Below, piece by piece: positions 1 to 64,000 of a stretch of DNA of 64,000 nt. Within the stretch, counting starts at the first letter, position 1, and every line of letters begins with the position of its first letter. Source of the DNA: an uncultured Opitutaceae bacterium (lineage in GTDB: Bacteria > Verrucomicrobiota > Verrucomicrobiia > Opitutales > Opitutaceae); the NCBI GenBank assembly GCA_937902925.1, contig CALFNN010000060.1, forward strand, positions 1 through 64,000, in the 5' to 3' direction. The notes below the pieces were generated by a model, which was not told the DNA's origin, ran no database searches, and saw only the letters and a list, made by a program, of their open reading frames with translations. Both the position numbers and the translations under genes were made by a program.

Positions 1-455
1 GGACAAGGCGGGTTGAAGGGGGAAGCCAGGAATCTGGGAACGAAGCCCGATCAGGTTGATTCGTTCATGGTTTCCTGGCTTTTGAATTAATTCATCCAAG
101 GCAGGTGAAATTCAGAAGCCAAAAAGCCGGGAATCGGGCTGAGCCGGGCCAGACAGGTTGAAGGGGGAAGCCAGGAATCTGGGAACGAAGCCCGATCAGG
201 TTGATTCGTTCATGGTTTCCTGGCTTTTGAATTAATTCATCCAAGGCAGGTGAAATTCAGAAGCCAAAAAGCCGGGAATCGGGCTGAGCCGGGCCAGACA
301 GGTTGAAGGGGGAAGCCAGGAATCTGGGAACGAAGCCCGATCAGGCCGATTCGTTCATGGTTTCCTGGCTTTTGAATTAATTTATCCAGGCGGGTGAATT
401 CAGAAGCCAGAAAGCCGGGAATCGATCCGATTGAGGCAGGAATTATTCCTGGTTT
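1..455. repeat. Tandem 145-bp repeat array related to the GxxExxY cassette
   Basis: Three head-to-tail units begin at 11, 156 and 301, a period of 145 bp. The first two are almost identical and the third diverges after about position 400. Within each period an arm of the AATTCAGAAGCC type (109-128, 254-273, 397-416) and an inverse arm ending in TTTTGAATT (69-88, 214-233, 359-378) bound a 125-bp element, with about 20 bp between elements. Read on the minus strand, the inverse arm runs straight into ATGAACGAA, the same bases that open the GxxExxY gene at 9175. The array therefore looks like amplified, internally deleted copies of that cassette. No convincing gene lies in 1-556. Confidence 0.85.
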
Positions 456-556
456 CATGGCTTCCCGCTCAATCTTTCCGAGCAGGAGACACGTTCCCGT
501 AATTTTTTCCGTGTCTTCCGGGTGATCCGTGGGCCAAGCTTTGCGTTCCTTCCCAC

Positions 557-1771
557 ATGCGAATCCGCGCCTTTCAAGGTCTCGTCCCACCAGCCGCCCA
601 TGCGCCCGAGGTGGCGTGCGTGCCCTACGATGTCGTCAACGCTGCCGAAGCCGCGGCCCTCGCCGCGGGCAAGCCGCGCAGCCTGCTGCACGTCGATCGG
701 GCCGAGATTGACCTGCCGGCCGGCACCGATCCGCACAGCGACGCGGTCTACGCGAAGGCACGGGAGAATTTTCTCGCATTGCAGGCCAACGGCTCGATCG
801 GCCGCGAGGCCGGGCCGTCGCTTTACGTTTACGAGCAGCAGATGGGCCCGCACCGCCAGCGGGGACTCGTGGCGGTCTGCCACGTCGACGACTACGACGC
901 CGGGTTGATCAAGAAGCACGAGAAGACGCGCAAGGACAAGGAGGACGACCGCACGCGGCTGATCGACACGCTCGGGGCCAACACCGGCCCGGTTTTCCTG
1001 ACCTATCGCGACGAGGCGGCGGTGACGGCGCTCGTCGAGGCGAAGGTGAAGGAGCCGCCGGCGCACGATTTCACGGCGCCGGATGGCATCCGACACACCG
1101 CGTGGCGGGTGGCGGGCGGCGACGAGTGGGTGAAGGCGTTCGGGCGCGTGCCCGTGACCTACATCGCCGACGGCCATCATCGGGCGGCAAGCGCGGCACG
1201 CGTGGCCCGGCTGCGGCGGGAGCGGAATCCGCGGCACACGGGCAACGAGGACTACAACTGGTTCCTCTGCGTGCTGTTCCCGGCGAGCGAATTGAAAATC
1301 CTCCCCTACAACCGGATCGTGCTCGACCTGAACGATCGCACCCCCGAGGCGTTGCTGGCGGAGGTGAAGGCGGGGTTCGGGCTGGTGGAGAATGCGCCGC
1401 CGTCTCCGACCGCGGTGGGCGACGTCAGCATGTATCTTGGTGGGAAATGGCACGGGCTGCGGTGCGCGGCCGACCCGAAGACCGACCCGGTGGCGCGACT
1501 CGACGTGAGCGTGCTGCAGGACAGATTGCTCGCGCCGGTGCTCGGGATCGAGGACGTGCGGACGAGCAAGCGGATCGACTTCGTCGGCGGCATCCGCGGC
1601 CCGGGCGAGCTGGTGAAACGGGTCGACGCGGAGGGCGGGGTGGCGTTCTCGATGTATCCCGTGACGCTCGGCCAGTTGATGGACATCGCCGATGCGGGCC
1701 AGATCATGCCACCGAAGAGCACGTGGTTCGAGCCGAAGCTCCGGTCGGGGCTGTTCATCCACACCTTTTAA
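557..1771 (+). CDS. DUF1015 family protein
   Basis: The 404-residue protein has the usual length of the DUF1015 (COG4198) family. Visible hallmarks are an N-terminal VPYDVV segment, the HEKTR motif near residue 120, an ADGHHRAASA motif near residue 203, and a C-terminal segment ending in TWFEPKLRSGLF. It is a soluble cytoplasmic protein with no signal peptide. The family's biochemical function is not established; in other genomes it often sits next to serine-biosynthesis genes, which is not the case here. The ATG at 557 gives the family's usual N-terminus (RIRAFQGLVP). No clear Shine-Dalgarno sequence precedes it, and the repeat array lies just upstream. Confidence 0.9.
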   Translation: MRIRAFQGLVPPAAHAPEVACVPYDVVNAAEAAALAAGKPRSLLHVDRAEIDLPAGTDPHSDAVYAKARENFLALQANGSIGREAGPSLYVYEQQMGPHRQRGLVAVCHVDDYDAGLIKKHEKTRKDKEDDRTRLIDTLGANTGPVFLTYRDEAAVTALVEAKVKEPPAHDFTAPDGIRHTAWRVAGGDEWVKAFGRVPVTYIADGHHRAASAARVARLRRERNPRHTGNEDYNWFLCVLFPASELKILPYNRIVLDLNDRTPEALLAEVKAGFGLVENAPPSPTAVGDVSMYLGGKWHGLRCAADPKTDPVARLDVSVLQDRLLAPVLGIEDVRTSKRIDFVGGIRGPGELVKRVDAEGGVAFSMYPVTLGQLMDIADAGQIMPPKSTWFEPKLRSGLFIHTF

Positions 1772-1831
1772 GACCGGCGGGTTGCGCCGCCGAACCGCGG
1801 GTTGGCGCGACTTTTGCATAGGGACGCCCGC

Positions 1832-3169
1832 ATGAACCTCCCCTTGATTCTCGCCTCCGCCGCTCCCGGCGCCGATATCCCGCCCGCGCTCATCGCCCCG
1901 TTCGGGCTGCTGCTGCTGCTCATCGCGACGATGCCGCTCTCGCCGGCCCGCGTGAAGCACGTTTGGGATCACTATTACCCGCACATCGCGGTCGGGCTCG
2001 GGGCGCTCGTGGGCCTCTACTATTTGCTCAGGATTCCGGAGGGCGGCCACGTGATCGGCCACACGGCGGCGGAGTATTTCTCGTTCATCTCGCTCATCGG
2101 GTCGCTGTTCGTCGTCGCGGGCGGGATCCATATCAAGGTGAAGGGCGAGGCGACGCCCGTGGTCAACGTGGTCTTCCTCGCGATCGGCGCGCTGGCGGCG
2201 AACTTCATCGGGACGACGGGTGCGTCGATGGTGCTGATCCGGCCGTGGATCCGGATGAACAAGATCCGCATCAGCGCCTATCACGTGGTGTTTTTCATCT
2301 TCGTGGTGTCGAACGTCGGCGGCGCGCTCACGCCGGTCGGCGATCCGCCCTTGTTCCTCGGCTACCTGCAAGGCGTGCCGTTTTTCTGGCTGATCTCGAA
2401 CGTCATCGTGCAGTGGCTGGTCACGCTCGCCCTCATCCTCGCGGCCTTCTACGCGTTCGACCGGCGTGGGTTCAAGCACATGCCGGTGCGGTTGCAGCAC
2501 GACCTCGAGTCGCACGCCGAGACCTGGCGGTTCGACGGGATGGTCAACGTGCTGTTCCTGATGGTGATCATCGGCGCGGTGTTCGTGCCGGACGTGTTCT
2601 TCCTGCGCGAGGCGGTCATGCTCGGCACGGCGGTGGCGAGTTATTTCCTGACGCCGAAACAGGTGCACGAGGAGAACGCGTTCAGCTTCGGGCCGATCAA
2701 GGAGGTGGCGTTCCTGTTCGTGGGGATTTTCGCGACGATGATGCCGGCGCTCGGTTATCTGGAGCAGCACGGCCAGGAGTTCGGCTTCAACCGGCCGGCG
2801 CAATACTACTTCAGCTCGGGCGCGCTCTCCTCGGTGCTGGACAATGCGCCGACCTACGTGAATTTCCTGCAGCTTGCGCAGACGACGGCCACGGCGGGGA
2901 ACCCGGCGGCGTTTGCCGCGGCGGGCGACAATCCGGTCGCGGCGGTGCGGGTCCTGCTCGCGGAGAAGCCGCTGTTCGTCATCGCGGTGAGCCTCGGGTC
3001 GGTGTTCTTCGGTGCGATGACCTACATCGGCAACGGGCCGAACTTCATGGTGAAGTCCATCGCGCATGACGCGGGCGTGCACTGCCCGAGTTTCTTCGGC
3101 TACATCATCCGCTACAGCCTGCCGATCCTGCTGCCGATCCTCGCGGTGAGCGGATGGCTGTTCCTGTAG
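1832..3169 (+). CDS. Sodium:proton antiporter-like protein of the citrate/arsenite transporter superfamily
   Basis: The 445-residue protein is almost entirely hydrophobic, with roughly 11-12 predicted membrane helices. Motifs typical of the NhaD/ArsB/CitMHS ion-transporter superfamily are visible: GTTGASMVLIRP, SNVGGALTPVGDPPLFLGYL, and a C-terminal TYIGNGPNFMVKSIA. Together they suggest a cation/proton antiporter of the inner membrane; the transported ion cannot be read from sequence. The ATG at 1832 is preferred over upstream in-frame starts because it leads directly into the first hydrophobic segment. The gene lies 60 bp after the DUF1015 gene on the same strand, so co-transcription is possible. 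Confidence 0.85.
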   Translation: MNLPLILASAAPGADIPPALIAPFGLLLLLIATMPLSPARVKHVWDHYYPHIAVGLGALVGLYYLLRIPEGGHVIGHTAAEYFSFISLIGSLFVVAGGIHIKVKGEATPVVNVVFLAIGALAANFIGTTGASMVLIRPWIRMNKIRISAYHVVFFIFVVSNVGGALTPVGDPPLFLGYLQGVPFFWLISNVIVQWLVTLALILAAFYAFDRRGFKHMPVRLQHDLESHAETWRFDGMVNVLFLMVIIGAVFVPDVFFLREAVMLGTAVASYFLTPKQVHEENAFSFGPIKEVAFLFVGIFATMMPALGYLEQHGQEFGFNRPAQYYFSSGALSSVLDNAPTYVNFLQLAQTTATAGNPAAFAAAGDNPVAAVRVLLAEKPLFVIAVSLGSVFFGAMTYIGNGPNFMVKSIAHDAGVHCPSFFGYIIRYSLPILLPILAVSGWLFL

Positions 3170-3219
3170 CGGGGCGGGGAGCGGCGTGAAACGTTGCGTG
3201 GATTTTCCGGGTTCGGAAC

Positions 3220-3247
3220 TTGTCCGTCACCGCCCGGTTGATAGACT
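3220..3247 (+). promoter_or_regulatory. Candidate sigma70-type promoter for the DGQHR gene
   Basis: TTGTCC (3220-3225) and TAGACT (3242-3247) are separated by 16 bp and lie about 57 bp upstream of the ATG at 3305. The match is weak. Promoter consensus in this phylum is poorly defined, so this is only a candidate. Confidence 0.25.
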
Positions 3248-3304
3248 GTCACTTCGCCGGGAGCCCGCGGCCGAGCCGCCTCACCCTCAACCCAGGATTC
3301 GCCC

Positions 3305-4429
3305 ATGATCGCCACGCAGATTCGCCAGAAGGATGCCGTCTTTTATTTCGCCTCGTATGACTCGGAGCACCTGCTGAAACAGGTGCGGTTCATCAGCCGC
3401 TTTTACGAGGAGGAGGGGCCCGGCATCAAGGCGGAGGAGGTGCCGGCGGACGACGATGTCGCGCAGTTCATTTCCAAGATCGAGCGGAGCGACAAGGCGT
3501 TCCAGCGCGAGCTGTCGCGCGCGAAGGCGGCGGCGATCCGGAATTTCTACGAGACCGCCATCTCGCAGCCGCCGATTCCCGGCACGGTGCTGCTCTTCAC
3601 GCCGCAGAAGCTGCACTTCGAGGCGTGGACCGACAACAGCGGCGTGGGCCGCCTGCAGGAACCGACGGAAAAATATTTGATCATCGACGGCCAGCACCGG
3701 CTCGCGGCGCTCCAGTTCTACGCGCGCACGCACCCGGAGGAGGCGCGGAACATCAAGGTGCCGTGCATCATCTTCGACGGCCGGAGCGACGACTTCGCGA
3801 CGGAGATGTTCGTGATCATCAACTCCACGCCGACCCGCATCAACAAGAGCCATCTCGTCGACCTCTACGAGCGCGTGTCGTGGGCCGAGCCGGACCGCCG
3901 GTTCGCGGCGCACATCGCGGAGATGCTCTACAGCGCCGGGGACAGCCCGCTGCGCTACCGGATCAACCGGCTCGGCGGGCGCAGCAAGCAGGAGAAATGG
4001 ATCTTGCAGGCGGAGCTGTTCAACGAGATCCACCGCTGGGTGAAAAAAATCTGGAAACAGATCGAGCCCCACGGCACCGACAAGCGCGCCGCGGAGCGCT
4101 ACTACGACATGGCGCGGGATTTCCTGAAGGCGGCGGCGCAGGTCTGGGGCGAAACGTGGGGCAGCTCGGGCTACATGGTCACGAAGCCGGTCGCGTTGAA
4201 GGCGATGCTGCGCGTGGGCGCGGACCTTGCCGCCGAGGATGCGGAGCCGGTCGACGGTCGGGTGGAGCGCTGGCGGACGCGGCTCGCGCCGTGGACGGAA
4301 CAGGCACGCGAGTTTCGTAACGAGGGCTTCTACGAACGCTTCCCCGCGAAGGGGCAGATCGAGCGCGTGACGCGGATTCACCGCGAACTCGGGCGGCTCG
4401 CGGGGATCGTCCCGCGCGGGCGCGGCTAG
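3305..4429 (+). CDS. DGQHR domain protein (DndB-like)
   Basis: This is a 374-residue soluble protein. The signature LIIDGQHRLAAL spans about residues 125-136, with DGQHR at 128-132. It is followed by IINSTPTRINKSHLVDLYE, the second block typical of DGQHR/DndB-like proteins. DndB is the transcriptional regulator of DNA phosphorothioation clusters, and related DGQHR proteins occur in defence islands. No dnd, dpt or restriction genes are visible next to this copy, so it is an orphan here. It could be an isolated regulator, a remnant of a defence island, or a protein of unrelated role. The ATG at 3305 is the first in frame and no upstream alternative is better. Confidence 0.85.
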   Translation: MIATQIRQKDAVFYFASYDSEHLLKQVRFISRFYEEEGPGIKAEEVPADDDVAQFISKIERSDKAFQRELSRAKAAAIRNFYETAISQPPIPGTVLLFTPQKLHFEAWTDNSGVGRLQEPTEKYLIIDGQHRLAALQFYARTHPEEARNIKVPCIIFDGRSDDFATEMFVIINSTPTRINKSHLVDLYERVSWAEPDRRFAAHIAEMLYSAGDSPLRYRINRLGGRSKQEKWILQAELFNEIHRWVKKIWKQIEPHGTDKRAAERYYDMARDFLKAAAQVWGETWGSSGYMVTKPVALKAMLRVGADLAAEDAEPVDGRVERWRTRLAPWTEQAREFRNEGFYERFPAKGQIERVTRIHRELGRLAGIVPRGRG

Positions 4430-4437
4430 GCAGGCAT

Positions 4438-5283
4438 TCAGCCGCCGAGTTTGCGTTTCGCGTCGTCCGGGACGTCGACCTCGGTGGTGCCGATATCCTT
4501 CACCGAGGTGTTCATCGTTTGGTGCACCTCGAAATTTTTCCGGCCATACTCGGTGGGAGCCGAAATCACGCCGGCCAGTTTTACCTGGTAGCGCGTTACG
4601 ATGCCGTCGCGAATCCAAAGCGTGAAGGTGCCGCTCGCCTGGCGGGGCACGATCTTCTTGTCGCCGTCGTGCACGAGCAACAGCGCCGCGCCGTATTCCG
4701 TGAGGGTGCCCGTCACCGTGTCGCCGTCGACCTTGAGGTCGTCGTGGCTGCTGACGATCACCCCGAGTTCCAAGTGGGGCGGGTTGATGGACAACTGCTG
4801 GTTGCTGTAACCGCGGTCCTCCCCGCGTTCGGGCGGCCGGGGCCGCGGGGCCGGGATCACGGGAATCCGCCCCATTCCGCCGAGGCCCATCCCGGCCGGC
4901 ATGCTGGCGTTGGGCAGGCTGTCGAAGTCGGAGTCATCGGGCGGCGGCAACGGCAGATCCCCGGGGTGCTTCCAGCCGCCGTCGGTGCGGACCACGCAGT
5001 TCACGTTGTCGGAGAAAATGGCGTCGAGCGGATCGCGGACTTCGCGATTCATCCGTGGCCGCAGGCTCGGCGGAGCCGGCATGGTGATCCGGCTGTAACC
5101 GCCCACCGCCGTCCGGCCGCTAATCTCGTAGGAACGCGCATCGTCGTCGACCTCCGTGACCCAACTGTAGTTCGGCTCGTCCGAGAGTTTCATCGCCGCG
5201 ACAATCGCGGTCTCGACCGGCCCGGCGCGGACAACGGCGCCGAGCAGCGGCAGGGCGGAGACGAGGAGAATCGAAAATTTCAT
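4438..5283 (-). CDS. Secreted protein of unknown function, paralog A
   Basis: This is a 281-residue protein. The start at 5283 gives a signal peptide (MKFSILLVSALPLLGAVVRAG); the longer open frame upstream lacks one. The mature part begins PVETAIVAAMKLSDEPNYSW, has a Pro/Gly-rich middle (about residues 125-170), and ends with a segment typical of periplasmic LolA-like folds, VDVPDDAKRKLGG. It is clearly paralogous to the next gene upstream on this strand, sharing NYSWVT-VDDDARSYEI-GRT, a GDTV-GTL segment and the C-terminus. The family is not one I recognise. It is probably a periplasmic or cell-surface protein. Confidence 0.75.
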   Translation of the reverse strand: MKFSILLVSALPLLGAVVRAGPVETAIVAAMKLSDEPNYSWVTEVDDDARSYEISGRTAVGGYSRITMPAPPSLRPRMNREVRDPLDAIFSDNVNCVVRTDGGWKHPGDLPLPPPDDSDFDSLPNASMPAGMGLGGMGRIPVIPAPRPRPPERGEDRGYSNQQLSINPPHLELGVIVSSHDDLKVDGDTVTGTLTEYGAALLLVHDGDKKIVPRQASGTFTLWIRDGIVTRYQVKLAGVISAPTEYGRKNFEVHQTMNTSVKDIGTTEVDVPDDAKRKLGG

Positions 5284-5367
5284 GAAACGCGGCGTGCGAG
5301 CGGCACGGCCGGAGTTTGCCAAACCGCGGGGCACAATGCCAGCCGAACCGCGGGACCCGGGGCCGCT

Positions 5368-6210
5368 TCAGGTCCCGAGCTTTTTCTTCGCCTCGTCCGG
5401 GATGTCGAGCGTCGTGGTGCCGACGTCCTTCAGTTCGGTCGTGGCGGTCTGGTGGACCTCGACCTCGCGCCGGCTGCCGTTGGTCATGACGGCGAGGGTG
5501 CCGGTGAGCTTCAATTCGTATTTCACGAGGACACCGTCCTTGATCCAAAGCCGGAACGTGCCGCTGGCGGTGAGCGGCGTGATCTCCTTCTGGCCGGGAT
5601 GGACCAACAGCAGCTTCGCGCCCGTCTCGTTGAGCGTGCCGCTCACGGTGTCGCCGTCGGCGGTCATGTCGGTGTGGCTGGCCACGATGATGCCGATCTC
5701 CTCGGCGGGCCGGCTGAGCGTGAGTTGCAGGTTGCTGAACGGTGGCGGCGTGCCGTCCGGGCTGCCGCCGGAACTGCCGCGCCGCCCGCGACCGCGCCGC
5801 CCGCCCATCCCGCCGCCGCCGTAACCGCCATAGCCACCCCCGCCGGGGCCGCCCCGGTAGCCCGAATTCTGGGCGGCGGTCAGCTCCTCGGGGGTCTTCC
5901 AGCCGGAGGGGGTTTGAATCACGAGCTTTTCGTCGCCCTTGAACACGGTCTCGACCTGGTTGTCGCTGCTCGCGGTGTTGCGCATCACGCCGCGGCGCAG
6001 GGCGGCGACGATGGGCATCTCGACGACGGAATAGTCGGTCTGGTCGGTCCTGCCGGCGATCTCGTAGGAACGGGCGTCGTCATCGACCGTGGTAACCCAG
6101 CTGTAGTTGGACGCGTCGGGAAGCTTCATCGCGGCGACGATGGCCGATTCGGCGGGGCCGGCATGCAACGCGGTGGCGGCGGCGAGGGCGGCGAGGACGG
6201 CGGCTCTCAT
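5368..6210 (-). CDS. Secreted protein of unknown function, paralog B
   Basis: This is a 280-residue protein. The start at 6210 (MRAAVLAALAAATALHAG) provides the signal peptide. It has the same architecture as the gene immediately downstream: an N-terminal AESAIVAAMKLPDASNYSW block, a central glycine/arginine-rich stretch (about residues 125-155, many GGYGG and GRRGR units), then GDTVSGTLNETGAKLLLVH and a C-terminal TLDIPDEAKKKLGT. The pair arose by tandem duplication, 84 bp apart, and differ mainly in the low-complexity middle. Their role is unknown. Confidence 0.75.
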   Translation of the reverse strand: MRAAVLAALAAATALHAGPAESAIVAAMKLPDASNYSWVTTVDDDARSYEIAGRTDQTDYSVVEMPIVAALRRGVMRNTASSDNQVETVFKGDEKLVIQTPSGWKTPEELTAAQNSGYRGGPGGGGYGGYGGGGMGGRRGRGRRGSSGGSPDGTPPPFSNLQLTLSRPAEEIGIIVASHTDMTADGDTVSGTLNETGAKLLLVHPGQKEITPLTASGTFRLWIKDGVLVKYELKLTGTLAVMTNGSRREVEVHQTATTELKDVGTTTLDIPDEAKKKLGT

Positions 6211-6259
6211 GGGGCGGGGCGGGGGGCGCAAGAGGTCAACGCGGCGGAGAGACGGTCGC

Positions 6260-6278
6260 CGCGGAAAATTGTTCCGCG
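6260..6278 (-). terminator. Hairpin just downstream of gdhA
   Basis: Arms CGCGGAA and TTCCGCG flank a 5-nt loop, 8 bp beyond the gdhA stop codon. There is no T-tract, so this may be a 3'-end protecting or factor-dependent structure rather than a classical intrinsic terminator. Confidence 0.3.
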
Positions 6279-6286
6279 AAAGAGGC

Positions 6287-7561
6287 TCAGGGAAACAGAC
6301 CCCGCGCGGCCTTGGCGTCGGCGACCCGCTGGATGCCGAGCGTCAGCGCCGCGAGGCGGCGGCTAAAGCCGAATTTCCGCTTCTGCGCGTCGACGGCGTC
6401 CTTGGCCTTGTCGAGGATGCCGTAGAGCTTCTCCATCACCTCGTCGCGACTCCAGTAGAAGTTGGACAGGTTTTGCAGCCACTCGAAATAGGAGACGATG
6501 ACGCCGCCGGAGTTGCAGAGGACGTCGGGGATGAGCTCGATGTCCCCGCGGGCGTCGATGATGCGATCGGCGGTGTTGGTCGTCGGGCCGTTGGCGGCCT
6601 CGGCCAGCACGCGGCACTGGAGCTTTTTCGCGTTCTTCTCGGTGATGACGCGCTCGAGCGCGGCGGGGATGAGGACGGTGCACTTGAGCTCGAGCAGCTT
6701 CTCGTTGGTGATGGGCTCGCCACCGTCCCAGTCCTTGAGGACCTTCGCGTAGGCGAGGTAGGCGAGGGCCTTTTTGACGTCGATGCCCTTGGCGTTGAAA
6801 ACGCCGCCGGTGTAATCGGAGATGGCGACGATCTTCGCGCCGGAAGCGGAGAGGGCGAGGGCGGTCTCGCTGCCGACGTTGCCGAAACCCTGGATGGCGA
6901 CAGTGGCCTTGTTGATGGGGGCCTTGAGGTCCCCGAGGTATTTTTTGACCAGGTAGGCGACGCCGGCCCCGGTCGCCTCCCGCCGGCCCTGCGAGCCGCC
7001 GAGCGCGATCGGCTTGCCGGTGACGACCGCGGGAGCGAGATGGCCGACATGGTTCGAATACGTGTCCATCATCCAGCCCATGATCCGCTCGTTGGTGCCG
7101 ACATCGGGCGCGGGGACGTCGGTGTGCGGGCCGAGGAAGTTCACCATTTCCTGCATGTAGCGGCGGGAGAGATGCTCGAGCTCGGACAACGAGAGCTGGT
7201 TGGGGTCGACGATGACGCCGCCCTTGGCGCCGCCGTAGGGCAGGCCGACGAGCGAGCATTTCCAGCTCATCCACATCGCGAGCGCGGCGACCTCGCCGAG
7301 GGTCACGTGCTGGTGGAAGCGGATGCCGCCCTTCGAGGGGCCGGTCGAGAGGTTATGCTGGACGCGGTAGCCCTCGAAGACGGTGACGCTTCCGTCCTGG
7401 CGCTTGACCGGGAGGGAAACCGCGAGGCAGCGGCGCGGGTATTTGGTCCGGTCGCGGATGGCATCCGGGAGGCTGATGGCGTCGGCGGCCTTGTCGAACT
7501 GGCGGCAGGCCATCCGAAAGACGTCGGAATCGTAGAGGGTGGAGACGATGGCTTTGGACAT
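6287..7561 (-). CDS. gdhA: Glu/Leu/Phe/Val dehydrogenase (glutamate dehydrogenase)
   Basis: This 424-residue protein has the normal length for the hexameric NAD-type enzyme. It catalyses reversible oxidative deamination of glutamate to 2-oxoglutarate and ammonia. Visible family motifs are GPSKGGIRFH (about 74-83), GLPYGGAKGGV with the catalytic Lys near 113, PAPDVGTNERIMGWMMD, the Rossmann segment GFGNVGSE near 225, and AAANGPTTNTAD in the NAD domain. It is transcribed divergently from the gene at 7709. Paralog B lies 76 bp downstream. Substrate preference for glutamate over other amino acids is inferred from overall similarity. Confidence 0.95.
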   Translation of the reverse strand: MSKAIVSTLYDSDVFRMACRQFDKAADAISLPDAIRDRTKYPRRCLAVSLPVKRQDGSVTVFEGYRVQHNLSTGPSKGGIRFHQHVTLGEVAALAMWMSWKCSLVGLPYGGAKGGVIVDPNQLSLSELEHLSRRYMQEMVNFLGPHTDVPAPDVGTNERIMGWMMDTYSNHVGHLAPAVVTGKPIALGGSQGRREATGAGVAYLVKKYLGDLKAPINKATVAIQGFGNVGSETALALSASGAKIVAISDYTGGVFNAKGIDVKKALAYLAYAKVLKDWDGGEPITNEKLLELKCTVLIPAALERVITEKNAKKLQCRVLAEAANGPTTNTADRIIDARGDIELIPDVLCNSGGVIVSYFEWLQNLSNFYWSRDEVMEKLYGILDKAKDAVDAQKRKFGFSRRLAALTLGIQRVADAKAARGLFP

Positions 7562-7662
7562 TGGAACGGGCCGCGGCGGAAGCGGCGGAGGGTTGGACCG
7601 TTGAGGATGCGGGGAACTTGCGGGGCCGGAGACGGTTTAGCAATTGGCATCGGGCGCGGCGT

Positions 7663-7678
7663 CCGGTCAAATGACCGG
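7663..7678. promoter_or_regulatory. Palindrome in the gdhA / 7709 divergent promoter region
   Basis: A perfect inverted repeat, CCGGTCA-AA-TGACCGG, lies 30 bp upstream of the start at 7709 and about 100 bp upstream of gdhA. Its size and symmetry resemble an operator for a dimeric repressor such as a GntR-type regulator. No regulator gene is adjacent. Confidence 0.35.
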
Positions 7679-7708
7679 TGCTTATCCCGCGGCAACGCGG
7701 CGTGATAC

Positions 7709-9148
7709 ATGGGAGTCATCATCACATTCGTTCGCTGGGTATTCCAGAAATTCGCCGCCGCGGTGCTCATCGTGGCCCTGGCGCTGGCGGCGTGCGGACT
7801 GTGGCTCTTCCTGAAGGACAACGTCGAGTTCGACCAGTGGCGGCAGGATCTCGTGCGCTCGATCAACGGCGAGCGCAGCAAGACGCAGGCGGCGCTCGAT
7901 GACGTGCACCGGCGAATGGACCGCATCTCGGCCGAGATGCGGGCGGAGCAGGACCGTGCGGCGCTGGCCGACAGCGCGATCGCGAAGCTCAAGGACCTCG
8001 ACAGCACGTGGGACCGCTACGTCGGCAATCCCGCGCAACAGAAGGCGAACGCCGAGCAACTGGCGAAGACGAGCGCGACGCGCGCCGGGCTGACGGCGAA
8101 GATCGCGAAACTGAAGGAGGAATTTACGCGGGCGTCGTGGGAGCAGGACGGCCTCGAGGTGGCGCTGGGCAAGATCGACGTGCGCCTGCGCGCGGCCGAG
8201 GCGCAGCAGTCGAAGCTGATGCATTATGTCGAACGCACGTGGAATTACCCGGTGGGGCGCGGCGTCGTCCGGTTGCCGGTGAAGTGGTGGGTGGTTGTGT
8301 TCCTCGGGCTGTATTTCGCGGGGCCGACGGCGGGAAAGATGACGATGTATTTCTGGCTGGCGCCGATCGTGGAGCGCGGCCGGGCCGTGCGACTGGCCCG
8401 GGAACTGGCGGTGCTGCCGGAGGTGGGCGAGAGCCGCGTGTCGGCGGAGGTGGCGCTGCGACCGGGCGAGCGGTTGTGGGTGAAGGAAAAATTCCTGCAG
8501 GCCTCCGACGAAGGCCTGCAGAAGAAGACGCGCTACCTGCTCGACTGGCGGATTCCTTTCACGTGCCTCGCGACGCGCCTGGTGGAGCTGGTGGAGATGA
8601 GCCACCAGGAGGAAGCGGGCGAGCGGCGGCTGACGCTGTCGAACCAGAGCGATCCGCACAGCGAACTCGTGGTCGTGACGCTGGCCGAGGGCGCGTCGCT
8701 GATCCTGCGGCCGAGTTTCCTGGCGGGCGTCGTGACGGCGGGCGGGCGCCGGCTCGTGATCCGGCGGCGCTGGCAGCTTTTTCGCTGGCAGGCGTGGGTG
8801 ACGCTGCAATTCCGGTTTTTCGAATTTATGGGGCCGTGCCAGCTCGTGATCGCGGGCAACCGTGGCGTGCGGGCGGAGCGACTGAACGCCCGCGAGGGCC
8901 AGGCGAGCCCGGCGCGGCGGACGAACCAGGATGCGACGGTCGGATTCACGCCGAACCTCGACTACCGGCCGGTGCGGGCGGAGACGTTCTGGAGTTACTA
9001 CCGCGGAATGAATCCGCTCTTCGACGACCTGTTCGCGGGTCGCGGGTTGTTCCTGTGCCAGGAGGTGTCGGCGGCGGGCGACGCGAGCAAGGCGCGGCGG
9101 TTCTGGGCGGGCGTGTGGGGCGGGGTGATGAAGGTGTTCGGAATGTAA
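7709..9148 (+). CDS. Membrane-anchored coiled-coil protein of unknown function
   Basis: This is a 479-residue protein. A first membrane helix covers about residues 12-36 (FAAAVLIVALALAACGLWLF). A charged helical region likely to form coiled coil follows (about 40-175). A second hydrophobic segment lies near 192-215 (WWVVVFLGLYFAGPTAG). A C-terminal soluble domain of about 230 residues follows, whose beta-rich pattern (GASLILRPSFL, then MGPCQLVIAGNRGVRAERL) loosely resembles AIM24-type domains. That resemblance is tentative. The gene is divergent from gdhA, and its stop is followed within 7 bp by the left end of the GxxExxY cassette. I do not recognise a named family. Confidence 0.7.
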   Translation: MGVIITFVRWVFQKFAAAVLIVALALAACGLWLFLKDNVEFDQWRQDLVRSINGERSKTQAALDDVHRRMDRISAEMRAEQDRAALADSAIAKLKDLDSTWDRYVGNPAQQKANAEQLAKTSATRAGLTAKIAKLKEEFTRASWEQDGLEVALGKIDVRLRAAEAQQSKLMHYVERTWNYPVGRGVVRLPVKWWVVVFLGLYFAGPTAGKMTMYFWLAPIVERGRAVRLARELAVLPEVGESRVSAEVALRPGERLWVKEKFLQASDEGLQKKTRYLLDWRIPFTCLATRLVELVEMSHQEEAGERRLTLSNQSDPHSELVVVTLAEGASLILRPSFLAGVVTAGGRRLVIRRRWQLFRWQAWVTLQFRFFEFMGPCQLVIAGNRGVRAERLNAREGQASPARRTNQDATVGFTPNLDYRPVRAETFWSYYRGMNPLFDDLFAGRGLFLCQEVSAAGDASKARRFWAGVWGGVMKVFGM

Positions 9149-9154
9149 GCGATC

Positions 9155-9179
9155 AATTCAGAAGCCATGAAGCCATGAA
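9155..9179 (+). repeat. Left inverted-repeat arm of the GxxExxY cassette
   Basis: This 25-bp arm contains the start codon of the enclosed gene (ATG at 9175-9177). It differs from the right arm at one position, T for G at the 14th base. Confidence 0.9.
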
Positions 9180-9564
9180 CGAACCTGATTCAGGTTTAAG
9201 CGGACGGATCATCGGGGCGGCGATCCGCGTTCATGAGGCACTCGGTCCGGGCTTTCTGGAGAGCGTCTACGAGGAAGCGCTCGGAATCGAATTAACCGCA
9301 CAGGGGATCAAGTTTCAGAGGCAATTGCCCGTCCCGATCCAGTATCGCGGGCAAGTGGTGGGTGAGCACCGACTCGATTTATTGGTCGAGGGCATGGTCG
9401 TGGTGGAACTGAAAGCCGTGATCGGATTTGATCCGGTGCATTACGCCACCGTTCGTTCCTATCTCAAGGCGACGAACTGCACGGTCGGGTTGCTGATTGA
9501 TTTTGCCGCGGCAACCGTCCAAGTGAAGCGGGTGGGTCGCGAGTGGCATTCCCGGGCGGAATAG
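9175..9564 (+). CDS. GxxExxY protein (PD-(D/E)XK nuclease-like)
   Basis: This is a 129-residue protein. The name-giving motif GFLESVY lies at residues 26-32 within HEALGPGFLESVYEEAL. A PD-(D/E)XK-type core follows, with Asp68 in HRLDLLVEG and Glu78-x-Lys80 in VVVELKAV, and then a conserved helix, HYATVRSYLKA. This matches the TIGR04256/PDDEXK_3 family, whose members recur in many copies in verrucomicrobial and other genomes with no established function. A nuclease-like fold is indicated; activity is not proven. The reading frame is intact. The ATG at 9175 sits inside the left inverted-repeat arm, and the stop is 2 bp before the right arm. Base composition is visibly less GC-rich than in neighbouring genes. 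Confidence 0.9.
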   Translation: MNEPDSGLSGRIIGAAIRVHEALGPGFLESVYEEALGIELTAQGIKFQRQLPVPIQYRGQVVGEHRLDLLVEGMVVVELKAVIGFDPVHYATVRSYLKATNCTVGLLIDFAAATVQVKRVGREWHSRAE

Positions 9565-9566
9565 CT

Positions 9567-9591
9567 TTCATGGCTTCCTGGCTTCTGAATT
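9567..9591 (-). repeat. Right inverted-repeat arm of the GxxExxY cassette
   Basis: This is the inverse copy of the arm at 9155-9179. It ends only 4 bp before the uvrB ATG and so occupies the position where the uvrB ribosome-binding site would normally be. Confidence 0.9.
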
Positions 9592-9595
9592 AACC

Positions 9596-11632
<2,037 letters not shown>

Positions 11633-11654
11633 CCTGGGTTCTCGGGCGGCGCGC

Positions 11655-11936
11655 TTAACTTCCACTGGCGCCGGTGGGCGGCTGTTCCGGACCGATGCGA
11701 CGGAAGGCGTCGCGCGCGGCGTCGCCGCCGATCGCGCTGCTGCTCGGGCCGGCCCCGGCTGGGACGGCGCCCTTGCGGACTTTCACCGGGATGTTCGAAC
11801 CGATGGGCGTGACATATTCGTATTCGTCGTCCGCCGTGGCGGTGGCCGGCTTGCTCGTCGCGCAACCGGCGGCGAGGAACAGGGCGAGAGGGGCGACGCC
11901 TCGCCCGAGGCGCTGCGCGAGTCGGGGCGAATTCAT
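11655..11936 (-). CDS. Small predicted lipoprotein
   Basis: This is a 93-residue protein with a short basic N-terminus and a hydrophobic segment ending in LFLAAGC, a clear lipobox. The lipidated Cys is near residue 25. The mature part is short and includes DDEYEYVTPIGSNIPVKVRKG. Short lipoproteins carrying this 'TGSNIPVKVRKG' type of motif are common hypothetical proteins in this kind of genome; the role is unknown. The gene converges on uvrB with a 22-bp gap. Confidence 0.7.
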   Translation of the reverse strand: MNSPRLAQRLGRGVAPLALFLAAGCATSKPATATADDEYEYVTPIGSNIPVKVRKGAVPAGAGPSSSAIGGDAARDAFRRIGPEQPPTGASGS

Positions 11937-12044
11937 GCGACGCAGGCCATCCGGCGAACGGAGGGCGTCGACTGATTTGCGACGAACGGCGGGAAGTCTG
12001 CGACGGCGAAGGCGCGGCAGCGCGCGTCGCGTCGAAAACGAGGC

Positions 12045-12608
12045 TCAGGCCTGCTGGCGCTCGGGCTTGAGGACGCCGATGCTCGTGAGGTTGCGATAGC
12101 GTTCGGCGAAATCGAGGCCGTAGCCGACGACGAACTTGTCGGGAATCTGGAAACCGACGAGATCGGCCTCGAACGGCACCTGCCGGCGGCCCTTTTTGTC
12201 GAGGAGCACGCAGACCCGGACGCTCCTGGGCTGCATGCCGCGGATCATCGAGGCGAGCAGCGAGAGGGTTTTGCCGGTGTCGAGGATGTCGTCGACGATC
12301 AACACGTGGCGGCCGGAGACGTCGAGCGTGAGCCCGTGGATCAGCTTGGGAATGCCCTGCGACTCAGTCATCGCGCCGTAACTGGAGATGCGGATGCAGT
12401 CGAGGCGGACGGGATTGTCGACCTGGCGCAGCAGGTCGGCGGTGAACAGGATGGCGCCGTTCATCACGGACACGACGGTGAATTCCTGGTCGCCGTAAAT
12501 GCGCTTCAGCTCGCGGCCGAGCCCTTTCACGCGACGGAGGATCCGCGCCTCGGTAATGAGCACCTTTTCCAGATCGGGGTGGATGGCCGGGGATTTTTTT
12601 GCGGGCAT
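12045..12608 (-). CDS. hpt: Hypoxanthine phosphoribosyltransferase
   Basis: This is a 187-residue type I phosphoribosyltransferase of purine salvage, which makes IMP or GMP from the base and PRPP. The PRPP-binding loop VLIVDDILDTGKTL lies at about residues 102-115. The flexible-loop segment IRISSYGAMTESQG and the C-terminal DKFVVGYGLDFAERYRNL, which contacts the purine, are canonical. The ATG at 12608 (MPAKKSP) is preferred over one eight codons upstream because it gives the usual family length. Confidence 0.92.
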   Translation of the reverse strand: MPAKKSPAIHPDLEKVLITEARILRRVKGLGRELKRIYGDQEFTVVSVMNGAILFTADLLRQVDNPVRLDCIRISSYGAMTESQGIPKLIHGLTLDVSGRHVLIVDDILDTGKTLSLLASMIRGMQPRSVRVCVLLDKKGRRQVPFEADLVGFQIPDKFVVGYGLDFAERYRNLTSIGVLKPERQQA

Positions 12609-12690
12609 GACGGGAATCCGGGAGCAAGGCAAACGGGCCGCGGCGAGGCAACATCGTTACGCGGCGGCGGAGGAGGCCGAGGACGGATTT

Positions 12691-12750
12691 AATTCAGAAG
12701 CCAGGAAGCCGTGAAAAAACCTTGGTTCTTGGCTTCGTGGCTTCTGAATT
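12691..12750. repeat. Solo palindrome with GxxExxY-cassette arms
   Basis: A 60-bp inverted repeat. The left arm AATTCAGAAGCCAGGAAGCC (12691-12710) is identical to the right-end arm of the cassette at 9567-9591. The right arm (12731-12750) is its inverse with one mismatch. The loop is 20 nt and begins GTGAA, echoing the ATGAA of the cassette. It lies between hpt and the ABC ATPase gene, and could fold into a long RNA or DNA hairpin. Confidence 0.9.
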
Positions 12751-12881
12751 CCCCAATCTGCGATCCAACGCCCTTGGCGCGCGTCGCCGTGGGTTAATTC
12801 TTTTGACTAAGCCGGAGACGAAATCTTGCTTCGCCGGGCATCTGCGCGGTCCGCCTTCGCCAAGGCTGCGGCGCGACAAGC

Positions 12882-13952
12882 ATGATTTCCATACGCGTTC
12901 AGCAACTGACGAAGCGGTTTGGGACGGTCACCGCGCTCCGCCATCTCGACCTGATGATCGAACCGGGCGAGCTGTTTTTCCTGCTCGGGCCGAGCGGTTG
13001 CGGCAAGACGACGCTGCTGCGGAGCCTCGCGGGTTTCTATATCCCCGAGGAGGGAAAGATATTTTTCGGCGACGAGGACGTGACGCGGCTGGCGCCGCAC
13101 AAGCGGAACACGGGAATGATGTTTCAGAGCTACGCGTTATGGCCACACATGACCGTCGCCGAGAACGTGGCTTTCGGCCTGGAGGAGCGGAAGGTGGCGA
13201 AGGACGAGATCAAGCGCCGCGTGGGTGAGGCACTCGACTCGGTCCGGATGAGCGACTACGCCGAACGCCGGCCGAACCAGCTATCCGGCGGGCAGCAGCA
13301 GCGGGTGGCGCTGGCGCGCGCGCTGGTGATCCGGCCGCGCTGCCTGCTGCTCGACGAGCCGCTGTCGAATCTCGACGCGAAACTGCGGCTGGAGATGCGC
13401 GCGGAAATCCGGCGGGTGTGCAAGGAGTTCAAGTTGACGACCGTCTACGTGACGCACGACCAGAAGGAGGCGCTCTCGATCTCGGACCGGATGGCGATCC
13501 TCGACGGCGGACTCATCCGGCAGGTCGGCTCGCCGCGCGACGTCTATCGCCGGCCGGTGAGCAGGATGGTCGCGAACTTCATCGGCGAGACGGATTTCAT
13601 CCCCGGCAAACTGCTCGGGGTCGATGGTCAGCGCGCGAGCGTCGAGACCGCGATCGGCCGGTTCGACGGCGTGCTCGGGGATGCCAGGGCGATGCCGGCG
13701 GCGGGTGCGAGTGTGACGGTCTCGGTCCGGCCCGAATGCTGGACGCTGAGCCGCGAGGCGCCGGCGGGCAATGCGGTGAAAGGGCGGATCGGCGAGGCGA
13801 TCTACCTCGGCGAGGTGGCGCAGTATGGGTTCGTGGCCGGCGGGACGACGCTGAAGATTTTCGAACTCAACCCGCGGTTCATCGACCAGTCGGCGCGCGG
13901 CGAGGTGTTTGCGAGCGTCCTGCCGGAGGATGTGGTCGTGCTGGCGGAGTGA
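12882..13952 (+). CDS. ABC importer ATP-binding protein (iron/polyamine/phosphonate type)
   Basis: This is a 356-residue ABC ATPase. Walker A is GPSGCGKT at 36-43, the signature LSGGQQQR begins at 134, Walker B is LLLDEP at 155-160, and an H-loop VTHD follows. A C-terminal TOBE-like domain (about 240-356) is typical of the FbpC/PotA group that energises uptake of Fe(III), polyamines or similar solutes. The gene is followed 153 bp later by a binding protein on the same strand. The likely permease is about 24 kb away at 38347-40041. The true solute is not evident. Confidence 0.9.
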   Translation: MISIRVQQLTKRFGTVTALRHLDLMIEPGELFFLLGPSGCGKTTLLRSLAGFYIPEEGKIFFGDEDVTRLAPHKRNTGMMFQSYALWPHMTVAENVAFGLEERKVAKDEIKRRVGEALDSVRMSDYAERRPNQLSGGQQQRVALARALVIRPRCLLLDEPLSNLDAKLRLEMRAEIRRVCKEFKLTTVYVTHDQKEALSISDRMAILDGGLIRQVGSPRDVYRRPVSRMVANFIGETDFIPGKLLGVDGQRASVETAIGRFDGVLGDARAMPAAGASVTVSVRPECWTLSREAPAGNAVKGRIGEAIYLGEVAQYGFVAGGTTLKIFELNPRFIDQSARGEVFASVLPEDVVVLAE

Positions 13953-14105
13953 GGGAACCTCCAGGCATCTCCCAGTGAACCCGTCGCGCAATCTCCCGGA
14001 AAAGTGAAGAAGGAAACCAGGAAGCCAGGAAAGGCGCCCAGCTCCCGGCCTGATTCGCCCGCCGGCGGTTGAGCGCATTTCCACGGTGCACCTCCCGACT
14101 CTCAC

Positions 14106-15728
14106 GTGAAGCGCTTCATCATCATTTTCGCCCTGGTCGCGATCGTGGCGCTGCCGTTTGCGCTGCGCTCGAAGCGGGCGGCCGCGGAGGAACACGCGGA
14201 CGACACGGTCGTCATCATCACGCCGCACAACGAGGCGATCCGCTACGAATACGGGCGCGGGTTTCAGGACTGGTATCGGGCGCGCACCGGGCGGACGGTG
14301 GCGGTCGACTGGCGGGTGATCGGCGGCACGAGCGAGATCGCCCAGTTTCTCGAGGGCGGATATGTGACGGCGTTTCAGAACTACTGGACGGGAAAGCTGG
14401 GCAAGCCGTGGAGCGCGGCGGTGCAGGCGGCGTTTCAAAGCGACCGGCTGGCGGCGGACGCCCCGCCGGGGGTGCGGGAGGCGCGTGAGATTTTTCTGCG
14501 GTCGGCGGTCGGGTGCGGCATCGATCTTTTTTTCGGCGGCGGCACGTATGATTTTTCGAAGCAGGCGCAGGCGGGGCGGCTCGTCGACAGCGGGCTGCGG
14601 GAGCTGCATCCGGACTGGTTCACCGACGACGTGATTCCGCGGACGCACGGCGGAGAGGAGTTTTGGGACCCGGACGGCCGGTGGCTGGGCACGGTGCTCA
14701 GCTCGTATGGGATCATCTACAACCGGGATTCGTTGCGGCGGCTGGGCTTTGCCGGCGAACTGCGGAGCTGGAGCGATTTCGCCGATCCGCGGTTCGTGGG
14801 CGAGGTGGCGCTGGCGGATCCGACGAAGAGTGGGTCGATCGCGGAGGCGTTCGAGAACATGATCCAGCAGCAGATGCAGCACCGGCTGCGGGCGCTGCAG
14901 GCGGCGGAACCGGCGGTCGATGCGAAGACGCGCGAGACGCAGGCGGTGCGCGAGGGCTGGCTCGCGGGCCTGCGGCTGATCCAGCTCATCGGGGCGAACG
15001 CGCGCTACTTCACCGACACGTCGCAGAAGCCGCCGATCGACGTGGCGGCGGGCGATTGCGCGATGGGGCTGTGCATCGATTTCTACGGGCGCCAGCAGCA
15101 GGAGGCGGTGCGGCGGCGCGGCGACTCGGAGCGGATCGGGTATGTGTCGCCCGCGGGCGGCTCGGCGGTGGCGGTCGATCCGGTGGCGCTGTTGCGCGGG
15201 GCGCCGCACCGGGCGGTGGCGGTGGCGTTCATGGAATATGTGCTGTCGATGGACGGGCAGAAGCTGTGGAACTTCCGGCCCGGCACCCCGGGCGGACCGC
15301 AGCGCTACGCCTTGCGGCGATTGCCGGTGCGGTTGGATTTCTACCGTCACGCCGAGTGGCGCGCGCTGCGGAGCGATCCGGACGAATCGCCCTACGACGA
15401 GGCCGAACCGCTGGTCTATCATCCGGAGTGGACGGGTGCGCTGTTTCGCGAAATGGCGTTTGTGGTCCGGGTGATGTGCCAGGACACGCACGTCGAGCTC
15501 GTCGAGGCGTGGAAGGCGGCGATCGCGGCGCCCGAGCCGGCGCGCTCGCGGGCGCTGGCGGCGCTGCAGGACATGTCGGCGGTGGACTACGACCGCGTGC
15601 GCGGCGCGATCCACCAGGCGCTCAGCTCGAGGAACAAGGCGGACGAAGTGGCGCTGGCGGGCGAACTCGGGGCGGCGTTCCGGCGACAATATGCGAGGGC
15701 GGAGGAAATCGCGCGCGGCAGTCCGTGA
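14106..15728 (+). CDS. Extracellular solute-binding protein of an ABC importer
   Basis: This is a 540-residue protein with an N-terminal hydrophobic signal or anchor (FIIIFALVAIVALPFAL). The bacterial binding-protein fold resembles Fe(III)-type family 1 proteins: VVIITPHNEAIRYEYGRGFQDWY at the start, YGIIYNRDSLRRLG, a WSDFADPRFVGEVALADPTKSG block, and AVAVDPVALLRGAPHRAVAV. It is noticeably longer than typical Fe(III)-binding proteins (about 330-370 residues), with an extra C-terminal portion of about 150 residues. It should deliver its solute to the permease driven by the ATPase encoded just upstream. Confidence 0.85.
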   Translation: MKRFIIIFALVAIVALPFALRSKRAAAEEHADDTVVIITPHNEAIRYEYGRGFQDWYRARTGRTVAVDWRVIGGTSEIAQFLEGGYVTAFQNYWTGKLGKPWSAAVQAAFQSDRLAADAPPGVREAREIFLRSAVGCGIDLFFGGGTYDFSKQAQAGRLVDSGLRELHPDWFTDDVIPRTHGGEEFWDPDGRWLGTVLSSYGIIYNRDSLRRLGFAGELRSWSDFADPRFVGEVALADPTKSGSIAEAFENMIQQQMQHRLRALQAAEPAVDAKTRETQAVREGWLAGLRLIQLIGANARYFTDTSQKPPIDVAAGDCAMGLCIDFYGRQQQEAVRRRGDSERIGYVSPAGGSAVAVDPVALLRGAPHRAVAVAFMEYVLSMDGQKLWNFRPGTPGGPQRYALRRLPVRLDFYRHAEWRALRSDPDESPYDEAEPLVYHPEWTGALFREMAFVVRVMCQDTHVELVEAWKAAIAAPEPARSRALAALQDMSAVDYDRVRGAIHQALSSRNKADEVALAGELGAAFRRQYARAEEIARGSP

Positions 15729-16190
15729 TCAGGGCGCGGCCGGAGGCGGCGGCTTGGTTGCGGAGCGGCGTTTCTCCATCTGGCTTTCCGGCTTGGCGAC
15801 GGGAGTGAAGCCAAACTGCGCGTAGAGGCCGTGGGCGTCGCGCGTTGCGAGCGAGAACCGCCGCAGCGTCTGGAGCCGCGGATGATCCATGACCGCGCGA
15901 ATGGCGATTTTCGACAGGCCCTGCTTGCGATGCGGCTCCAGCACGTAGACATCGCACAGCCACGCGAACGTGGCGAAGTCGGTGACGACACGGACCAACC
16001 CGACCTGGGTGCCGTCCGCCGTGTAGACGCCGACGCACAGGGAGTGCTGCAACGAGCGCTCGACGACCTCGCGCGACACCCCCTGCGCCCAATAGCTTTC
16101 ATTGCTCAGGTAGGCCTGGATGGCGTCGAGATCGAGCCGGTCGGGATCGTCGGAGATGAGGTAGTCGCCGTGACGAACTTCGTAGGGCAT
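15729..16190 (-). CDS. GNAT family N-acetyltransferase
   Basis: This is a 153-residue single-domain acetyltransferase. The acetyl-CoA binding region is visible as LCDVYVLEPHRKQGLSKIAIRAVM, and a late LYAQFGFTPV motif closes the fold. The N-terminal AIQAYLSNESYWAQGVSREVVERSL is typical of a GNAT subfamily often annotated only by domain. The substrate is unknown. The gene converges on the binding-protein gene with no gap between their stop codons. Confidence 0.88.
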   Translation of the reverse strand: MPYEVRHGDYLISDDPDRLDLDAIQAYLSNESYWAQGVSREVVERSLQHSLCVGVYTADGTQVGLVRVVTDFATFAWLCDVYVLEPHRKQGLSKIAIRAVMDHPRLQTLRRFSLATRDAHGLYAQFGFTPVAKPESQMEKRRSATKPPPPAAP

Positions 16191-16300
16191 GCGAGGAAGA
16201 GGGAGCTTAACAGGAGGAAACGCAGAGAACGGAGAGGAATCAACAACCAGCGGTTCGGACCTAGTTCTTCTGTTTCTCGGCTACCTCCGGCTCAACCGCG

Positions 16301-16969
16301 CTACAGTTTCGCGAAGGCGGCGGCGAACGCGGGCTTGTCGGCGGCCCTGAAGAACGACGTGCCGGCCACGAACGTGTCCGCGCCCGCGGCGCGGCATTCG
16401 AAGGCGGTGTCGGCGTCGATGCCGCCATCGACCTCGAGCCGGAAACCGAGCCTGCGGGCCTGGCGCCAGTCACGGAACTGGGAAATCTTCGGGAGCATGT
16501 CGCGGCGAAAACTCTGGCCGCCGAAGCCAGGCTGGACCGTCATCACGAGCACGAGGTCCACGGCGCCGAGCAGATGCTCGACGGCGCGCGCGGGCGTGCC
16601 GGGATTGAGCACGATGCCGCACTGACAGCCGAGCGCGCGGATGCGCGCGAGCGTGGCGGCGTGGTCGTAGTCCGGCTCGATGTGGATGCTGACGAGGTTC
16701 GCGCCGGCCTTGGCGAATGGCTCGATGTAGCGGTGCGGCTCGCTGAGCATGAGGTGCGTGTCGAAGAAGAGCTTGATGCCGGCGCGCCGGAGCGCGGCGA
16801 GGGTCTCGGGGCCGAAGGAAAGGTTCGGCACGAAATGGCCGTCCATGATGTCGCAGTGCAGCCACGGGAGGTTGAGCTGCGCGACGGCGGCGGCGCTGGC
16901 GCCGAGATGGGCGTGATCGCCGGCGAGGAGGGAGGGATTGAGGAGCGGCGCGTGGAGAGGTGGTGGCAT
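16301..16969 (-). CDS. rpe: Ribulose-phosphate 3-epimerase
   Basis: This 222-residue TIM-barrel enzyme interconverts ribulose-5-phosphate and xylulose-5-phosphate in the pentose phosphate pathway. Conserved motifs are LNPSLLAGD, LHCDIMDGHFVPNLSFG, DTHLMLSEPHRYI, VMTVQPGFGGQSF and LEVDGGI. The ATG at 16969 gives the normal length and a canonical N-terminus; the open frame extends 37 codons upstream but with no family-like sequence. Confidence 0.95.
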   Translation of the reverse strand: MPPPLHAPLLNPSLLAGDHAHLGASAAAVAQLNLPWLHCDIMDGHFVPNLSFGPETLAALRRAGIKLFFDTHLMLSEPHRYIEPFAKAGANLVSIHIEPDYDHAATLARIRALGCQCGIVLNPGTPARAVEHLLGAVDLVLVMTVQPGFGGQSFRRDMLPKISQFRDWRQARRLGFRLEVDGGIDADTAFECRAAGADTFVAGTSFFRAADKPAFAAAFAKL

Positions 16970-17090
16970 GGAACGTCGCGACGGCGGTTGGCGTTGGTTC
17001 AGGGCGAGGACAACGACCGGTCGAAGGCGGCGCAACCCCGCAATCTGCGGAGCGTCCCGACTCCGCCGTGGCGCCCGCACCGCACCGCGC

Positions 17091-17660
17091 TCACCACACG
17101 TCGAGGACGAGGTGGGTGAGCTTGTCGGCGAGGGACTCGGCGAGGAGCGGGAGGGTCTGGTATTCGCTCTGGAGCTGGCCGCTGTCGGTGAAGGACTCGC
17201 GCTGCACGCTCACCACGCGGTTCTCGAAAAGATTCTTCGCGCCGCGGTTGTCGCGCAGGGTGCAGGTCGTGCCGAGGGTGAGATTGAATTTGCGCGCGAG
17301 GCCGGTGTCGCCCTCGCGGGCGGTGACCGCATCGCGGTGGTAGTCGGTGATGACGACCGTCAGCGTGGCGTCGGCGGCCTCCGGCGAGTTGACGAGCGAG
17401 ACGCGGCCGTCGCGGAGAAACGTTTCGCGGAGACGCGTGCTGAGGAGCGGCCGGGCGTCGGGCAGGAGGGTCTTGTTCTGCACGGGCGCGACGTAGAGCG
17501 TGTGAAACGAGAGCGAGCCGCCGGTGCCGAGCTGGTAGTGGGAGCAACTCGCGCCCAGCGCGAGAGCGACGAGGGACAGCGAAAAAGCAACGCGTGGCGA
17601 AGGGCGGGCGGCGCGCGGGCGAAACCGGCGGGTCGAGAATACTCTGGCCAGAAAGCTCAC
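17091..17660 (-). CDS. LPS-assembly lipoprotein LptE-like protein
   Basis: This is a 189-residue protein. An N-terminal basic stretch and hydrophobic segment end in LALGASC, a lipobox with Cys39. The mature part (YQLGTGGSLSFHTLYVAPVQNKT, then LRETFLRDGRVSLV and ADATLTVVITDYHRDA) matches the LptE family. That protein plugs the LptD barrel and delivers LPS to the outer surface. The gene follows bamD on the same strand with an 82-bp gap, fitting an outer-membrane biogenesis cluster. No lptD is in this window. Confidence 0.82.
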   Translation of the reverse strand: MSFLARVFSTRRFRPRAARPSPRVAFSLSLVALALGASCSHYQLGTGGSLSFHTLYVAPVQNKTLLPDARPLLSTRLRETFLRDGRVSLVNSPEAADATLTVVITDYHRDAVTAREGDTGLARKFNLTLGTTCTLRDNRGAKNLFENRVVSVQRESFTDSGQLQSEYQTLPLLAESLADKLTHLVLDVW

Positions 17661-17742
17661 GGTGGAGAGGGGGCCCGGAAACCGGGAAGCAGATTTCGCT
17701 CCGGGATTCCTGGCTTCGTGCTTCGTTCTCAGCGCCGCCGGC

Positions 17743-18807
17743 TCAGAAGAACAGGAAGCGCTTCTTCTTGGGCGTGTCGCCCTCGCCCTTGCCCTCGGCG
17801 GGGACCTTCTTGCCGGCGGCCTTGGCCTCGACGTCGGCGAGGCGGAGCTTGGCGCGCTTGGCGACGGCGGAATCGGGATAGGTCGTGATGGCCTCGTTGT
17901 AGAACACGCGCGCCGCCGTGAAATTGTTGCGCTTGTAGAAGTAGAAGTCGGCCATCTTCATTTTGCTCTCGGCCATCATCGTCTTCATCTGGTCGAGACC
18001 CTTCTCGGCGACGGCGATGTTGTTGTCGCCCGGGAAGAGCAGCATGAAGTCGGTATAATACGTGATCGATTCCTTGGTGGCGGCCTGGTCGTAGTAGGGG
18101 CCGTCGACGAGGGTGGCGTCGATCTGCGCCATCTTGAGGTAGGCGTCGGGGGCGAGGAGATTCTGCGGATAGTTGTTGATCATCCGGTCGAGCGCATCGA
18201 TGGCGTCCTCGGTGTTGCCGAGCTTCTGGTGGCCGATGGCGACGTTCATCAACGACAGCGGCGCGTAGTCGCTGTAGGGGGCGTTGACGATGATGGTCTC
18301 GAAATAACCGATGGCGCGCTCGCGGGCGACGAAACCGGGCAGGAGGCCGAAGAACATCCGGCCGCGGGCGCCGTTGAGGAGGGCGCGGGCGATGTTGTAT
18401 TGCTCGCCGATGATTTCGTTGAAGCGCTTGGTGTTCGGGTAGCGGCCGATGACGCCTTGGAAATCCTCGAAGGCCCGGGTGTAGTCCTTGCCCGCGAGCC
18501 GGAGCTTGGCGGAGCGGTAGAGCGCCTCGGGGGCGTAGATGGAATTCGGGTAGCGCCGCGCGACGTTGGCGTATCCCTTGATCGCGGAGTGATTGCTGCC
18601 CTTTTCCTCGGCGGAGCGGGCCGAATTCATCAGGTCGAGGGCCTTCCGGCCGTCAGCCTCGGTCAGGCCGGCGAGGACGCCGTTTTCGAGCCGCCAGCCG
18701 GATTCCTTGCTCCAGACGAGGTCGGCGCGGGCGGCGGCGACCAGGAGACCGAGCACGGAAAACAGGAGAACGAGGATCGCGAGCGGACGGGCGGGGAGGA
18801 GACGCAT
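17743..18807 (-). CDS. bamD: Outer membrane protein assembly factor BamD-like protein
   Basis: This is a 354-residue TPR protein. A signal peptide ends near residue 28 (LLVAAARA). Repeated helical hairpins follow, for example GYANVARRYPNSIYAPEALYR and FQGVIGRYPNTKRFNEI, matching BamD, the lipoprotein partner of BamA. Unlike classical BamD there is no lipobox Cys after the signal peptide, so it may be periplasmic or anchored differently. The C-terminus is Lys-rich (DTPKKKRFLFF). It lies 12 bp after fabH in the same direction. Confidence 0.85.
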   Translation of the reverse strand: MRLLPARPLAILVLLFSVLGLLVAAARADLVWSKESGWRLENGVLAGLTEADGRKALDLMNSARSAEEKGSNHSAIKGYANVARRYPNSIYAPEALYRSAKLRLAGKDYTRAFEDFQGVIGRYPNTKRFNEIIGEQYNIARALLNGARGRMFFGLLPGFVARERAIGYFETIIVNAPYSDYAPLSLMNVAIGHQKLGNTEDAIDALDRMINNYPQNLLAPDAYLKMAQIDATLVDGPYYDQAATKESITYYTDFMLLFPGDNNIAVAEKGLDQMKTMMAESKMKMADFYFYKRNNFTAARVFYNEAITTYPDSAVAKRAKLRLADVEAKAAGKKVPAEGKGEGDTPKKKRFLFF

Positions 18808-18819
18808 TGAGAAAATCGT

Positions 18820-19812
<993 letters not shown>

Positions 19813-19864
19813 TACGTGGGCGAAGTCGGTAAGGGTCGCGTGAGGCCGGGCGGGAAGCGGCGGC

Positions 19865-20923
19865 TCAGGCGAGCACGGCGGTGCCGAGGGCGGCGTTGGC
19901 GAGGGCGACGTCGGCCTCGATGAGCGAGTTCATGTCGGCCTTGAGGATTTCGTTGGCGGCGTGGATGGCGCTCTTGATGGCGCGGCGGTTGGCGGAACCG
20001 TGGGCCTTGAGGATGTTGCCGTTGAGGCCGAGGAGCGGCGCACCGCTGTAGCGCTCGGGGTTGATGCGCTCCTTGAACGAGTCGAAGGCACCCTTGGAGA
20101 GGATGCCGCCGGCGAAGCGGAGCGGGTTGGCGTTCATCTCCTCCTTGAGCATCGTCTTGAAGAACTTCACGAGCGATTCCCAGCTCTTGAGCATGATGTT
20201 GCCGACGAAACCGTCGCAGACCACGACGTCGACGTGCTCGGCGAAGACATGGAAGCCCTCGATGGGCCCGGCGTAGTTGATGATCGGGCCGATGCGCCGG
20301 AGCAGCTCGTGGGTCTCGGTGATGAGGGCGTTGCCCTTGCCCTCCTCGGTGCCGATGTTCATCAGGCCGACGCGGGGAGATTTCACGCCGAGCATGACGC
20401 GGCAATAGTGGCTGCCGAGAATCGCGTTGTGGACGAGGTGCTCGGCCTTGGCCTCGGGATTGGCGCCGGCGTCGATCAGGACGAAGTGACCGCCCTGGCG
20501 CGGGCAGATCGCGGCGAGGGCGGGGCGGGCGACGCCCTCCATCGTGCGGAGTCGGAGCGTGCCGCCGGCCATCAAGGCGCCGGTGTTGCCGCAACTGACG
20601 ACGGCGTCGGCCTGGCCGTTCTTCACGAGCTCGATGGCGCGGACCATCGAGGAGTCCTTTTTCCGCTTCAGGGCGTTGAGCGGCTTGTCCTCCATCGTGA
20701 TGACCTCGGAGGCGTGCGAGATCGCGAGCCGCGAATCGCCGTCCAAGCCGGCCTCGTCAACCAGCGGGCGGAGGACCGACTGATCGCCGACGAGCGTGAC
20801 CGGGCGGAGGGAGTGGTATTGGTGCAACGCGAGCCGGACGGCGGCGACCACCTCGGCAGGGCCGAGATCGCCACCCATCGCGTCGACTGCTATGCGTCCC
20901 GTCGCGCCGGAGTTGGTGACCAT
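19865..20923 (-). CDS. plsX: Phosphate acyltransferase PlsX
   Basis: PlsX is 352 residues long. It makes acyl-phosphate from acyl-ACP for phospholipid synthesis. Family motifs include [62 protein letters not shown] and a C-terminal [18 protein letters not shown]. It sits between rpmF and fabH on the same strand. Confidence 0.97.
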
Positions 20924-20958
20924 CGCAGGGATGGCGGGGGTGGAAAAAGCCCGCGGGC

Positions 20959-21138
20959 TCAGACCTCGACGTTGAGGACCTGGCGGCCGCGATACATGCC
21001 GTTCTTGGGGTTGACACGATGGGGCCGGAAGGCGCTGCCATCGGTCGGGTCCTTGGCGAATTCGGGCGCGATGAAAGCGTTGCCAGCGCGACGGTTGGCG
21101 CTGCGGCGTTTGGACTGCTTGCGTTTCGGATTAGCCAT
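20959..21138 (-). CDS. rpmF: 50S ribosomal protein L32
   Basis: This is a 59-residue basic protein. The N-terminus MANPKRKQSKRRSANRRA is canonical for L32, and it ends in VNPKNGMYRGRQVLNVEV. It appears to lack the paired Cys zinc-binding motif, as in zinc-independent L32 variants. The ATG at 21138 is certain from family comparison; the open frame continues upstream without meaning. It is the first gene of the rpmF-plsX-fabH group. Confidence 0.95.
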   Translation of the reverse strand: MANPKRKQSKRRSANRRAGNAFIAPEFAKDPTDGSAFRPHRVNPKNGMYRGRQVLNVEV

Positions 21139-21240
21139 GGTGAGTGGTGCGATTTTGAGTGCGGACGCCGCTTCAAGGACGCCTGCGGGTTTTGTGAAAG
21201 GGTCGGAGTAAAGGGCGCGGAATTGGCGCGTCAAGCGTCC

Positions 21241-22344
21241 TTATTGCAGGTAACCGGCCGCGAGCAGGGCGGCGAGCGCCGCGGCCATCGCGAGGCGGTA
21301 GTAGGCGAAGGCCGCGAGCCCGTGGCCCGCGAGCCAGCCGACCAGCCAGCGCACGCACAAGGCCGCCGTGACCGCGGCCACGACGCAGCCGAGCAGGACG
21401 TGCGACCAGCCGAAGACCTGGATCATCGCGGCGCCGCTTTGGTAGCTCTTGTAGACCGTCGCGGCGGTGAGGGTGACGAACCCGAGGATGAAACTGAACT
21501 CCGCCGCCCGGCGCGGATCGAGCCCGGCGAAATAGCCGCCGACAATCGTGGTCATCGACCGGCTCATGCCCGGCCACAGGGCGAGGCATTGCAGCGCCCC
21601 GATGCCCGCCGCGGCGTGGGGCGCGACCTGGGCCAGGCCGTCGTCGGCGGCATGCAGCTTGAAATGCCGGCGGCGCCACTGCTCGGCGAATAGCATCAGC
21701 CCCGCGCCGACCACCTGCGCCACGATGACCGGGACGACCGAGAACAGCCGGGTGTCGATCCAGTCGTGCACGAGCAACCCGACGACCGCGGCCGGGACGA
21801 ACGCGATCAGGACGTTGATGAGCAGCCGCAGGCCGGCCGGGTCGCGGCCGAGCGCGCCGCGAAACATGGCGCGAAATTGCGGCCAGTAGAGCAGGGCAAC
21901 GGCGGCGATGGCGCCGAACTGGATGACGATGTTGTAGGTTTTCGCCGCGAGATTGAGCGTGAGCGGAATCCCTTCCGGCGCGTCGACCTTCGGCTCGCGT
22001 CCGACGAGGTGCAGCAACCAGCGTTTGATCGCCCCGGTCCGGCTCTCGCGGCGCTCGGCGGCCGGCGGCTTGAACCAAAGCGGCCGGCCGGCGGCATCCA
22101 TCAGCGGCTGGTCGGAATCGAGGCCGAGCGCCCGGCTCGCGACGACCAGGTGCCCGGTGGAGGAAATGGGGAGAAACTCCGTGACGCCCTCGATGACGCC
22201 GAGCACGAAGGCATCGGTCACGCTGAGTTCGGCGGCCGGGGCCCGCAGGTCCGTGGGAATCGCCGGAATTTTCTCCTGGGCCGGCGCCGACAACGGGAGC
22301 AGGGCGGGCACGAGCGCCACGACAGCGAGAAGGAAATTTCGCAC
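21241..22344 (-). CDS. uppP: Undecaprenyl-diphosphatase UppP/BacA
   Basis: This 367-residue integral membrane enzyme recycles undecaprenyl diphosphate for peptidoglycan and O-antigen synthesis. The active-site blocks are clear: EGVTEFLPISSTGHLVV and PGMSRSMTTIVGGYFAGL. The protein is about 95 residues longer than the usual 270. It has an extra N-terminal hydrophobic segment like a signal peptide (FLLAVVALVPALLPLSAPAQ). It also has an insertion of about 50 residues between the first motif and the next helix (WFKPPAAERRESRTGAIKR). Both additions are oddities. Confidence 0.9.
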   Translation of the reverse strand: MRNFLLAVVALVPALLPLSAPAQEKIPAIPTDLRAPAAELSVTDAFVLGVIEGVTEFLPISSTGHLVVASRALGLDSDQPLMDAAGRPLWFKPPAAERRESRTGAIKRWLLHLVGREPKVDAPEGIPLTLNLAAKTYNIVIQFGAIAAVALLYWPQFRAMFRGALGRDPAGLRLLINVLIAFVPAAVVGLLVHDWIDTRLFSVVPVIVAQVVGAGLMLFAEQWRRRHFKLHAADDGLAQVAPHAAAGIGALQCLALWPGMSRSMTTIVGGYFAGLDPRRAAEFSFILGFVTLTAATVYKSYQSGAAMIQVFGWSHVLLGCVVAAVTAALCVRWLVGWLAGHGLAAFAYYRLAMAAALAALLAAGYLQ

Positions 22345-22421
22345 GCGGGTTGGTTTCAGTTTTGGCGGAAGGGCGCAAATTTATTTGCGGCGGGCCGCGC
22401 CGCCGCCTGACTCGGCCGTGC

Positions 22422-23468
22422 ATGTCGACGCTGCCCGAACTCATCACCCAGCTGGCCGCCGGTCGAGACCTGGCCGCCGTCGAGGTGGAGCGGGCGGCCG
22501 CGGCGCTCGCGGCCCCCGAGGCCGGCGAAGCGGAAAAGGCCGCGTTCCTGACGGCGCTGGCGGCGAAAGGCGAGACGGCGGCCGAGGTCGCGGCATTTGC
22601 GGCGGCGTTCCGGCAACGGGCGGTCGATCCGGGCGTCGCGGCGTGGGCGCCGCGGGCGATCGACATCGTGGGCACGGGCGGCGACCAGGCGGGCGGGTTC
22701 AATATTTCCAGCCTCGTCGTGCTGGTGCTGGCGAGCGCCGGCGTGACCGTGATGAAACACGGCAACCGCGGCATCACCTCGAAATGCGGCAGCGCCGACC
22801 TGCTGGGCGCGCTCGGCGTGGACCTGGCGGCGTCGCCGGAAAAACTGCGGCGGGCGCTCGACGAGCTCGGGTTCGTTTTCTTTTTCGCGCCGAACTACCA
22901 CCCGGCGTTCAAGCACATCGCGCCGGTGCGGAAGGCGCTGGCGGCGCGGGGCCAGCGGTCGGTGTTCAACATCCTCGGGCCGCTGATCAATCCGGGACGG
23001 CCGGCGCACGTGCTGCTCGGCGTGTTCGCGGAGCCGTGGGTGGAAAAACTCGCGGGCGCGCTGGAGACGCTCGGGGAACAGACCGGCGTCGCGGCGCACG
23101 GCGTGATCGCGCCAGGCCGGGGGATCGACGAACTCACCACCGCGACGGCGAACCGCGTGCGGGGGTTCGGGCGGCTCCGGGCCATCGATGGCGAGTGGCG
23201 CGCACCGGATTTCGGCCTGGCGGTCTCGCCGTTTGCCGATCTCGCGGGCGGAGACCTCCCGGCGAATCAGGCGATTGTCGAGGCGCTGCTCGCGGGTCGC
23301 GGCCCCAGGGGGCTCGTGGACACGATCGTGCTCAACGCGGCCGTTGCGATGTGGATTGTCGGCAAGGTGCCGCAAGCGCGCGACGGCCTGGCGCCGGCCC
23401 GGGAGCTTTTGCTCGGCGGCGCGGTGGCGAAGAAGATCGAGGCGACGCGGGAGTTTTTCCGCTCATGA
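22422..23468 (+). CDS. trpD: Anthranilate phosphoribosyltransferase
   Basis: This 348-residue enzyme of tryptophan synthesis transfers the phosphoribosyl group of PRPP to anthranilate. Motifs: IVGTGGDQAGGFNISS, KHGNRGITSKCGSADLLGALG, FAPNYHPAFKHIAPVRK and NILGPLINPGRP. Small departures from the usual GTGGDG and KHGNRSVSSKSG wording are present but conservative. The ATG at 22422 fits the family N-terminus. No other trp genes adjoin. Its last codons overlap glmM by ATGA. Confidence 0.9.
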   Translation: MSTLPELITQLAAGRDLAAVEVERAAAALAAPEAGEAEKAAFLTALAAKGETAAEVAAFAAAFRQRAVDPGVAAWAPRAIDIVGTGGDQAGGFNISSLVVLVLASAGVTVMKHGNRGITSKCGSADLLGALGVDLAASPEKLRRALDELGFVFFFAPNYHPAFKHIAPVRKALAARGQRSVFNILGPLINPGRPAHVLLGVFAEPWVEKLAGALETLGEQTGVAAHGVIAPGRGIDELTTATANRVRGFGRLRAIDGEWRAPDFGLAVSPFADLAGGDLPANQAIVEALLAGRGPRGLVDTIVLNAAVAMWIVGKVPQARDGLAPARELLLGGAVAKKIEATREFFRS

Positions 23469-24799
23469 GCCGGAAGTATTTCGGCACGGACGGCGTGCGC
23501 GGACCGTATGGCGGGCCGATGGTGAACGAGGAATTTGCCGCGCGGCTGGGTTTCGCGGCCGCGGCCTGGCTGGAGAAAAAGGGCCGGGTGCTGATCGGGC
23601 GCGACACGCGTTTTTCGGGCGGGGCGCTGGCGGCGGCCGTCGCGCGCGGCCTGCGGGCGGGCGGGGCGGAGGCGGCTTTGCTGGGCGTCGTGCCGACGCC
23701 GGCGGTGTCGCGGGCGGTTCGCGCGGAGGGCGCGATGCTCGGGGTCGTCGTCACCGCCTCGCACAATCCGGCGGCGGACAACGGCATCAAGTTTTTCGGC
23801 GCCGGCGGCATGAAGCTGACCGACCGCGACGAAGAGGAGATCGAGCGCCTGTTGCCCGGGGCGAGCCTGGTTTCAACCTGGCCGGAGCCGTCGAACCAGA
23901 TCCTGGCGAATGCGGCCGCGAGCTACACCGACGCAACCCGGGCGCTCCTGCCGGCCGGTGCGCTCGCGGGCTGGCGGGTCGTGCTCGACACGGCCAATGG
24001 CGCGACGTGTGCGACGAGTCCGGCGGTGCTGCGCGCGCTCGGAGCGGACGTGATTGGAATCGGCGACGCGCCCGACGGCCGGAACATCAATGCGGGCGTC
24101 GGCAGCGAGCACCCGGAGCAACTGGCGGCGCGGGTGCGGCGCGACCGGGCGCGGCTCGGAATCGCCCACGATGGCGACGGCGACCGGTGCGTGTTGTGCG
24201 ACGAGGCCGGCGACGTGCTCGATGGCGACGAAATCATGGCGATGCTTGCCACGCACGCGTTGTCCCGCGGCACGCTCGCGAAAAAGACGCTCGTCGTCAC
24301 GGTGCAGAGCAATCTCGGCGTCGATGCGGCAATCGGGGCCGTGGGGGGACGGGTCGTGCGGACGGCGGTCGGCGACCGCTACGTGATCGAGCGGATGTTG
24401 ACGGAGGGCGCGACGCTCGGCGGCGAGTCGTCCGGCCACATCATCTGCTCCGAGATCTCGCCGACGGGCGACGGGTTGGTCGCGGCGTTGAAAGTGATCG
24501 AGGTCATGCGCGCGACCGGCAAGCCGCTGTCGGAGTTGCGCCGGGTGCTGAAGAAATTTCCGCAGCGGAGCACGACATTGACGGTGCGGGAGAAACGGCC
24601 GCTGGAGTCGTTGCGCGAACTGCCGGCGGCGATCCGGGCGGTGGAGGCGGAGCTGGGCGCGCGCGGCCGGGTGTTGGTGCGCTATTCCGGCACGGAGCCG
24701 AAGCTGCGGCTGCTCGTCGAGGGCGAGGACGAGGCGCGCGTGCGCGCGGCGCTCGACCGGTTGCTGGCGGCGGCACGCGCGGAACTGGCGGGAAACTGA
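23465..24799 (+). CDS. glmM: Phosphoglucosamine mutase
   Basis: This 444-residue enzyme converts glucosamine-6-phosphate to glucosamine-1-phosphate on the route to UDP-GlcNAc. The N-terminus KYFGTDGVRG is diagnostic. The phosphoserine lies at about residue 99 in VVTASHNP. The metal loop HDGDGDRC, the sugar loop GGESSGHI and the phosphate-binding RYSGTEPKLRLLVEG are all present. The start overlaps the trpD stop by 4 bp, implying translational coupling. Confidence 0.96.
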   Translation: MSRKYFGTDGVRGPYGGPMVNEEFAARLGFAAAAWLEKKGRVLIGRDTRFSGGALAAAVARGLRAGGAEAALLGVVPTPAVSRAVRAEGAMLGVVVTASHNPAADNGIKFFGAGGMKLTDRDEEEIERLLPGASLVSTWPEPSNQILANAAASYTDATRALLPAGALAGWRVVLDTANGATCATSPAVLRALGADVIGIGDAPDGRNINAGVGSEHPEQLAARVRRDRARLGIAHDGDGDRCVLCDEAGDVLDGDEIMAMLATHALSRGTLAKKTLVVTVQSNLGVDAAIGAVGGRVVRTAVGDRYVIERMLTEGATLGGESSGHIICSEISPTGDGLVAALKVIEVMRATGKPLSELRRVLKKFPQRSTTLTVREKRPLESLRELPAAIRAVEAELGARGRVLVRYSGTEPKLRLLVEGEDEARVRAALDRLLAAARAELAGN

Positions 24800-24817
24800 A
24801 CGCGGCGCGGGCGGGCG

Positions 24818-27106
24818 TCAGTTCGACGCGGGGGCCGGGCCGGTGAGATCGGCCTGGGCGCGGGCGAGGTTCGTTTTCGCTTCCTGATAATCCGGCGCCT
24901 CGTGCACGGCCTCGGCGAAGTGCGCCGCCGCCTCGCGCAGCCGGCCGCTGCGGGCGAGCGCGAGGCCGAGGTTGTTGTGCGCGCGGGGATTGGCGGGCTT
25001 GAGCCGGAGCGCCTGCTCGTAGTGCGGAATCGCATCGGCGTCGCGGTCGAGCGCAGCGAGGGCGTTGCCGAGATTGTTGTGGGCCTCGGCGTAGTCGGGA
25101 CGGAGGCGCACGGCTTCGCCGTAGGCATTCGCGGCGTCGGCAAATCGTCCGGCGGCGGCAAGGGCGTTGCCGAGGTTGTAGCGGGTCTCGGCGTCGTCGG
25201 GCCGCAGGCGGATGGCCTCGGCATAGGCCGCGAGCGCCTCGTCGAGGTGGCCGGTGGCGAGGAGCGCGTTGCCCCAGGCGAGACGGGCGATCGCGTCGTC
25301 GGGCGCAAGCTTGAGACCGGCGGCGAACTCGGCGTGCGCCTCCGGAACCTGGCCGGACTGCAGCAGGGCGTCGGCGAGATTGTAGTGGGCGTCGGCGTAA
25401 TTGGGGCGGAGCCGGAGAGCCTCGTGGAGGTGATCGAGCGCGGCGGGCACCTCGCCGCGGCGGAGCAGGGCATTGGCGAGTGCGTTGTGCGCTTCCGGGA
25501 AACGCGGCTTCGAGTGCAACGCACGCTGGTAACGGGAAAACGCCTCGCCGGTGTGCCCCAGCGTGTCGAGCGCGACGCCGAGATTGAGATTGGCCGCGGG
25601 AAAATCCGGCTCGAGGCGAAGCGCGATCTCGAGATGCGGAATCGCCTCGGCGGGCCGGCCGGCCTCGGTCAGGAGGTTGGCGAGGCTGGTGTGGGCCTCG
25701 ACATAGGCGGGACGAAGGCGGAGGGCGGCCTCGTATTCGGCCATCGCGTCGGACTTGCGGTCCACGGAGGCGAGCGCGACGCCCAGGCCGTAGTGGGCGA
25801 TCGCACTGGACGGGCGTTTCGCGACCGTGTCGCGCCAGAGGGAAATCTCGCTGCGGTAGTCGGTGTTGCGGCGGGCGGTCAGGAAGCCGAGCGCGAGCAC
25901 GGCCACCAGCAATCCGGCCGGCAAGCGACGCCCGAGCAGCGGGTAGACCGCCGGCACGACGAGCGCGAGCACGGCGGCGAGCGGCAGATACATGCGGTGC
26001 TCGACGATCATCTGGGTCGTGCCGGGCACAAGCGAAGTCGGCGCAAGGATCGCGAAAAACAGGACGCCGAGGAATCCGGCCGCGGGTTTGCGCCAGAGGG
26101 CGAGCAGGGTGCCGGCGACGAGCGCGATGACGAGGACGGCGTCGCCGGCGACGTCGGCGGCGTGTTGAATCCAGAACGTGCCGTAGTCGAAGACGAGCGG
26201 CTGCGGCCAGAACGACAGCGCGACGTAGCGCGTCAGCGCGGGAAACTGGGTGAGCAGGTAGCGCCCCCACGACACCCCAACGTCGAACCCCGCCGAACCG
26301 CCGCGGTCGCCGCCGGTGCTGAGCACGAGCGCACCGAGCAGAACCCAGGTTGCGAGCAGGCCGGCATGAAACCGCCAGCGCCGCCGCCACGCCGCGGCGA
26401 ACGTGCCGGCGACGAACGTGCGGTCGAAGAGAAAAACGAGGACGGGCGCGGAAACCATGTTTTCCTTCGTGGCCATGCCGAGCAGGCACGCGGCAAACGC
26501 CGCGGCCAGCCATCCGCGGCGGCCGCCGTCGACGAGAGCTTCGTCCGGCGCCGCGGACTCCACGGCGCGCACGAAGCAATAGAGCGTGAGGAGGTAGAAC
26601 AGCGACATCAGCGACTCGGCGCGCTGGGCCACGTAGCTGACCGCCTCGGTTTGGAGCGGGTGGACAATCCAGAGGGCGGCGACGGCGAAGGCCAGCCACC
26701 GCGCGGTGGCCGCACCGCCGAACCGGTCGCGCAGCGACGGTTGCAGCAACGTGTGGCGGACGAGTCCGAAGAGGGTGAGCCCCGCGAGCGCGTGGATCAG
26801 GAGGTTGAGCAGGTGATAGCCGGGCACCTGCGTGCCGCCGAGCGCGTGATTGATGGCGAAGCTGAGATTCAGGATCGGCCGGCCGGCGGCGGTCAGGCTC
26901 TCGGGTGGCGGCCGCAGCACCGCGCCGAGTTGCGCGAGATGTTCAAGCGAAGGGTTGTCGAGGATGGCGGCCTTGTCGTCGTAGACGAAGGGACCGGAGA
27001 GACCGTTCGCGTAGGCCGCGAAGGCGGCCAGCACCAACACCCGGCCGAGCCACGCGACATCGCGCGATCGGAGCGCGGAGGCGGGCGGGGCGGGTGAGGG
27101 GGGCAT
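24818..27106 (-). CDS. TMTC-like membrane protein with C-terminal TPR repeats
   Basis: This is a 762-residue protein. The N-terminal half (about 1-425) contains roughly ten membrane helices with the early motif GPFVYDDKAAILDNPSL, then RPILNLSFAINHALGG and WIVHPLQTEAVSYVAQRAE. This resembles GT-C-fold proteins such as eukaryotic TMTC (DUF1736). The C-terminal third is about nine tetratricopeptide repeats of 34 residues (for example YNLGNALAAAGRFADAANAYGEA). An O-mannosyl or other lipid-linked glycosyl transferase role is suggested by the fold but is unproven. The start at 27106 (MPPSPAPP) avoids a meaningless upstream extension. The gene converges on glmM. Confidence 0.82.
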   Translation of the reverse strand: MPPSPAPPASALRSRDVAWLGRVLVLAAFAAYANGLSGPFVYDDKAAILDNPSLEHLAQLGAVLRPPPESLTAAGRPILNLSFAINHALGGTQVPGYHLLNLLIHALAGLTLFGLVRHTLLQPSLRDRFGGAATARWLAFAVAALWIVHPLQTEAVSYVAQRAESLMSLFYLLTLYCFVRAVESAAPDEALVDGGRRGWLAAAFAACLLGMATKENMVSAPVLVFLFDRTFVAGTFAAAWRRRWRFHAGLLATWVLLGALVLSTGGDRGGSAGFDVGVSWGRYLLTQFPALTRYVALSFWPQPLVFDYGTFWIQHAADVAGDAVLVIALVAGTLLALWRKPAAGFLGVLFFAILAPTSLVPGTTQMIVEHRMYLPLAAVLALVVPAVYPLLGRRLPAGLLVAVLALGFLTARRNTDYRSEISLWRDTVAKRPSSAIAHYGLGVALASVDRKSDAMAEYEAALRLRPAYVEAHTSLANLLTEAGRPAEAIPHLEIALRLEPDFPAANLNLGVALDTLGHTGEAFSRYQRALHSKPRFPEAHNALANALLRRGEVPAALDHLHEALRLRPNYADAHYNLADALLQSGQVPEAHAEFAAGLKLAPDDAIARLAWGNALLATGHLDEALAAYAEAIRLRPDDAETRYNLGNALAAAGRFADAANAYGEAVRLRPDYAEAHNNLGNALAALDRDADAIPHYEQALRLKPANPRAHNNLGLALARSGRLREAAAHFAEAVHEAPDYQEAKTNLARAQADLTGPAPASN

Positions 27107-27293
27107 CGGGGAAAACAGGAAGGGGGGCGGCGACCGGAGGTGCGGAGGAGTGAGCCAGCAAATGTGCGGACACCCAGCCAAAAACGAAAAGCGGAAAATG
27201 CGCCGGGCCCGCGGGGCCGGTCCGCCGGACGCGTCTTCGCGCCGACTCTAGCGTTGACCGATTTTGGCGCCGGAGCTTCGCTCCGCTTCCCGT

Positions 27294-28688
27294 ATGCCCG
27301 AAGTTCCCGTCGCTTCGCTCGACCCCCGGCAGCAAAAGCTGATGGAGAACGCGCGCATCGCACTCGAGCGCGGCAACCTCGATTACGTGGCCGAGGTCAC
27401 CGCGCAAGTCCTGAAGGCGGCGCCCGGCTGTCTCCCGGTGCGGCGATTGCAACGCGTGGCGCAGTTGCGGCGGGCGCGCGGCAAGGGCGGTTTCATGGCG
27501 AAGACGCTGAGCGGTTTTTCCACGGCGCCGTTCATGCTCGGCGGCGGCCGGAAGGAGCCGGCGAAGCTGCTGGAGATGGCCGAGGGCTTTCTGGCGAAGG
27601 ATCCGACGAGCGTGCCCGCGCTCAAGATGCTGGCGGAGGCCGCCGGCGGACTCGGATTGCCGGAGACCGTGGCGTTTGCGCTCGACGCGATCCGCGAACT
27701 CGAGCCGGCGAACCGGGCCAACCTCCTGGCGCTCGGCGACGCGTGGCTGGCAGCCGGCAAGCCGGCGGACGCGTTGCGGATCGCGGACGAGATGCTGCGA
27801 ACGAAGCCCACCGATGGCGACGCGCAGAATCTCATGCGCAAGGCGTCGATCGCGCAGACCGTCACGTCGGGCAACTGGGAGTCGAAGGAATCTTTTCGCG
27901 ACAAGCTCAAGGACGAGGCGCAGGCGGTCTCGCTGGAACAGTCCGCGAAGGTCGTCCGGTCCGGCGACATGGCGCAGCGACTGCTCGCCGAGGCGCTCGA
28001 GCGGGTGGCGCGGGAACCGGCGAATCTCACGCATTATCGCGCGGTCGCGCAGGCTTATCGTCAGCAAGGCGACGTCGGCGAGGCGCTGGCGTGGGTGCGC
28101 AAGGCGCGCCAGCAGCCGGCGGGGGCGGCGGACGCCGCGCTCGAGAAACAGGAGAGCGAACTCGCGACCGAGCTGGTCGAGCGCCGACTGCAAGCGGCGG
28201 AAGCGGCGCTGGCGGCGGCGCCGGACGACCCGGCGGCGAAGGCGGCGCGGGAGGCGGCGGGCGCCGAGCTGGGGGAGTTCAAACTGGGCGAGGCGCGGCG
28301 CTACGTGGAGCGCTATCCGAACGACCATGCGGCGCGGCATGCGTATGGCGTGCTCTTGCTCGAGCGCGGGCAGACGGATGCGGCGATCGCGCAGTTTCAA
28401 CAGTCGCAGAAAGGTCCGCAGGTGCGCGTGGCGTCGCTGGTCGAGCTCGGCCGCTGTTTTCGGGCGAAGAAACTCTACGACCTCGCCGTCGCGCAACTGG
28501 GCGCCGCCAAGGCCGACCTCGGCGCGATGGACGAGCGGAAGAAGGATGTGATCTACGAGCTGGGCTCGTGCCTCGAACTGATGGGCCGGCGCGACGACGC
28601 GATCGCGGAGTTCAAGGCGATCTACAGCGAGGACATCGGGTTTCGCGACGTGGCCGAGAAGATCAATGCGTTCTATGCGAAGTCGTAG
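27294..28688 (+). CDS. Cytoplasmic TPR protein of unknown function
   Basis: This is a 464-residue protein without a signal peptide, rich in Ala, Arg and Glu helical repeats. TPR-like units include ALEKQESELATELVERRL and AYGVLLLERGQTDAAIAQF. A conserved middle block, FMAKTLSGFSTAPFMLGGGRK, is not a TPR. The start at 27294 (MPEVPVASLDPRQQKLMENAR) is preferred to an ATG ten codons earlier. The gene is divergent from the TMTC-like gene (187-bp gap). Proteins with this layout are common in the phylum but their function is unknown. Confidence 0.75.
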   Translation: MPEVPVASLDPRQQKLMENARIALERGNLDYVAEVTAQVLKAAPGCLPVRRLQRVAQLRRARGKGGFMAKTLSGFSTAPFMLGGGRKEPAKLLEMAEGFLAKDPTSVPALKMLAEAAGGLGLPETVAFALDAIRELEPANRANLLALGDAWLAAGKPADALRIADEMLRTKPTDGDAQNLMRKASIAQTVTSGNWESKESFRDKLKDEAQAVSLEQSAKVVRSGDMAQRLLAEALERVAREPANLTHYRAVAQAYRQQGDVGEALAWVRKARQQPAGAADAALEKQESELATELVERRLQAAEAALAAAPDDPAAKAAREAAGAELGEFKLGEARRYVERYPNDHAARHAYGVLLLERGQTDAAIAQFQQSQKGPQVRVASLVELGRCFRAKKLYDLAVAQLGAAKADLGAMDERKKDVIYELGSCLELMGRRDDAIAEFKAIYSEDIGFRDVAEKINAFYAKS

Positions 28689-28728
28689 GCCCAGCAGCCC
28701 GGTGCCAGGCCAACACAGAATTTACCCC

Positions 28729-29805
28729 ATGAAAAAAATCACAATCGCCCTCCTCGGGTTGTTCGCGGCAATTTCGTTCCCCGGCGCGGCGCGCGCCGGA
28801 GCGAAGGACAAGACCCTCGATGTCTACTGGGTCGACTCCGAGGGCGGCGGCTCGACGCTCATCGTGACACCGAACGACGAATCGGTGCTGATCGACGCCG
28901 GCAACCCCGGCACGCGCGACCCGGGGCGAATCATCGCGGCGGCGAAGGCGGCCGGGCTGACGAAGATCGACTATTTGCTCATCACGCACTGGCATTCGGA
29001 TCACTTCGGCGGGGTTGCGGAGCTGACCGCGGAGTTTCCGGTCGGCACGATCTACCAGCGCGCGCTGCCGGACACCGACCCGGATTTGCGCAACGACGCG
29101 ACGTGGGTGCTGCGCAGCAAGGCGTTTCGCGCCGTCACGGTGAAGCGCGAGTCGCTGGCACCGGGGGTGGCGATCCCGCTCCAGACGGTGAACGGTGGCC
29201 CGGCGCTCACGCTGCGCTGTCTCGCGGCGGACCAGAAATTCATCGCACCCACCGCGGAGCAACGCGCCCATCCCACCGCGGCGGGCACGGTCGTGGCGCA
29301 CCCGCCGGAGAGCGATCCGGATAACAACAACAGTGCGGTGTTCCTCCTCGCGTTCGGCGATTTCCGGTTCTTCGACGGCGGGGATCTCACCTGGGCGCTC
29401 GAACCGAACCTCGTCCAGCCCTACAACCTCGTGGGCAAGGTGGACGTTTACCAGACCGACCATCACGGACTCGATCGCAGCAACAACCCGCTGCTCATCC
29501 ACGGGCTCGCGCCGACGGTGGCGGTGATGAACAACGGTCCGCGGAAGGGCGGCCAGATCGGGGCGCTCACGACGCTCAAGGCGACGCCCTCGATCGAGGC
29601 GTTTTACCAGATGCACAAGAGCCTGAGCGTGCCCGCCGAGGCGAATACGCCGGACGACCACATCGCCAACCTCGCGGAGGCGCGGCCACCGGACAAGTGC
29701 ACGGCGAACTACATCAAGATGTCCGTCGCGGCCGGCGGCCGGAGCTACACGATCTCGATCCCGGCGAACGGTCACTCGCACACCTACCGCACGACGGCGA
29801 AGTAG
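28729..29805 (+). CDS. Secreted metallo-beta-lactamase fold hydrolase
   Basis: This is a 358-residue protein. A signal peptide (MKKITIALLGLFAAISFPGAARA) leads into an MBL domain. The metal-binding motif THWHSDHFGG includes His87, His89, Asp91 and His92. A later GDLTW and QTDHHGLDRSNNP supply further ligands. It resembles the ComEC/Rec2-related hydrolases that are exported or periplasmic. The substrate is unknown. The ATG at 28729 lies right after a run of non-coding sequence and gives the signal peptide directly. A likely terminator lies at 30076-30109. Confidence 0.85.
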   Translation: MKKITIALLGLFAAISFPGAARAGAKDKTLDVYWVDSEGGGSTLIVTPNDESVLIDAGNPGTRDPGRIIAAAKAAGLTKIDYLLITHWHSDHFGGVAELTAEFPVGTIYQRALPDTDPDLRNDATWVLRSKAFRAVTVKRESLAPGVAIPLQTVNGGPALTLRCLAADQKFIAPTAEQRAHPTAAGTVVAHPPESDPDNNNSAVFLLAFGDFRFFDGGDLTWALEPNLVQPYNLVGKVDVYQTDHHGLDRSNNPLLIHGLAPTVAVMNNGPRKGGQIGALTTLKATPSIEAFYQMHKSLSVPAEANTPDDHIANLAEARPPDKCTANYIKMSVAAGGRSYTISIPANGHSHTYRTTAK

Positions 29806-29868
29806 CAGGAGCGGCGCGGGTCCACCCGGTGGGATATCGCCGCGCGGATGCGATTGAGGGATGGTGAA

Positions 29869-29885
29869 CTACCCGGCACGGGTAG
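29869..29885. promoter_or_regulatory. Palindrome CTACCCG-N3-CGGGTAG upstream of the lipoprotein/patatin unit
   Basis: Perfect 7-bp arms around a 3-bp centre; no T-tract, so it is more likely an operator than a terminator. The TACCC/GGGTA halves recall binding sites of NarL/FixJ-type response regulators, which is only suggestive. Confidence 0.35.
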
Positions 29886-30075
29886 GGAATAGTTGTTGCC
29901 GATCGGAATTGCGGACGGGGAGCGCGCTGCGAGTTTTTCCGCGTCCCAGCCCCACGGCCGCCGGTGTCGCACCGCGGCCGCCACTCGATTTCGATGAGCT
30001 CACCCCAGTGTTGCGCGCTTTGGCGCAAGCGGGGCCGCACGCCGGCCGCCGCGCAGCGGGCTTTCCCCTTCGGCG

Positions 30076-30109
30076 ACCGGGAAGTTGTCCCGGTGATTTT
30101 TCTTATTTT
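30076..30109 (+). terminator. Probable intrinsic terminator after the MBL gene
   Basis: Arms ACCGGGA and TCCCGGT around a 5-nt loop are followed by a T-rich tract (30097-30109). It is the clearest Rho-independent-type signal in the window, but it lies about 270 bp past the MBL stop codon. Confidence 0.55.
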
Positions 30110-30140
30110 CCCGGGCTTTGCCCCGCCGGGCACCGGTAAC

Positions 30141-30162
30141 GTTGGAGTCCAGATACTCCAAC
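30141..30162 (+). promoter_or_regulatory. Leader hairpin abutting the lipoprotein start codon
   Basis: Arms GTTGGAGT and ACTCCAAC with a 6-nt loop end 2 nt before the ATG at 30165. The only Shine-Dalgarno-like GGAG (30144-30147) lies inside the left arm. The hairpin could therefore hide it and limit translation. Confidence 0.4.
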
Positions 30163-30164
30163 CC

Positions 30165-32207
30165 ATGAAAACATTCCGCTTCATCGTCGGCTGCCTTGGC
30201 AGCCTGCTGGCCTGCAGCTGCAGTTTCTTCCACCCGAGCCGCGATTACCTCTATCGCCCGACGTTGCTCGAAGTCGCGAACCCCCCTCCGAAAAAAACGG
30301 AATCGCCCGCGACTGACGGCAGCGATGCGGCGAAGACTGCCGTGCCGGCGGGGGCCGACGCGGACGGAAAACCGAAAACGATCAACGTGCCGACCGACGC
30401 CGATGTCCTTCAGTTCGCGAACATGCTGAAGAATGTTTTTCGCGGACAACTCAACGAGTCGATCATCGCGCGGCACGTGTCCGCGGTGAGCCAGGTGCTC
30501 ACGGCGGCGGCGGCAGCGACGCTGACGACGATCTCGTCGGGGGCGCAAAACTCCATCACGATCCTCGCCGCGACGAGCGCGGTCATGCCGCAGTTGCAGG
30601 GGATCTTCGATGCGAAGGGGCGCGCGGCGGCCTTCGATCAGGGCGGCGAGTTGCTGTCGCAGGCGGAAGCCGCGTATTACACGGCGATCGGGGCCCTGCC
30701 GGACAGGACGCCTGCGGAAAAAGCCGCGGCGGACAAGGGCGGCGCGGACGGGAACGCGGCGGACGCGCTGTCCGAGGACGTCAAGACGCGGATCAACCGG
30801 CGGCTGACGCCGCAGGGGGCGGCGCTCTACGCGGCGGCGCTGGCGGCCATCCAGGTCGTGGAGAAGCTGGAGGTGGCGCAGTTGCCGACGATCGACCAGA
30901 TCCGCGCGGCCAAGGGGGAATTCATCGCCGAGCTCGGGGCGACGCGCACGCAGACGATGGAGATTTCGTTTCCGATGGCCGATCCCACGAAGGCGCAGAC
31001 GATGCAGGTCAATGTGTCGGGCCTCGCCGAGGACAACGTCTCCTACTCGAGCGCCGGCGACGTGGTCGCGGCGAAGACGGACAAGGGTGCGCTGTCGCTC
31101 ACCGCGCTCAAGCCCGGCGACGCGCTGGTGACGGTGCTCCTGAACCAGAACGGGGCGACGCAGAAATTTCACGTCAAGACCTACGTCCCGTTGAAACTGA
31201 ACCCGCCGGGGCCGCTGCGGATCGAGAGCGCCGGCCCGATCGAGATCGCGGCTGTCGGGCAGAAACTCGCCGCCGCGACGTCGTCGGATCCGACGGTGGT
31301 GGCGCTGGCGCCGGCGGTGGATTTCACCAAGGGCGCGATCGACAGCGTGAAGCTGACGCCGTTGAAGGCGGGGCAGGCGACGATCTGGTTGACGGGCGAG
31401 CAAATGGATGCGGAGGCCGTCAAGGTAACCGTGGTGGCGGCGCCGCTGAAGGTGAAGCAAACGAGTCCGCTGGTGGCCACTGACGTGCCGACGGTCGAGA
31501 TCGAGGGCGACGGGCAAAAGCTGGCACGAGCCACGAGCAGCGATCCGGGCGTCGTGACCGTGACCTCGGCGGCGGACCCCGCGAAAGATCCGCTCGACAA
31601 GGTGGTGCTGACACCGCGCAAAGTCGGCACGGCTAAAATCGAATTGATGGGCGAGCATTTCGGGACGGCGACGATCACGGTGGCCGTGACCGCCGTGCCG
31701 TTGAAGTTGAAGCAATCCGATCCGCTGGAGGCGAAGGGCGTGGCGCCCGTCACGCTCGAGGGCGACGGACAGAAAATCACGGCCGCGACCAGCAGCGATG
31801 CGAGTGTCGTGAGCGTGGCGTCGGCCGACGACCTCGCGAAGGGCCCGCTCGACAAGGTGACGGTGAAGCCGAAGAAGGCCGGCGCGGCCACGATCCAGTT
31901 GAAGGGCGACCAGCTCGGCACCGGCAAGATCACGATCAACGTCGTCGCGGTGCCGTTGAAGCTCAAGCAGACGAGCCCGCTCGCCGCAAAAGTGGGGACT
32001 GGTTTTGACATCGAGGGCGACGGCCAACTCATCGCGACCGCGACCGTCGTCGACCCAGCGATCGCGGTGCTCGCGCCGGCGAGCGACCTGACGGCGGCGC
32101 CGCTGCCGAAAATCACGCTGACCCCACTGAAGGAGGGGAAGACGGACATCCATCTGACCGGCGATCAGCTCGGAGCAGCTACCCTTTCCATCGTCGTCAC
32201 CAAATAA
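30165..32207 (+). CDS. Lipoprotein with four tandem ~85-residue Ig-like repeats
   Basis: This is a 680-residue protein. The signal sequence ends in GSLLAC with a lipobox Cys near residue 17. A helical Ala-rich region (about 70-270) follows, then a beta-rich segment, then four tandem repeats of about 85 residues (roughly 340-680). Each repeat starts with a PLKLKQT-type strand, contains EGDGQKLARATSSD, and closes with an ITVAVTAV-type strand. The pattern suggests BIG2/Ig-like surface domains. The stop is 12 bp before the patatin gene, so the two form an operon. The family is not one I can name. It may display or tether the partner phospholipase. Confidence 0.75.
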   Translation: MKTFRFIVGCLGSLLACSCSFFHPSRDYLYRPTLLEVANPPPKKTESPATDGSDAAKTAVPAGADADGKPKTINVPTDADVLQFANMLKNVFRGQLNESIIARHVSAVSQVLTAAAAATLTTISSGAQNSITILAATSAVMPQLQGIFDAKGRAAAFDQGGELLSQAEAAYYTAIGALPDRTPAEKAAADKGGADGNAADALSEDVKTRINRRLTPQGAALYAAALAAIQVVEKLEVAQLPTIDQIRAAKGEFIAELGATRTQTMEISFPMADPTKAQTMQVNVSGLAEDNVSYSSAGDVVAAKTDKGALSLTALKPGDALVTVLLNQNGATQKFHVKTYVPLKLNPPGPLRIESAGPIEIAAVGQKLAAATSSDPTVVALAPAVDFTKGAIDSVKLTPLKAGQATIWLTGEQMDAEAVKVTVVAAPLKVKQTSPLVATDVPTVEIEGDGQKLARATSSDPGVVTVTSAADPAKDPLDKVVLTPRKVGTAKIELMGEHFGTATITVAVTAVPLKLKQSDPLEAKGVAPVTLEGDGQKITAATSSDASVVSVASADDLAKGPLDKVTVKPKKAGAATIQLKGDQLGTGKITINVVAVPLKLKQTSPLAAKVGTGFDIEGDGQLIATATVVDPAIAVLAPASDLTAAPLPKITLTPLKEGKTDIHLTGDQLGAATLSIVVTK

Positions 32208-32219
32208 GAGGAACCTACC

Positions 32220-35200
32220 ATGTCACAACCCATGACCGATTCAGGCGGAGCCCCCGGCGTGCCGGCGGCGATCCAGGGCATCTACCCGACGGCGCTCGCG
32301 GAAGCGGAACAGAAACTGGTCGAAGGACGGCGCGCCCGCTGGGACGGCGGCGCTGCGGGGCCGATTGCGGGGCTGGCGTTGTCCGGTGGCGGGATTCGCA
32401 GCGCGACGTTCTGCCTGGGTTTCCTACAGGCCCTCGCCGGTCGCAAGCTGCTCCAGCGTTTCGATTTTCTGTCGACGGTTTCCGGTGGCGGCTACGTCGG
32501 GTCGTTTCTCGGCGCGTGGATCAATCGTCGCGGCGACGCGGCACTCGTGCAGGACCGGCTGGCGCGGTCGGACAGCGCGCCGACGGTTTTCCTGCGCAAC
32601 AACGGTCGCTATCTCGCACCCAACGGCGCCGCCGATGCGATGGCGGCGATGGCGGCGTATCTGCGCAGCTGGCTGACGGTGTGGCTCGTCCTGGGCCTGA
32701 TGGCGTTCGGAGCCCTGCTGTTGGTGGAAACCGCCAAGATCGGGCTGAATCACAAAGCCTGGATGGATTCCCTCGCGACGACGGTGCCGGCGCCGGAGCA
32801 GGAAAAGGCAATCTCGATGGAGTCGAACGGGGCCGCGATCGCGACGACCGCCCCGGCGACCGTCGCAGTGACGACCGGCGACAAATCCGCCGTGCCCGCA
32901 GTGAGCGTGGCGGTGACGGTCGGAGCCGGAAAAGAGGAAGGCGTCCTCTCGCTGTTCAAACGTTACCTGCGCGTCAGTCCGTTTTTTGCGGTGGCGGGCT
33001 GGGTGCTGCTCCTGTTCGGATTGCCGGCGGCGGTGGCGTATTGGTTTGCCGGTCGGTCGATGGGCGTGGCGCTCATTTGGGTTCTCCTGCTCGGCATCGG
33101 CGCGACCATCGGTTGGGTGTGTGCGCGCGGCATGGTCGACAAGTGGAGCAACTTCAGTTGCTGGGCGCTCTGGGTGACTTACGGCCTGGCGTTCGCCCTG
33201 TCGGTTTGGGCGACCCTGCTGGGCGATCATCCGGACGTGCCCCGGAATACATTGAACGACTGGCTGTCCCTCGTGCTCGGGATGGCCGTGGCCGTGGCGG
33301 CGCTGGCGGTCGTGGACACGGTCGGGCTGACGCTCACGACCAACGGCGTCTGGTCGGCGGCGATTTTGCCGGCCCTGGCCGTGGCCGCGCAGTGGATGCT
33401 GCCGCGAATCATGGAGGGGACGAAGGACGAAAAGCGGAGCTGGTCGATGGCGGCACTGATCCCGGTCGGAGCACTGGTCGTTGGAATCATTGCGTTCGGC
33501 ATCCTCAGCAGGGAGGCACACCGGCTCGCGGGCGCGTTGATCCATCGGGTGTCCGTCCCGCAGGCGGACGCGATCCTGGTCGCGGCGGGAGTGGTGTTCG
33601 CGGTGGTGAGCGCTTTTCAATTTCGATCGATCAAGCGCACGGTGGCGGCGCTCGTGACGATCGCGGCGATTTGCTGGCTGGGGTGGTGGCTGGGAAATCG
33701 TGGCGGCGAGGTGCGGGCGCATGCGCTGATGGTCGCGGCGAGCGCAGGGGCGGTGATGGCGCTGGGAGCGCTGGTGGGTTTCAGTTTCGCGTTCGTCAAC
33801 CTGTCGTCGCACCACCGGCTCTATTCGGTGCGACTGACGCGGACCTACCTTGGCGCGTCGAACCCGGCGCGCACCGGGCGCGAGGAGGAGGAGAAAGGCG
33901 CGCCGGTCGGGGCGAGGCAGACGGACCCGCAGCCTTCGCCGCAGACGAAGGACCAGGTGCCTCTCGGCCGCGACGGGCGGGACGTGACCTCCGCGGTGCG
34001 CGGGGATCAGATTCCATTTCGCGAGTATCGCCCGCACGCCAGCGGCGGGCCGCTGCATCTGATCAACGTCACGGTCAACGAGACGATCGACGGCATTTCG
34101 CAGATCGAGGAAAAGGACCGTCACGGCTTCTCGATGGCCGTCGGCCCGGTGGGGCTCAGCGTGCGGACGAAGGATCACGCGCTGTTCGAGTCGGAATCCA
34201 AGACCGGACCCGACGCCGACCCTGGGAAGGGTCGATGGACGCGGTTCAAGGTTGGGCTGGCGAAAATCGCGCGGTCCACGCCGGACCGATTGCGGACATT
34301 GGGCGCCCAAGGCGAACGCGCCTGGCTCCAACCGGCCAAGGCGCAGAAATTTCACACGCTCGCCACGGAGGAAGGCGGGCGCTACTCGGTCGAGATGCCG
34401 GCGCTCGGCAGTTGGGTTGGAATCTCCGGCGCCGCCTTCACGACGGGACTGGGCGCCCGCACGAGTCCCGCAATCAGCTTCCTGCTCGGATTCTTCAACG
34501 TGCGACTGGGCTATTGGTGGGACAGCGGGATTTCCCCGGCCGCGCGCAAGAACCGGGCGGCGCGGGGCGCGGCGGTCGCGGGCGACACCTGGAGCCGGCT
34601 GTTTCCGGCGCAGTCGGGGCTGCTCGACGAGTGGCTGGCCCGGTTTCGTGGCGCGGCGCGGCGGTATTGGTATCTTTCCGATGGCGGGCATTTCGAGAAC
34701 ACCGCGGTCTATGAGTTGATCCGCCGGCGCGTGCCGCTGATCGTGTGCTGCGACTGCGGCGCGGACCCGAGCTACGAGTTCGAGGATGCCGGCAACCTCG
34801 TCCGCAAGGCGCGGATCGACTTTGGCGCGGAGATCACGTTCTGGACCGCCGGGGAAGTGGCGGCCGAGGGCAACGGGTTGTCGGCGTTGAAGGACGCGAT
34901 CGGTGCCATCGAAGATCTCAAGCCGGCAAGGAAAGGACCGGACAAGGGTCTGGCCCAGCGGCACGCGGCGGTGGCCTGGGTGACCTATGGCGACGGGGTC
35001 AGATCGCTGCTGCTCCTGGTGAAGCCGACGCTCAGCAAGAGTGTGCCGATGGACGTGCGGAACTACGACGAGACGGAGAGCGACTTTCCGCAACAGAGCA
35101 CGCTCGACCAGTTCTTCGACGAGGAGCAGTGGGAGAGTTACCGCAAACTGGGCGCGTTCAGTGGAGTAAGCCTCTTCGGCGAAAAGGCCGACACGTCATC

Positions 35201-35276
35201 GCCGGCGTGGGAGGCGTTGGTGGCGGTCGCGACGAAAGGCAGGCCGAGTCCTGACCGGTTGCAACCCGTCGGCTGA
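32220..35276 (+). CDS. Membrane patatin-like phospholipase with split catalytic dyad
   Basis: This is a 1018-residue protein. The oxyanion motif LSGGGIRSATF is at about 54-64. The nucleophile Ser88 lies in STVSGGGYVGSF, where the usual GxSxG has Thr in the first position. About ten membrane helices occupy roughly residues 150-540. The catalytic Asp of the DGG motif lies near residue 821 in YLSDGGHFENTAVYELI. The hydrolase core is thus interrupted by a large membrane domain. Lipid acyl hydrolase activity is expected from the dyad. It is co-transcribed with the lipoprotein 12 bp upstream. Related large patatins exist but their role is not settled. Confidence 0.82.
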   Translation: MSQPMTDSGGAPGVPAAIQGIYPTALAEAEQKLVEGRRARWDGGAAGPIAGLALSGGGIRSATFCLGFLQALAGRKLLQRFDFLSTVSGGGYVGSFLGAWINRRGDAALVQDRLARSDSAPTVFLRNNGRYLAPNGAADAMAAMAAYLRSWLTVWLVLGLMAFGALLLVETAKIGLNHKAWMDSLATTVPAPEQEKAISMESNGAAIATTAPATVAVTTGDKSAVPAVSVAVTVGAGKEEGVLSLFKRYLRVSPFFAVAGWVLLLFGLPAAVAYWFAGRSMGVALIWVLLLGIGATIGWVCARGMVDKWSNFSCWALWVTYGLAFALSVWATLLGDHPDVPRNTLNDWLSLVLGMAVAVAALAVVDTVGLTLTTNGVWSAAILPALAVAAQWMLPRIMEGTKDEKRSWSMAALIPVGALVVGIIAFGILSREAHRLAGALIHRVSVPQADAILVAAGVVFAVVSAFQFRSIKRTVAALVTIAAICWLGWWLGNRGGEVRAHALMVAASAGAVMALGALVGFSFAFVNLSSHHRLYSVRLTRTYLGASNPARTGREEEEKGAPVGARQTDPQPSPQTKDQVPLGRDGRDVTSAVRGDQIPFREYRPHASGGPLHLINVTVNETIDGISQIEEKDRHGFSMAVGPVGLSVRTKDHALFESESKTGPDADPGKGRWTRFKVGLAKIARSTPDRLRTLGAQGERAWLQPAKAQKFHTLATEEGGRYSVEMPALGSWVGISGAAFTTGLGARTSPAISFLLGFFNVRLGYWWDSGISPAARKNRAARGAAVAGDTWSRLFPAQSGLLDEWLARFRGAARRYWYLSDGGHFENTAVYELIRRRVPLIVCCDCGADPSYEFEDAGNLVRKARIDFGAEITFWTAGEVAAEGNGLSALKDAIGAIEDLKPARKGPDKGLAQRHAAVAWVTYGDGVRSLLLLVKPTLSKSVPMDVRNYDETESDFPQQSTLDQFFDEEQWESYRKLGAFSGVSLFGEKADTSSPAWEALVAVATKGRPSPDRLQPVG

Positions 35277-35315
35277 TGGGCCCCGCGGACGGGCGCCGGC
35301 GAGGAGGTGCGAATC

Positions 35316-36020
35316 TTACGCGGCGACCGCGTGGCGTGCGACGACAAGCGAGACGATGAGGTCGGCCGCTTGCGCGAGGTCGACGCGCCCCGTGTTGATC
35401 ACGACATCGTAGTTTGTCGGGTCGGGGCCGATTGCGTCGAAATGAGTTTGGACGTAGCGACGACGGGTGCGGTCCTGGTTTCGATTATGATCGGCCGCTT
35501 CCTCCGCGGAGACTTGGTGCCGTTTCGCCATCACGCGAGCGCGATGACCCACCGGCGCGACCAGTCGGACGTGAACGCCGTGCGGAAGGGCAGCGGTGGC
35601 AAAATTGGCGCCGCGGCCCACCAAAATGACATGGCCGGACCCCGCGAGCAGGCGGATGAACTCGTCGGTCTTTCGCGTCAATTCCCAGAGATTGGGATGA
35701 AGTCCGACCATTTCGCCAATGGTCGCCTCGATTTCCGACACCCGGGCTTCGGGCAGATAGCGCGCGAGGGTGGGCGGCAGGTGATTGGCGTGTAACATCG
35801 CGGCGATAAGGTTGCCGTCGAACACGGCCCACGGTTTGTGACCGTTGGTTTCGAGGCGCTGCTGGAGGAGCAGGGCCAGACTCGAGGCGCCGGCGCCGGC
35901 CTCGCGGGAAATGGTCACAAACGATCCACCGCGGGCACCCGGAACCGGGGTGCGCGGGTGCGCAAGCTGGTGGACATGGACATAGGATTCGGTTCTTTCC
36001 CGGCCGGCTTGGGCTTTCAC
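35316..36020 (-). CDS. Cytidylate kinase-like family protein
   Basis: This is about 234 residues from a GTG at 36020. The open frame extends 14 codons further to a TTG at 36062, but that extension crosses a perfect palindrome and has no family-like sequence. A P-loop-like VTISREAGAGASSLALLL is near the N-terminus, followed by VFDGNLI and GHVILVGRGANFAT. This fits the PF13189 kinase-like family, whose substrate is generally unknown and which need not act on CMP. The start remains uncertain. Confidence 0.7.
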   Translation of the reverse strand: MKAQAGRERTESYVHVHQLAHPRTPVPGARGGSFVTISREAGAGASSLALLLQQRLETNGHKPWAVFDGNLIAAMLHANHLPPTLARYLPEARVSEIEATIGEMVGLHPNLWELTRKTDEFIRLLAGSGHVILVGRGANFATAALPHGVHVRLVAPVGHRARVMAKRHQVSAEEAADHNRNQDRTRRRYVQTHFDAIGPDPTNYDVVINTGRVDLAQAADLIVSLVVARHAVAA

Positions 36021-36037
36021 AGTTATGGGCCGAAAAG

Positions 36038-36056
36038 TATATCGTATTACGATATA
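36038..36056. promoter_or_regulatory. Perfect palindrome upstream of the kinase-like gene
   Basis: TATATCGT-ATT-ACGATATA is a perfect, AT-rich 19-bp inverted repeat in otherwise GC-rich DNA, 18 bp upstream of the preferred GTG start. It is an operator candidate for a dimeric regulator. No regulator gene is adjacent. Confidence 0.5.
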
Positions 36057-36146
36057 TATCAACCGTGTTTTTCATCTCCGTCGTCGTCGCAGATGAAAGG
36101 GAGGCCGCAAACCTACGGCGGACCCGCCCGCGCTACCGCTGGCCAC

Positions 36147-36998
36147 TCAACCTCGCGAGCCGGCCGGCCGATACTCGGCGATCCACACCGCGGTTCCCAT
36201 CACGGCGAGGCTGGCCGTGAGCCACCCGACTTTCGCCTGCTCGTGAAAGACCACGAGCGAGACCACGACCGCGAGGGGCACCTTGGCGTTGTTCATTACG
36301 GCCAGGGTGCCGGCGCCGACCTTGGTCGCGCCGACATTCCAGAGGAAAAATCCGAGGCCGGCGGCGACGATTCCGAGGTAACCCAGGGTCCAGAGCTGCG
36401 CGGCATGCAGCGTAACCGTCGCGTTGCGTTGCACCAGCGCGATGGCCGCGACGGCAAACGCGCCGGCGTAGAGCAGGGCGAAGACTTCGCGATCGCGCAG
36501 GCCGGGACGCGCGGCACGGAGGCGCTTGTAGGCGATCTGGCCGACGGCGAAGGCCGCGTTGGAAAGCTGGACGAGGGCGAGGCCGTGGAGCGTGAGGTTG
36601 AGGCTGGTCGACTGCACGGTGACGAGAGCGGTGCCGATCACCGCCAGCAGCGCGGCAAGGAGGGCGCGCGGACGGAGCCGGCGGTCGAGCGCGTCGGCGA
36701 AGAGGGTCACCAGGATCGGCGTCGTGATGGTGAAGAGCGCGGCCTCGTAGGCGTGCAGGTAACGGAAGCTCTCGATGTAGGTGAGATACATGAACCCGAA
36801 CTGAACCGCGCCGATGGCGGCGAGCACGACGCCGGTGCGCAGCCCAAGACCCTTCCACCGCAGCAGCGGGAGAAACACCACGAACGCCAGGCCGAGCCGC
36901 GTGGCGGCGACGAAGGCGCTATCGACGCCGGCGAGGTAATGCTTGATCAGGCCGAACGAGAAAGCCCAGATGACGGAGACAATGAGCAGGAGCGCCAT
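36147..36998 (-). CDS. EamA/DMT family transporter
   Basis: This is a 283-residue protein with ten membrane helices arranged as two EamA repeats. Visible are an N-terminal LLLIVSVIWAFSFGLIKHYLAG, a mid-protein YAGAFAVAAIALVQRNATVTL, and the second-repeat motif LGFFLWNVGATKVGAGTLAVMNNAKVPLAVVVS. Drug/metabolite superfamily exporters move amino acids, nucleotides or drugs outward. The substrate cannot be read here. Confidence 0.88.
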   Translation of the reverse strand: MALLLIVSVIWAFSFGLIKHYLAGVDSAFVAATRLGLAFVVFLPLLRWKGLGLRTGVVLAAIGAVQFGFMYLTYIESFRYLHAYEAALFTITTPILVTLFADALDRRLRPRALLAALLAVIGTALVTVQSTSLNLTLHGLALVQLSNAAFAVGQIAYKRLRAARPGLRDREVFALLYAGAFAVAAIALVQRNATVTLHAAQLWTLGYLGIVAAGLGFFLWNVGATKVGAGTLAVMNNAKVPLAVVVSLVVFHEQAKVGWLTASLAVMGTAVWIAEYRPAGSRG

Positions 36999-37073
36999 GC
37001 GACCGGCATCGCGGCAGATTGGCGCGCGCGGGGCAAAACAAAGTTCGCCGGCGCCCGGTCCGATCCCGCCATT

Positions 37074-37799
37074 TCAGCCGCGGGTCGGCCTGAAGTGGAA
37101 CGTCGCCGTCTCGATCGCGATGGTCGGGCGACCCGCGAGGCGCGGCGGCTCGTAGCGCCATTGCTCGATCGAGGCGACGGCCGCGTCCGCGTATTCGGGG
37201 GTGGTGGATTCGAGCACGATCGGCACGCGGACACGGCCGTGTTCGTCGACGAAGAATTTCACCGTGGCGGTGCCCGCCGGCAGGCGGTCGAGGATGGCGC
37301 CCGAGAACTTCGGGAGCGTTTGCTCCACGGGCGTGGACGAGGAGTCGAGCGACGCGACCGTGGGGAAAATCATCGGCGGGTTGCTCTGGATGTCGGGCTT
37401 CGCCGCCGCGCCATGCGGGGGCAGGGAGACGAACGTGACGCCACCGGTATTGAAGAGGAAGCGGACGATCGGGACGATGGGCCGGTCGGGCGAGGCGCGG
37501 TAGGCCGGCCGTGCGAAGCGCCACTGGCCCACGGCGGAAACGACGGACTGGCTCAGGCTGGCGTTGGTCGAATTGAGCACGAGGACATCGGTGACACGAC
37601 CCTCGGCATCGCGGCCGACGGCGACGACCACGACGCCCTTGGTGTCGCCCGCGAGCCGGACCATCTCGGGGAACTCCGGCATGACGAACTTCGACAGATG
37701 CAACTGCCGGATCGCCTCGTCGAGGGTGGGTTCGCGGGCGACGAGACCGCTGGCCAGCGCCAGGCAAGCCAACCAGAGAGGAAGAGCGGAACGGCTCAT
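37074..37799 (-). CDS. Secreted protein with two TonB C-terminal-like domains
   Basis: This is a 241-residue protein. The ATG at 37799 opens a signal peptide (MSRSALPLWLACLALASGLVA). Two TonB_C-type modules follow, each with a strand of the form GVVVVAVGRDAEGRVTDV / TVKFFVDEHGRVRVPIVL and a later SVVSAVGQWRFARP / AVASIEQWRYEPP. It has no retained N-terminal membrane anchor or Pro-rich spacer, so it is not a classical energy-transducing TonB. It is probably a free periplasmic protein. Confidence 0.8.
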   Translation of the reverse strand: MSRSALPLWLACLALASGLVAREPTLDEAIRQLHLSKFVMPEFPEMVRLAGDTKGVVVVAVGRDAEGRVTDVLVLNSTNASLSQSVVSAVGQWRFARPAYRASPDRPIVPIVRFLFNTGGVTFVSLPPHGAAAKPDIQSNPPMIFPTVASLDSSSTPVEQTLPKFSGAILDRLPAGTATVKFFVDEHGRVRVPIVLESTTPEYADAAVASIEQWRYEPPRLAGRPTIAIETATFHFRPTRG

Positions 37800-38346
37800 G
37801 GGGGAAACCTCGTGGCCGGAACGATGACAGGAAAATCTTCCCGCGCAAGGCTGCGCTGCGAGACCCGGGGCCCGGAGACTCGAACCTTCGGACACCGAAA
37901 CGCAACAAGCTGCGTGACGGTTCACGCGCCGCTGGACCAGCCAGCGATCACCCAACCTTGGTCGAACAAGCCCGGGTGAGAGGGCAGCCGCGGCGAGACC
38001 ACTGATGCGGATTATGTGGGGGGGCGGTGCGCCCGAGGCCGCGAGAGCGCCGGGTGCGGCGTGCGGCCCAGTGATGCCGCAATGGTGGATCACGCCAACG
38101 CCCGGCCCCGAGGCAGGATTGGCATGGCCGGAAACATGCTCCGACGCGTTGTGGGGTTCGGTCTTTGTCAACTATTAGTTGACAACCTCTTCTTTCGCCA
38201 GGCCGGCGACCACTCGCAGATGTGGCGGAGATGTCGCGCCCTGTCCAATCCGCCCCTCCGTCCACTTCCGCCGCAATCATCGCGATCGACGAAAGGAGAA
38301 TACGCTTGGCCAAGGCGGTTCCGTATGGGGAAGCTCCAGAGGGGCG
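37800..38346. other. 547-bp intergenic region
   Basis: No protein gene is supported; the open frames here lack any family-like pattern. The one clear element is the perfect palindrome at 38165-38185. The region separates the TonB-domain gene from the ABC permease, both on the minus strand. Confidence 0.6.
38165..38185. promoter_or_regulatory. Perfect 21-bp palindrome, probable operator
   Basis: Arms TTGTCAACTA and TAGTTGACAA flank a single T. Arms this long with a single central base cannot form a normal RNA hairpin, so a dimeric repressor site is more likely. Each half contains TTGACA, the -35 consensus, so a bound protein would block promoters in either direction. The half TTAGTTG also occurs in the candidate MntR site at 42501-42515 (read on the minus strand). 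Confidence 0.55.
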
Positions 38347-40041
38347 CTACACCCGGAAAATCGCCCCGAGCTTCTTGCCGAGCAGCAGGCTCAGGCCGAC
38401 GATGGTCACGCCGAGGAAAGCCATCGCCCAGACTCCGAGGGCGCTGGCGATGAACTTGCCGTCGCCGAGAAGCTGGAAGAGTTCCATGATCGCCTTCGTG
38501 ATCGGGTAATACGCCTGCTTTTGCGCGAGGATGAGCGAGTCGCTGACCTCCAGCATCGCAAACGCGAAGGCGAGCAGGCCGCCGGCGATGAGATTCGCGG
38601 CGATGAGCGGGAGCGTGATCCTGACGAGCGCCTTGAGCGGCGGGCTGCCGAGGTTCTGCGCCGCCTCCTCGAGGGTTTCGCTGGTTTGTTGGAAACCGGC
38701 GGCGGCCGAGCGGACGACGTAGGGCAGCCGGCGGATCGAGTAGGCGATGATCAGCAGGATTGTCGGGTTCTGCACCGGGTTGAGAAACGAGAAGAATTTC
38801 CCGTCCTGCGACATCGCGAGGTAACCGAACGCCAGCACCAGTCCGGGCACGGCGAGCGGCAGCATCGCGAGAAAGTCGAGGATCTGGCGGCCGGCGATTT
38901 TCGAGCGGACGACGACGTAGGCGATCGCGATGCCGAGAAAAATGTCCACGATGGTCGAGGCGCTGGCGAACTTGAGGCTGTTGGCGATGGCGGGGACCGT
39001 GAGGTCGTGGCCGAGCGCGAGGCGGAAGTTGTCGAGCGTGTAGGCGTGGGGGACGACGGTGCCATACCAGTCCGTCGAAAACGCGACGAACACCACGCCG
39101 AGATGCGGCAGCACGGCGACCAGCGTGACGCCGGCGAACAGCGCGGTGCAGAGCCACGCGGGTCCGCGGGACAGGGCGCGCGCGCCGCCGGAACTGGTGG
39201 CCTTCGCCATCATCGCGTAGTTTGCGCGGCCGAAGATGCCCTTGCCGAGGGCGTAGAGTCCGACGGAGCTGGCGAGCATCACGGCGGTGAGTGCGTAGGG
39301 GAACGGGTTGCCGCCGATATCCTTCAGCCCGTAGTAAATCTGCACGCTGGTGACGCGGTCGTAGTCGAAGACGAGCGGCGTGCCGAGCTCGGTGAAGATC
39401 CAGATGAAAACGATGGTTCCTCCGGCGAAGAGCCCGGGCTGGATGAGCGGGAGCGTGATTTTCCAGAAGCGCCGGAGGCCCGTGCAGCCGAGGTTTTGCG
39501 CGGCCTCCTCCATCGCGGGGTCGATGTTGGCGAGCGCGGCGACGGCGTTGAGATAGATGATCGGATAGAGCGAGAGCGCCTCGACCGCGGCGACGCCCCA
39601 GAACTGGTTCGCCGCGAACCAGTCGATCGTCGCGCCGGGGGCGAGCAGGTGCAGATGGTGGAGGAGGGCGTTGAACGCGCCGTATTGCCCGAAGACCTGC
39701 TTGATGCCGATGGCGCCGACGAACGGCGGCAGGATCATCGGGATGAGGATGAGCGAGCCGAGGAGGTTCTTCGCGGGAAAGACAAAGCGGTCCGCGACGA
39801 CGGCCAGCGGCAGCGCCACCAGCACCGCGAGCGTCGTGCCGGCGCACGCAAGGAGGAAGGAGTTGCGCAGGCCGCCGAGGTAGAGCGGGTCGGACAGCAA
39901 CGCGCGGAGGTAGGCGAAGGTGAGATGGCCGTCGGCGTCGACGAAGCCGCCCCGGAGAATCTGGAGCACGGGCCAGACGAAAAACGCGGCGAAGAACGCG
40001 GCGGTCAGGCCGAAGACGAGGCGCGCGAAGTTCTGCGACAT
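38347..40041 (-). CDS. ABC importer permease, two fused transmembrane units (Fe(III) type)
   Basis: This is a 564-residue protein with about 12 membrane helices. Two binding-protein-dependent permease domains are present, each with an EAA loop that contacts the ATPase: MEEAAQNLGCTGLRRFWKI near 175 and LEEAAQNLGSPPLKALVRI near 460. The fused layout is that of FbpB-type permeases for Fe(III). The start at 40041 (MSQNFARLVFG) is preferred over upstream ATGs. There is no ATPase or binding-protein gene beside it. The pair at 12882-15728 is the likely partner. Confidence 0.9.
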   Translation of the reverse strand: MSQNFARLVFGLTAAFFAAFFVWPVLQILRGGFVDADGHLTFAYLRALLSDPLYLGGLRNSFLLACAGTTLAVLVALPLAVVADRFVFPAKNLLGSLILIPMILPPFVGAIGIKQVFGQYGAFNALLHHLHLLAPGATIDWFAANQFWGVAAVEALSLYPIIYLNAVAALANIDPAMEEAAQNLGCTGLRRFWKITLPLIQPGLFAGGTIVFIWIFTELGTPLVFDYDRVTSVQIYYGLKDIGGNPFPYALTAVMLASSVGLYALGKGIFGRANYAMMAKATSSGGARALSRGPAWLCTALFAGVTLVAVLPHLGVVFVAFSTDWYGTVVPHAYTLDNFRLALGHDLTVPAIANSLKFASASTIVDIFLGIAIAYVVVRSKIAGRQILDFLAMLPLAVPGLVLAFGYLAMSQDGKFFSFLNPVQNPTILLIIAYSIRRLPYVVRSAAAGFQQTSETLEEAAQNLGSPPLKALVRITLPLIAANLIAGGLLAFAFAMLEVSDSLILAQKQAYYPITKAIMELFQLLGDGKFIASALGVWAMAFLGVTIVGLSLLLGKKLGAIFRV

Positions 40042-40160
40042 CGGCGCGCAGTGTGCGTGGCGGGCGCGAAAGCCGGCAAGACGGAAAGAAACGGCGCGGC
40101 GGATCGAGGCGCCGCCGCGTTTTGGCTGGCGGGGATGCCGTCGCTGTGCGGACATTTCCC

Positions 40161-40931
40161 GTGCTGAAAACATCCCTTCGAATCGCCGGCGCGTCCGCAT
40201 TACTCGCGTTTGGCAGGCTTGGCGCGCAGGTGACGGAAATCCCGCAGACGATCGAGCCCGGCCGGTTTTTGGTGCGGATGGACGCGATCTCGCTGGGGTT
40301 CAACCGCGACACCACCGAGGCGAACAAATACACGGCGCTCGGACTGGCCTCGACGATTTTGTCGACGGGCATCACGAGCGACTTCGACGTGCAGGTCGGC
40401 GCGCAGCTTTTCCTGCGGCAGACGTTTCAATATCGGGGCACGAATAGCACGCACTCGGGGTTGGGCGACGTGTCGTTTCGCGTAAAATGGACCTTCTGGC
40501 GCGACGCGGCCAACGGCGCGGCGGCGGCGGTCATCCCCTACGTGAAGGTCCCGACGCACCGCGGCGGCGTGAGCAACGACCACCTCGAGGGCGGGTTCAT
40601 CGTGCCGTGGGCGACGGCGCTCGGCGCGGGGGCGACCGCCGGGGCGATGTTCCAGTGGGACGTGCTGCGGAACGACCTGAACAACGGCTACGATTCGCGC
40701 TGGTTTCTGTCCGGCTACGTGCAGCGCGACATCACGCAGGCGCTCGGGGTTTATGGGGAGGCGACCGCCGCCGTGTCATCGGCGAGTTCGTCGAGCTTCG
40801 CGGGGACCCTGGGCGGCGGGGCGACGCTCCGCGTCTCGAAAAACGTCCAGTGGGATTACGGGCTGAGCCGCGGGCTCGGTGGCAGTGCCACCGACTGGAC
40901 GCATGTGCTGCGGCTGCGGTGGAAGTTCTAA
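40161..40931 (+). CDS. Outer-membrane beta-barrel protein (phenol MetA-deg family-like)
   Basis: This is about 256 residues from a GTG at 40161; a GTG at 40146 is equally possible. The signal peptide LRIAGASALLAFGRLGAQ is followed by alternating strands such as FDVQVGAQLFLRQTF, GDVSFRVKWTFWRD and IPYVKVPTHRG. It ends in the outer-membrane signature LRLRWKF with a terminal Phe. The pattern matches PF13557-type barrels. Its pore or transport role is unknown. It is divergent from the ABC permease (119-bp gap). Confidence 0.75.
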   Translation: MLKTSLRIAGASALLAFGRLGAQVTEIPQTIEPGRFLVRMDAISLGFNRDTTEANKYTALGLASTILSTGITSDFDVQVGAQLFLRQTFQYRGTNSTHSGLGDVSFRVKWTFWRDAANGAAAAVIPYVKVPTHRGGVSNDHLEGGFIVPWATALGAGATAGAMFQWDVLRNDLNNGYDSRWFLSGYVQRDITQALGVYGEATAAVSSASSSSFAGTLGGGATLRVSKNVQWDYGLSRGLGGSATDWTHVLRLRWKF

Positions 40932-40941
40932 AGGCGCGCGG

Positions 40942-41757
40942 TTATTTCGCGGGCAGGAGTTCCGCGAGCTTTTCGTCGAGGCCGGTGCCGCGGAGATCCT
41001 TCGCGATCACCCGGCCGTCGCCGTCGAGGAGGAAAGTCGCGGGGATGCTGCGGATGCCGTATTGCGTGGAGAGTTTGTTGTCCCAGTATTTCCCGTCGTA
41101 GAATTGCACCCAGGGCATCTCGTGGTCCTTGGTGAAGGCGACGAGCTTTTCCTTCGCGCCTTCCCGGTCGAGCGAGATGCCGATGATCTCGAAGCCGCGC
41201 CCGTGATATTTCTTGTAGGCGGCGACGACGTTGGGCAGTTCGGCCACGCACGGCCCGCACCAGGTCGCCCAGAAATCGAGCAGGACGATTTTCCCGCGGT
41301 AGTTGGCGATCGCGAGGGGCCGGCCGTCGAGGTCCCGCTCGGCAAAATCGGGCAACACCTTGCCGACGGCGAACGCGCGCTGGGCCTCGAGCGCCGCGAT
41401 CATCGCGTCGACCCGGCCGGCCTGCGACGACTGGGGAAACCCGGCCTTGAGCTGCTGCAGCGCCGCGAGGCCCTTGTCGGCGTCGCCGATCACCTCGGTG
41501 TAGAGCGTCGCCTTCATATAGAGAATCTGGGCGACGGCGTCGGTCGTTTCGCCGCGATGCGCGGCGAGCAGGGTGTCGAACGCGACCAGGTCGTCCGCGA
41601 GCGCCGCCTCGGTCTGCTGGCCGGCCTTGAGTTTGGCCTGCACGCGGTCAACGAGCGCCGTGAGTTCGGCTTGGGCGTCGCCGGCGGCAAACAGCGGCGC
41701 GGGATTGGCGGCGAGCAGCGCGACCGCGACGGACGCACACAGGAGGCGGATTTTCAT
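40942..41757 (-). CDS. TlpA-like thiol-disulfide oxidoreductase
   Basis: This is a 271-residue protein. A signal peptide (MKIRLLCASVAVALLAANPAP) and a helical region of about 100 residues precede a TlpA/ResA-type thioredoxin domain with ATWCGPC (Cys167 and Cys170), FEIIGISLD, and the cis-Pro segment YGIRSIPATFLLD. It probably acts as a periplasmic disulfide reductase. The ATG at 41757 gives the signal peptide; the open frame extends far upstream without sense. It converges on the barrel-protein gene and lies 56 bp downstream of the MntR gene. Confidence 0.9.
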   Translation of the reverse strand: MKIRLLCASVAVALLAANPAPLFAAGDAQAELTALVDRVQAKLKAGQQTEAALADDLVAFDTLLAAHRGETTDAVAQILYMKATLYTEVIGDADKGLAALQQLKAGFPQSSQAGRVDAMIAALEAQRAFAVGKVLPDFAERDLDGRPLAIANYRGKIVLLDFWATWCGPCVAELPNVVAAYKKYHGRGFEIIGISLDREGAKEKLVAFTKDHEMPWVQFYDGKYWDNKLSTQYGIRSIPATFLLDGDGRVIAKDLRGTGLDEKLAELLPAK

Positions 41758-41813
41758 GAGGGATCGGGTCGGAGTGGAAGGGTGGAGCAGATGCCCGCCG
41801 GACGCTTGAAGAC

Positions 41814-42476
41814 TCAGCGCGCCGGCGCAACGAGGATGTTGCCAGCAGCCGCGAGACTGAGCGCGAGCGGACGGGCGCCGGGGCGTTTCAAGGTCACGAG
41901 TCCGGCGGCAAGGTTGCGGCTGGCGACGCGCAGCGCGGTGCCGGGCAGCAGGCCGGTCTGGTCGACGAACTGAAGAAACTCCGCGGACTGGTCGGTCACC
42001 CGGACGACGCGCAGGGTCTTGTCGGCCACGCAGGTGGCGAGGGTGGCGTAGACCTGGGAGTCGAGCTGGCCCTGGCGGCTCGGAATCGGATCGCCATGCG
42101 GATCGGTGGCGGGGTGGCCGAGCAGGGCGTCGAGGCGGTCGAGGACGTCGTCGGAGATGGCATGCTCGAGCTGCTCGGCCTCCGCGTGGACGGCGGCCCA
42201 GTCCATCTTGAGGACGTTGACGAGAAAGGTTTCGACGAGCCGGTGCTTGCGCAGGACGCCGAGCGCGAGCCGCCGGCCGGCGGCGGTGAGGCGCACACCA
42301 TGGCGCGGGCGGTGCTCGACGAGGCCGCCGTCGGCGAGCGCCTTGACCATCGTGGTCGCGGTGCCGGGCACGACGGCCAGCGCGCCGGCGAGCGCGCCCA
42401 TCGACACGAGGCCGTCGCCGCCCGCGGACAGCAGGAGGACGTGCTTGAGGTAGTTTTCGACCGTGCTCGAGGCCAT
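41814..42476 (-). CDS. mntR: DtxR/MntR family metal-dependent regulator
   Basis: This is a 220-residue protein. An N-terminal winged helix (VENYLKHVLLL, then TATTMVKALADGGLVEHRPRHGVRLTAAG) is followed by the metal-binding/dimer domain (LRKHRLVETFLVNVLKMDWAAVHAEAEQLEHAISDDVL), then a C-terminal SH3-like domain (about 145-220). It is divergent from the Nramp transporter gene, so manganese-responsive repression of mntH is the natural inference; iron is the alternative. Two candidate operators lie in the 94-bp gap. Confidence 0.9.
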   Translation of the reverse strand: MASSTVENYLKHVLLLSAGGDGLVSMGALAGALAVVPGTATTMVKALADGGLVEHRPRHGVRLTAAGRRLALGVLRKHRLVETFLVNVLKMDWAAVHAEAEQLEHAISDDVLDRLDALLGHPATDPHGDPIPSRQGQLDSQVYATLATCVADKTLRVVRVTDQSAEFLQFVDQTGLLPGTALRVASRNLAAGLVTLKRPGARPLALSLAAAGNILVAPAR

Positions 42477-42500
42477 CCCACAGGCGTAGGGGTTCGTTGC

Positions 42501-42515
42501 TTTGAGGCAACTAAA
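42501..42515. promoter_or_regulatory. Candidate DtxR/MntR site 1
   Basis: TTTGAGGCAACTAAA is an imperfect inverted repeat resembling DtxR-family boxes. It lies 25 bp from the mntR start and 55 bp from mntH. The assignment rests on position and symmetry only. Confidence 0.45.
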
Positions 42516-42519
42516 GATT

Positions 42520-42539
42520 TATTTTGACTACTCAAAATA
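42520..42539. promoter_or_regulatory. Candidate DtxR/MntR site 2
   Basis: TATTTTGA-CTAC-TCAAAATA is a perfect 8-bp-arm inverted repeat between the divergent mntR and mntH genes, ending 31 bp before the mntH ATG. It is the strongest palindrome in that promoter region. Confidence 0.5.
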
Positions 42540-42570
42540 GGCCGGCAGAAAGGACGGCGACCCGGCCCGC

Positions 42571-43950
42571 ATGGACGACGCACCCGCCTCCACCTCCTCT
42601 GTTCCCGCCCTCCCGGCCACCGCCTGGCGGCATGGCGGCCGGGCGGTGAGCCTGCCCGAGGTGCACCGGAGCGTCAGCGTGCCGGTGAACGCGACGTTCT
42701 GGCGGAAGTGCCTCGCGTTCGCCGGGCCCGGGTTCCTCGTCGCGGTGGGCTACATGGACCCGGGCAACTGGGCGACCGACCTCGCGGGTGGGGCGCAGTT
42801 TGGCTACACGCTGCTGTCGGTCGTCATGATCTCGAACCTCATGGCGATCCTGCTCCAGCACCTCAGCATCAAGCTGGGCATCGCCACCGGCCGCGATCTG
42901 GCGCAGGCATGCCGGGACCACTACCCGACGCCGGTCGTGTGGTTCCTGTGGATCCTGTGCGAACTCGCCATCGCCGCGTGCGACCTGGCGGAGGTGGTGG
43001 GCTCGGCGATCGCGCTGCAACTGCTGTTCGGGCTGCCGTTGATCTGGGGCTGCGTGATCACGGCGGCGGACGTGATGATCGTGCTGCTGCTGCAGCACAA
43101 GGGGTTCCGCTACATCGAGGCGGTGGTGGTCACGTTGATTGCGACGATCGGCGCCTGTTTCGCGGTCGAGCTGTTCCTGGCGAAACCCGAGCTGGGCGGG
43201 GTGGTCGCGGGATTCTGGCCGCACGCCGAAATCCTGCGCAACCCGGCCATGCTCTACGTGGCGATCGGCATCCTCGGCGCGACCGTGATGCCGCACAATC
43301 TCTACCTGCATTCGTCGATCGTGCAGACGCGCAAATACGAGCAGCACGCCGCGGGGAAGCGCGAGGCGATCAAGTTCGGCACGCTCGACTCGACCCTCGC
43401 GCTGATGTTCGCGTTGTTCATCAACGGCGCGATCCTCGTGCTCGCGGCGGCGGCGTTTCACCGGAGCGGCCACCGGGACGTCGCGCAGATCCAGGACGCC
43501 TACCACCTGCTCGATGGCCTCCTCGGGGTGGGTTTCGCCAGCGTGCTGTTCGCGGTGGCGTTGCTGGCCTCGGGACAGAACTCGACGCTCACCGGCACGC
43601 TCGCCGGGCAGATCGTGATGGAGGGATTCCTCAACATCCGGCTGCGGCCATGGCTGCGGCGGTTGATCACGCGGGCCATCGCGATCGTGCCGGCGGTCGT
43701 CGTGATCGGCTGGTTCGGCGAGAGCAAGAGCACGGAGCTGCTCGTGGCCAGCCAGGTCTGCCTCAGCATGCAGCTCGGTTTTGCCTGCTGGCCGTTGATG
43801 CGGTTCACCAGCGAGCGGGCCAAGATGGGCGAGTTCGTGAACCCGTGGTGGATTAAACTGCTTGGCTGGGGCATCACGCTGACGATCATCGCGCTCAACG
43901 TGAAACTCCTCCTCGACATCGCCGGCATCACCGGCGGTGGAACCCCCTGA
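42571..43950 (+). CDS. mntH: Nramp family divalent metal transporter
   Basis: This is a 459-residue inner-membrane proton-coupled Mn(II)/Fe(II) importer. The metal-site motifs are intact: GYMDPGNWATD in helix 1 and MPHNLYLHSSIVQTRK in helix 6. About 11-12 membrane helices are visible. It is divergent from the MntR-type regulator and followed 3 bp later by a universal stress protein gene, so the two are probably co-transcribed. Confidence 0.95.
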   Translation: MDDAPASTSSVPALPATAWRHGGRAVSLPEVHRSVSVPVNATFWRKCLAFAGPGFLVAVGYMDPGNWATDLAGGAQFGYTLLSVVMISNLMAILLQHLSIKLGIATGRDLAQACRDHYPTPVVWFLWILCELAIAACDLAEVVGSAIALQLLFGLPLIWGCVITAADVMIVLLLQHKGFRYIEAVVVTLIATIGACFAVELFLAKPELGGVVAGFWPHAEILRNPAMLYVAIGILGATVMPHNLYLHSSIVQTRKYEQHAAGKREAIKFGTLDSTLALMFALFINGAILVLAAAAFHRSGHRDVAQIQDAYHLLDGLLGVGFASVLFAVALLASGQNSTLTGTLAGQIVMEGFLNIRLRPWLRRLITRAIAIVPAVVVIGWFGESKSTELLVASQVCLSMQLGFACWPLMRFTSERAKMGEFVNPWWIKLLGWGITLTIIALNVKLLLDIAGITGGGTP

Positions 43951-43953
43951 GGC

Positions 43954-44406
43954 ATGTATAAAAAAATCCTCGTCGCCCTCGAAAACGGCCGTGCCGACGA
44001 CACGCTGGTGCCGCACATCGCCGAGCTCGCCCGCCGCCTCGGCTCCGAGCTGCTGCTCGTCCACGTGGCGGACGGCTTTGCGGCGCGCAACTTCGAGCAG
44101 TTGAAGCTCGCCGAGTCCGACGAGATGAAGGCCGATCGCGCCTATCTCGACGGGGTGGCGGGGCGGCTGCGCGGCGGCGGGCTCACCGTGACGACCGAGC
44201 TCGCGCTGGGGAACCCCCCGACCGAGATTCTCAAGACCGCGCAGGCGCGCGCCTGCGATCTCATCGCGATGACCTCGCACGGGCACAAGATGATCGGCGA
44301 TTTCTTCCTCGGCAGCACGATCGAGAAGGTCCGGCACAACACCTCGATTCCCATCCTCGTGGTCCGGTCGGGCAGCGGCACGGCGAGTCCGTTTCCCGGC
44401 AAGTAA
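43954..44406 (+). CDS. Universal stress protein (UspA family)
   Basis: This is a 150-residue single Usp domain. The N-terminus (MYKKILVALENGRADDTLV) and the nucleotide-loop region (TSHGHKMIGDFFLGSTIEKV, then NTSIPILVVR) are typical of ATP-binding members. Usp proteins modulate stress survival; linkage to mntH suggests a role in metal or oxidative stress. It is the second gene of the mntH unit. Confidence 0.92.
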   Translation: MYKKILVALENGRADDTLVPHIAELARRLGSELLLVHVADGFAARNFEQLKLAESDEMKADRAYLDGVAGRLRGGGLTVTTELALGNPPTEILKTAQARACDLIAMTSHGHKMIGDFFLGSTIEKVRHNTSIPILVVRSGSGTASPFPGK

Positions 44407-44411
44407 GGCAG

Positions 44412-44426
44412 CGCGGTCCGACCGCG
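44412..44426 (+). terminator. Hairpin just after the universal stress protein gene
   Basis: Arms CGCGGT and ACCGCG with a 3-nt loop lie 5 bp past the stop codon. No T-tract follows, so termination here is uncertain. Confidence 0.25.
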
Positions 44427-44549
44427 GCGGGGCGGGGACGCAAGCGGGGGAGAAATCGCACCGGGTTGCATCACTCTTTGCCGGGCGGTGCGTCTCGCTT
44501 TTCCGCCCCGCCGCCTTGCCATGACCCACCGCCCCGTCAACGTGTCCGC

Positions 44550-47189
44550 ATGACCGAACGCCCGAGAATCCGGTTTCCCCGCGCCCGGTTGTGGCGTCTC
44601 GCGCGGGTCCAGTTCGGCATGGTCGCTTTGGCGTGGGGCGGCGCGCTGGCGCTCCGGGCGGCGGACGCGGCGGATGCCCAGCACGATCTGCTGGCCGGCA
44701 ATTATACCGACGTGATCGACCATGCGAAGGCGGCCCTCCAGGATCCGGCGGCCCCGACGGAATGGTCGCCATTGTTGGTGAAAGCGCTCCTCGCCGTCGG
44801 ACGCAACGCTGACGCATCCACGGCCATGACCGAGGCGCTCCGACGCGATCCGGCGAGCATCCAGTTGCGCTGGCTCGCCCGCGACGTGGACTATGCCAAC
44901 GATCATCCCGAGGCGGCGGTGCAGCGGGTCGACGAAATCCGCCGGCTGGTCGAAATGCGGCAGTGGATGTATCGCACGCCGGCCGACCTCGTGATTTTCG
45001 GCCGCGTGGCGCTCCTGCTCGGGGCGGACCCGAAGGACGTGTTGGAAAAACTCTACGGCACGGCGCTGAAGTCGGACCCGAAGCTCCGCGAAGGCTATCT
45101 GGCCCGGGGCGAACTCGCGCTCGACAAGCACGATTTTGCGCTGGCGGCGAAGGCGTTCGAGGAGGGGTTGAAGGAACTGCCCGGCGATCCCGACCTCGAG
45201 TCCGGCCGCGCCGAAGCCTACGCCAGCGGTGAAACCGAGGCGGCCCTGAAGGCGCTCACTGCGGCGCTGAAAACAAACCCGCGGCACGTGCCGAGCCTGT
45301 TGCAGCTCGCCGACCATCACGTCGATGCGGAGGAATACGCCGAGGCCGCCAAGGTGATCGACCAGGTGATCGCGGTCAACCCGACCCAACCCGACGCGTG
45401 GGCCTATCGCGCCGTGCTCGCGCACCTGCGCAATGACATCTTCACCGAGACGTCCGCGCGCGCGCAGGCGCTCCGCACGTGGCAGACGAATCCCCGGGTC
45501 GATTGGCTGATCGGCAGGAAGCTCGCGCAAAAATACCGGTTCGCCGAGGCCGCGACCTACCAGCGCCGGGCGCTCGCCTTCGATTCGAGCTACCTGCCGG
45601 CGAGCGCGGAACTCGCGAGCGATCTCCTCCGGCTCGGTCAGGAGGACGAGGGCTGGAAACTCGCGCAGGCGGTGCACGACAAGGATGACTACGACGTCGA
45701 GGCCTACAATCTCCTCACGCTCCACGACACGATGGCGAAATACGCGACTGTCACCAGCGACGACTTCGTCATCCGGATGGCGGCGCCCGAGGCGGCGATT
45801 TATGGCCCGCGCGTCCTCGACCTGTTGACGCGTGCCAAGGCGAAGCTGACGGCGAAATACGGTGTCGAGCTGGCGCGGCCGACCTACGTCGAGATTTTCG
45901 CGGACCAGAAGGATTTTGCGGTGCGGACCTTCGGCATGCCCGACATCGGGGGTTTCCTCGGCGTGTGTTTCGGCCGGGTGGTGACCGCCAACAGCCCGGC
46001 GACCAGCGGGCATCCGACGAATTGGGAGTCGGTGCTCTGGCATGAGTTTTGTCACGTGGTGACGCTCCAGCTCACGCGCAACAAGATGCCGCGCTGGCTG
46101 AGCGAGGGGATTTCGGTCTACGAGGAGAGCCAGGCCGATCCGGCATGGGGCATGCACCTCGATCCGTCCTACCGCGCCATGATCATGAAGGATGAACTCA
46201 CGCCCGTGGGCAGCCTGAGCGCGGCGTTCCTCGCGCCGAAAACGCCGGAATACCTGCAGTTCGCCTACCTGGAATCTTCGATGGTCGTGGATTTCATCGT
46301 GAGCCGGTTTGGCATCGACCACCTGCGCGGCGTGCTGACCGACCTCCGCGACGGGCAGGAGATCAATGCGGCGCTGGAGAAAAACGTCGAGCCGCTGGAG
46401 AAGCTGGACAAGGAGTTTGCGGCGTTCGCGCACGAACGGGCCGAACGGCTCGCGTCGAAGCTCGACTGGGAGAAACCCGATCCCGACCTGCTCCTCCCCG
46501 ACGCCGCCGAGGAGCTGGCGGCGTGGGAGAAAAAGCATCCGGATAATTACTGGCTGATGAACATCCGCGCCCAACGACTCGTGGCGGAAAAAAAGTGGGC
46601 CGAGGCCAAGGCGCTGCTGGCGCGGTCGGTGGAACTTTATCCGGGACAGGCAGGCACGGAGACCGGTTACCGGCCGCTGACGATGGCGCTGCACGAACTC
46701 GGCGACACGGCCGGGGAGCGCCGCGTGTTGACCACGTGGGCGGCGGTGGACGACGAGGCGCCGGACGCGTATCTGCGGCTGATGGATCTCGCCGCAGCCG
46801 ACCAGGACTGGCCGACCGTCGCGCGCAACGCGGAGCGCTACCTCGAGGTCAATCCGCTCGTGGCGCCGCCCTACCGATACCTTGCGCAGGCCAGCACGGC
46901 GACCGGCGACGTGACGACGGCCGTCGGAGCCTGGCGGACGCTGTTGCAGCTCGATCCACCGGACCCGGCCGATGCGCATTTTCAACTGGCGGAGCTGCTG
47001 CATCGCCAGGGCAGCCCCGACGAGGCGCGGCGGCAGACGCTCCTCGCGTTGGAGGAAGCGCCACGTTACCGCGAGGCGCTGCACCTGCTGACGGAGTTGC
47101 ACCGGGACGAAACGGACACGGCGACGAAGGCAGAGGCGGCCGTGCCATTGGCGCCGCAAAAGCCCGGCGAGCCGGCAAGGCAGCCATGA
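44550..47189 (+). CDS. TPR protein with a gluzincin-type metallopeptidase domain (peptidase MA-like)
   Basis: This is an 879-residue protein. An N-terminal membrane or signal segment (VQFGMVALAWGGALALRA) is followed by TPR-like helical repeats (about 45-390). Then comes a peptidase domain with HEFCH at about 498-502 (HExxH) and a downstream Glu near 519 in WLSEGISVYEE, the gluzincin arrangement. Further TPR repeats fill the C-terminus. The start at 44550 (MTERPRIRF) is preferred to a less likely one 28 codons earlier. Its stop overlaps the next gene by ATGA. It opens the large plus-strand operon, probably acting in the periplasm. Confidence 0.85.
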   Translation: MTERPRIRFPRARLWRLARVQFGMVALAWGGALALRAADAADAQHDLLAGNYTDVIDHAKAALQDPAAPTEWSPLLVKALLAVGRNADASTAMTEALRRDPASIQLRWLARDVDYANDHPEAAVQRVDEIRRLVEMRQWMYRTPADLVIFGRVALLLGADPKDVLEKLYGTALKSDPKLREGYLARGELALDKHDFALAAKAFEEGLKELPGDPDLESGRAEAYASGETEAALKALTAALKTNPRHVPSLLQLADHHVDAEEYAEAAKVIDQVIAVNPTQPDAWAYRAVLAHLRNDIFTETSARAQALRTWQTNPRVDWLIGRKLAQKYRFAEAATYQRRALAFDSSYLPASAELASDLLRLGQEDEGWKLAQAVHDKDDYDVEAYNLLTLHDTMAKYATVTSDDFVIRMAAPEAAIYGPRVLDLLTRAKAKLTAKYGVELARPTYVEIFADQKDFAVRTFGMPDIGGFLGVCFGRVVTANSPATSGHPTNWESVLWHEFCHVVTLQLTRNKMPRWLSEGISVYEESQADPAWGMHLDPSYRAMIMKDELTPVGSLSAAFLAPKTPEYLQFAYLESSMVVDFIVSRFGIDHLRGVLTDLRDGQEINAALEKNVEPLEKLDKEFAAFAHERAERLASKLDWEKPDPDLLLPDAAEELAAWEKKHPDNYWLMNIRAQRLVAEKKWAEAKALLARSVELYPGQAGTETGYRPLTMALHELGDTAGERRVLTTWAAVDDEAPDAYLRLMDLAAADQDWPTVARNAERYLEVNPLVAPPYRYLAQASTATGDVTTAVGAWRTLLQLDPPDPADAHFQLAELLHRQGSPDEARRQTLLALEEAPRYREALHLLTELHRDETDTATKAEAAVPLAPQKPGEPARQP

Positions 47190-48106
47190 AGAAGGCCATG
47201 CCGCTCTTCGCGCTGTTCGTCGTCGTCACCGGCATGATGATGGCGCAGCGCCGGTTTGGCGGCCGGGGTTTTGGCGGGTGGGGCGGAGGATACGACGACG
47301 GCAACGGCCCCACTTGGACGGAAGGCGGGCGCACGATGATCGGTCCGGACATGCGCAAGCCCCGCGACGTGGAGTCGCACAGCACCGACACGCCGATGTG
47401 GCAGAACACGCGCGGCTTCGAGCGGGACACCTTCACCTTTGTGCGCGTGCGGCGCGGTCGCGCCCCCGGGAGCTATGGCGGCAATTGGGCGACGGACACG
47501 CCCGACAGCGACTTGAATCTCTCCTACCGGCTGCAGCAGATGACGTCGCTGAAGGTTAACCCCGACGGCCGGTATATCCACCTCACCGACCCGGACCTCT
47601 CCGACTATCCGTTTATCTACATGGTCGAGCCGGGCAGCCTCTATCTCTCGGACGACGAAGTCGTGGCCCTGCGAAAATACCTGCTCAACGGCGGGTTCCT
47701 GATGCTCGACGATTTCTGGGGCGACAGCGAGTGGGACAACGCGGAGCACGTGCTGAAACAGGTGTTTCCGGACCGGAGCTTCACCGAGTTGCCGCTCGAT
47801 CACCCGATTTACCACTGCGTCTTTGAAATCAAATCGAAGGGCCAGGTGCCGAACTACCGGCAGGGCGAGCGGAGCCAGTATGACGGCGTTACCTGGGAGG
47901 AGAATCACGATGGCGACGTGCGCACCGTCCACCACCGCGCGATCTTCGACGACAAGGGCCGGATGATGGTGATCGCCACGCACAACACGGACAACGGCGA
48001 CGGCTGGGAGCGCGAGGGCGAGAACGTCTATTTCTTCAAGAATTTCTCGGAGAAGATTTCCTATCCGCTCGGGATAAACATCATCTTCTACGCGATGACG
48101 CACTGA
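47186..48106 (+). CDS. DUF4159 domain protein, copy 1
   Basis: This is a 306-residue secreted protein. A signal peptide (MKKAMPLFALFVVVTGMMMA) precedes a Gly/Arg-rich linker (RRFGGRGFGGWGGGYDDG). The DUF4159 domain shows TPDSDLNLSYRLQQMTS, YPFIYMVEPGSLYLS, the LDDFWGDSEW block and EKISYPLGINIIFYAMTH at the end. The family has a glutamine-amidotransferase-like fold but no known activity. It overlaps the upstream gene by 4 bp and is followed 1 bp later by a paralog. Confidence 0.88.
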   Translation: MKKAMPLFALFVVVTGMMMAQRRFGGRGFGGWGGGYDDGNGPTWTEGGRTMIGPDMRKPRDVESHSTDTPMWQNTRGFERDTFTFVRVRRGRAPGSYGGNWATDTPDSDLNLSYRLQQMTSLKVNPDGRYIHLTDPDLSDYPFIYMVEPGSLYLSDDEVVALRKYLLNGGFLMLDDFWGDSEWDNAEHVLKQVFPDRSFTELPLDHPIYHCVFEIKSKGQVPNYRQGERSQYDGVTWEENHDGDVRTVHHRAIFDDKGRMMVIATHNTDNGDGWEREGENVYFFKNFSEKISYPLGINIIFYAMTH

Positions 48107-48107
48107 C

Positions 48108-49082
48108 ATGCGCGCAATTCGAACCTTACTTTTGGCGGGGGCGGCGGCCGCCTTGTGGCCGGCGACGGCTGCGGCCCAGGGACGCCGCGGCGGTGGCGGT
48201 TTCTGGAGCGGCGAGGAGGGCCCTGGCTCCCTGGTCCGCGGCGAAGGCGGCATGCTGATCGACGAGGACACCGTGAAGACCGCGCGCGAGACGGCCTCCC
48301 ACAGCACAGGCACGCCGGAATGGAAAAACCCGCGGGGCTTCGAGAAGGATGTGTTCACGTTTGCCCGCGTCATTTTCAAGTCGGAGGCCCGCCCCGGTCA
48401 GCCGGATTTTCGCAGCTGGGGACGCGGGTCGCGGCTGGGCTGGTGGGTGGACTACCCGGACGCCGACCTCAATCTCTCGTATCGGTTGCAGCAGTTGACC
48501 TCGTTGAAGGTCGACCCGGACTGCCGGGTCCTGAAGCTGAGCGACCCGGCGATCGCCGACTATCCGGTCATCTACACCGAGCACGTCGGCTACATGAACC
48601 TGCGCGACGGCGAAGTCACGGCGCTGCGCAACTACCTCCAGACCGGCGGCGTGCTGTGGGTGAACGATTTTTGGGGCGAGGACGAATGGGCGGGATTCGA
48701 GAGCCAGATGAAACGCGTCCTGCCCGGGCGGGGCTGGACCGAGTTGGCGGCGGACCACCCGATCTTTCATTGTGTCTTCGACCTCAAGGGCCCGATCAAG
48801 GCCATGCAGGTGCCCACGATCCAATTCTGGAACCCCGACTACGATCCCAAGCTGCCGGGCTCGCAGCTGCAGACGATTTATCGCGGCGAGGGCTTCGAAA
48901 CGATGCACCTGCGCGCGTGGCTCGACGACAAGCAGCGCGTCATGGTCCTCGCGATCTTCAACAGCGACGTGAGCGACGGCTGGGAGCGCGAGGGCGAGAA
49001 CAACACTTATTTTCACACTTTTTCCGAAAAGATTTCATACCCGCTCGGCATCAATATCGTCTTCTACCTGATGACGCACTGA
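48108..49082 (+). CDS. DUF4159 domain protein, copy 2
   Basis: This 324-residue paralog of the preceding gene carries a signal peptide (RTLLLAGAAAALWPATAAA) and the same blocks: YPDADLNLSYRLQQLTS, VNDFWGEDEWAGFE, and SEKISYPLGINIVFYLMTH at the C-terminus. It has extra residues around 85-115 (FKSEARPGQPDFRSWGRG). The tandem pair suggests a heterodimer or specialised duplicates within the operon. Confidence 0.88.
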   Translation: MRAIRTLLLAGAAAALWPATAAAQGRRGGGGFWSGEEGPGSLVRGEGGMLIDEDTVKTARETASHSTGTPEWKNPRGFEKDVFTFARVIFKSEARPGQPDFRSWGRGSRLGWWVDYPDADLNLSYRLQQLTSLKVDPDCRVLKLSDPAIADYPVIYTEHVGYMNLRDGEVTALRNYLQTGGVLWVNDFWGEDEWAGFESQMKRVLPGRGWTELAADHPIFHCVFDLKGPIKAMQVPTIQFWNPDYDPKLPGSQLQTIYRGEGFETMHLRAWLDDKQRVMVLAIFNSDVSDGWEREGENNTYFHTFSEKISYPLGINIVFYLMTH

Positions 49083-49132
49083 ACCCACGCGGCGTCCGGA
49101 GATCCGCCCCCTCCATCTCGTTCCCACTTTCA

Positions 49133-50194
49133 ATGAGCATCCCCAATCCATCCGTCCTCCCCACACCCACCGCCACGCCGCCGGCTCCGGCCGGCGCCTT
49201 CGAGCACGAGCGCGAGACCGCCGAGCGCCTGCTCGCCGGCCGCGCCCGGATCGAGGCCGAACTGGGCAAGGTCATCGTCGGCCAGCGCGACGTCATCGAG
49301 CAGATCCTGATCGCGCTCCTCGCCGGCGGCCATTGTCTCATCACCGGCGCGCCCGGCCTGGCGAAGACGCTGCTCGTGAAATCCATCGCGCAGATCTTCC
49401 ACCTCGAGTTCCGGCGGATCCAGTTCACGCCCGACCTGATGCCGGCGGACATCACCGGCACCGAGATTCTGCAGGATGTGGGGGGCGAGCGGAAGATGAC
49501 CTTCGTCCGCGGGCCGGTCTTCGCGAACATGATCCTCGCCGACGAAATCAACCGCACGCCGCCGAAGACCCAGGCCGCGCTGCTCGAGGCGATGCAGGAG
49601 CACCAGGTCACCGCGGCGGGCGTCCGCCACGTGCTGGCGGAGCCGTTCTTCGTGCTCGCGACGCAAAACCCGATCGAGATGGAGGGCACTTATCCGCTGC
49701 CGGAGGCGCAGCTCGACCGCTTCATGTTCAACGTCGTGATGGACTACCTGCCCGAGGCGGACGAGGTGAAGGTCGTCACGCAGACCACCGCCGGCCGCGC
49801 CGCGGCGATCGAGCCGCTTTTCACCGGTGAGGACGTGCAACGCTTCCACGACCTCGTGCGCAAGGTGCCGATCGCCGAGGAAATGGTGCGCTATGCCGTG
49901 CGACTCGCCGCCGCTTCGCGTCCGCACCAGGCCGGCGTGCCGGACTTCGTCAACGAGTGGGTGAGCTGGGGCGCGGGCACGCGCGCCGGGCAGTTCCTCG
50001 TGCTCGGGGCCAAAGCCCGCACCCTGCTGCAAGGCCGCGCGCACGTGACGGTGGAGGATATCCAGGCGCTCGCCGCGCCGGCGTTGCGACACCGGATCCT
50101 CCTCAACTATCGCGCGGAGGCCGAGGGCATCCGCGTCGAGGAAGTCATCCGCCGGCTGCTCGAGGCGACCAAGGCGCCGGTGAAGGCTAGTTGA
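49133..50194 (+). CDS. MoxR family AAA+ ATPase
   Basis: This is a 353-residue cytoplasmic ATPase. Walker A is GAPGLAKT near residue 75 and Walker B is LADEINR, followed by ATQNPIEMEGTYPLPEAQLDRF (sensor 1 and arginine finger region). A C-terminal lid domain is present. MoxR ATPases act as chaperones for VWA-domain proteins; here DUF58 and a VWA protein follow downstream. The start at 49133 follows a 50-bp gap after DUF4159 copy 2. Confidence 0.95.
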   Translation: MSIPNPSVLPTPTATPPAPAGAFEHERETAERLLAGRARIEAELGKVIVGQRDVIEQILIALLAGGHCLITGAPGLAKTLLVKSIAQIFHLEFRRIQFTPDLMPADITGTEILQDVGGERKMTFVRGPVFANMILADEINRTPPKTQAALLEAMQEHQVTAAGVRHVLAEPFFVLATQNPIEMEGTYPLPEAQLDRFMFNVVMDYLPEADEVKVVTQTTAGRAAAIEPLFTGEDVQRFHDLVRKVPIAEEMVRYAVRLAAASRPHQAGVPDFVNEWVSWGAGTRAGQFLVLGAKARTLLQGRAHVTVEDIQALAAPALRHRILLNYRAEAEGIRVEEVIRRLLEATKAPVKAS

Positions 50195-50206
50195 AATCAT
50201 TGTGCC

Positions 50207-50644
50207 GTGGACCCTTCGCCAAGACAACTCGCTGAATTCCTGGTGGTGATCTCCAACCAGCCTCAGCACGAAGCATTTTTCATGAGGATGAGCGAAAATC
50301 CCAAAAACGGTGGACTCGCGGATTTGACCGAAGTGTTTCGCCATTATCTCTCGATGGCGGATACGTGGACCGTCGACCAACACTCACGATATGAGATCGA
50401 ATTAAGGCGCCGCGGATTGCCGTCCGTCAGCGCGATGATGGCGCGGACCCCGAAGTCTCACCTGAAAATCCTCGAGCGGGGGCGCGCGGCAAATGACAAC
50501 GAATACTATTTCGTTCGCGGCTTGCTCGCCGACGCGGATTTTCCACTGAGCAAGACAGAGCGAATCGAACTCACTCGGATCGAGAGCGAATTCGAGAATC
50601 GTTCGCGCCAGCGTTCCAACCCGACAGATCCGGGAGCGAACTGA
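50207..50644 (+). CDS. Small protein of unknown function inside the MoxR operon
   Basis: This is 145 residues from a GTG at 50207. It has no signal peptide and is rich in charged residues (LILERGRAANDNEYYFVRG, then LTRIESEFENRSRQR). The 12-bp and 1-bp junctions with moxR and DUF58 suit a real co-transcribed gene. It breaks the usual adjacency of moxR and DUF58 and looks less GC-rich than its neighbours, so it may be a late insertion. I do not recognise its family. Confidence 0.65.
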   Translation: MDPSPRQLAEFLVVISNQPQHEAFFMRMSENPKNGGLADLTEVFRHYLSMADTWTVDQHSRYEIELRRRGLPSVSAMMARTPKSHLKILERGRAANDNEYYFVRGLLADADFPLSKTERIELTRIESEFENRSRQRSNPTDPGAN

Positions 50645-50645
50645 A

Positions 50646-51608
50646 ATGACCGCTGCCGCGCCCAGTTCATCTCTGCCGTCCGCCGCGCTGATCGATGCGC
50701 AGGCGCTGATGAGCATTCGCAGTCTCGAACTGCGGGCGCGCGCCGTCGTCGAGGGTTTTTGGAGCGGGCTCCACCGGAGTCCCTATCACGGCTTCTCGGT
50801 GGAGTTCACCGAATACCGGCAATACACGCCGGGCGACGATCCGCGCTACCTCGACTGGCGGGTCTTCGCGCGCACCGACCGTTTCTTCATCAAGAAATAC
50901 GAGGACGAGACGAACCTCCGCGCCCATCTGCTCGCCGACCAAAGCCGGTCGATGAACTACGGCACGCGCGGCTACACCAAGGCGGCCTACGCGGCGACGC
51001 TGGCGGCAACGCTGGCCTACTTTCTCCATCTGCAGGGCGATGCGGTCGGGTTGCTGACCTTCGACGCGGCCGTGCGCGATTACCTGCCGGCGCGGCACCG
51101 CGCGGGTCATCTGCGGCAGCTGATGCACACGCTCGAAAAACCGCCGGGCGGGCGCGCGACTGATCTCACGGCACCGCTCGAACGGGTGACCGCGCTGTTT
51201 CGCAAACGCGGCCTCGTCGCGTTCATTTCCGATTTCCTCGCGCCGCTGGACCGGCTCGAGCGCAACCTTCTCGCGCTCACCGCCTGCGGCCACGAGGTGA
51301 ACGTTTTCCAAGTGCTCGATCCCGCGGAACTCAACCTCGGCCTCGAGCAGGCCGTGCTGGTCGAGGACCTCGAGTCGGCGCGCACGCTCTACATCGACCC
51401 GGCCACGGCGCGCGCGGACTACGTGAAGAAGCTCCAGGCGCACTGCGAGACGCTCCGCGCCATCTGCCGCAAGCTCGGCATCAGCTATTATCTGCTGGCG
51501 ACGAGCCAGCCGCTCGAGATCGCGCTGTTCGAGTTCCTGCAGGAACGGATGCGGCGCGGCCGGCAGTTCCGCGCCGTGACGCGCGCGGGCAGCGGAGGTG
51601 GCGCATGA
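50646..51608 (+). CDS. DUF58 domain protein
   Basis: This is a 320-residue protein. The family core reads SVEFTEYRQYTPGDDPRYLDWRVFARTDRFFIKKYEDET at about 54-92, followed by a VWA-like fold (LLADQSRSMNYG). DUF58 proteins partner MoxR ATPases and BatA-type VWA proteins. Its stop overlaps the next start by ATGA, implying translational coupling. Confidence 0.94.
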   Translation: MTAAAPSSSLPSAALIDAQALMSIRSLELRARAVVEGFWSGLHRSPYHGFSVEFTEYRQYTPGDDPRYLDWRVFARTDRFFIKKYEDETNLRAHLLADQSRSMNYGTRGYTKAAYAATLAATLAYFLHLQGDAVGLLTFDAAVRDYLPARHRAGHLRQLMHTLEKPPGGRATDLTAPLERVTALFRKRGLVAFISDFLAPLDRLERNLLALTACGHEVNVFQVLDPAELNLGLEQAVLVEDLESARTLYIDPATARADYVKKLQAHCETLRAICRKLGISYYLLATSQPLEIALFEFLQERMRRGRQFRAVTRAGSGGGA

Positions 51609-53740
51609 ATTTTCTCACGCCGCTCTTTCTCCTCGGCGGGCTCGCGATCGTCGGGCCGGTGATCTTCCATCTCATCCGGCGGACGACCCGTGAGAAGACC
51701 ACGTTCAGTTCGCTGATGTTTCTGCTGCCAACGCCGCCGCGTTTGTCGCGGCGCAGCCGGCTCGAGCACCTCCTCCTGCTGCTGTTGCGACTGCTGGCGC
51801 TCGCGTTGCTGGCGCTCGGGTTCTCCCGGCCGTTTTTCAGACAGACCCCGCTGGTCGACCCGACGGCGATACCCCCGAAGCGGATCGTCGTGCTCGTGGA
51901 CACGAGTGCGAGCATGCGTCGCGCGGGCCTGTGGGCCGAGGCGCGCGCTCGCGCGGAAGCGGTCCTCCGCCAGGCCGCGCCGGTGGACCACGTCGCGCTG
52001 TTCACCTTCGACCGGCAGGCCACGGCGATTTTTCCGTTTGAAGAATGGGATCGCGCACCGGCCGGCGATCGCGCCGCCCTCGCCCTGGGCCGCCTCGGTG
52101 CCGTCACGCCGGGCTGGGCGGGCACGCATCTCGGCAACGCCCTCATCACCGCCGCCGAGGCGCTGGCGGAGACCGATGGCAAGGCCGTGCCCGGTCCGCG
52201 GCAGATCGTGCTGGTGAGCGACCTGCAGGCGGGCAGCCGGCTCGATGCCTTGCAGGCCTACGAGTGGCCGAAGGGCGTCGAGCTCCGCGTCGAGGCGGTC
52301 AAGGCGCGGAACCCGACCAACGCGGGGGTGCAGCTCGTCGCCGAGGCGGTCGATGCGAGCCGCACGGCCGCGACCGTCGTGCGCGTGCGCGTGACCAACG
52401 CGGCCGATTCGCAGCGCGAGCAGTTCAAGCTCGGCTGGACGCGAGCGACCGGGGAATTCGACGGGCCCGCGATGGACGCGTATGTGCCGCCGGGCCAGAG
52501 CCGGGTTTTCCCGGTGCCGCTGCCCAAGGATGTCGCGGGTGGAGGCGCGGCTGCGGCTGGCGTCCGCCAGATCGCCCTGACCGGCGACGACGAGAATTTC
52601 GACAACACCGTCTTCGTGATTCCGCCGCGCCAGCAAAAGGTGAGCGTGCTCTGGCTGGGCGCCGACGCGCCCGAGGATCCGCGCGAACCGTTGTTCTTCC
52701 TGCGCCGCGCGTTCACCGACACGCCGCGGCTGGCGGTGCAGATTGTGGCGCACGCCCCGTCGGCGCCGCTGCTGCCGGGCGAAGCGCAGTCCGCGAGCGT
52801 GATTTTTATCGCCGATCCGCTGCCAGCCGCGCTGGCCGCCGCGCTGCGCGAGCAGGCGCTGGCGGGCAAGACGCTCGTCTTCGCGCCCAAGTCGGCGGCG
52901 TCCGCCGCGACGCTGGCCGCGCTGCTCGGCCGCGACTCCGTGCCGCTCGAGGAGGTGAAGCCGGCCAACTACGCGATGTTTGCCGAGATCGATTTTCAGC
53001 ACCCGCTCTTCGCGCCGTTTGCCGATCCGCGGTTCAGCGACTTTACCAAGATTCACATCTGGAAATACCGGAGGCTCGACGCGGCCGCGATTCCGGACGC
53101 CCGCGTGGTGGCGAAGTTCGACAGCGGCGATCCCGCGCTGGTCGACATCCCGCTCGGGAAGGGCCGGCTCGTGGTGCTGGCGTCCGGCTGGCAGCCGGAG
53201 GACAGCCAGCTCGCCATCTCGTCGAAGTTCGTGCCCTTGCTGTTCTCGTTGCTCGATCTCGGCGGCGAGATGGCGCCGCCGGTGACGCAGTGGTTCGTCG
53301 GTGACCAGGTGCCGCTCGACTCCGCGCCCGGCCGGACCGATGCCGCTGGCGGGAAAGTGCGGGCGCCCGGCGGCGCCGAAATCGCGCTGGCCGCGGGTGC
53401 GACGTCATTCGCGCAGACGAGCCAGCCGGGCATCTATGAACTGACGGCGGGCGGACGCACGCAACGGTTTGCCGTGAATCTCGACGCGAACGAGAGCCAC
53501 ACCGCGCCGCTGGCGACCGACGAGCTCGAGCGCCTCGGCGTGCCGGTCGCCGTGACCCGGCCGCAGCCCGCGGTCGCGGCGGACAAGAAGATTTTGCTCC
53601 AGGGCATCGAGGCGGAAGGCCGCCAGAAACTCTGGCGCTGGTTCATCGCGGCGACGCTCGCCGTGCTGTTGGTCGAATCTGCGCTCGCCGGCTGGACTGC
53701 CCGTCGGCTGGCGGCTAAACTCGAGGAGGCTGCACCATGA
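51605..53740 (+). CDS. BatA N-terminal / VWA domain membrane protein
   Basis: This is a 711-residue protein. A BatA-type N-terminus with two membrane helices (LTPLFLLGGLAIVGPVIFHLI and LLLLLLRLLALALLALGFS) precedes a VWA domain with the metal-ion site VLVDTSASMRRAG near 100 and a long periplasmic region. A final membrane helix lies near 685 (FIAATLAVLLVESALAGW). It overlaps the genes on both sides by ATGA. BatA-type proteins are membrane partners of MoxR complexes. Confidence 0.9.
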   Translation: MNFLTPLFLLGGLAIVGPVIFHLIRRTTREKTTFSSLMFLLPTPPRLSRRSRLEHLLLLLLRLLALALLALGFSRPFFRQTPLVDPTAIPPKRIVVLVDTSASMRRAGLWAEARARAEAVLRQAAPVDHVALFTFDRQATAIFPFEEWDRAPAGDRAALALGRLGAVTPGWAGTHLGNALITAAEALAETDGKAVPGPRQIVLVSDLQAGSRLDALQAYEWPKGVELRVEAVKARNPTNAGVQLVAEAVDASRTAATVVRVRVTNAADSQREQFKLGWTRATGEFDGPAMDAYVPPGQSRVFPVPLPKDVAGGGAAAAGVRQIALTGDDENFDNTVFVIPPRQQKVSVLWLGADAPEDPREPLFFLRRAFTDTPRLAVQIVAHAPSAPLLPGEAQSASVIFIADPLPAALAAALREQALAGKTLVFAPKSAASAATLAALLGRDSVPLEEVKPANYAMFAEIDFQHPLFAPFADPRFSDFTKIHIWKYRRLDAAAIPDARVVAKFDSGDPALVDIPLGKGRLVVLASGWQPEDSQLAISSKFVPLLFSLLDLGGEMAPPVTQWFVGDQVPLDSAPGRTDAAGGKVRAPGGAEIALAAGATSFAQTSQPGIYELTAGGRTQRFAVNLDANESHTAPLATDELERLGVPVAVTRPQPAVAADKKILLQGIEAEGRQKLWRWFIAATLAVLLVESALAGWTARRLAAKLEEAAP

Positions 53741-56700
53741 ATGACGATTTCCTGAAAGCGAAACTCCGGCGCGTGATCCGCCGTTGCCAGTGGCTCGGAT
53801 TCTGGCGCAGGCTGGCGGCCTGCTGGGCCGTCGCCGCCCTCGTGGGCGTGGGCGTCGTGTGGCTGCAGGGTGGCACCGGCTGGGCCTCGCCGCTGGCGCT
53901 GCCGCTGCTGGCGGCGATCGCGGCCGGGGGCGTCACGGCGATCGGGATGCTGCACTTTGCGACCACGCCGGACTACCGCTGGATCGCGCAAAAAATCGAG
54001 CAGGCGCACCCGGAGCTGAAAGGCCTGCTGTTGACGGCGGTGCAGCAGAATCTCGAACCGGGCGCCGAGCAGGGCTTCCTGCAATACCGCGTGCTCCAGG
54101 AGGCGACGGCGCGGAGCCAGGAGCAGGACTGGACGAAAGTCGTGCCGACCCGGCGGCTGGCCGTCGTGCAGGCGATGCATCTGGCGGCGCTCGGGTGCTT
54201 CGCGTTTGTGCTGTTCAACCTCCGTCCGGCCGCGGTCGAGCATCGCACCGAGGGCGTGCGCATCGGCCCGGACGGGATCGCCGTGACGCCGGGCGACACG
54301 AGCATCGAAAAGGGCGAGAGCCTGGTGGTGCTCGCGCGTTTCGGCCGGACACTGCCCTCGAACGTGAATCTTGTGGTGCGGGCCAGCGGGACCACGCCGC
54401 AGACGATCCCGCTCGTCAAGAGCCTCGCCGACCCCGTGTTCGGCGGGAGCGTGCCCGAGGTCGCGAGCGATCTGACTTATCGCATCGAATATCGCGGCCA
54501 GCACACGCGCGATTTCAAGGTCACGGTGTTCGAGCACCCCCGGCTCGTGCGGTCCGACGCCGACCTGGCATTCCCCGCGTATACGAAATTGCCCGTGAAA
54601 CACATCGAGGACACGCGCCGCGTCAGCGCGGTCGAGGGCACGAAGCTCGGGCTGTCCCTCCAGCTCAACAAGCCGGTGGCCTCCGCCGCGCTCGTCGCCC
54701 ACGACGCGGCCAAGACCGTGATTCCGCTCACCGTCGCGCCGGGCAAGGCCGTCGCGACGCTGCCTGCCATGCCGCTGGTCGCGACGCAAACCTACGACCT
54801 GAAACTCGTCGACGCCGACGGGCGGGCGAACAAGGTGGCGGCGCCGTTTGTCATCGATGTCCAGCCGAACCGCCCGCCGGAACTGCGGCTCAATTCGCCG
54901 CGCGGCGACGTGCGGCCGTCGGCGCTCGAGGAGGTGACCTTCGACGGGACGGTGTTCGACGACTTCGGTTCGCCGGCCTACGGCCTCGCCTACACGACGG
55001 CCGGCGGGGAGACGAAATTCATCGAGCTCGGGCACGACACCGCGGCGAAGGAAAAACGGGCGTTCAATCACCTCGTCAAACTCGAGGACCTCGGCGTGAA
55101 GCCGGACGACCTGATCTCGTGGTATCTCTGGGCCGACGATATCGGCCCCGACGGCAAGCTGCGCCGCACGAGTGGCGACCTGTCGTTTGCGGAGGTGCGG
55201 CCGTTCGACGAGGTCTTCCGCGAGGCACAGGGCATGCAGCCCCAGGACCAGCAGCAACAACAACAGCAGCAAGGCCAGGGCAACTCGACCCGGAAGCTGA
55301 CCGATCTCGAGAAACAAATCATCAACGCCACGTGGCGGCTCCAGCGCGATGGCGCGACGCCGAAATACGCGGACGACTCCACGGTGGTGCACGATTCGCA
55401 GCAGCAGGCGCTCGACCAGGCGCAGGAGGCGATGGGCAATGCGCGTTCGCCGCGCGACGCCGCGCTGTGGGATGCCGCCACGAAGCAGATGGAGCAGGCG
55501 CTGGAGAAATTGAAGGATGCGGCGAAAACCCCCGCGCCGCTCGCGCAGGCGCTGCCGGCGGAGCAGTCGGCCTACCAGTCGTTGCTCAAGTTGCAGGCGC
55601 GCGAGACCAACGTCGCGCGCGGGCGCAATCAACGCGGCGGCGGCGGCCAGGGCCAGCAGGCCAGCCAGCGGCAGATCGACCAGCTCGACCTCACGCAGGC
55701 GCAGAATCGCTACGAGACCCAGCGGCAGGCGCAGGCGCCGCAAAGCCCGGAGCGCAAGGAGCAGTTGCAGGTGATGAACCGGCTGCAGGAACTCGCGCGC
55801 CGGCAACAGGATCTCAACGACCGGCTCAAGGAATTGCAGACCTCGCTGCAGGAGGCGAAGACCGAGCAGGAGCGGGAGGATCTCAAGCGCCGGCTCAAAC
55901 GCCTCGAGGAGGAGCAGCGCCAGATGCTCGCGGATGCGGACGAAGTCCAGCAGCGGATGGACCGGCCGGAGAACCAGGCGAACATGTCGCAGCAACGCCA
56001 GCAGCTCGACCAGACGCGCCAGGACATCCAGCGCGCCGCCGATGCCGCTTCCCAGGGCTCGGTGGCGCAGGCGCTCGCCGCCGGCACGCGCGCCCAGCGG
56101 TCGCTCCAGCAGATCCGCGACGACCTCCGCAAGGAGAACTCGAGCCAGTTCGCCGACGACCTGCGCGAGATGCGCAGCGAGGCGCGCGATCTTGCGAACC
56201 AGCAGGCCGACATCGGCCAGAAGCTCGACGCGCTCGGCAACGGCACCCAGCGGAAGACGCTCACCGACACGGGCGACCGGAAGGAATTGCTCGACCAGCT
56301 CGCGCAGCAGAAGGAGCGGATGAACAAGCTCGTCGACCGCGCCGAGCAGGTTTCCGAGCAGGCGGAAAACATCGAGCCGCTCTTGTCCCGCCAGCTTTAC
56401 GACAGCATCCGCAAGCTGAGCACCGACGACACGAACACGATCAAGCAGGCGAAGCAGGATTTGATCAACAACGGCATCATCCGTCCGGATATCTTCGACC
56501 AGCTGGACCAGACTGCGCAGCAGGACGGCGGCGGGAAGGCGCTCGATCTCACGCGCACGATGCTCAACGAGGGTTATCTCCCGCAGGCGGGCCAGGCGGG
56601 CCAGCGCGCGCGGGGCGAGATCGACGAATTGAAGCGCGGCGTCGAACGCGCCGCCGACAGCGTGCTCGGCGACGATGCCGAGCAGTTGAAGCTGGCGCAG

Positions 56701-57702
56701 TCGGAGCTCGACCAGCTCACCGACCAATTGCAGCGCGAGCTCGCGCAGGCGCAGGGTCAGGCTCCCGCCGGTGGTGACAAGGCCAGCCAGCAGGCCGGGC
56801 AACCCGGGCAAACGGGGCAACGCGGCGACCAGCAGCAGCCCGGTGCGCAGCCGGGCAACAGCAACCAGCCGGCGCCCGGTGAAGCCACGGCGGATGGCTC
56901 CGAACCGGGCCAGCAGCCGGGACGCGGCGGTCAGCAACCCGGTCAGCGTCCGGGCGGTGGCGGCCAGCAGCCGGGTCAACAGCCGGGCCAGGGCGAACGC
57001 GGCCTGGCCAACGCCGACGAGCAAAACGCGCAGGGCGGTCGCGGCGGCCAGCAGCCCGGTCAGCAACAGCCGGGCGGAGCCCAGGCCGGCGGCGCGCAGC
57101 CGGGTGAAGCTCAGGCCAACGCCGACAATCCTCGCGATGCGAACGGCCAGCCGCGCGACAATGCGCAGCCCGGTCAGGCGCGCGGTGGGCGCCAGCAACT
57201 CGCGGGCGGTCGCGGCGGGCGCAACGGCCAGCAGAACGGTGGGAATCGCGGCGGATTCAATGTCGACAATTTCCTGAACGGCGGCGGCGTCGACACCGGC
57301 GGCGTCTATAATGGCGGCGCGCAGCTGGGCGACCGGGCCGGCGGGCCGATCGCCGGCGACAATTTTGGTCCGTGGACCGACCGCCTGCGCAATGTCGAGG
57401 AACTGCTCGACTCTCCCGACCTGCGCGACGCGGTGGCGAATGCGCGGGAGCGCGCACGGCTGGTGCGGCGCGACGCGGCGCAGAACCGGACCAAACCCGA
57501 CTGGACGGTGGTCCAGCTGCAAATCTTGAAGCCGCTTGTCGAGGTGCGGAGCCGCGTGGCCGAGGAGCTTGCGCGGCGCGATCCGAAGGACTCGCTGGCG
57601 CCGATCGACCGCGATCCCGTGCCGAACCGCTTCGCGGACTCGGTGCGGCGTTACTACGAGGAACTGGGCAAGGATGAGGCGAAAGCGGAGGCGGTGCGAT
57701 GA
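53737..57702 (+). CDS. DUF4175 family large membrane protein
   Basis: This is a 1321-residue protein. Two or three N-terminal membrane helices (AACWAVAALVGVGVVWL, LALPLLAAIAAGGVTAIGML, and another near 150) are followed by a long periplasmic part. A Gln-rich run lies near 505-515. A long coiled-coil stretch (about 640-905) is rich in Gln, Glu and Arg. A Gln/Gly/Pro low-complexity segment built of GQQPGQ-like units spans about 1005-1170. A short folded C-terminus closes the protein. The DUF4175 family has no known function. Its ends overlap the neighbouring reading frames. Confidence 0.88.
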   Translation: MNDDFLKAKLRRVIRRCQWLGFWRRLAACWAVAALVGVGVVWLQGGTGWASPLALPLLAAIAAGGVTAIGMLHFATTPDYRWIAQKIEQAHPELKGLLLTAVQQNLEPGAEQGFLQYRVLQEATARSQEQDWTKVVPTRRLAVVQAMHLAALGCFAFVLFNLRPAAVEHRTEGVRIGPDGIAVTPGDTSIEKGESLVVLARFGRTLPSNVNLVVRASGTTPQTIPLVKSLADPVFGGSVPEVASDLTYRIEYRGQHTRDFKVTVFEHPRLVRSDADLAFPAYTKLPVKHIEDTRRVSAVEGTKLGLSLQLNKPVASAALVAHDAAKTVIPLTVAPGKAVATLPAMPLVATQTYDLKLVDADGRANKVAAPFVIDVQPNRPPELRLNSPRGDVRPSALEEVTFDGTVFDDFGSPAYGLAYTTAGGETKFIELGHDTAAKEKRAFNHLVKLEDLGVKPDDLISWYLWADDIGPDGKLRRTSGDLSFAEVRPFDEVFREAQGMQPQDQQQQQQQQGQGNSTRKLTDLEKQIINATWRLQRDGATPKYADDSTVVHDSQQQALDQAQEAMGNARSPRDAALWDAATKQMEQALEKLKDAAKTPAPLAQALPAEQSAYQSLLKLQARETNVARGRNQRGGGGQGQQASQRQIDQLDLTQAQNRYETQRQAQAPQSPERKEQLQVMNRLQELARRQQDLNDRLKELQTSLQEAKTEQEREDLKRRLKRLEEEQRQMLADADEVQQRMDRPENQANMSQQRQQLDQTRQDIQRAADAASQGSVAQALAAGTRAQRSLQQIRDDLRKENSSQFADDLREMRSEARDLANQQADIGQKLDALGNGTQRKTLTDTGDRKELLDQLAQQKERMNKLVDRAEQVSEQAENIEPLLSRQLYDSIRKLSTDDTNTIKQAKQDLINNGIIRPDIFDQLDQTAQQDGGGKALDLTRTMLNEGYLPQAGQAGQRARGEIDELKRGVERAADSVLGDDAEQLKLAQSELDQLTDQLQRELAQAQGQAPAGGDKASQQAGQPGQTGQRGDQQQPGAQPGNSNQPAPGEATADGSEPGQQPGRGGQQPGQRPGGGGQQPGQQPGQGERGLANADEQNAQGGRGGQQPGQQQPGGAQAGGAQPGEAQANADNPRDANGQPRDNAQPGQARGGRQQLAGGRGGRNGQQNGGNRGGFNVDNFLNGGGVDTGGVYNGGAQLGDRAGGPIAGDNFGPWTDRLRNVEELLDSPDLRDAVANARERARLVRRDAAQNRTKPDWTVVQLQILKPLVEVRSRVAEELARRDPKDSLAPIDRDPVPNRFADSVRRYYEELGKDEAKAEAVR

Positions 57703-57752
57703 TGCGACCGGCGTTTTCCGAACTCGATGGCGGAGCGGCCGCGTTGGCGTGA
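57699..57752 (+). CDS. 17-codon linking ORF between DUF4175 and the next gene
   Basis: ATG at 57699 overlaps the DUF4175 stop (ATGA), and its own TGA (57750-57752) overlaps the next ATG at 57752 (TGATG). It encodes MMRPAFSELDGGAAALA. It looks like a translational-coupling bridge that carries ribosomes across the 49-bp gap, rather than a functional peptide. This is deduced from the reading frames alone. Confidence 0.4.
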   Translation: MMRPAFSELDGGAAALA

Positions 57753-60133
57753 TGCCGTCCTCCCTCACATTCTCCGGCTGGAACTGGCTCTGGCCCGCGG
57801 TCGGGTTTCTGGCCGTGGCGGTGCTTGTGCTCGCGTGGAGCTACCGGGCGTCGGCGGCGCACCCGTTGCGGGGAGTCTGCCTCGCGTTGAAGCTCCTCGG
57901 GCTCGCCGCGCTCGCAATCTGCCTGTTGGAACCGTTGTGGCTCGGGCAGCGGCCGCGGCCCGGCGCGAACCTCTTTGCGATCGTGGCGGACAACAGCCAG
58001 GGCCTCCAGATTCACGATGCCGGCGACGCGCGGAGTCGCGGCGACCAGTTGCGCGAACTTGTCGACCCGACGGGTGCGGGCTGGCAGTCGACGATCGCGA
58101 GCACGTTCGAGGTGCGCCGTTATCTCTTCGATGCGCGGCTGCAATCGACGGCGGATTTCCATGAACTCGCGTTCGACGGGCGCTCGACTTCGCTTGGCGC
58201 CGCGCTGCACACGCTGAAGGAACGATTTCAGGGCCGGCCGCTGGCGGGCGTGCTGCTGCTGACCGACGGCAACGCGACCGACCTGCCGGGCGGCACGCTG
58301 CCGGATTTGCGCGGGTTGCCCCCGGTCTATCCCGTCGTGATCGGCCGGCGCGACGCCGTGCGCGACATCGCGGTGCAACAGGTGCACGTGACGCAGACGG
58401 CATTCGAGGATGCGCCGGTGTCGATCCAGGCCGACGTGACGACGGCCGGGTTCAGCGGGCAGCCGGTGGTGGCGCAGCTCGTCGACCGGACGGGGAAGAC
58501 GCTGCAGGAGCAGACGGCCGACGCGCGGGCGGACGGCGACACCCTGGCGTTTCGCTTTCAGCTCAAGCCGGAGCAGCCCGGCCTGTCGTTTTACCAGGTG
58601 CGGGTCAGTCCGCGCGGCGGCTTGATGGCGGGCGGCGCGGCGACGGCGGGCGAGGCGACGCTGGCGAACAATTCGCGGGTGCTGGCGGTGGACCGCGGCG
58701 ACGAGCCGTTCCGCGTGCTTTATGTGGCGGGGCGGGCGAACTGGGAGTTCAAGTTCCTGAATCGCGCCGAGCAGGAGGACCCGCAGGTGCAGCTGGTCGG
58801 GCTGATCCGGGTGGCCAAGCGTGAGCCGAAGTTCGACTTTCGCGGGCGGGCGGGCGAGACGAGCAATCCGCTGTTCCGCGGTTTCGGCGACCAGTCGCCG
58901 GAGGACGTGCAGCGCTACGACCAGCCCGTGCTCGAGCGCCTGAACACGCGGGACGAAGCCGAGCTGCGGGCCGGATTTCCGCGCACGCCGGAGGAGCTCT
59001 ACGGCTATCAGGCGGTGATCGTCGACGATCTCGAGTCGGAGTTTTTCGCGCCCGACCAGGCGATGCTCCTGCAGAAATTCGTGTCCGAGCGCGGCGGCGG
59101 CTTCCTGATGCTCGGCGGGATGGAGAGCTTTCAGGAGGGAAAATACGCGCGGACGCCGATCGGCGACATGCTGCCGGTCTATCTCGATCGCGACGACGCG
59201 GCGACTTATCCGCCGGGCGACCCGAACCTGCACCTGCAACTCGCGCGGGAGGGCTGGCTGCAGGCATGGGCGCGGCTGCGCGACACGGAGTCGGACGAGC
59301 GGGCGCGGCTCGAGGGCATGGTTCCGTTCGAAATCATCAATCACGTGCGGGGGTTGAAGCCCGGCGCGAGCCTCATCACCACGGCCCGCGATGAAAAGGG
59401 CACGGAGCTGCCGGCGCTGGCGGTGCAGCGGTTCGGCCGCGGACGCACGGCGGCGTTGATGATCGGCGACGTCTATCGCTGGGGGATGCACGACGCGGCG
59501 TCGCACCTCGACATGGACAAGGCGTGGCGACAAATGGTGCGCTGGCTGGTGTCGGACGTGCCCAACCGGGTCGACTGCACGGTCGAGCCGCTGTCCGCCG
59601 ACGCCAACGGCGCGGTGCTGGTGCAGGTGCGGGTGCGCGACGGGAAATTTCAGCCGGTGGACGACGCCACAGTGAAGGTCGAGGTGGAGCCGGTGGTGTT
59701 CGCCGGCACGGCGGGTGCCGCGGGCGCGGCGATCCAGATCGAGGCGGAGCCGGCGCTCAGCGAACCGGGACTTTACCAGGCGACCTACGTGCCGCGGTTG
59801 ACGGGCGGCTACAAGGCCGTGGCAAAGGTGACCAACAACGCCGGTGCGAACCTCGGCCACGCGCAGGCGGGCTGGAGCACGGATCTGGCGGCCGAGGAAT
59901 TCCGGTCGCTCACGCCAAACGTGGCGCTGATGGAAGAACTCGCGCACAAGACGGGCGGCGAGGTGATCGCGGCCGCCGATCTGGGAAAATTTGCGAGCCG
60001 GCTGCCGCAGATGACCGCACCCGTGATGGAGACGTGGAGTTATCCCGCATGGCACACGCCGGTGATGTTTTTGTTCGCACTCGCGTGCCTGCTCGCCGAG
60101 TGGGGGCTGCGGCGCTGGAAAGGAATGCCATGA
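57752..60133 (+). CDS. Membrane protein with VWA-like and glutamine amidotransferase-like domains
   Basis: This is a 793-residue protein. N-terminal helices (WNWLWPAVGFLAVAVLVLAWSY and GVCLALKLLGLAALAICLLEP) are followed by a VWA-like domain with a degenerate metal site (VADNSQGLQI). A region like class I glutamine amidotransferases lies near 320-460 (FRVLYVAGRANWEFKFL, VIVDDLESEFFA, GGFLMLGGMESF). A final helix lies near the C-terminus (PVMFLFALACLLAEW). The catalytic Cys of true amidotransferases is not evident. Its stop overlaps the next gene by ATGA. Confidence 0.85.
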   Translation: MPSSLTFSGWNWLWPAVGFLAVAVLVLAWSYRASAAHPLRGVCLALKLLGLAALAICLLEPLWLGQRPRPGANLFAIVADNSQGLQIHDAGDARSRGDQLRELVDPTGAGWQSTIASTFEVRRYLFDARLQSTADFHELAFDGRSTSLGAALHTLKERFQGRPLAGVLLLTDGNATDLPGGTLPDLRGLPPVYPVVIGRRDAVRDIAVQQVHVTQTAFEDAPVSIQADVTTAGFSGQPVVAQLVDRTGKTLQEQTADARADGDTLAFRFQLKPEQPGLSFYQVRVSPRGGLMAGGAATAGEATLANNSRVLAVDRGDEPFRVLYVAGRANWEFKFLNRAEQEDPQVQLVGLIRVAKREPKFDFRGRAGETSNPLFRGFGDQSPEDVQRYDQPVLERLNTRDEAELRAGFPRTPEELYGYQAVIVDDLESEFFAPDQAMLLQKFVSERGGGFLMLGGMESFQEGKYARTPIGDMLPVYLDRDDAATYPPGDPNLHLQLAREGWLQAWARLRDTESDERARLEGMVPFEIINHVRGLKPGASLITTARDEKGTELPALAVQRFGRGRTAALMIGDVYRWGMHDAASHLDMDKAWRQMVRWLVSDVPNRVDCTVEPLSADANGAVLVQVRVRDGKFQPVDDATVKVEVEPVVFAGTAGAAGAAIQIEAEPALSEPGLYQATYVPRLTGGYKAVAKVTNNAGANLGHAQAGWSTDLAAEEFRSLTPNVALMEELAHKTGGEVIAAADLGKFASRLPQMTAPVMETWSYPAWHTPVMFLFALACLLAEWGLRRWKGMP

Positions 60134-61101
60134 GAACGCGGGCGCTTTGGAGCCTGTTGCTGCTGGCGGCTGGCGCCGGCGGGCGGAGTTTTGCCGCGGC
60201 GCCGGCTGACGACCGGCCGACGGTCATCGTCGTGGCTGGCGCCCCGGGCGAGGCCGATTATGCGACGGTCTTCGACGGCGAAGTCAAAACCTGGACGGCG
60301 GTCGGCGCGCAGGCGGGCGCGAAACAGATCACGATTGGCGGGGCGTCGGCGGGCGCCGGGAGCGATCACGACGCGCTGCAACAGGCGTGTGCGGCCGAAC
60401 CGAAGGAGGGCGCGGGCGAATTCTGGCTGGTGCTGGTCGGCCACGGGACCTTCGACGGCAAGGAGGCAAAATTTAATTTGCGGGGGAATGACGTGTCGGC
60501 GACGGAACTGGCGGCATGGCTGCTGCCGTTCAAGCGGCCCGTGGCGGTGATCGACACGGCGTCGGCGAGCGCGCCGTTTCTCGCGAAGCTCGCGGGACCG
60601 AACCGAGTGGTGGTGAGCTCGACCCGGAGCGGCTACGAGCAGAACTATGCGCGGTTCGGAAAATTCCTGGCCGAGGCCATGGCCGACCCGAAGAGCGACC
60701 TCGACAAGGACGGGCAGGTGTCGCTGCTGGAGGGCTTCCTCGGCGGGTCCCACCGGACGGCGGAATATTACAAGACGGAGGGCCGGCTCGCGACGGAGCA
60801 CGCGTTGATCGACGACAACGGCGATGGTCTCGGCACGCCGGCCGATTGGTTTCGCGGGGTCCGCGCGACCAAGCAGGCGAAGGATGGGGCGACGCTCGAC
60901 GGCGCGCGCGCGCAGCAGTTTGTGCTCGTGCGCAGCGCGCGGGAGCAACAGCTCCCGCCGGCAGTGCGGGCGCAGCGCGACGCGCTGGAGCTCAAGGTCG
61001 CGCAATTGCGCGAGGCGAAGGGCAAGATGCCGGAGGACGAGTATTTCCGGCAATTGGAGAAATTGCTGCTCGCGCTCGCCGCGGTCTACGAGGGGACGTA
61101 G
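60130..61101 (+). CDS. Caspase-like (peptidase C13/C14 fold) protein lacking the catalytic Cys, with an EF-hand loop
   Basis: This is a 323-residue protein with a signal peptide ([19 protein letters not shown]). The core has [10 protein letters not shown] (His105) and then [13 protein letters not shown], where the Cys of a caspase D-x-C-x-G site is replaced by Ala144. A canonical 12-residue EF-hand calcium loop lies at 190-201 ([12 protein letters not shown]). It is the last gene of the operon, joined to the previous one by ATGA. It may be a non-catalytic, calcium-responsive member of the complex. Confidence 0.8.
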
Positions 61102-61198
61102 GACGGGCGGGTCGCACAAAATTCGCGTGGCGCGCGGGCCGGCGGCATGCTTGATTGCCGGCATGCTGACCCGATTTTCCGTCGCCCCGCTGCACACG

Positions 61199-62995
61199 AT
61201 GACGCGTTCCCTCGCCGCCGTGGCGATGGGGCAAACGGCGCCCGACCTGGTGATCACCGGCGCGCGCGTGCTGTCGACCTACACGGAGCGCATCCACCCG
61301 CGGCGCGAGCTGTGGATCAAGGGCGGCCGGATCGCGGCGGTGAAGCCGGCGGGCGCGTTCAAGAAGTCGAAGCTCGGGGGCGCGAAAATATACGACGCAC
61401 GGGGCGGCATCCTCGCCCCCGGGCTGGTCGACCCGCACGTCCACATCGAGAGCAGCATGATGACGGCGTGCGCGTTCGCCGAGGCGGCGCTGCTCAACGG
61501 CACGACGACCGTGTTCTGCGACAGCCATGAGATCGGCAACGTGTGCGACGTCGCCGGCATCGAGTGGATGCTGGAGGACGCGCGGCGGGCGCCGCTATCG
61601 GTGTTTCTCACGGTGCCGAGCACGGTGCCGGCGACGAATTCGAAGCTGGAGACCGCGGGCGGCGACCTGACGCCGGTAAAGATCGGGCGGATCTTCGACC
61701 GCTGGCCCGAGGCGGTGGCACTCGGCGAAAAGATGGACTACGTGTCGGTGGCGATGGGCGACGGACGGAGTCACGCGATCCTCGCGGAGGCTTTAAAGCG
61801 GGGCCGGCCGGTGTGCGGGCATATCTACGGACGCGAATTTGTCGCGGCGTGCGCGGCGAGCGGTGTCAGCGACACGCACGAGGCGATCGACCGCGAGATC
61901 AGCGACGACTTTCTCGAGGCGGGCGTGTGGGTGTTCCTGCGGGGCGGGAACCCGAAAACGCCGTGGCATTCGCTGCCGCAGGCGATCAAGGCGGTGACCG
62001 AACTCGGCGCGAACCCGAAGCGGGTCTGCGTCTGCACGGACGACCGCGACGCGGACGATCTTTTTCTCTTCGGCATGGACTGGGTCGTGCGGCAGGCGGT
62101 GGCCGCCGGATTGCCGACGACCACGGCGTGGAGCCTCGGTTCGCTCCATCCCGCGACGCGTTACGCGATGGACGGCGATTTCGGGGGGCTCGCACCGGCG
62201 CGGCGGGCCGACCTCGTGCTGCTCAACGACGGCCTCGAGGTGCAGAACACATGGTTCGGCGGTGAACTCGTCGTCGAGCGCCGCAGGATCACGCCGCTGC
62301 TCGACCGCGCACTGAGCCGGCGCTACCGCTATCCGCGCGCGGCCTACGAGACGGTGAAGCTGCCAAAGCGCGTGCGGCTCACGCCGGCGTTGCCGCAGAA
62401 AAATGGCACGAAAGGGCCGAATGTGACGGCGAACGCGATCCGGGTGGTGCCGCCGGGGATCGTGACGGTGCGCGATCGCGTGGAACTCGGCGCCCACGTT
62501 TCGTGGGACGATTGTTTCGCGACGCACGACCTGTGTTTCCTCACGGTCGTCGAACGCCATGGCAAGAACGGCGGCGTGGCGCACGGCCTGTTGCGCGACT
62601 TCGGGCTGCGCGACGGTGCCGTCGCGAGCAGCGTGGGGCACGATGCGCACAACATCGTCATGGCGGGCACGAACGAGCGCGACATGCAGGTTGCGCTGGC
62701 GGCGGTGAAAAAGCTCCGCGGCGGCGTGTGTGTCGTGCGGGGCGGCAAGGTGCTCGCGAGCGTGGCGCTACCGGTGGCGGGATTGCTGTCGGACAAGCGC
62801 GCGCCGGTCGTGGCGCGCGAGACGACGGTGCTGAAACGCGCCTGGACAAGGCTCGGCTGCAAGGTTCCCTACATGGGCTTCAACTTGCTGCCGCTGTCGG
62901 TGATCCCGGAATTCCGGCTGACCGACAAGGGCTTGGTCGACGTGATCGCAATGCGCCTGGTGCCGCTGTTCGAAGCGTCGCGTCGCGCGCCCTGA
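61199..62995 (+). CDS. ade: Adenine deaminase
   Basis: This is about 598 residues from the ATG at 61199; an ATG at 61163 would add 12 residues. It hydrolyses adenine to hypoxanthine and ammonia in purine salvage. Amidohydrolase-superfamily metal motifs are present: [35 protein letters not shown] and [12 protein letters not shown]. The C-terminal domain characteristic of AdeC begins near 420. It is separated from the caspase-like gene by about 97 bp and is probably its own unit. Confidence 0.92.
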
Positions 62996-63075
62996 ATAAA
63001 ATCGATCGACCGGGAGTCGGATAATCTGGTGGGTTACCCCGTCGAAGGACGGTGCGCGGCGATGCGCGATTCGGA

Positions 63076-63882
63076 TCAGGTCGCGTCGCGCGCCACTCGG
63101 CAGAGCTCGGCGATCGCGGCGGCGTAGCGGTCCGCGCCGTGCTCAATCCACGCGGCACCTTTCGCGGCGGTGGCGGCGGTGGCATCGCCCATGATGCCGG
63201 ATTTGGAAAGATCGGCGGTGACCCACGCCATCGTGGCCGGGGCGCGTTCGGGGCGGAGTTCGCCGGGTGTGTTGACGTCGCCGCAGTATTCGCAAACGGC
63301 GCCGGGCAGGTCGACGAACTGCGGGGCGACGGCGAGCAGCCAGGCGGTCTCGGCGGTGTTGGCGTGGTAGCCGTAGGCATTCTCCTGCGGCGGCAGGTCG
63401 AGGTCGAAGGCCGGCGCAAGCAGCCCGCACTGGAGGCCGAGCGACGCACCGATCTCGCGCAAGGTGTAGATGACGACGGCGGTGTTGCCTCCGTGGGTGT
63501 TGAGCACCGCGAGATGACGGAAGCCCCAGGTGTGGATCTGCCGCGCGATTGCCCAGAGCAGAGCACGCAGCGTTTCTTTCGAAATGGCGAGGGTGCCGGG
63601 AAAGCCGGTGTGCTCGTTGCTCTTGCCGATGGTGATCGGTGGCGCGACGTAACACGAGGCGCCGGCGGGCAACCGCGCGAGCGCGCGCGTGAGCCACACC
63701 TGTCCCATCAGCGAATCGACGGCGACCGGCAGATGCGGGCCGTGCTGCTCGATGGCACCGGTGGCGACGATGACCGGCGCCCAGGCTTTGTCGGAGAGCG
63801 CGGCGATCTGCCCCGGCGTCATGGCCGGCAGGTAGCGCTCGCGGTAGGCGGGAAACGTTGCGGTGGAGGCCGGCGCGCTCAT
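63076..63882 (-). CDS. Creatininase family metal-dependent hydrolase
   Basis: This is a 268-residue protein. Metal ligands and active-site blocks are visible: ATGAIEQHGPHLPVAVDSLMG near 41-61, IGKSNEHTGFPGTLAIS and VLNTHGGNTAVVIYTLRE. It hydrolyses cyclic amides such as creatinine, or related substrates in other members; the actual substrate is unknown. It is convergent with adenine deaminase, and its ATG overlaps the stop of the partial gene upstream on the same strand. Confidence 0.88.
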   Translation of the reverse strand: MSAPASTATFPAYRERYLPAMTPGQIAALSDKAWAPVIVATGAIEQHGPHLPVAVDSLMGQVWLTRALARLPAGASCYVAPPITIGKSNEHTGFPGTLAISKETLRALLWAIARQIHTWGFRHLAVLNTHGGNTAVVIYTLREIGASLGLQCGLLAPAFDLDLPPQENAYGYHANTAETAWLLAVAPQFVDLPGAVCEYCGDVNTPGELRPERAPATMAWVTADLSKSGIMGDATAATAAKGAAWIEHGADRYAAAIAELCRVARDAT

Positions 63883-64000
63883 GGGACGGCGGGCGGGATG
63901 ACACCATCGTGCGCGAGCGGCGGGCGGGCGTGGATTTCTCCGAGCAGCGAAAGCAGATGCGTGGCGGCTTCCGCCAAAATGGGTGCGCTCTCTGCGATGG
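63879..64000 (-). CDS. 3' end of an unidentified gene, truncated by the window edge
   Basis: On the minus strand an open frame enters at the window edge and ends at a TGA (63879-63881) that overlaps the creatininase ATG. Its C-terminus includes LAEAATHLLSLLGEIHARPP. The ATGA overlap supports a real co-transcribed gene, but too little is present to identify it. Confidence 0.5.
   Translation of the reverse strand, partial: IAESAPILAEAATHLLSLLGEIHARPPLAHDGVIPPAVP

Follow-up and report, generated by a model that had tools for sequence, protein, structure and literature searches.

Two adjoining genes at positions 30165-35276 of the window (the whole 64,000-nucleotide stretch of DNA analysed here, from an uncultured Opitutaceae bacterium) are best read as an acquired operon that would join a leaderless inner-membrane phospholipase to an exported lipoprotein partner, and as an instance of a class with exchangeable hydrolases; we put the probability of this reading at roughly 0.4. 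The features on which it draws are as follows.

30076..30104, +: terminator-like hairpin with T-rich tail, GATTTTTCTT; 7-bp stem, 5' of the gene pair
30141..30162, +: perfect 8-bp inverted repeat, GTTGGAGT-N6-ACTCCAAC; ends two bases 5' of the ATG
30165..32207, +: lipoprotein P0001, 680 aa, N-terminus MKTFRFIVGCLGSLLACSC (ORF)
30165..30221, +: signal peptide II and lipobox region, LLAC17-S-C19 (read from sequence; hydropathy)
30378..30953, +: N-terminal domain (N-domain), about residues 72-263 (portion common to six other genomes)
30939..31187, +: divergent unit R0, putatively Ig-like, about residues 259-341 (by eye)
31188..31442, +: predicted Ig-like repeat R1 (repeat comparison)
31443..31697, +: predicted Ig-like repeat R2 (repeat comparison)
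31698..31952, +: predicted Ig-like repeat R3 (repeat comparison and structure model)
31953..32204, +: predicted Ig-like repeat R4 (repeat comparison)
32220..35276, +: predicted membrane patatin/cPLA2-like phospholipase P0002, 1018 aa (ORF, Pfam, model, hydropathy)
32277..32624, +: catalytic domain, first half, with GGGIR (56-60) and nucleophile Ser88, codon 32481-32483 (alignment, model)
32628..33860, +: membrane domain, some ten hydrophobic helices that interrupt the catalytic domain (hydropathy, model)
33861..35243, +: catalytic domain, second half, with DGG and Asp821, codon 34680-34682 (alignment, model)
35316..36062, -: cytidylate-kinase-like gene (Pfam E 2.8e-23), within the extra segment and missing at the empty site

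The pair lies in an extra segment

The lipoprotein ORF and the patatin ORF are on the same strand, separated by 12 bp, and would presumably be co-transcribed. Both lie inside a segment of about 6.3 kb that is absent from six relatives, in which the flanking genes are kept and the aligned ends are only 9-116 bp apart, compared with 6341 bp in the window. This empty site fits an earlier note on the same DNA, which had called the pair self-contained. At the borders of the insert, no direct repeat of more than 9 bases and no inverted repeat of more than 10 bases was found. GC3 is 71% in the cytidylate-kinase-like gene, which probably has no functional tie to the pair; it is 81-90% in the seven other genes measured (27264-40200) and 75% in the ORF at 24902-27097, which may not be a gene. 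In loci L011, L013 and L097, as in the GC-rich window, a quick gene caller picked antisense frames; homology-supported frames were used there.

A predicted cPLA2-like domain split by membrane helices

The description of the second gene as a 1018-residue patatin was borne out, since the ORF was found at the 12-bp distance, Pfam Patatin matched residues 52-149 (E 1.7e-7), and Ser88 is invariant between P0002 and 16 relatives. By hydropathy, the start of the protein has no signal-peptide-like features. Residues G56-G58 and R60 of the GGGxR oxyanion motif, Ser88, Gly89 and Gly90 of the nucleophile motif TVSGG, and D821-G822-G823, which agrees with the DG[GA] pattern, are invariant across the 17 sequences of alignment A4 (P0002 and 16 of 21 relative loci, leaving out L004, L005, L008, L020 and L021). 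The strict GxSxG form is absent from P0002, with Thr, not Gly, at position -2 of Ser88. In a 33-protein alignment (leaving out L005, L008, L020-L022, L061, L062, L075, L076 and L078), S88 is kept in 32 sequences and D821 in all 33, the sole S88 exception being a split gene.

In the model, the catalytic domain is cPLA2-like and is interrupted by some ten membrane helices, which lie between Ser88 and Asp821. Its best structural match was human cPLA2 (1cjy, 5iz5; Z 22-23 over 363-399 residues), and the two halves taken together gave Z 23.4 to 1cjy_B (3.8 Å, 399 residues), against 18.4 for both PlpD and CapE, 16.2 for CapV and 14.9 for a plant patatin. The best Foldseek match was also a cPLA2 (E 2.0e-3, probability 1.00), with no PDB match at E ≤ 0.001, and a PDB sequence search with the patatin returned nothing under E 0.4. 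Confidence in the model is modest, with a mean pLDDT of 64.6 and a poor membrane part. We take the GGGxR, Ser and Asp elements to be equivalent to the cPLA2 residues. P0002 differs from cPLA2 in its low identity (14-17%), in the interruption of the domain by the membrane helices, and in that no C2 domain was recognised. PlpD, CapV, CapE, ExoU and VipD share the superfamily fold (Z 11-18) and the Pfam Patatin assignment, but to our knowledge they are soluble or joined to other domains, and none has a membrane domain separating the nucleophile from the aspartate; a cPLA2-like domain divided in this way would be an unusual phospholipase construction. The same membrane patatin occurs in fusions with GMC oxidoreductases (e.g., L006, L015, L059), seven of which are in alignment A4 at 36-37% identity to P0002; these differ from the window's arrangement in having an N-terminal GMC domain and a diheme-type cytochrome-like partner gene, and no lipoprotein.

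As a member of the patatin/cPLA2 superfamily, P0002 would be a leaderless phospholipase integral to the inner membrane. Because the catalytic halves flank the membrane domain, the Ser88-Asp821 dyad would lie at the inner-membrane surface, and, as there is no signal peptide, most likely on the cytoplasmic side. The fold and catalytic residues make hydrolysis of envelope lipids plausible, and the enzyme may deacylate the cell's own membrane phospholipids at the inner membrane.

The resemblance to CapE and CapV (Z 18.4 and 16.2) also raises the idea of a membrane-degrading antiphage effector of that kind, and a TIR gene follows the homologue in genome G096. This is the least probable of the readings considered here, since the patatin had no PADLOC match up to E 1, no cyclase or sensor gene was recognised by Pfam among the seven neighbouring window proteins (24902-40200), and the CapE and CapV chains, at about 300-345 aa, are far below P0002 in size. 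Nor did those seven proteins include a recognised defence gene or cyclic-nucleotide synthase, and the lipoprotein gave one weak PADLOC match (E 0.034), leaving the defence role raised in the earlier note with little in its favour.

After its first membrane helix, P0002 has an 85-residue loop (170-254). A first hydropathy-based count had linked a long loop to lipoprotein-paired patatins only, a mark that was dropped when the segment was measured by alignment in 33 proteins: it spans 127 positions in the window's protein, 243 in that of G011 (see below), and 58-155 in the 31 others, four of which have at least 127.

The lipoprotein and its repeats

P0001 has the hallmarks of a bacterial lipoprotein, with the lipobox LLAC17 recognised by eye and a hydrophobic core by hydropathy, and would be exported and lipid-anchored. 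Its conserved part would be the N-domain, which by eye is probably helical, and which contains two moderately hydrophobic, alanine-rich stretches (hydropathy averaging about 1.2-1.3 across 19 residues). The four repeats of about 85 residues that had been reported were recovered as R1-R4 (85/85/85/84 aa, residues 342-680; pairwise identity 39-56%, ungapped), along with the divergent fifth unit seen by eye. That they are Ig-like is supported by a model of R3, which was all beta (pLDDT 80.9) and matched an S-layer Ig-like domain (Z 9.7) and a Big_2 domain (Z 9.1), but not by any profile: a Pfam and NCBIfam scan of the lipoprotein to E 0.1 gave no family, hence no Big_2 match, and a PDB sequence search with it gave no match. 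The repeat fold resembles that of Big_2/Ig-like surface repeat proteins (SbsB, SbsC, intimin) and phage lambda V (Z 7-10), from which the window's repeats differ in lacking a Pfam Big_2 match and in being carried on a lipoprotein domain that no Pfam family matched. The repeat string may reach from the N-domain into the periplasm or farther.

Distribution and recurrent adjacency to hydrolase genes

A survey of the co-occurrence of the two families, proposed in the earlier note, found them mostly apart. The patatin was present in 14 of 286 genomes of the class and the lipoprotein in 4 of 286 (the two draws being taken as the same sample), and only the window's genome was on both lists, so a conserved exact pair was rejected. 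Three further N-domain members (G124, G610 and G667) were found after these counts; G124 was probably among the genomes sampled, whereas the patatin search did not cover G610 and G667. Altogether, the N-domain was present in 7 of 384 genomes, and a phylum-wide draw searched with a four-row N-domain profile gave 2 of 387 (the window's genome and G124). A phage- or plasmid-borne module was likewise rejected: no relative of either protein was confirmed on a viral contig, a plasmid search with the N-domain gave no match, and the patatin family, found on 28 plasmid records, was less than 60% identical in every one.

The N-domain itself showed a consistent genomic setting. A hydrolase gene adjoins it in all seven cases, specifying DUF2272 proteins in three, DUF900 proteins in two, the window patatin, and a truncated PlaB-like protein. 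In six of these the hydrolase gene seems intact, has the same orientation as the lipoprotein gene and lies 6-51 bp away from it; in G096 the lipoprotein gene overlaps the 5'-truncated PlaB-like gene. G610 and G667, the last members, found once the pattern had been noted, both have DUF2272 directly downstream. The background frequency of DUF2272 was 1 in 266 class genomes (E ≤ 1e-8), with 0 of 14 control genomes positive, so the only positive of this search was G124, where the gene adjoins the lipoprotein. The G610 and G667 proteins match DUF2272 yet were absent from the matches of this search, presumably because these genomes were not drawn.

None of the six untruncated partner hydrolases has a signal-peptide-like start (that of G175 being read from an internal Met). 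According to one report (PMC11878206), a Rhizobium DUF900 protein has a low-probability lipoprotein signal, so that the DUF900 family is not leaderless throughout. Gene order varies, with the hydrolase first in G214 and G175 and the lipoprotein first in the other five, and this counts against the acquired-operon reading.

A second line of comparison came from the closest relative of P0002, the G011 patatin (59% identical, clade support 1.000), which is encoded directly downstream of a gene judged by eye to specify a lipoprotein, unlike the window's in sequence family. Within this subclade, then, a lipoprotein gene is upstream in both members, from different families. The notion of a two-gene module survives in this altered form: the exact pair is not conserved, but the N-domain lies beside a hydrolase gene wherever it was found, and the G011 patatin also follows a lipoprotein gene. 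Homology between the two N-domain families, A1 (window type) and A2 (G011 type), was not demonstrable (hhalign P 0.49, 0.026 and 0.069). Family A2 occurs in 10 of 272 class genomes and on two plasmid records, and a Pfam-recognised hydrolase adjoins 4 of these 12 (the G011 patatin, two plasmid DUF2272 proteins, and a G009 Lipase_3), a count in which the neighbours in G268, G132, G185 and G049 were looked at without a scan and one neighbour was scanned in G003. The A2 neighbour in G136 looks like an alpha/beta-hydrolase by eye, has no Pfam match and itself has a lipoprotein signal; in G181, a DyP peroxidase is two genes away.

These data bear on the simplest alternative, that the two are chance neighbours with no functional link, the patatin serving ordinary lipid turnover and the lipoprotein being one of the usual surface kind. 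We consider this unlikely. It would accommodate the 13 of 14 patatin-bearing class genomes without a match to the window lipoprotein, and the fact that most patatin relatives looked at are solitary or have other neighbours, but not so readily the 12-bp spacing, the adjacency in 7 of 7, or the lipoprotein gene upstream in the sister lineage G011. The coupling to DUF2272, set against the background of 1/266, also speaks against it: finding it in two of the six members besides G124 has a rough binomial probability of 2e-4.

Possible roles of the lipoprotein

Under the acquired-operon reading, the lipoprotein would be an extracytoplasmic partner that contacts and positions or restrains the hydrolase, and it may tie activity to the state of the envelope, acting as a regulator, an immunity protein or an adaptor. 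More generally, the N-domain would be coupled to exchangeable leaderless hydrolases that are probably directed at lipid or peptidoglycan. The partners comprise the predicted split cPLA2-like membrane phospholipase, the PlaB-like protein, DUF900, and DUF2272, either alone or combined with GH19 or 3D domains, and the C-terminal parts of the lipoproteins vary as well, from Ig-like repeats to proline-rich repeats and other tails. A wider proposal, which we offer only tentatively, is an envelope system in which the lipoprotein, through a constant N-terminal 'handle', gates, restrains or releases unrelated leaderless hydrolases at the membrane; such a system could serve self-lysis, repair of the envelope or T6SS-free competition. 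If so, lipid- and peptidoglycan-cutting enzymes would have a common control part, probably in Verrucomicrobiota. The open-access text covered by a limited search held no description of such a handle system or of a membrane-split cPLA2-like domain.

Phospholipase effectors of the T6SS with lipoprotein immunity proteins (Tle/Tli) also combine a lipid hydrolase with an envelope lipoprotein, as the window pair is predicted to do. Read in this way, the hydrolase would be a toxin aimed at other bacteria or at the cell itself, with the lipoprotein as its envelope immunity protein, a reading that seems to us doubtful. A leaderless hydrolase with an exported lipoprotein is the layout expected, the distribution is rare and patchy, and the partner enzymes (phospholipases, DUF2272, GH19) resemble antibacterial effector activities. 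In PMC10318531, DUF2272 representatives are suggested to degrade the plant cell wall or to act as peptidoglycan amidases secreted into the periplasm of competitors, with reference to Tse1, and the latter activity would suit this explanation. Against this, the T6SS sheath family PF05943 was found in none of the 8 genomes tested from the group (E. coli was positive among the 14 control genomes of that search), and the phage/eCIS-type sheath family PF04984 in 0 of 8 over the cut-off, with one sub-threshold match in G214. Moreover, the patatin, with some ten membrane helices, is an unlikely candidate for delivery as an effector, Pfam recognised no toxin-delivery domain in it, and the sharing of a single N-domain among four unrelated hydrolase types would be unusual for specific immunity; the integral-membrane enzyme, the shared N-domain and the lack of a sheath in the genomes tested likewise set the window system apart from Tle/Tli. 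A role of the pair in competition is nevertheless possible.

The hydrophobic stretches of the N-domain could instead provide a holin-like membrane passage or tether that carries leaderless hydrolases to lipid or peptidoglycan. Several of the leaderless partners encoded beside this hydrophobic pair are probably active on such substrates, and one N-domain member is weakly similar to the SLATT two-helix membrane domain (E 0.02-0.03). This similarity was seen in one of four members (E 0.023) and is below the curated cut-off, however, and the stretches, weak and rich in alanine, scarcely look like typical membrane helices. The patatin, being already membrane-embedded, would not need passage, and we regard such an export function as highly improbable.

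Sequence elements upstream of the pair

The terminator that had been placed before the pair was found as a hairpin at 30076-30094 with a T-rich tail (-12.2 kcal/mol), which folds modestly above shuffles (z -1.76; 8 of 200 equally good); terminator-like sites number 13 in 6 kb, against 5.1 ± 2.9 in shuffles. The operator-like palindrome of the same description, taken to be the GC-rich stretch at 30034-30057 (80% complementary), was not borne out, since shuffled sequences fold equally well (z 0.39; 124 of 200 as good), and a search 5' of the pair for a sigma-70-like promoter found none. The pattern TTGGAGT-N(4-8)-ACTCCAA occurs once genome-wide, at the inverted repeat just before the lipoprotein gene; being single-copy, this repeat marks no regulon, and its reading as a regulon operator was ruled out. 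For the leader hairpin that had been proposed, the perfect 8-bp repeat at 30141-30162 is present, with a folding score that 13 of 200 shuffles equalled (z -1.78), and it is a candidate leader hairpin or single-copy operator.

The lipoprotein and patatin genes

The lipoprotein gene and the gene for a 1018-residue membrane patatin, reported in the earlier note as neighbours 12 bp apart, were both confirmed as open reading frames on the same strand:

30165-32207, +, lipoprotein, open reading frame of 680 aa
32220-35276, +, patatin, open reading frame of 1018 aa

The leader elements described upstream held up in part. A terminator-like hairpin and an inverted repeat before the ATG of the lipoprotein gene exist and fold modestly better than shuffled sequences, but the proposed operator palindrome folds no better; a genome-wide search found a single copy of the inverted repeat.

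The N-terminus of the lipoprotein reads, by eye, as a lipoprotein-type signal sequence (LLAC17), and neither Pfam nor NCBIfam placed any part of the protein in a family up to E 0.1. Residues 342-680 comprise four ungapped repeats of 85, 85, 85 and 84 residues (39-56% identity), in agreement with the count proposed previously. A single-repeat model, built on all four repeats, folds entirely as beta structure (pLDDT 80.9). Its structural Z is about 9 against Ig-like domains of the S-layer, lambda-V and Big_2 types, which supports the suggested Ig-like fold. The portion common to other genomes is the N-terminal domain (N-domain, about residues 72-263). A homologue at locus L125 (genome G667, 7795-9126) has at its C-terminus several near-identical proline-rich repeats (PVTGGQQKPVFPGASQPGDPKA type) and no Ig-like repeats.

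The Pfam match in the patatin is limited to the first half of the patatin domain (residues 52-149); roughly ten hydrophobic helices stand between it and the remainder. A structure model that drew on 16 relatives predicts that both soluble halves join into one unit, and the whole model matches human cytosolic PLA2 (Z 23.4, 399 residues) more closely than it does bacterial or plant patatins. The top Foldseek match was likewise a cPLA2 (E 2.0e-3), with none at E ≤ 0.001. As the mean pLDDT is 64.6 and the membrane part is poor, the membrane topology is a tentative assignment. An alignment of 17 patatins shows no variation at G56-G58, R60, Ser88 or Asp821; in a larger one of 33 proteins, D821 is present throughout and S88 in 32 of them. 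The nucleophile motif, TVSGG, departs from strict GxSxG. Since the N-terminus has no signal-peptide-like start, the active site most likely faces the cytoplasm, on the opposite side from the exported lipoprotein. A proposed tie between the long first loop of patatins and possession of a partner was tested and found unsupported.

Distribution and probable insertion site

Patatin relatives were present in 14 of 286 sampled genomes of the same class (12 of 138 genera) and on 28 plasmid records; Pseudomonadota, Planctomycetes and Verrucomicrobiota are among the taxa of the named records. The full-length lipoprotein matched 4 of the 286 class genomes, while its N-domain was found in 7/384 class genomes and, using an earlier profile, in 2/387 genomes of a phylum-wide draw; searches with the lipoprotein gave no plasmid matches and no confirmed matches to viral contigs. 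The two families therefore occur mostly apart, the window genome alone being present on both class lists (14/286 and 4/286), and the exact pair, previously viewed as a self-contained module, is not a conserved unit.

In the window, TPR and metallo-hydrolase genes precede the pair, and an EamA gene lies 6341 bp beyond. At 6 of 11 loci from the same family, EamA directly follows the TPR and metallo-hydrolase genes, with 9-116 bp between aligned ends, and these empty sites carry neither the pair nor a cytidylate-kinase-like gene (a relative of the latter is present elsewhere in two of the six genomes). The other five showed no EamA in the fetched flank, in two cases because the contig ends. The cytidylate-kinase-like gene of the window (35316-36062, minus strand) has a lower GC3, 71%, and shares the extra segment with the pair.

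Gain of this segment in the window lineage is favoured over loss in relatives, because a close patatin relative occurs in another family. A tree built from 33 patatins places the window's with that of G011, a genome from another family of the class (support 1.000, 59.4% identity), and not with the same-family patatins of G093 and G117. The G011 patatin, too, is immediately preceded by a lipoprotein gene, 76 bp from the patatin's longest reading frame. This lipoprotein has an N-domain of a different family (A2; the window type is A1) and, by eye, a PKD-like tail, and Pfam found no family in it. Comparisons of the two N-domain families by hhalign (P 0.49, 0.026 and 0.069) did not establish that they are homologous. 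Relatives of the G011 lipoprotein on two alphaproteobacterial plasmids are followed by DUF2272 genes. At locus L099 (G224), a protein with a TrwC-relaxase match (1777-2757; 25.9 against a 25-bit cut-off) immediately 5' of an A2-type lipoprotein gene hints at a mobile element.

Hydrolase genes beside the lipoprotein

Genes for hydrolases adjoin the lipoprotein gene at all listed members of the window N-domain family.

Neighbours of lipoprotein genes with the window-type N-domain
Window: membrane patatin
G214 and G175: DUF900 alpha/beta hydrolases, 6 and 10 bp upstream
G124: DUF2272 protein with GH19, 51 bp downstream
G610: DUF2272 protein, 19 bp downstream
G667: DUF2272 protein with 3D domain, 39 bp downstream
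G096: 3' part of a PlaB-like gene, overlapping the end of the lipoprotein ORF, then a TIR gene

The pattern was recognised at five members, and both of the two found later fit it. The G096 fragment shares 59% identity with phospholipase PlaB of Legionella lytica, and Pfam found no family in it. At E ≤ 1e-8, DUF2272 matched one of 266 class genomes, G124 itself, and none of 14 control genomes. Its occurrence in two of the six members other than G124 gives a rough binomial of 2e-4, which is indicative only, since the background is one match and the genomes are non-independent. DUF2272 is grouped with papain-like folds, as possible peptidoglycan amidases, in PMC10318531. The exact pair sits within a wider class of lipoprotein-hydrolase neighbours that is probably meaningful; a limited search of open-access literature found no description of it.

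In G096 (locus L072), the lipoprotein homologue and the truncated PlaB-like gene beside it are closely followed by a TIR-domain gene (6019-6780; Pfam TIR_2, E 2.9e-11) and by a frame at 6611-7084 that resembles SIR2 by eye, with no Pfam match.

The evidence fits best with a phospholipase of the inner membrane that lacks a leader and has an exported lipoprotein as its partner. This reading draws on sequence, motifs, the model, the empty site and recurrent adjacency; by extension, the enzyme would act on the cell's own lipids, and the lipoprotein would interact with it, positioning or restraining it. The main rival, an effector with its immunity protein, agrees with the list of partner enzymes and with the layout of leaderless enzyme plus lipoprotein, and PMC12419801 describes two-gene systems that pair a Lipocone toxin with a patatin or alpha/beta-hydrolase effector, as well as lipoprotein immunity proteins. 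However, a search of the group's eight genomes found no T6SS sheath, and for phage-type sheaths gave no match above cut-off and one below it, and this rival is considered rather unlikely.

Other patatin loci

An N-terminal GMC oxidoreductase is fused to the membrane patatin (about 1550-1730 aa) at L006, L007, L008, L009, L010, L013 and L015, with further fusions at L018, L058, L059, L060, L062 and L073; the GMC domain was Pfam-verified in L006 and assigned elsewhere by similarity, and L006, L008 and L062 are near-identical. Of the 15 long-form loci, 13 have a cytochrome-c-like gene upstream (the others being L061 and the contig fragment L005). CxxCH motifs were counted in 11 of these genes, and each has two. 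A DUF4331-like gene is nearby in 10 of the 15 loci. These loci are an unusual redox-plus-phospholipase gene group.

At L057 (G211, 7087-11064) the patatin is encoded in two frames, of 265 and 1050 aa; the break, which separates the GGGIR/Ser part from everything else, may be a sequence error. Directly after the patatin, L014 encodes an Endonuclease_NS plus lamin-tail protein (9645-10982), and L012 a protein resembling, by eye, an alpha/beta hydrolase (9475-10290).
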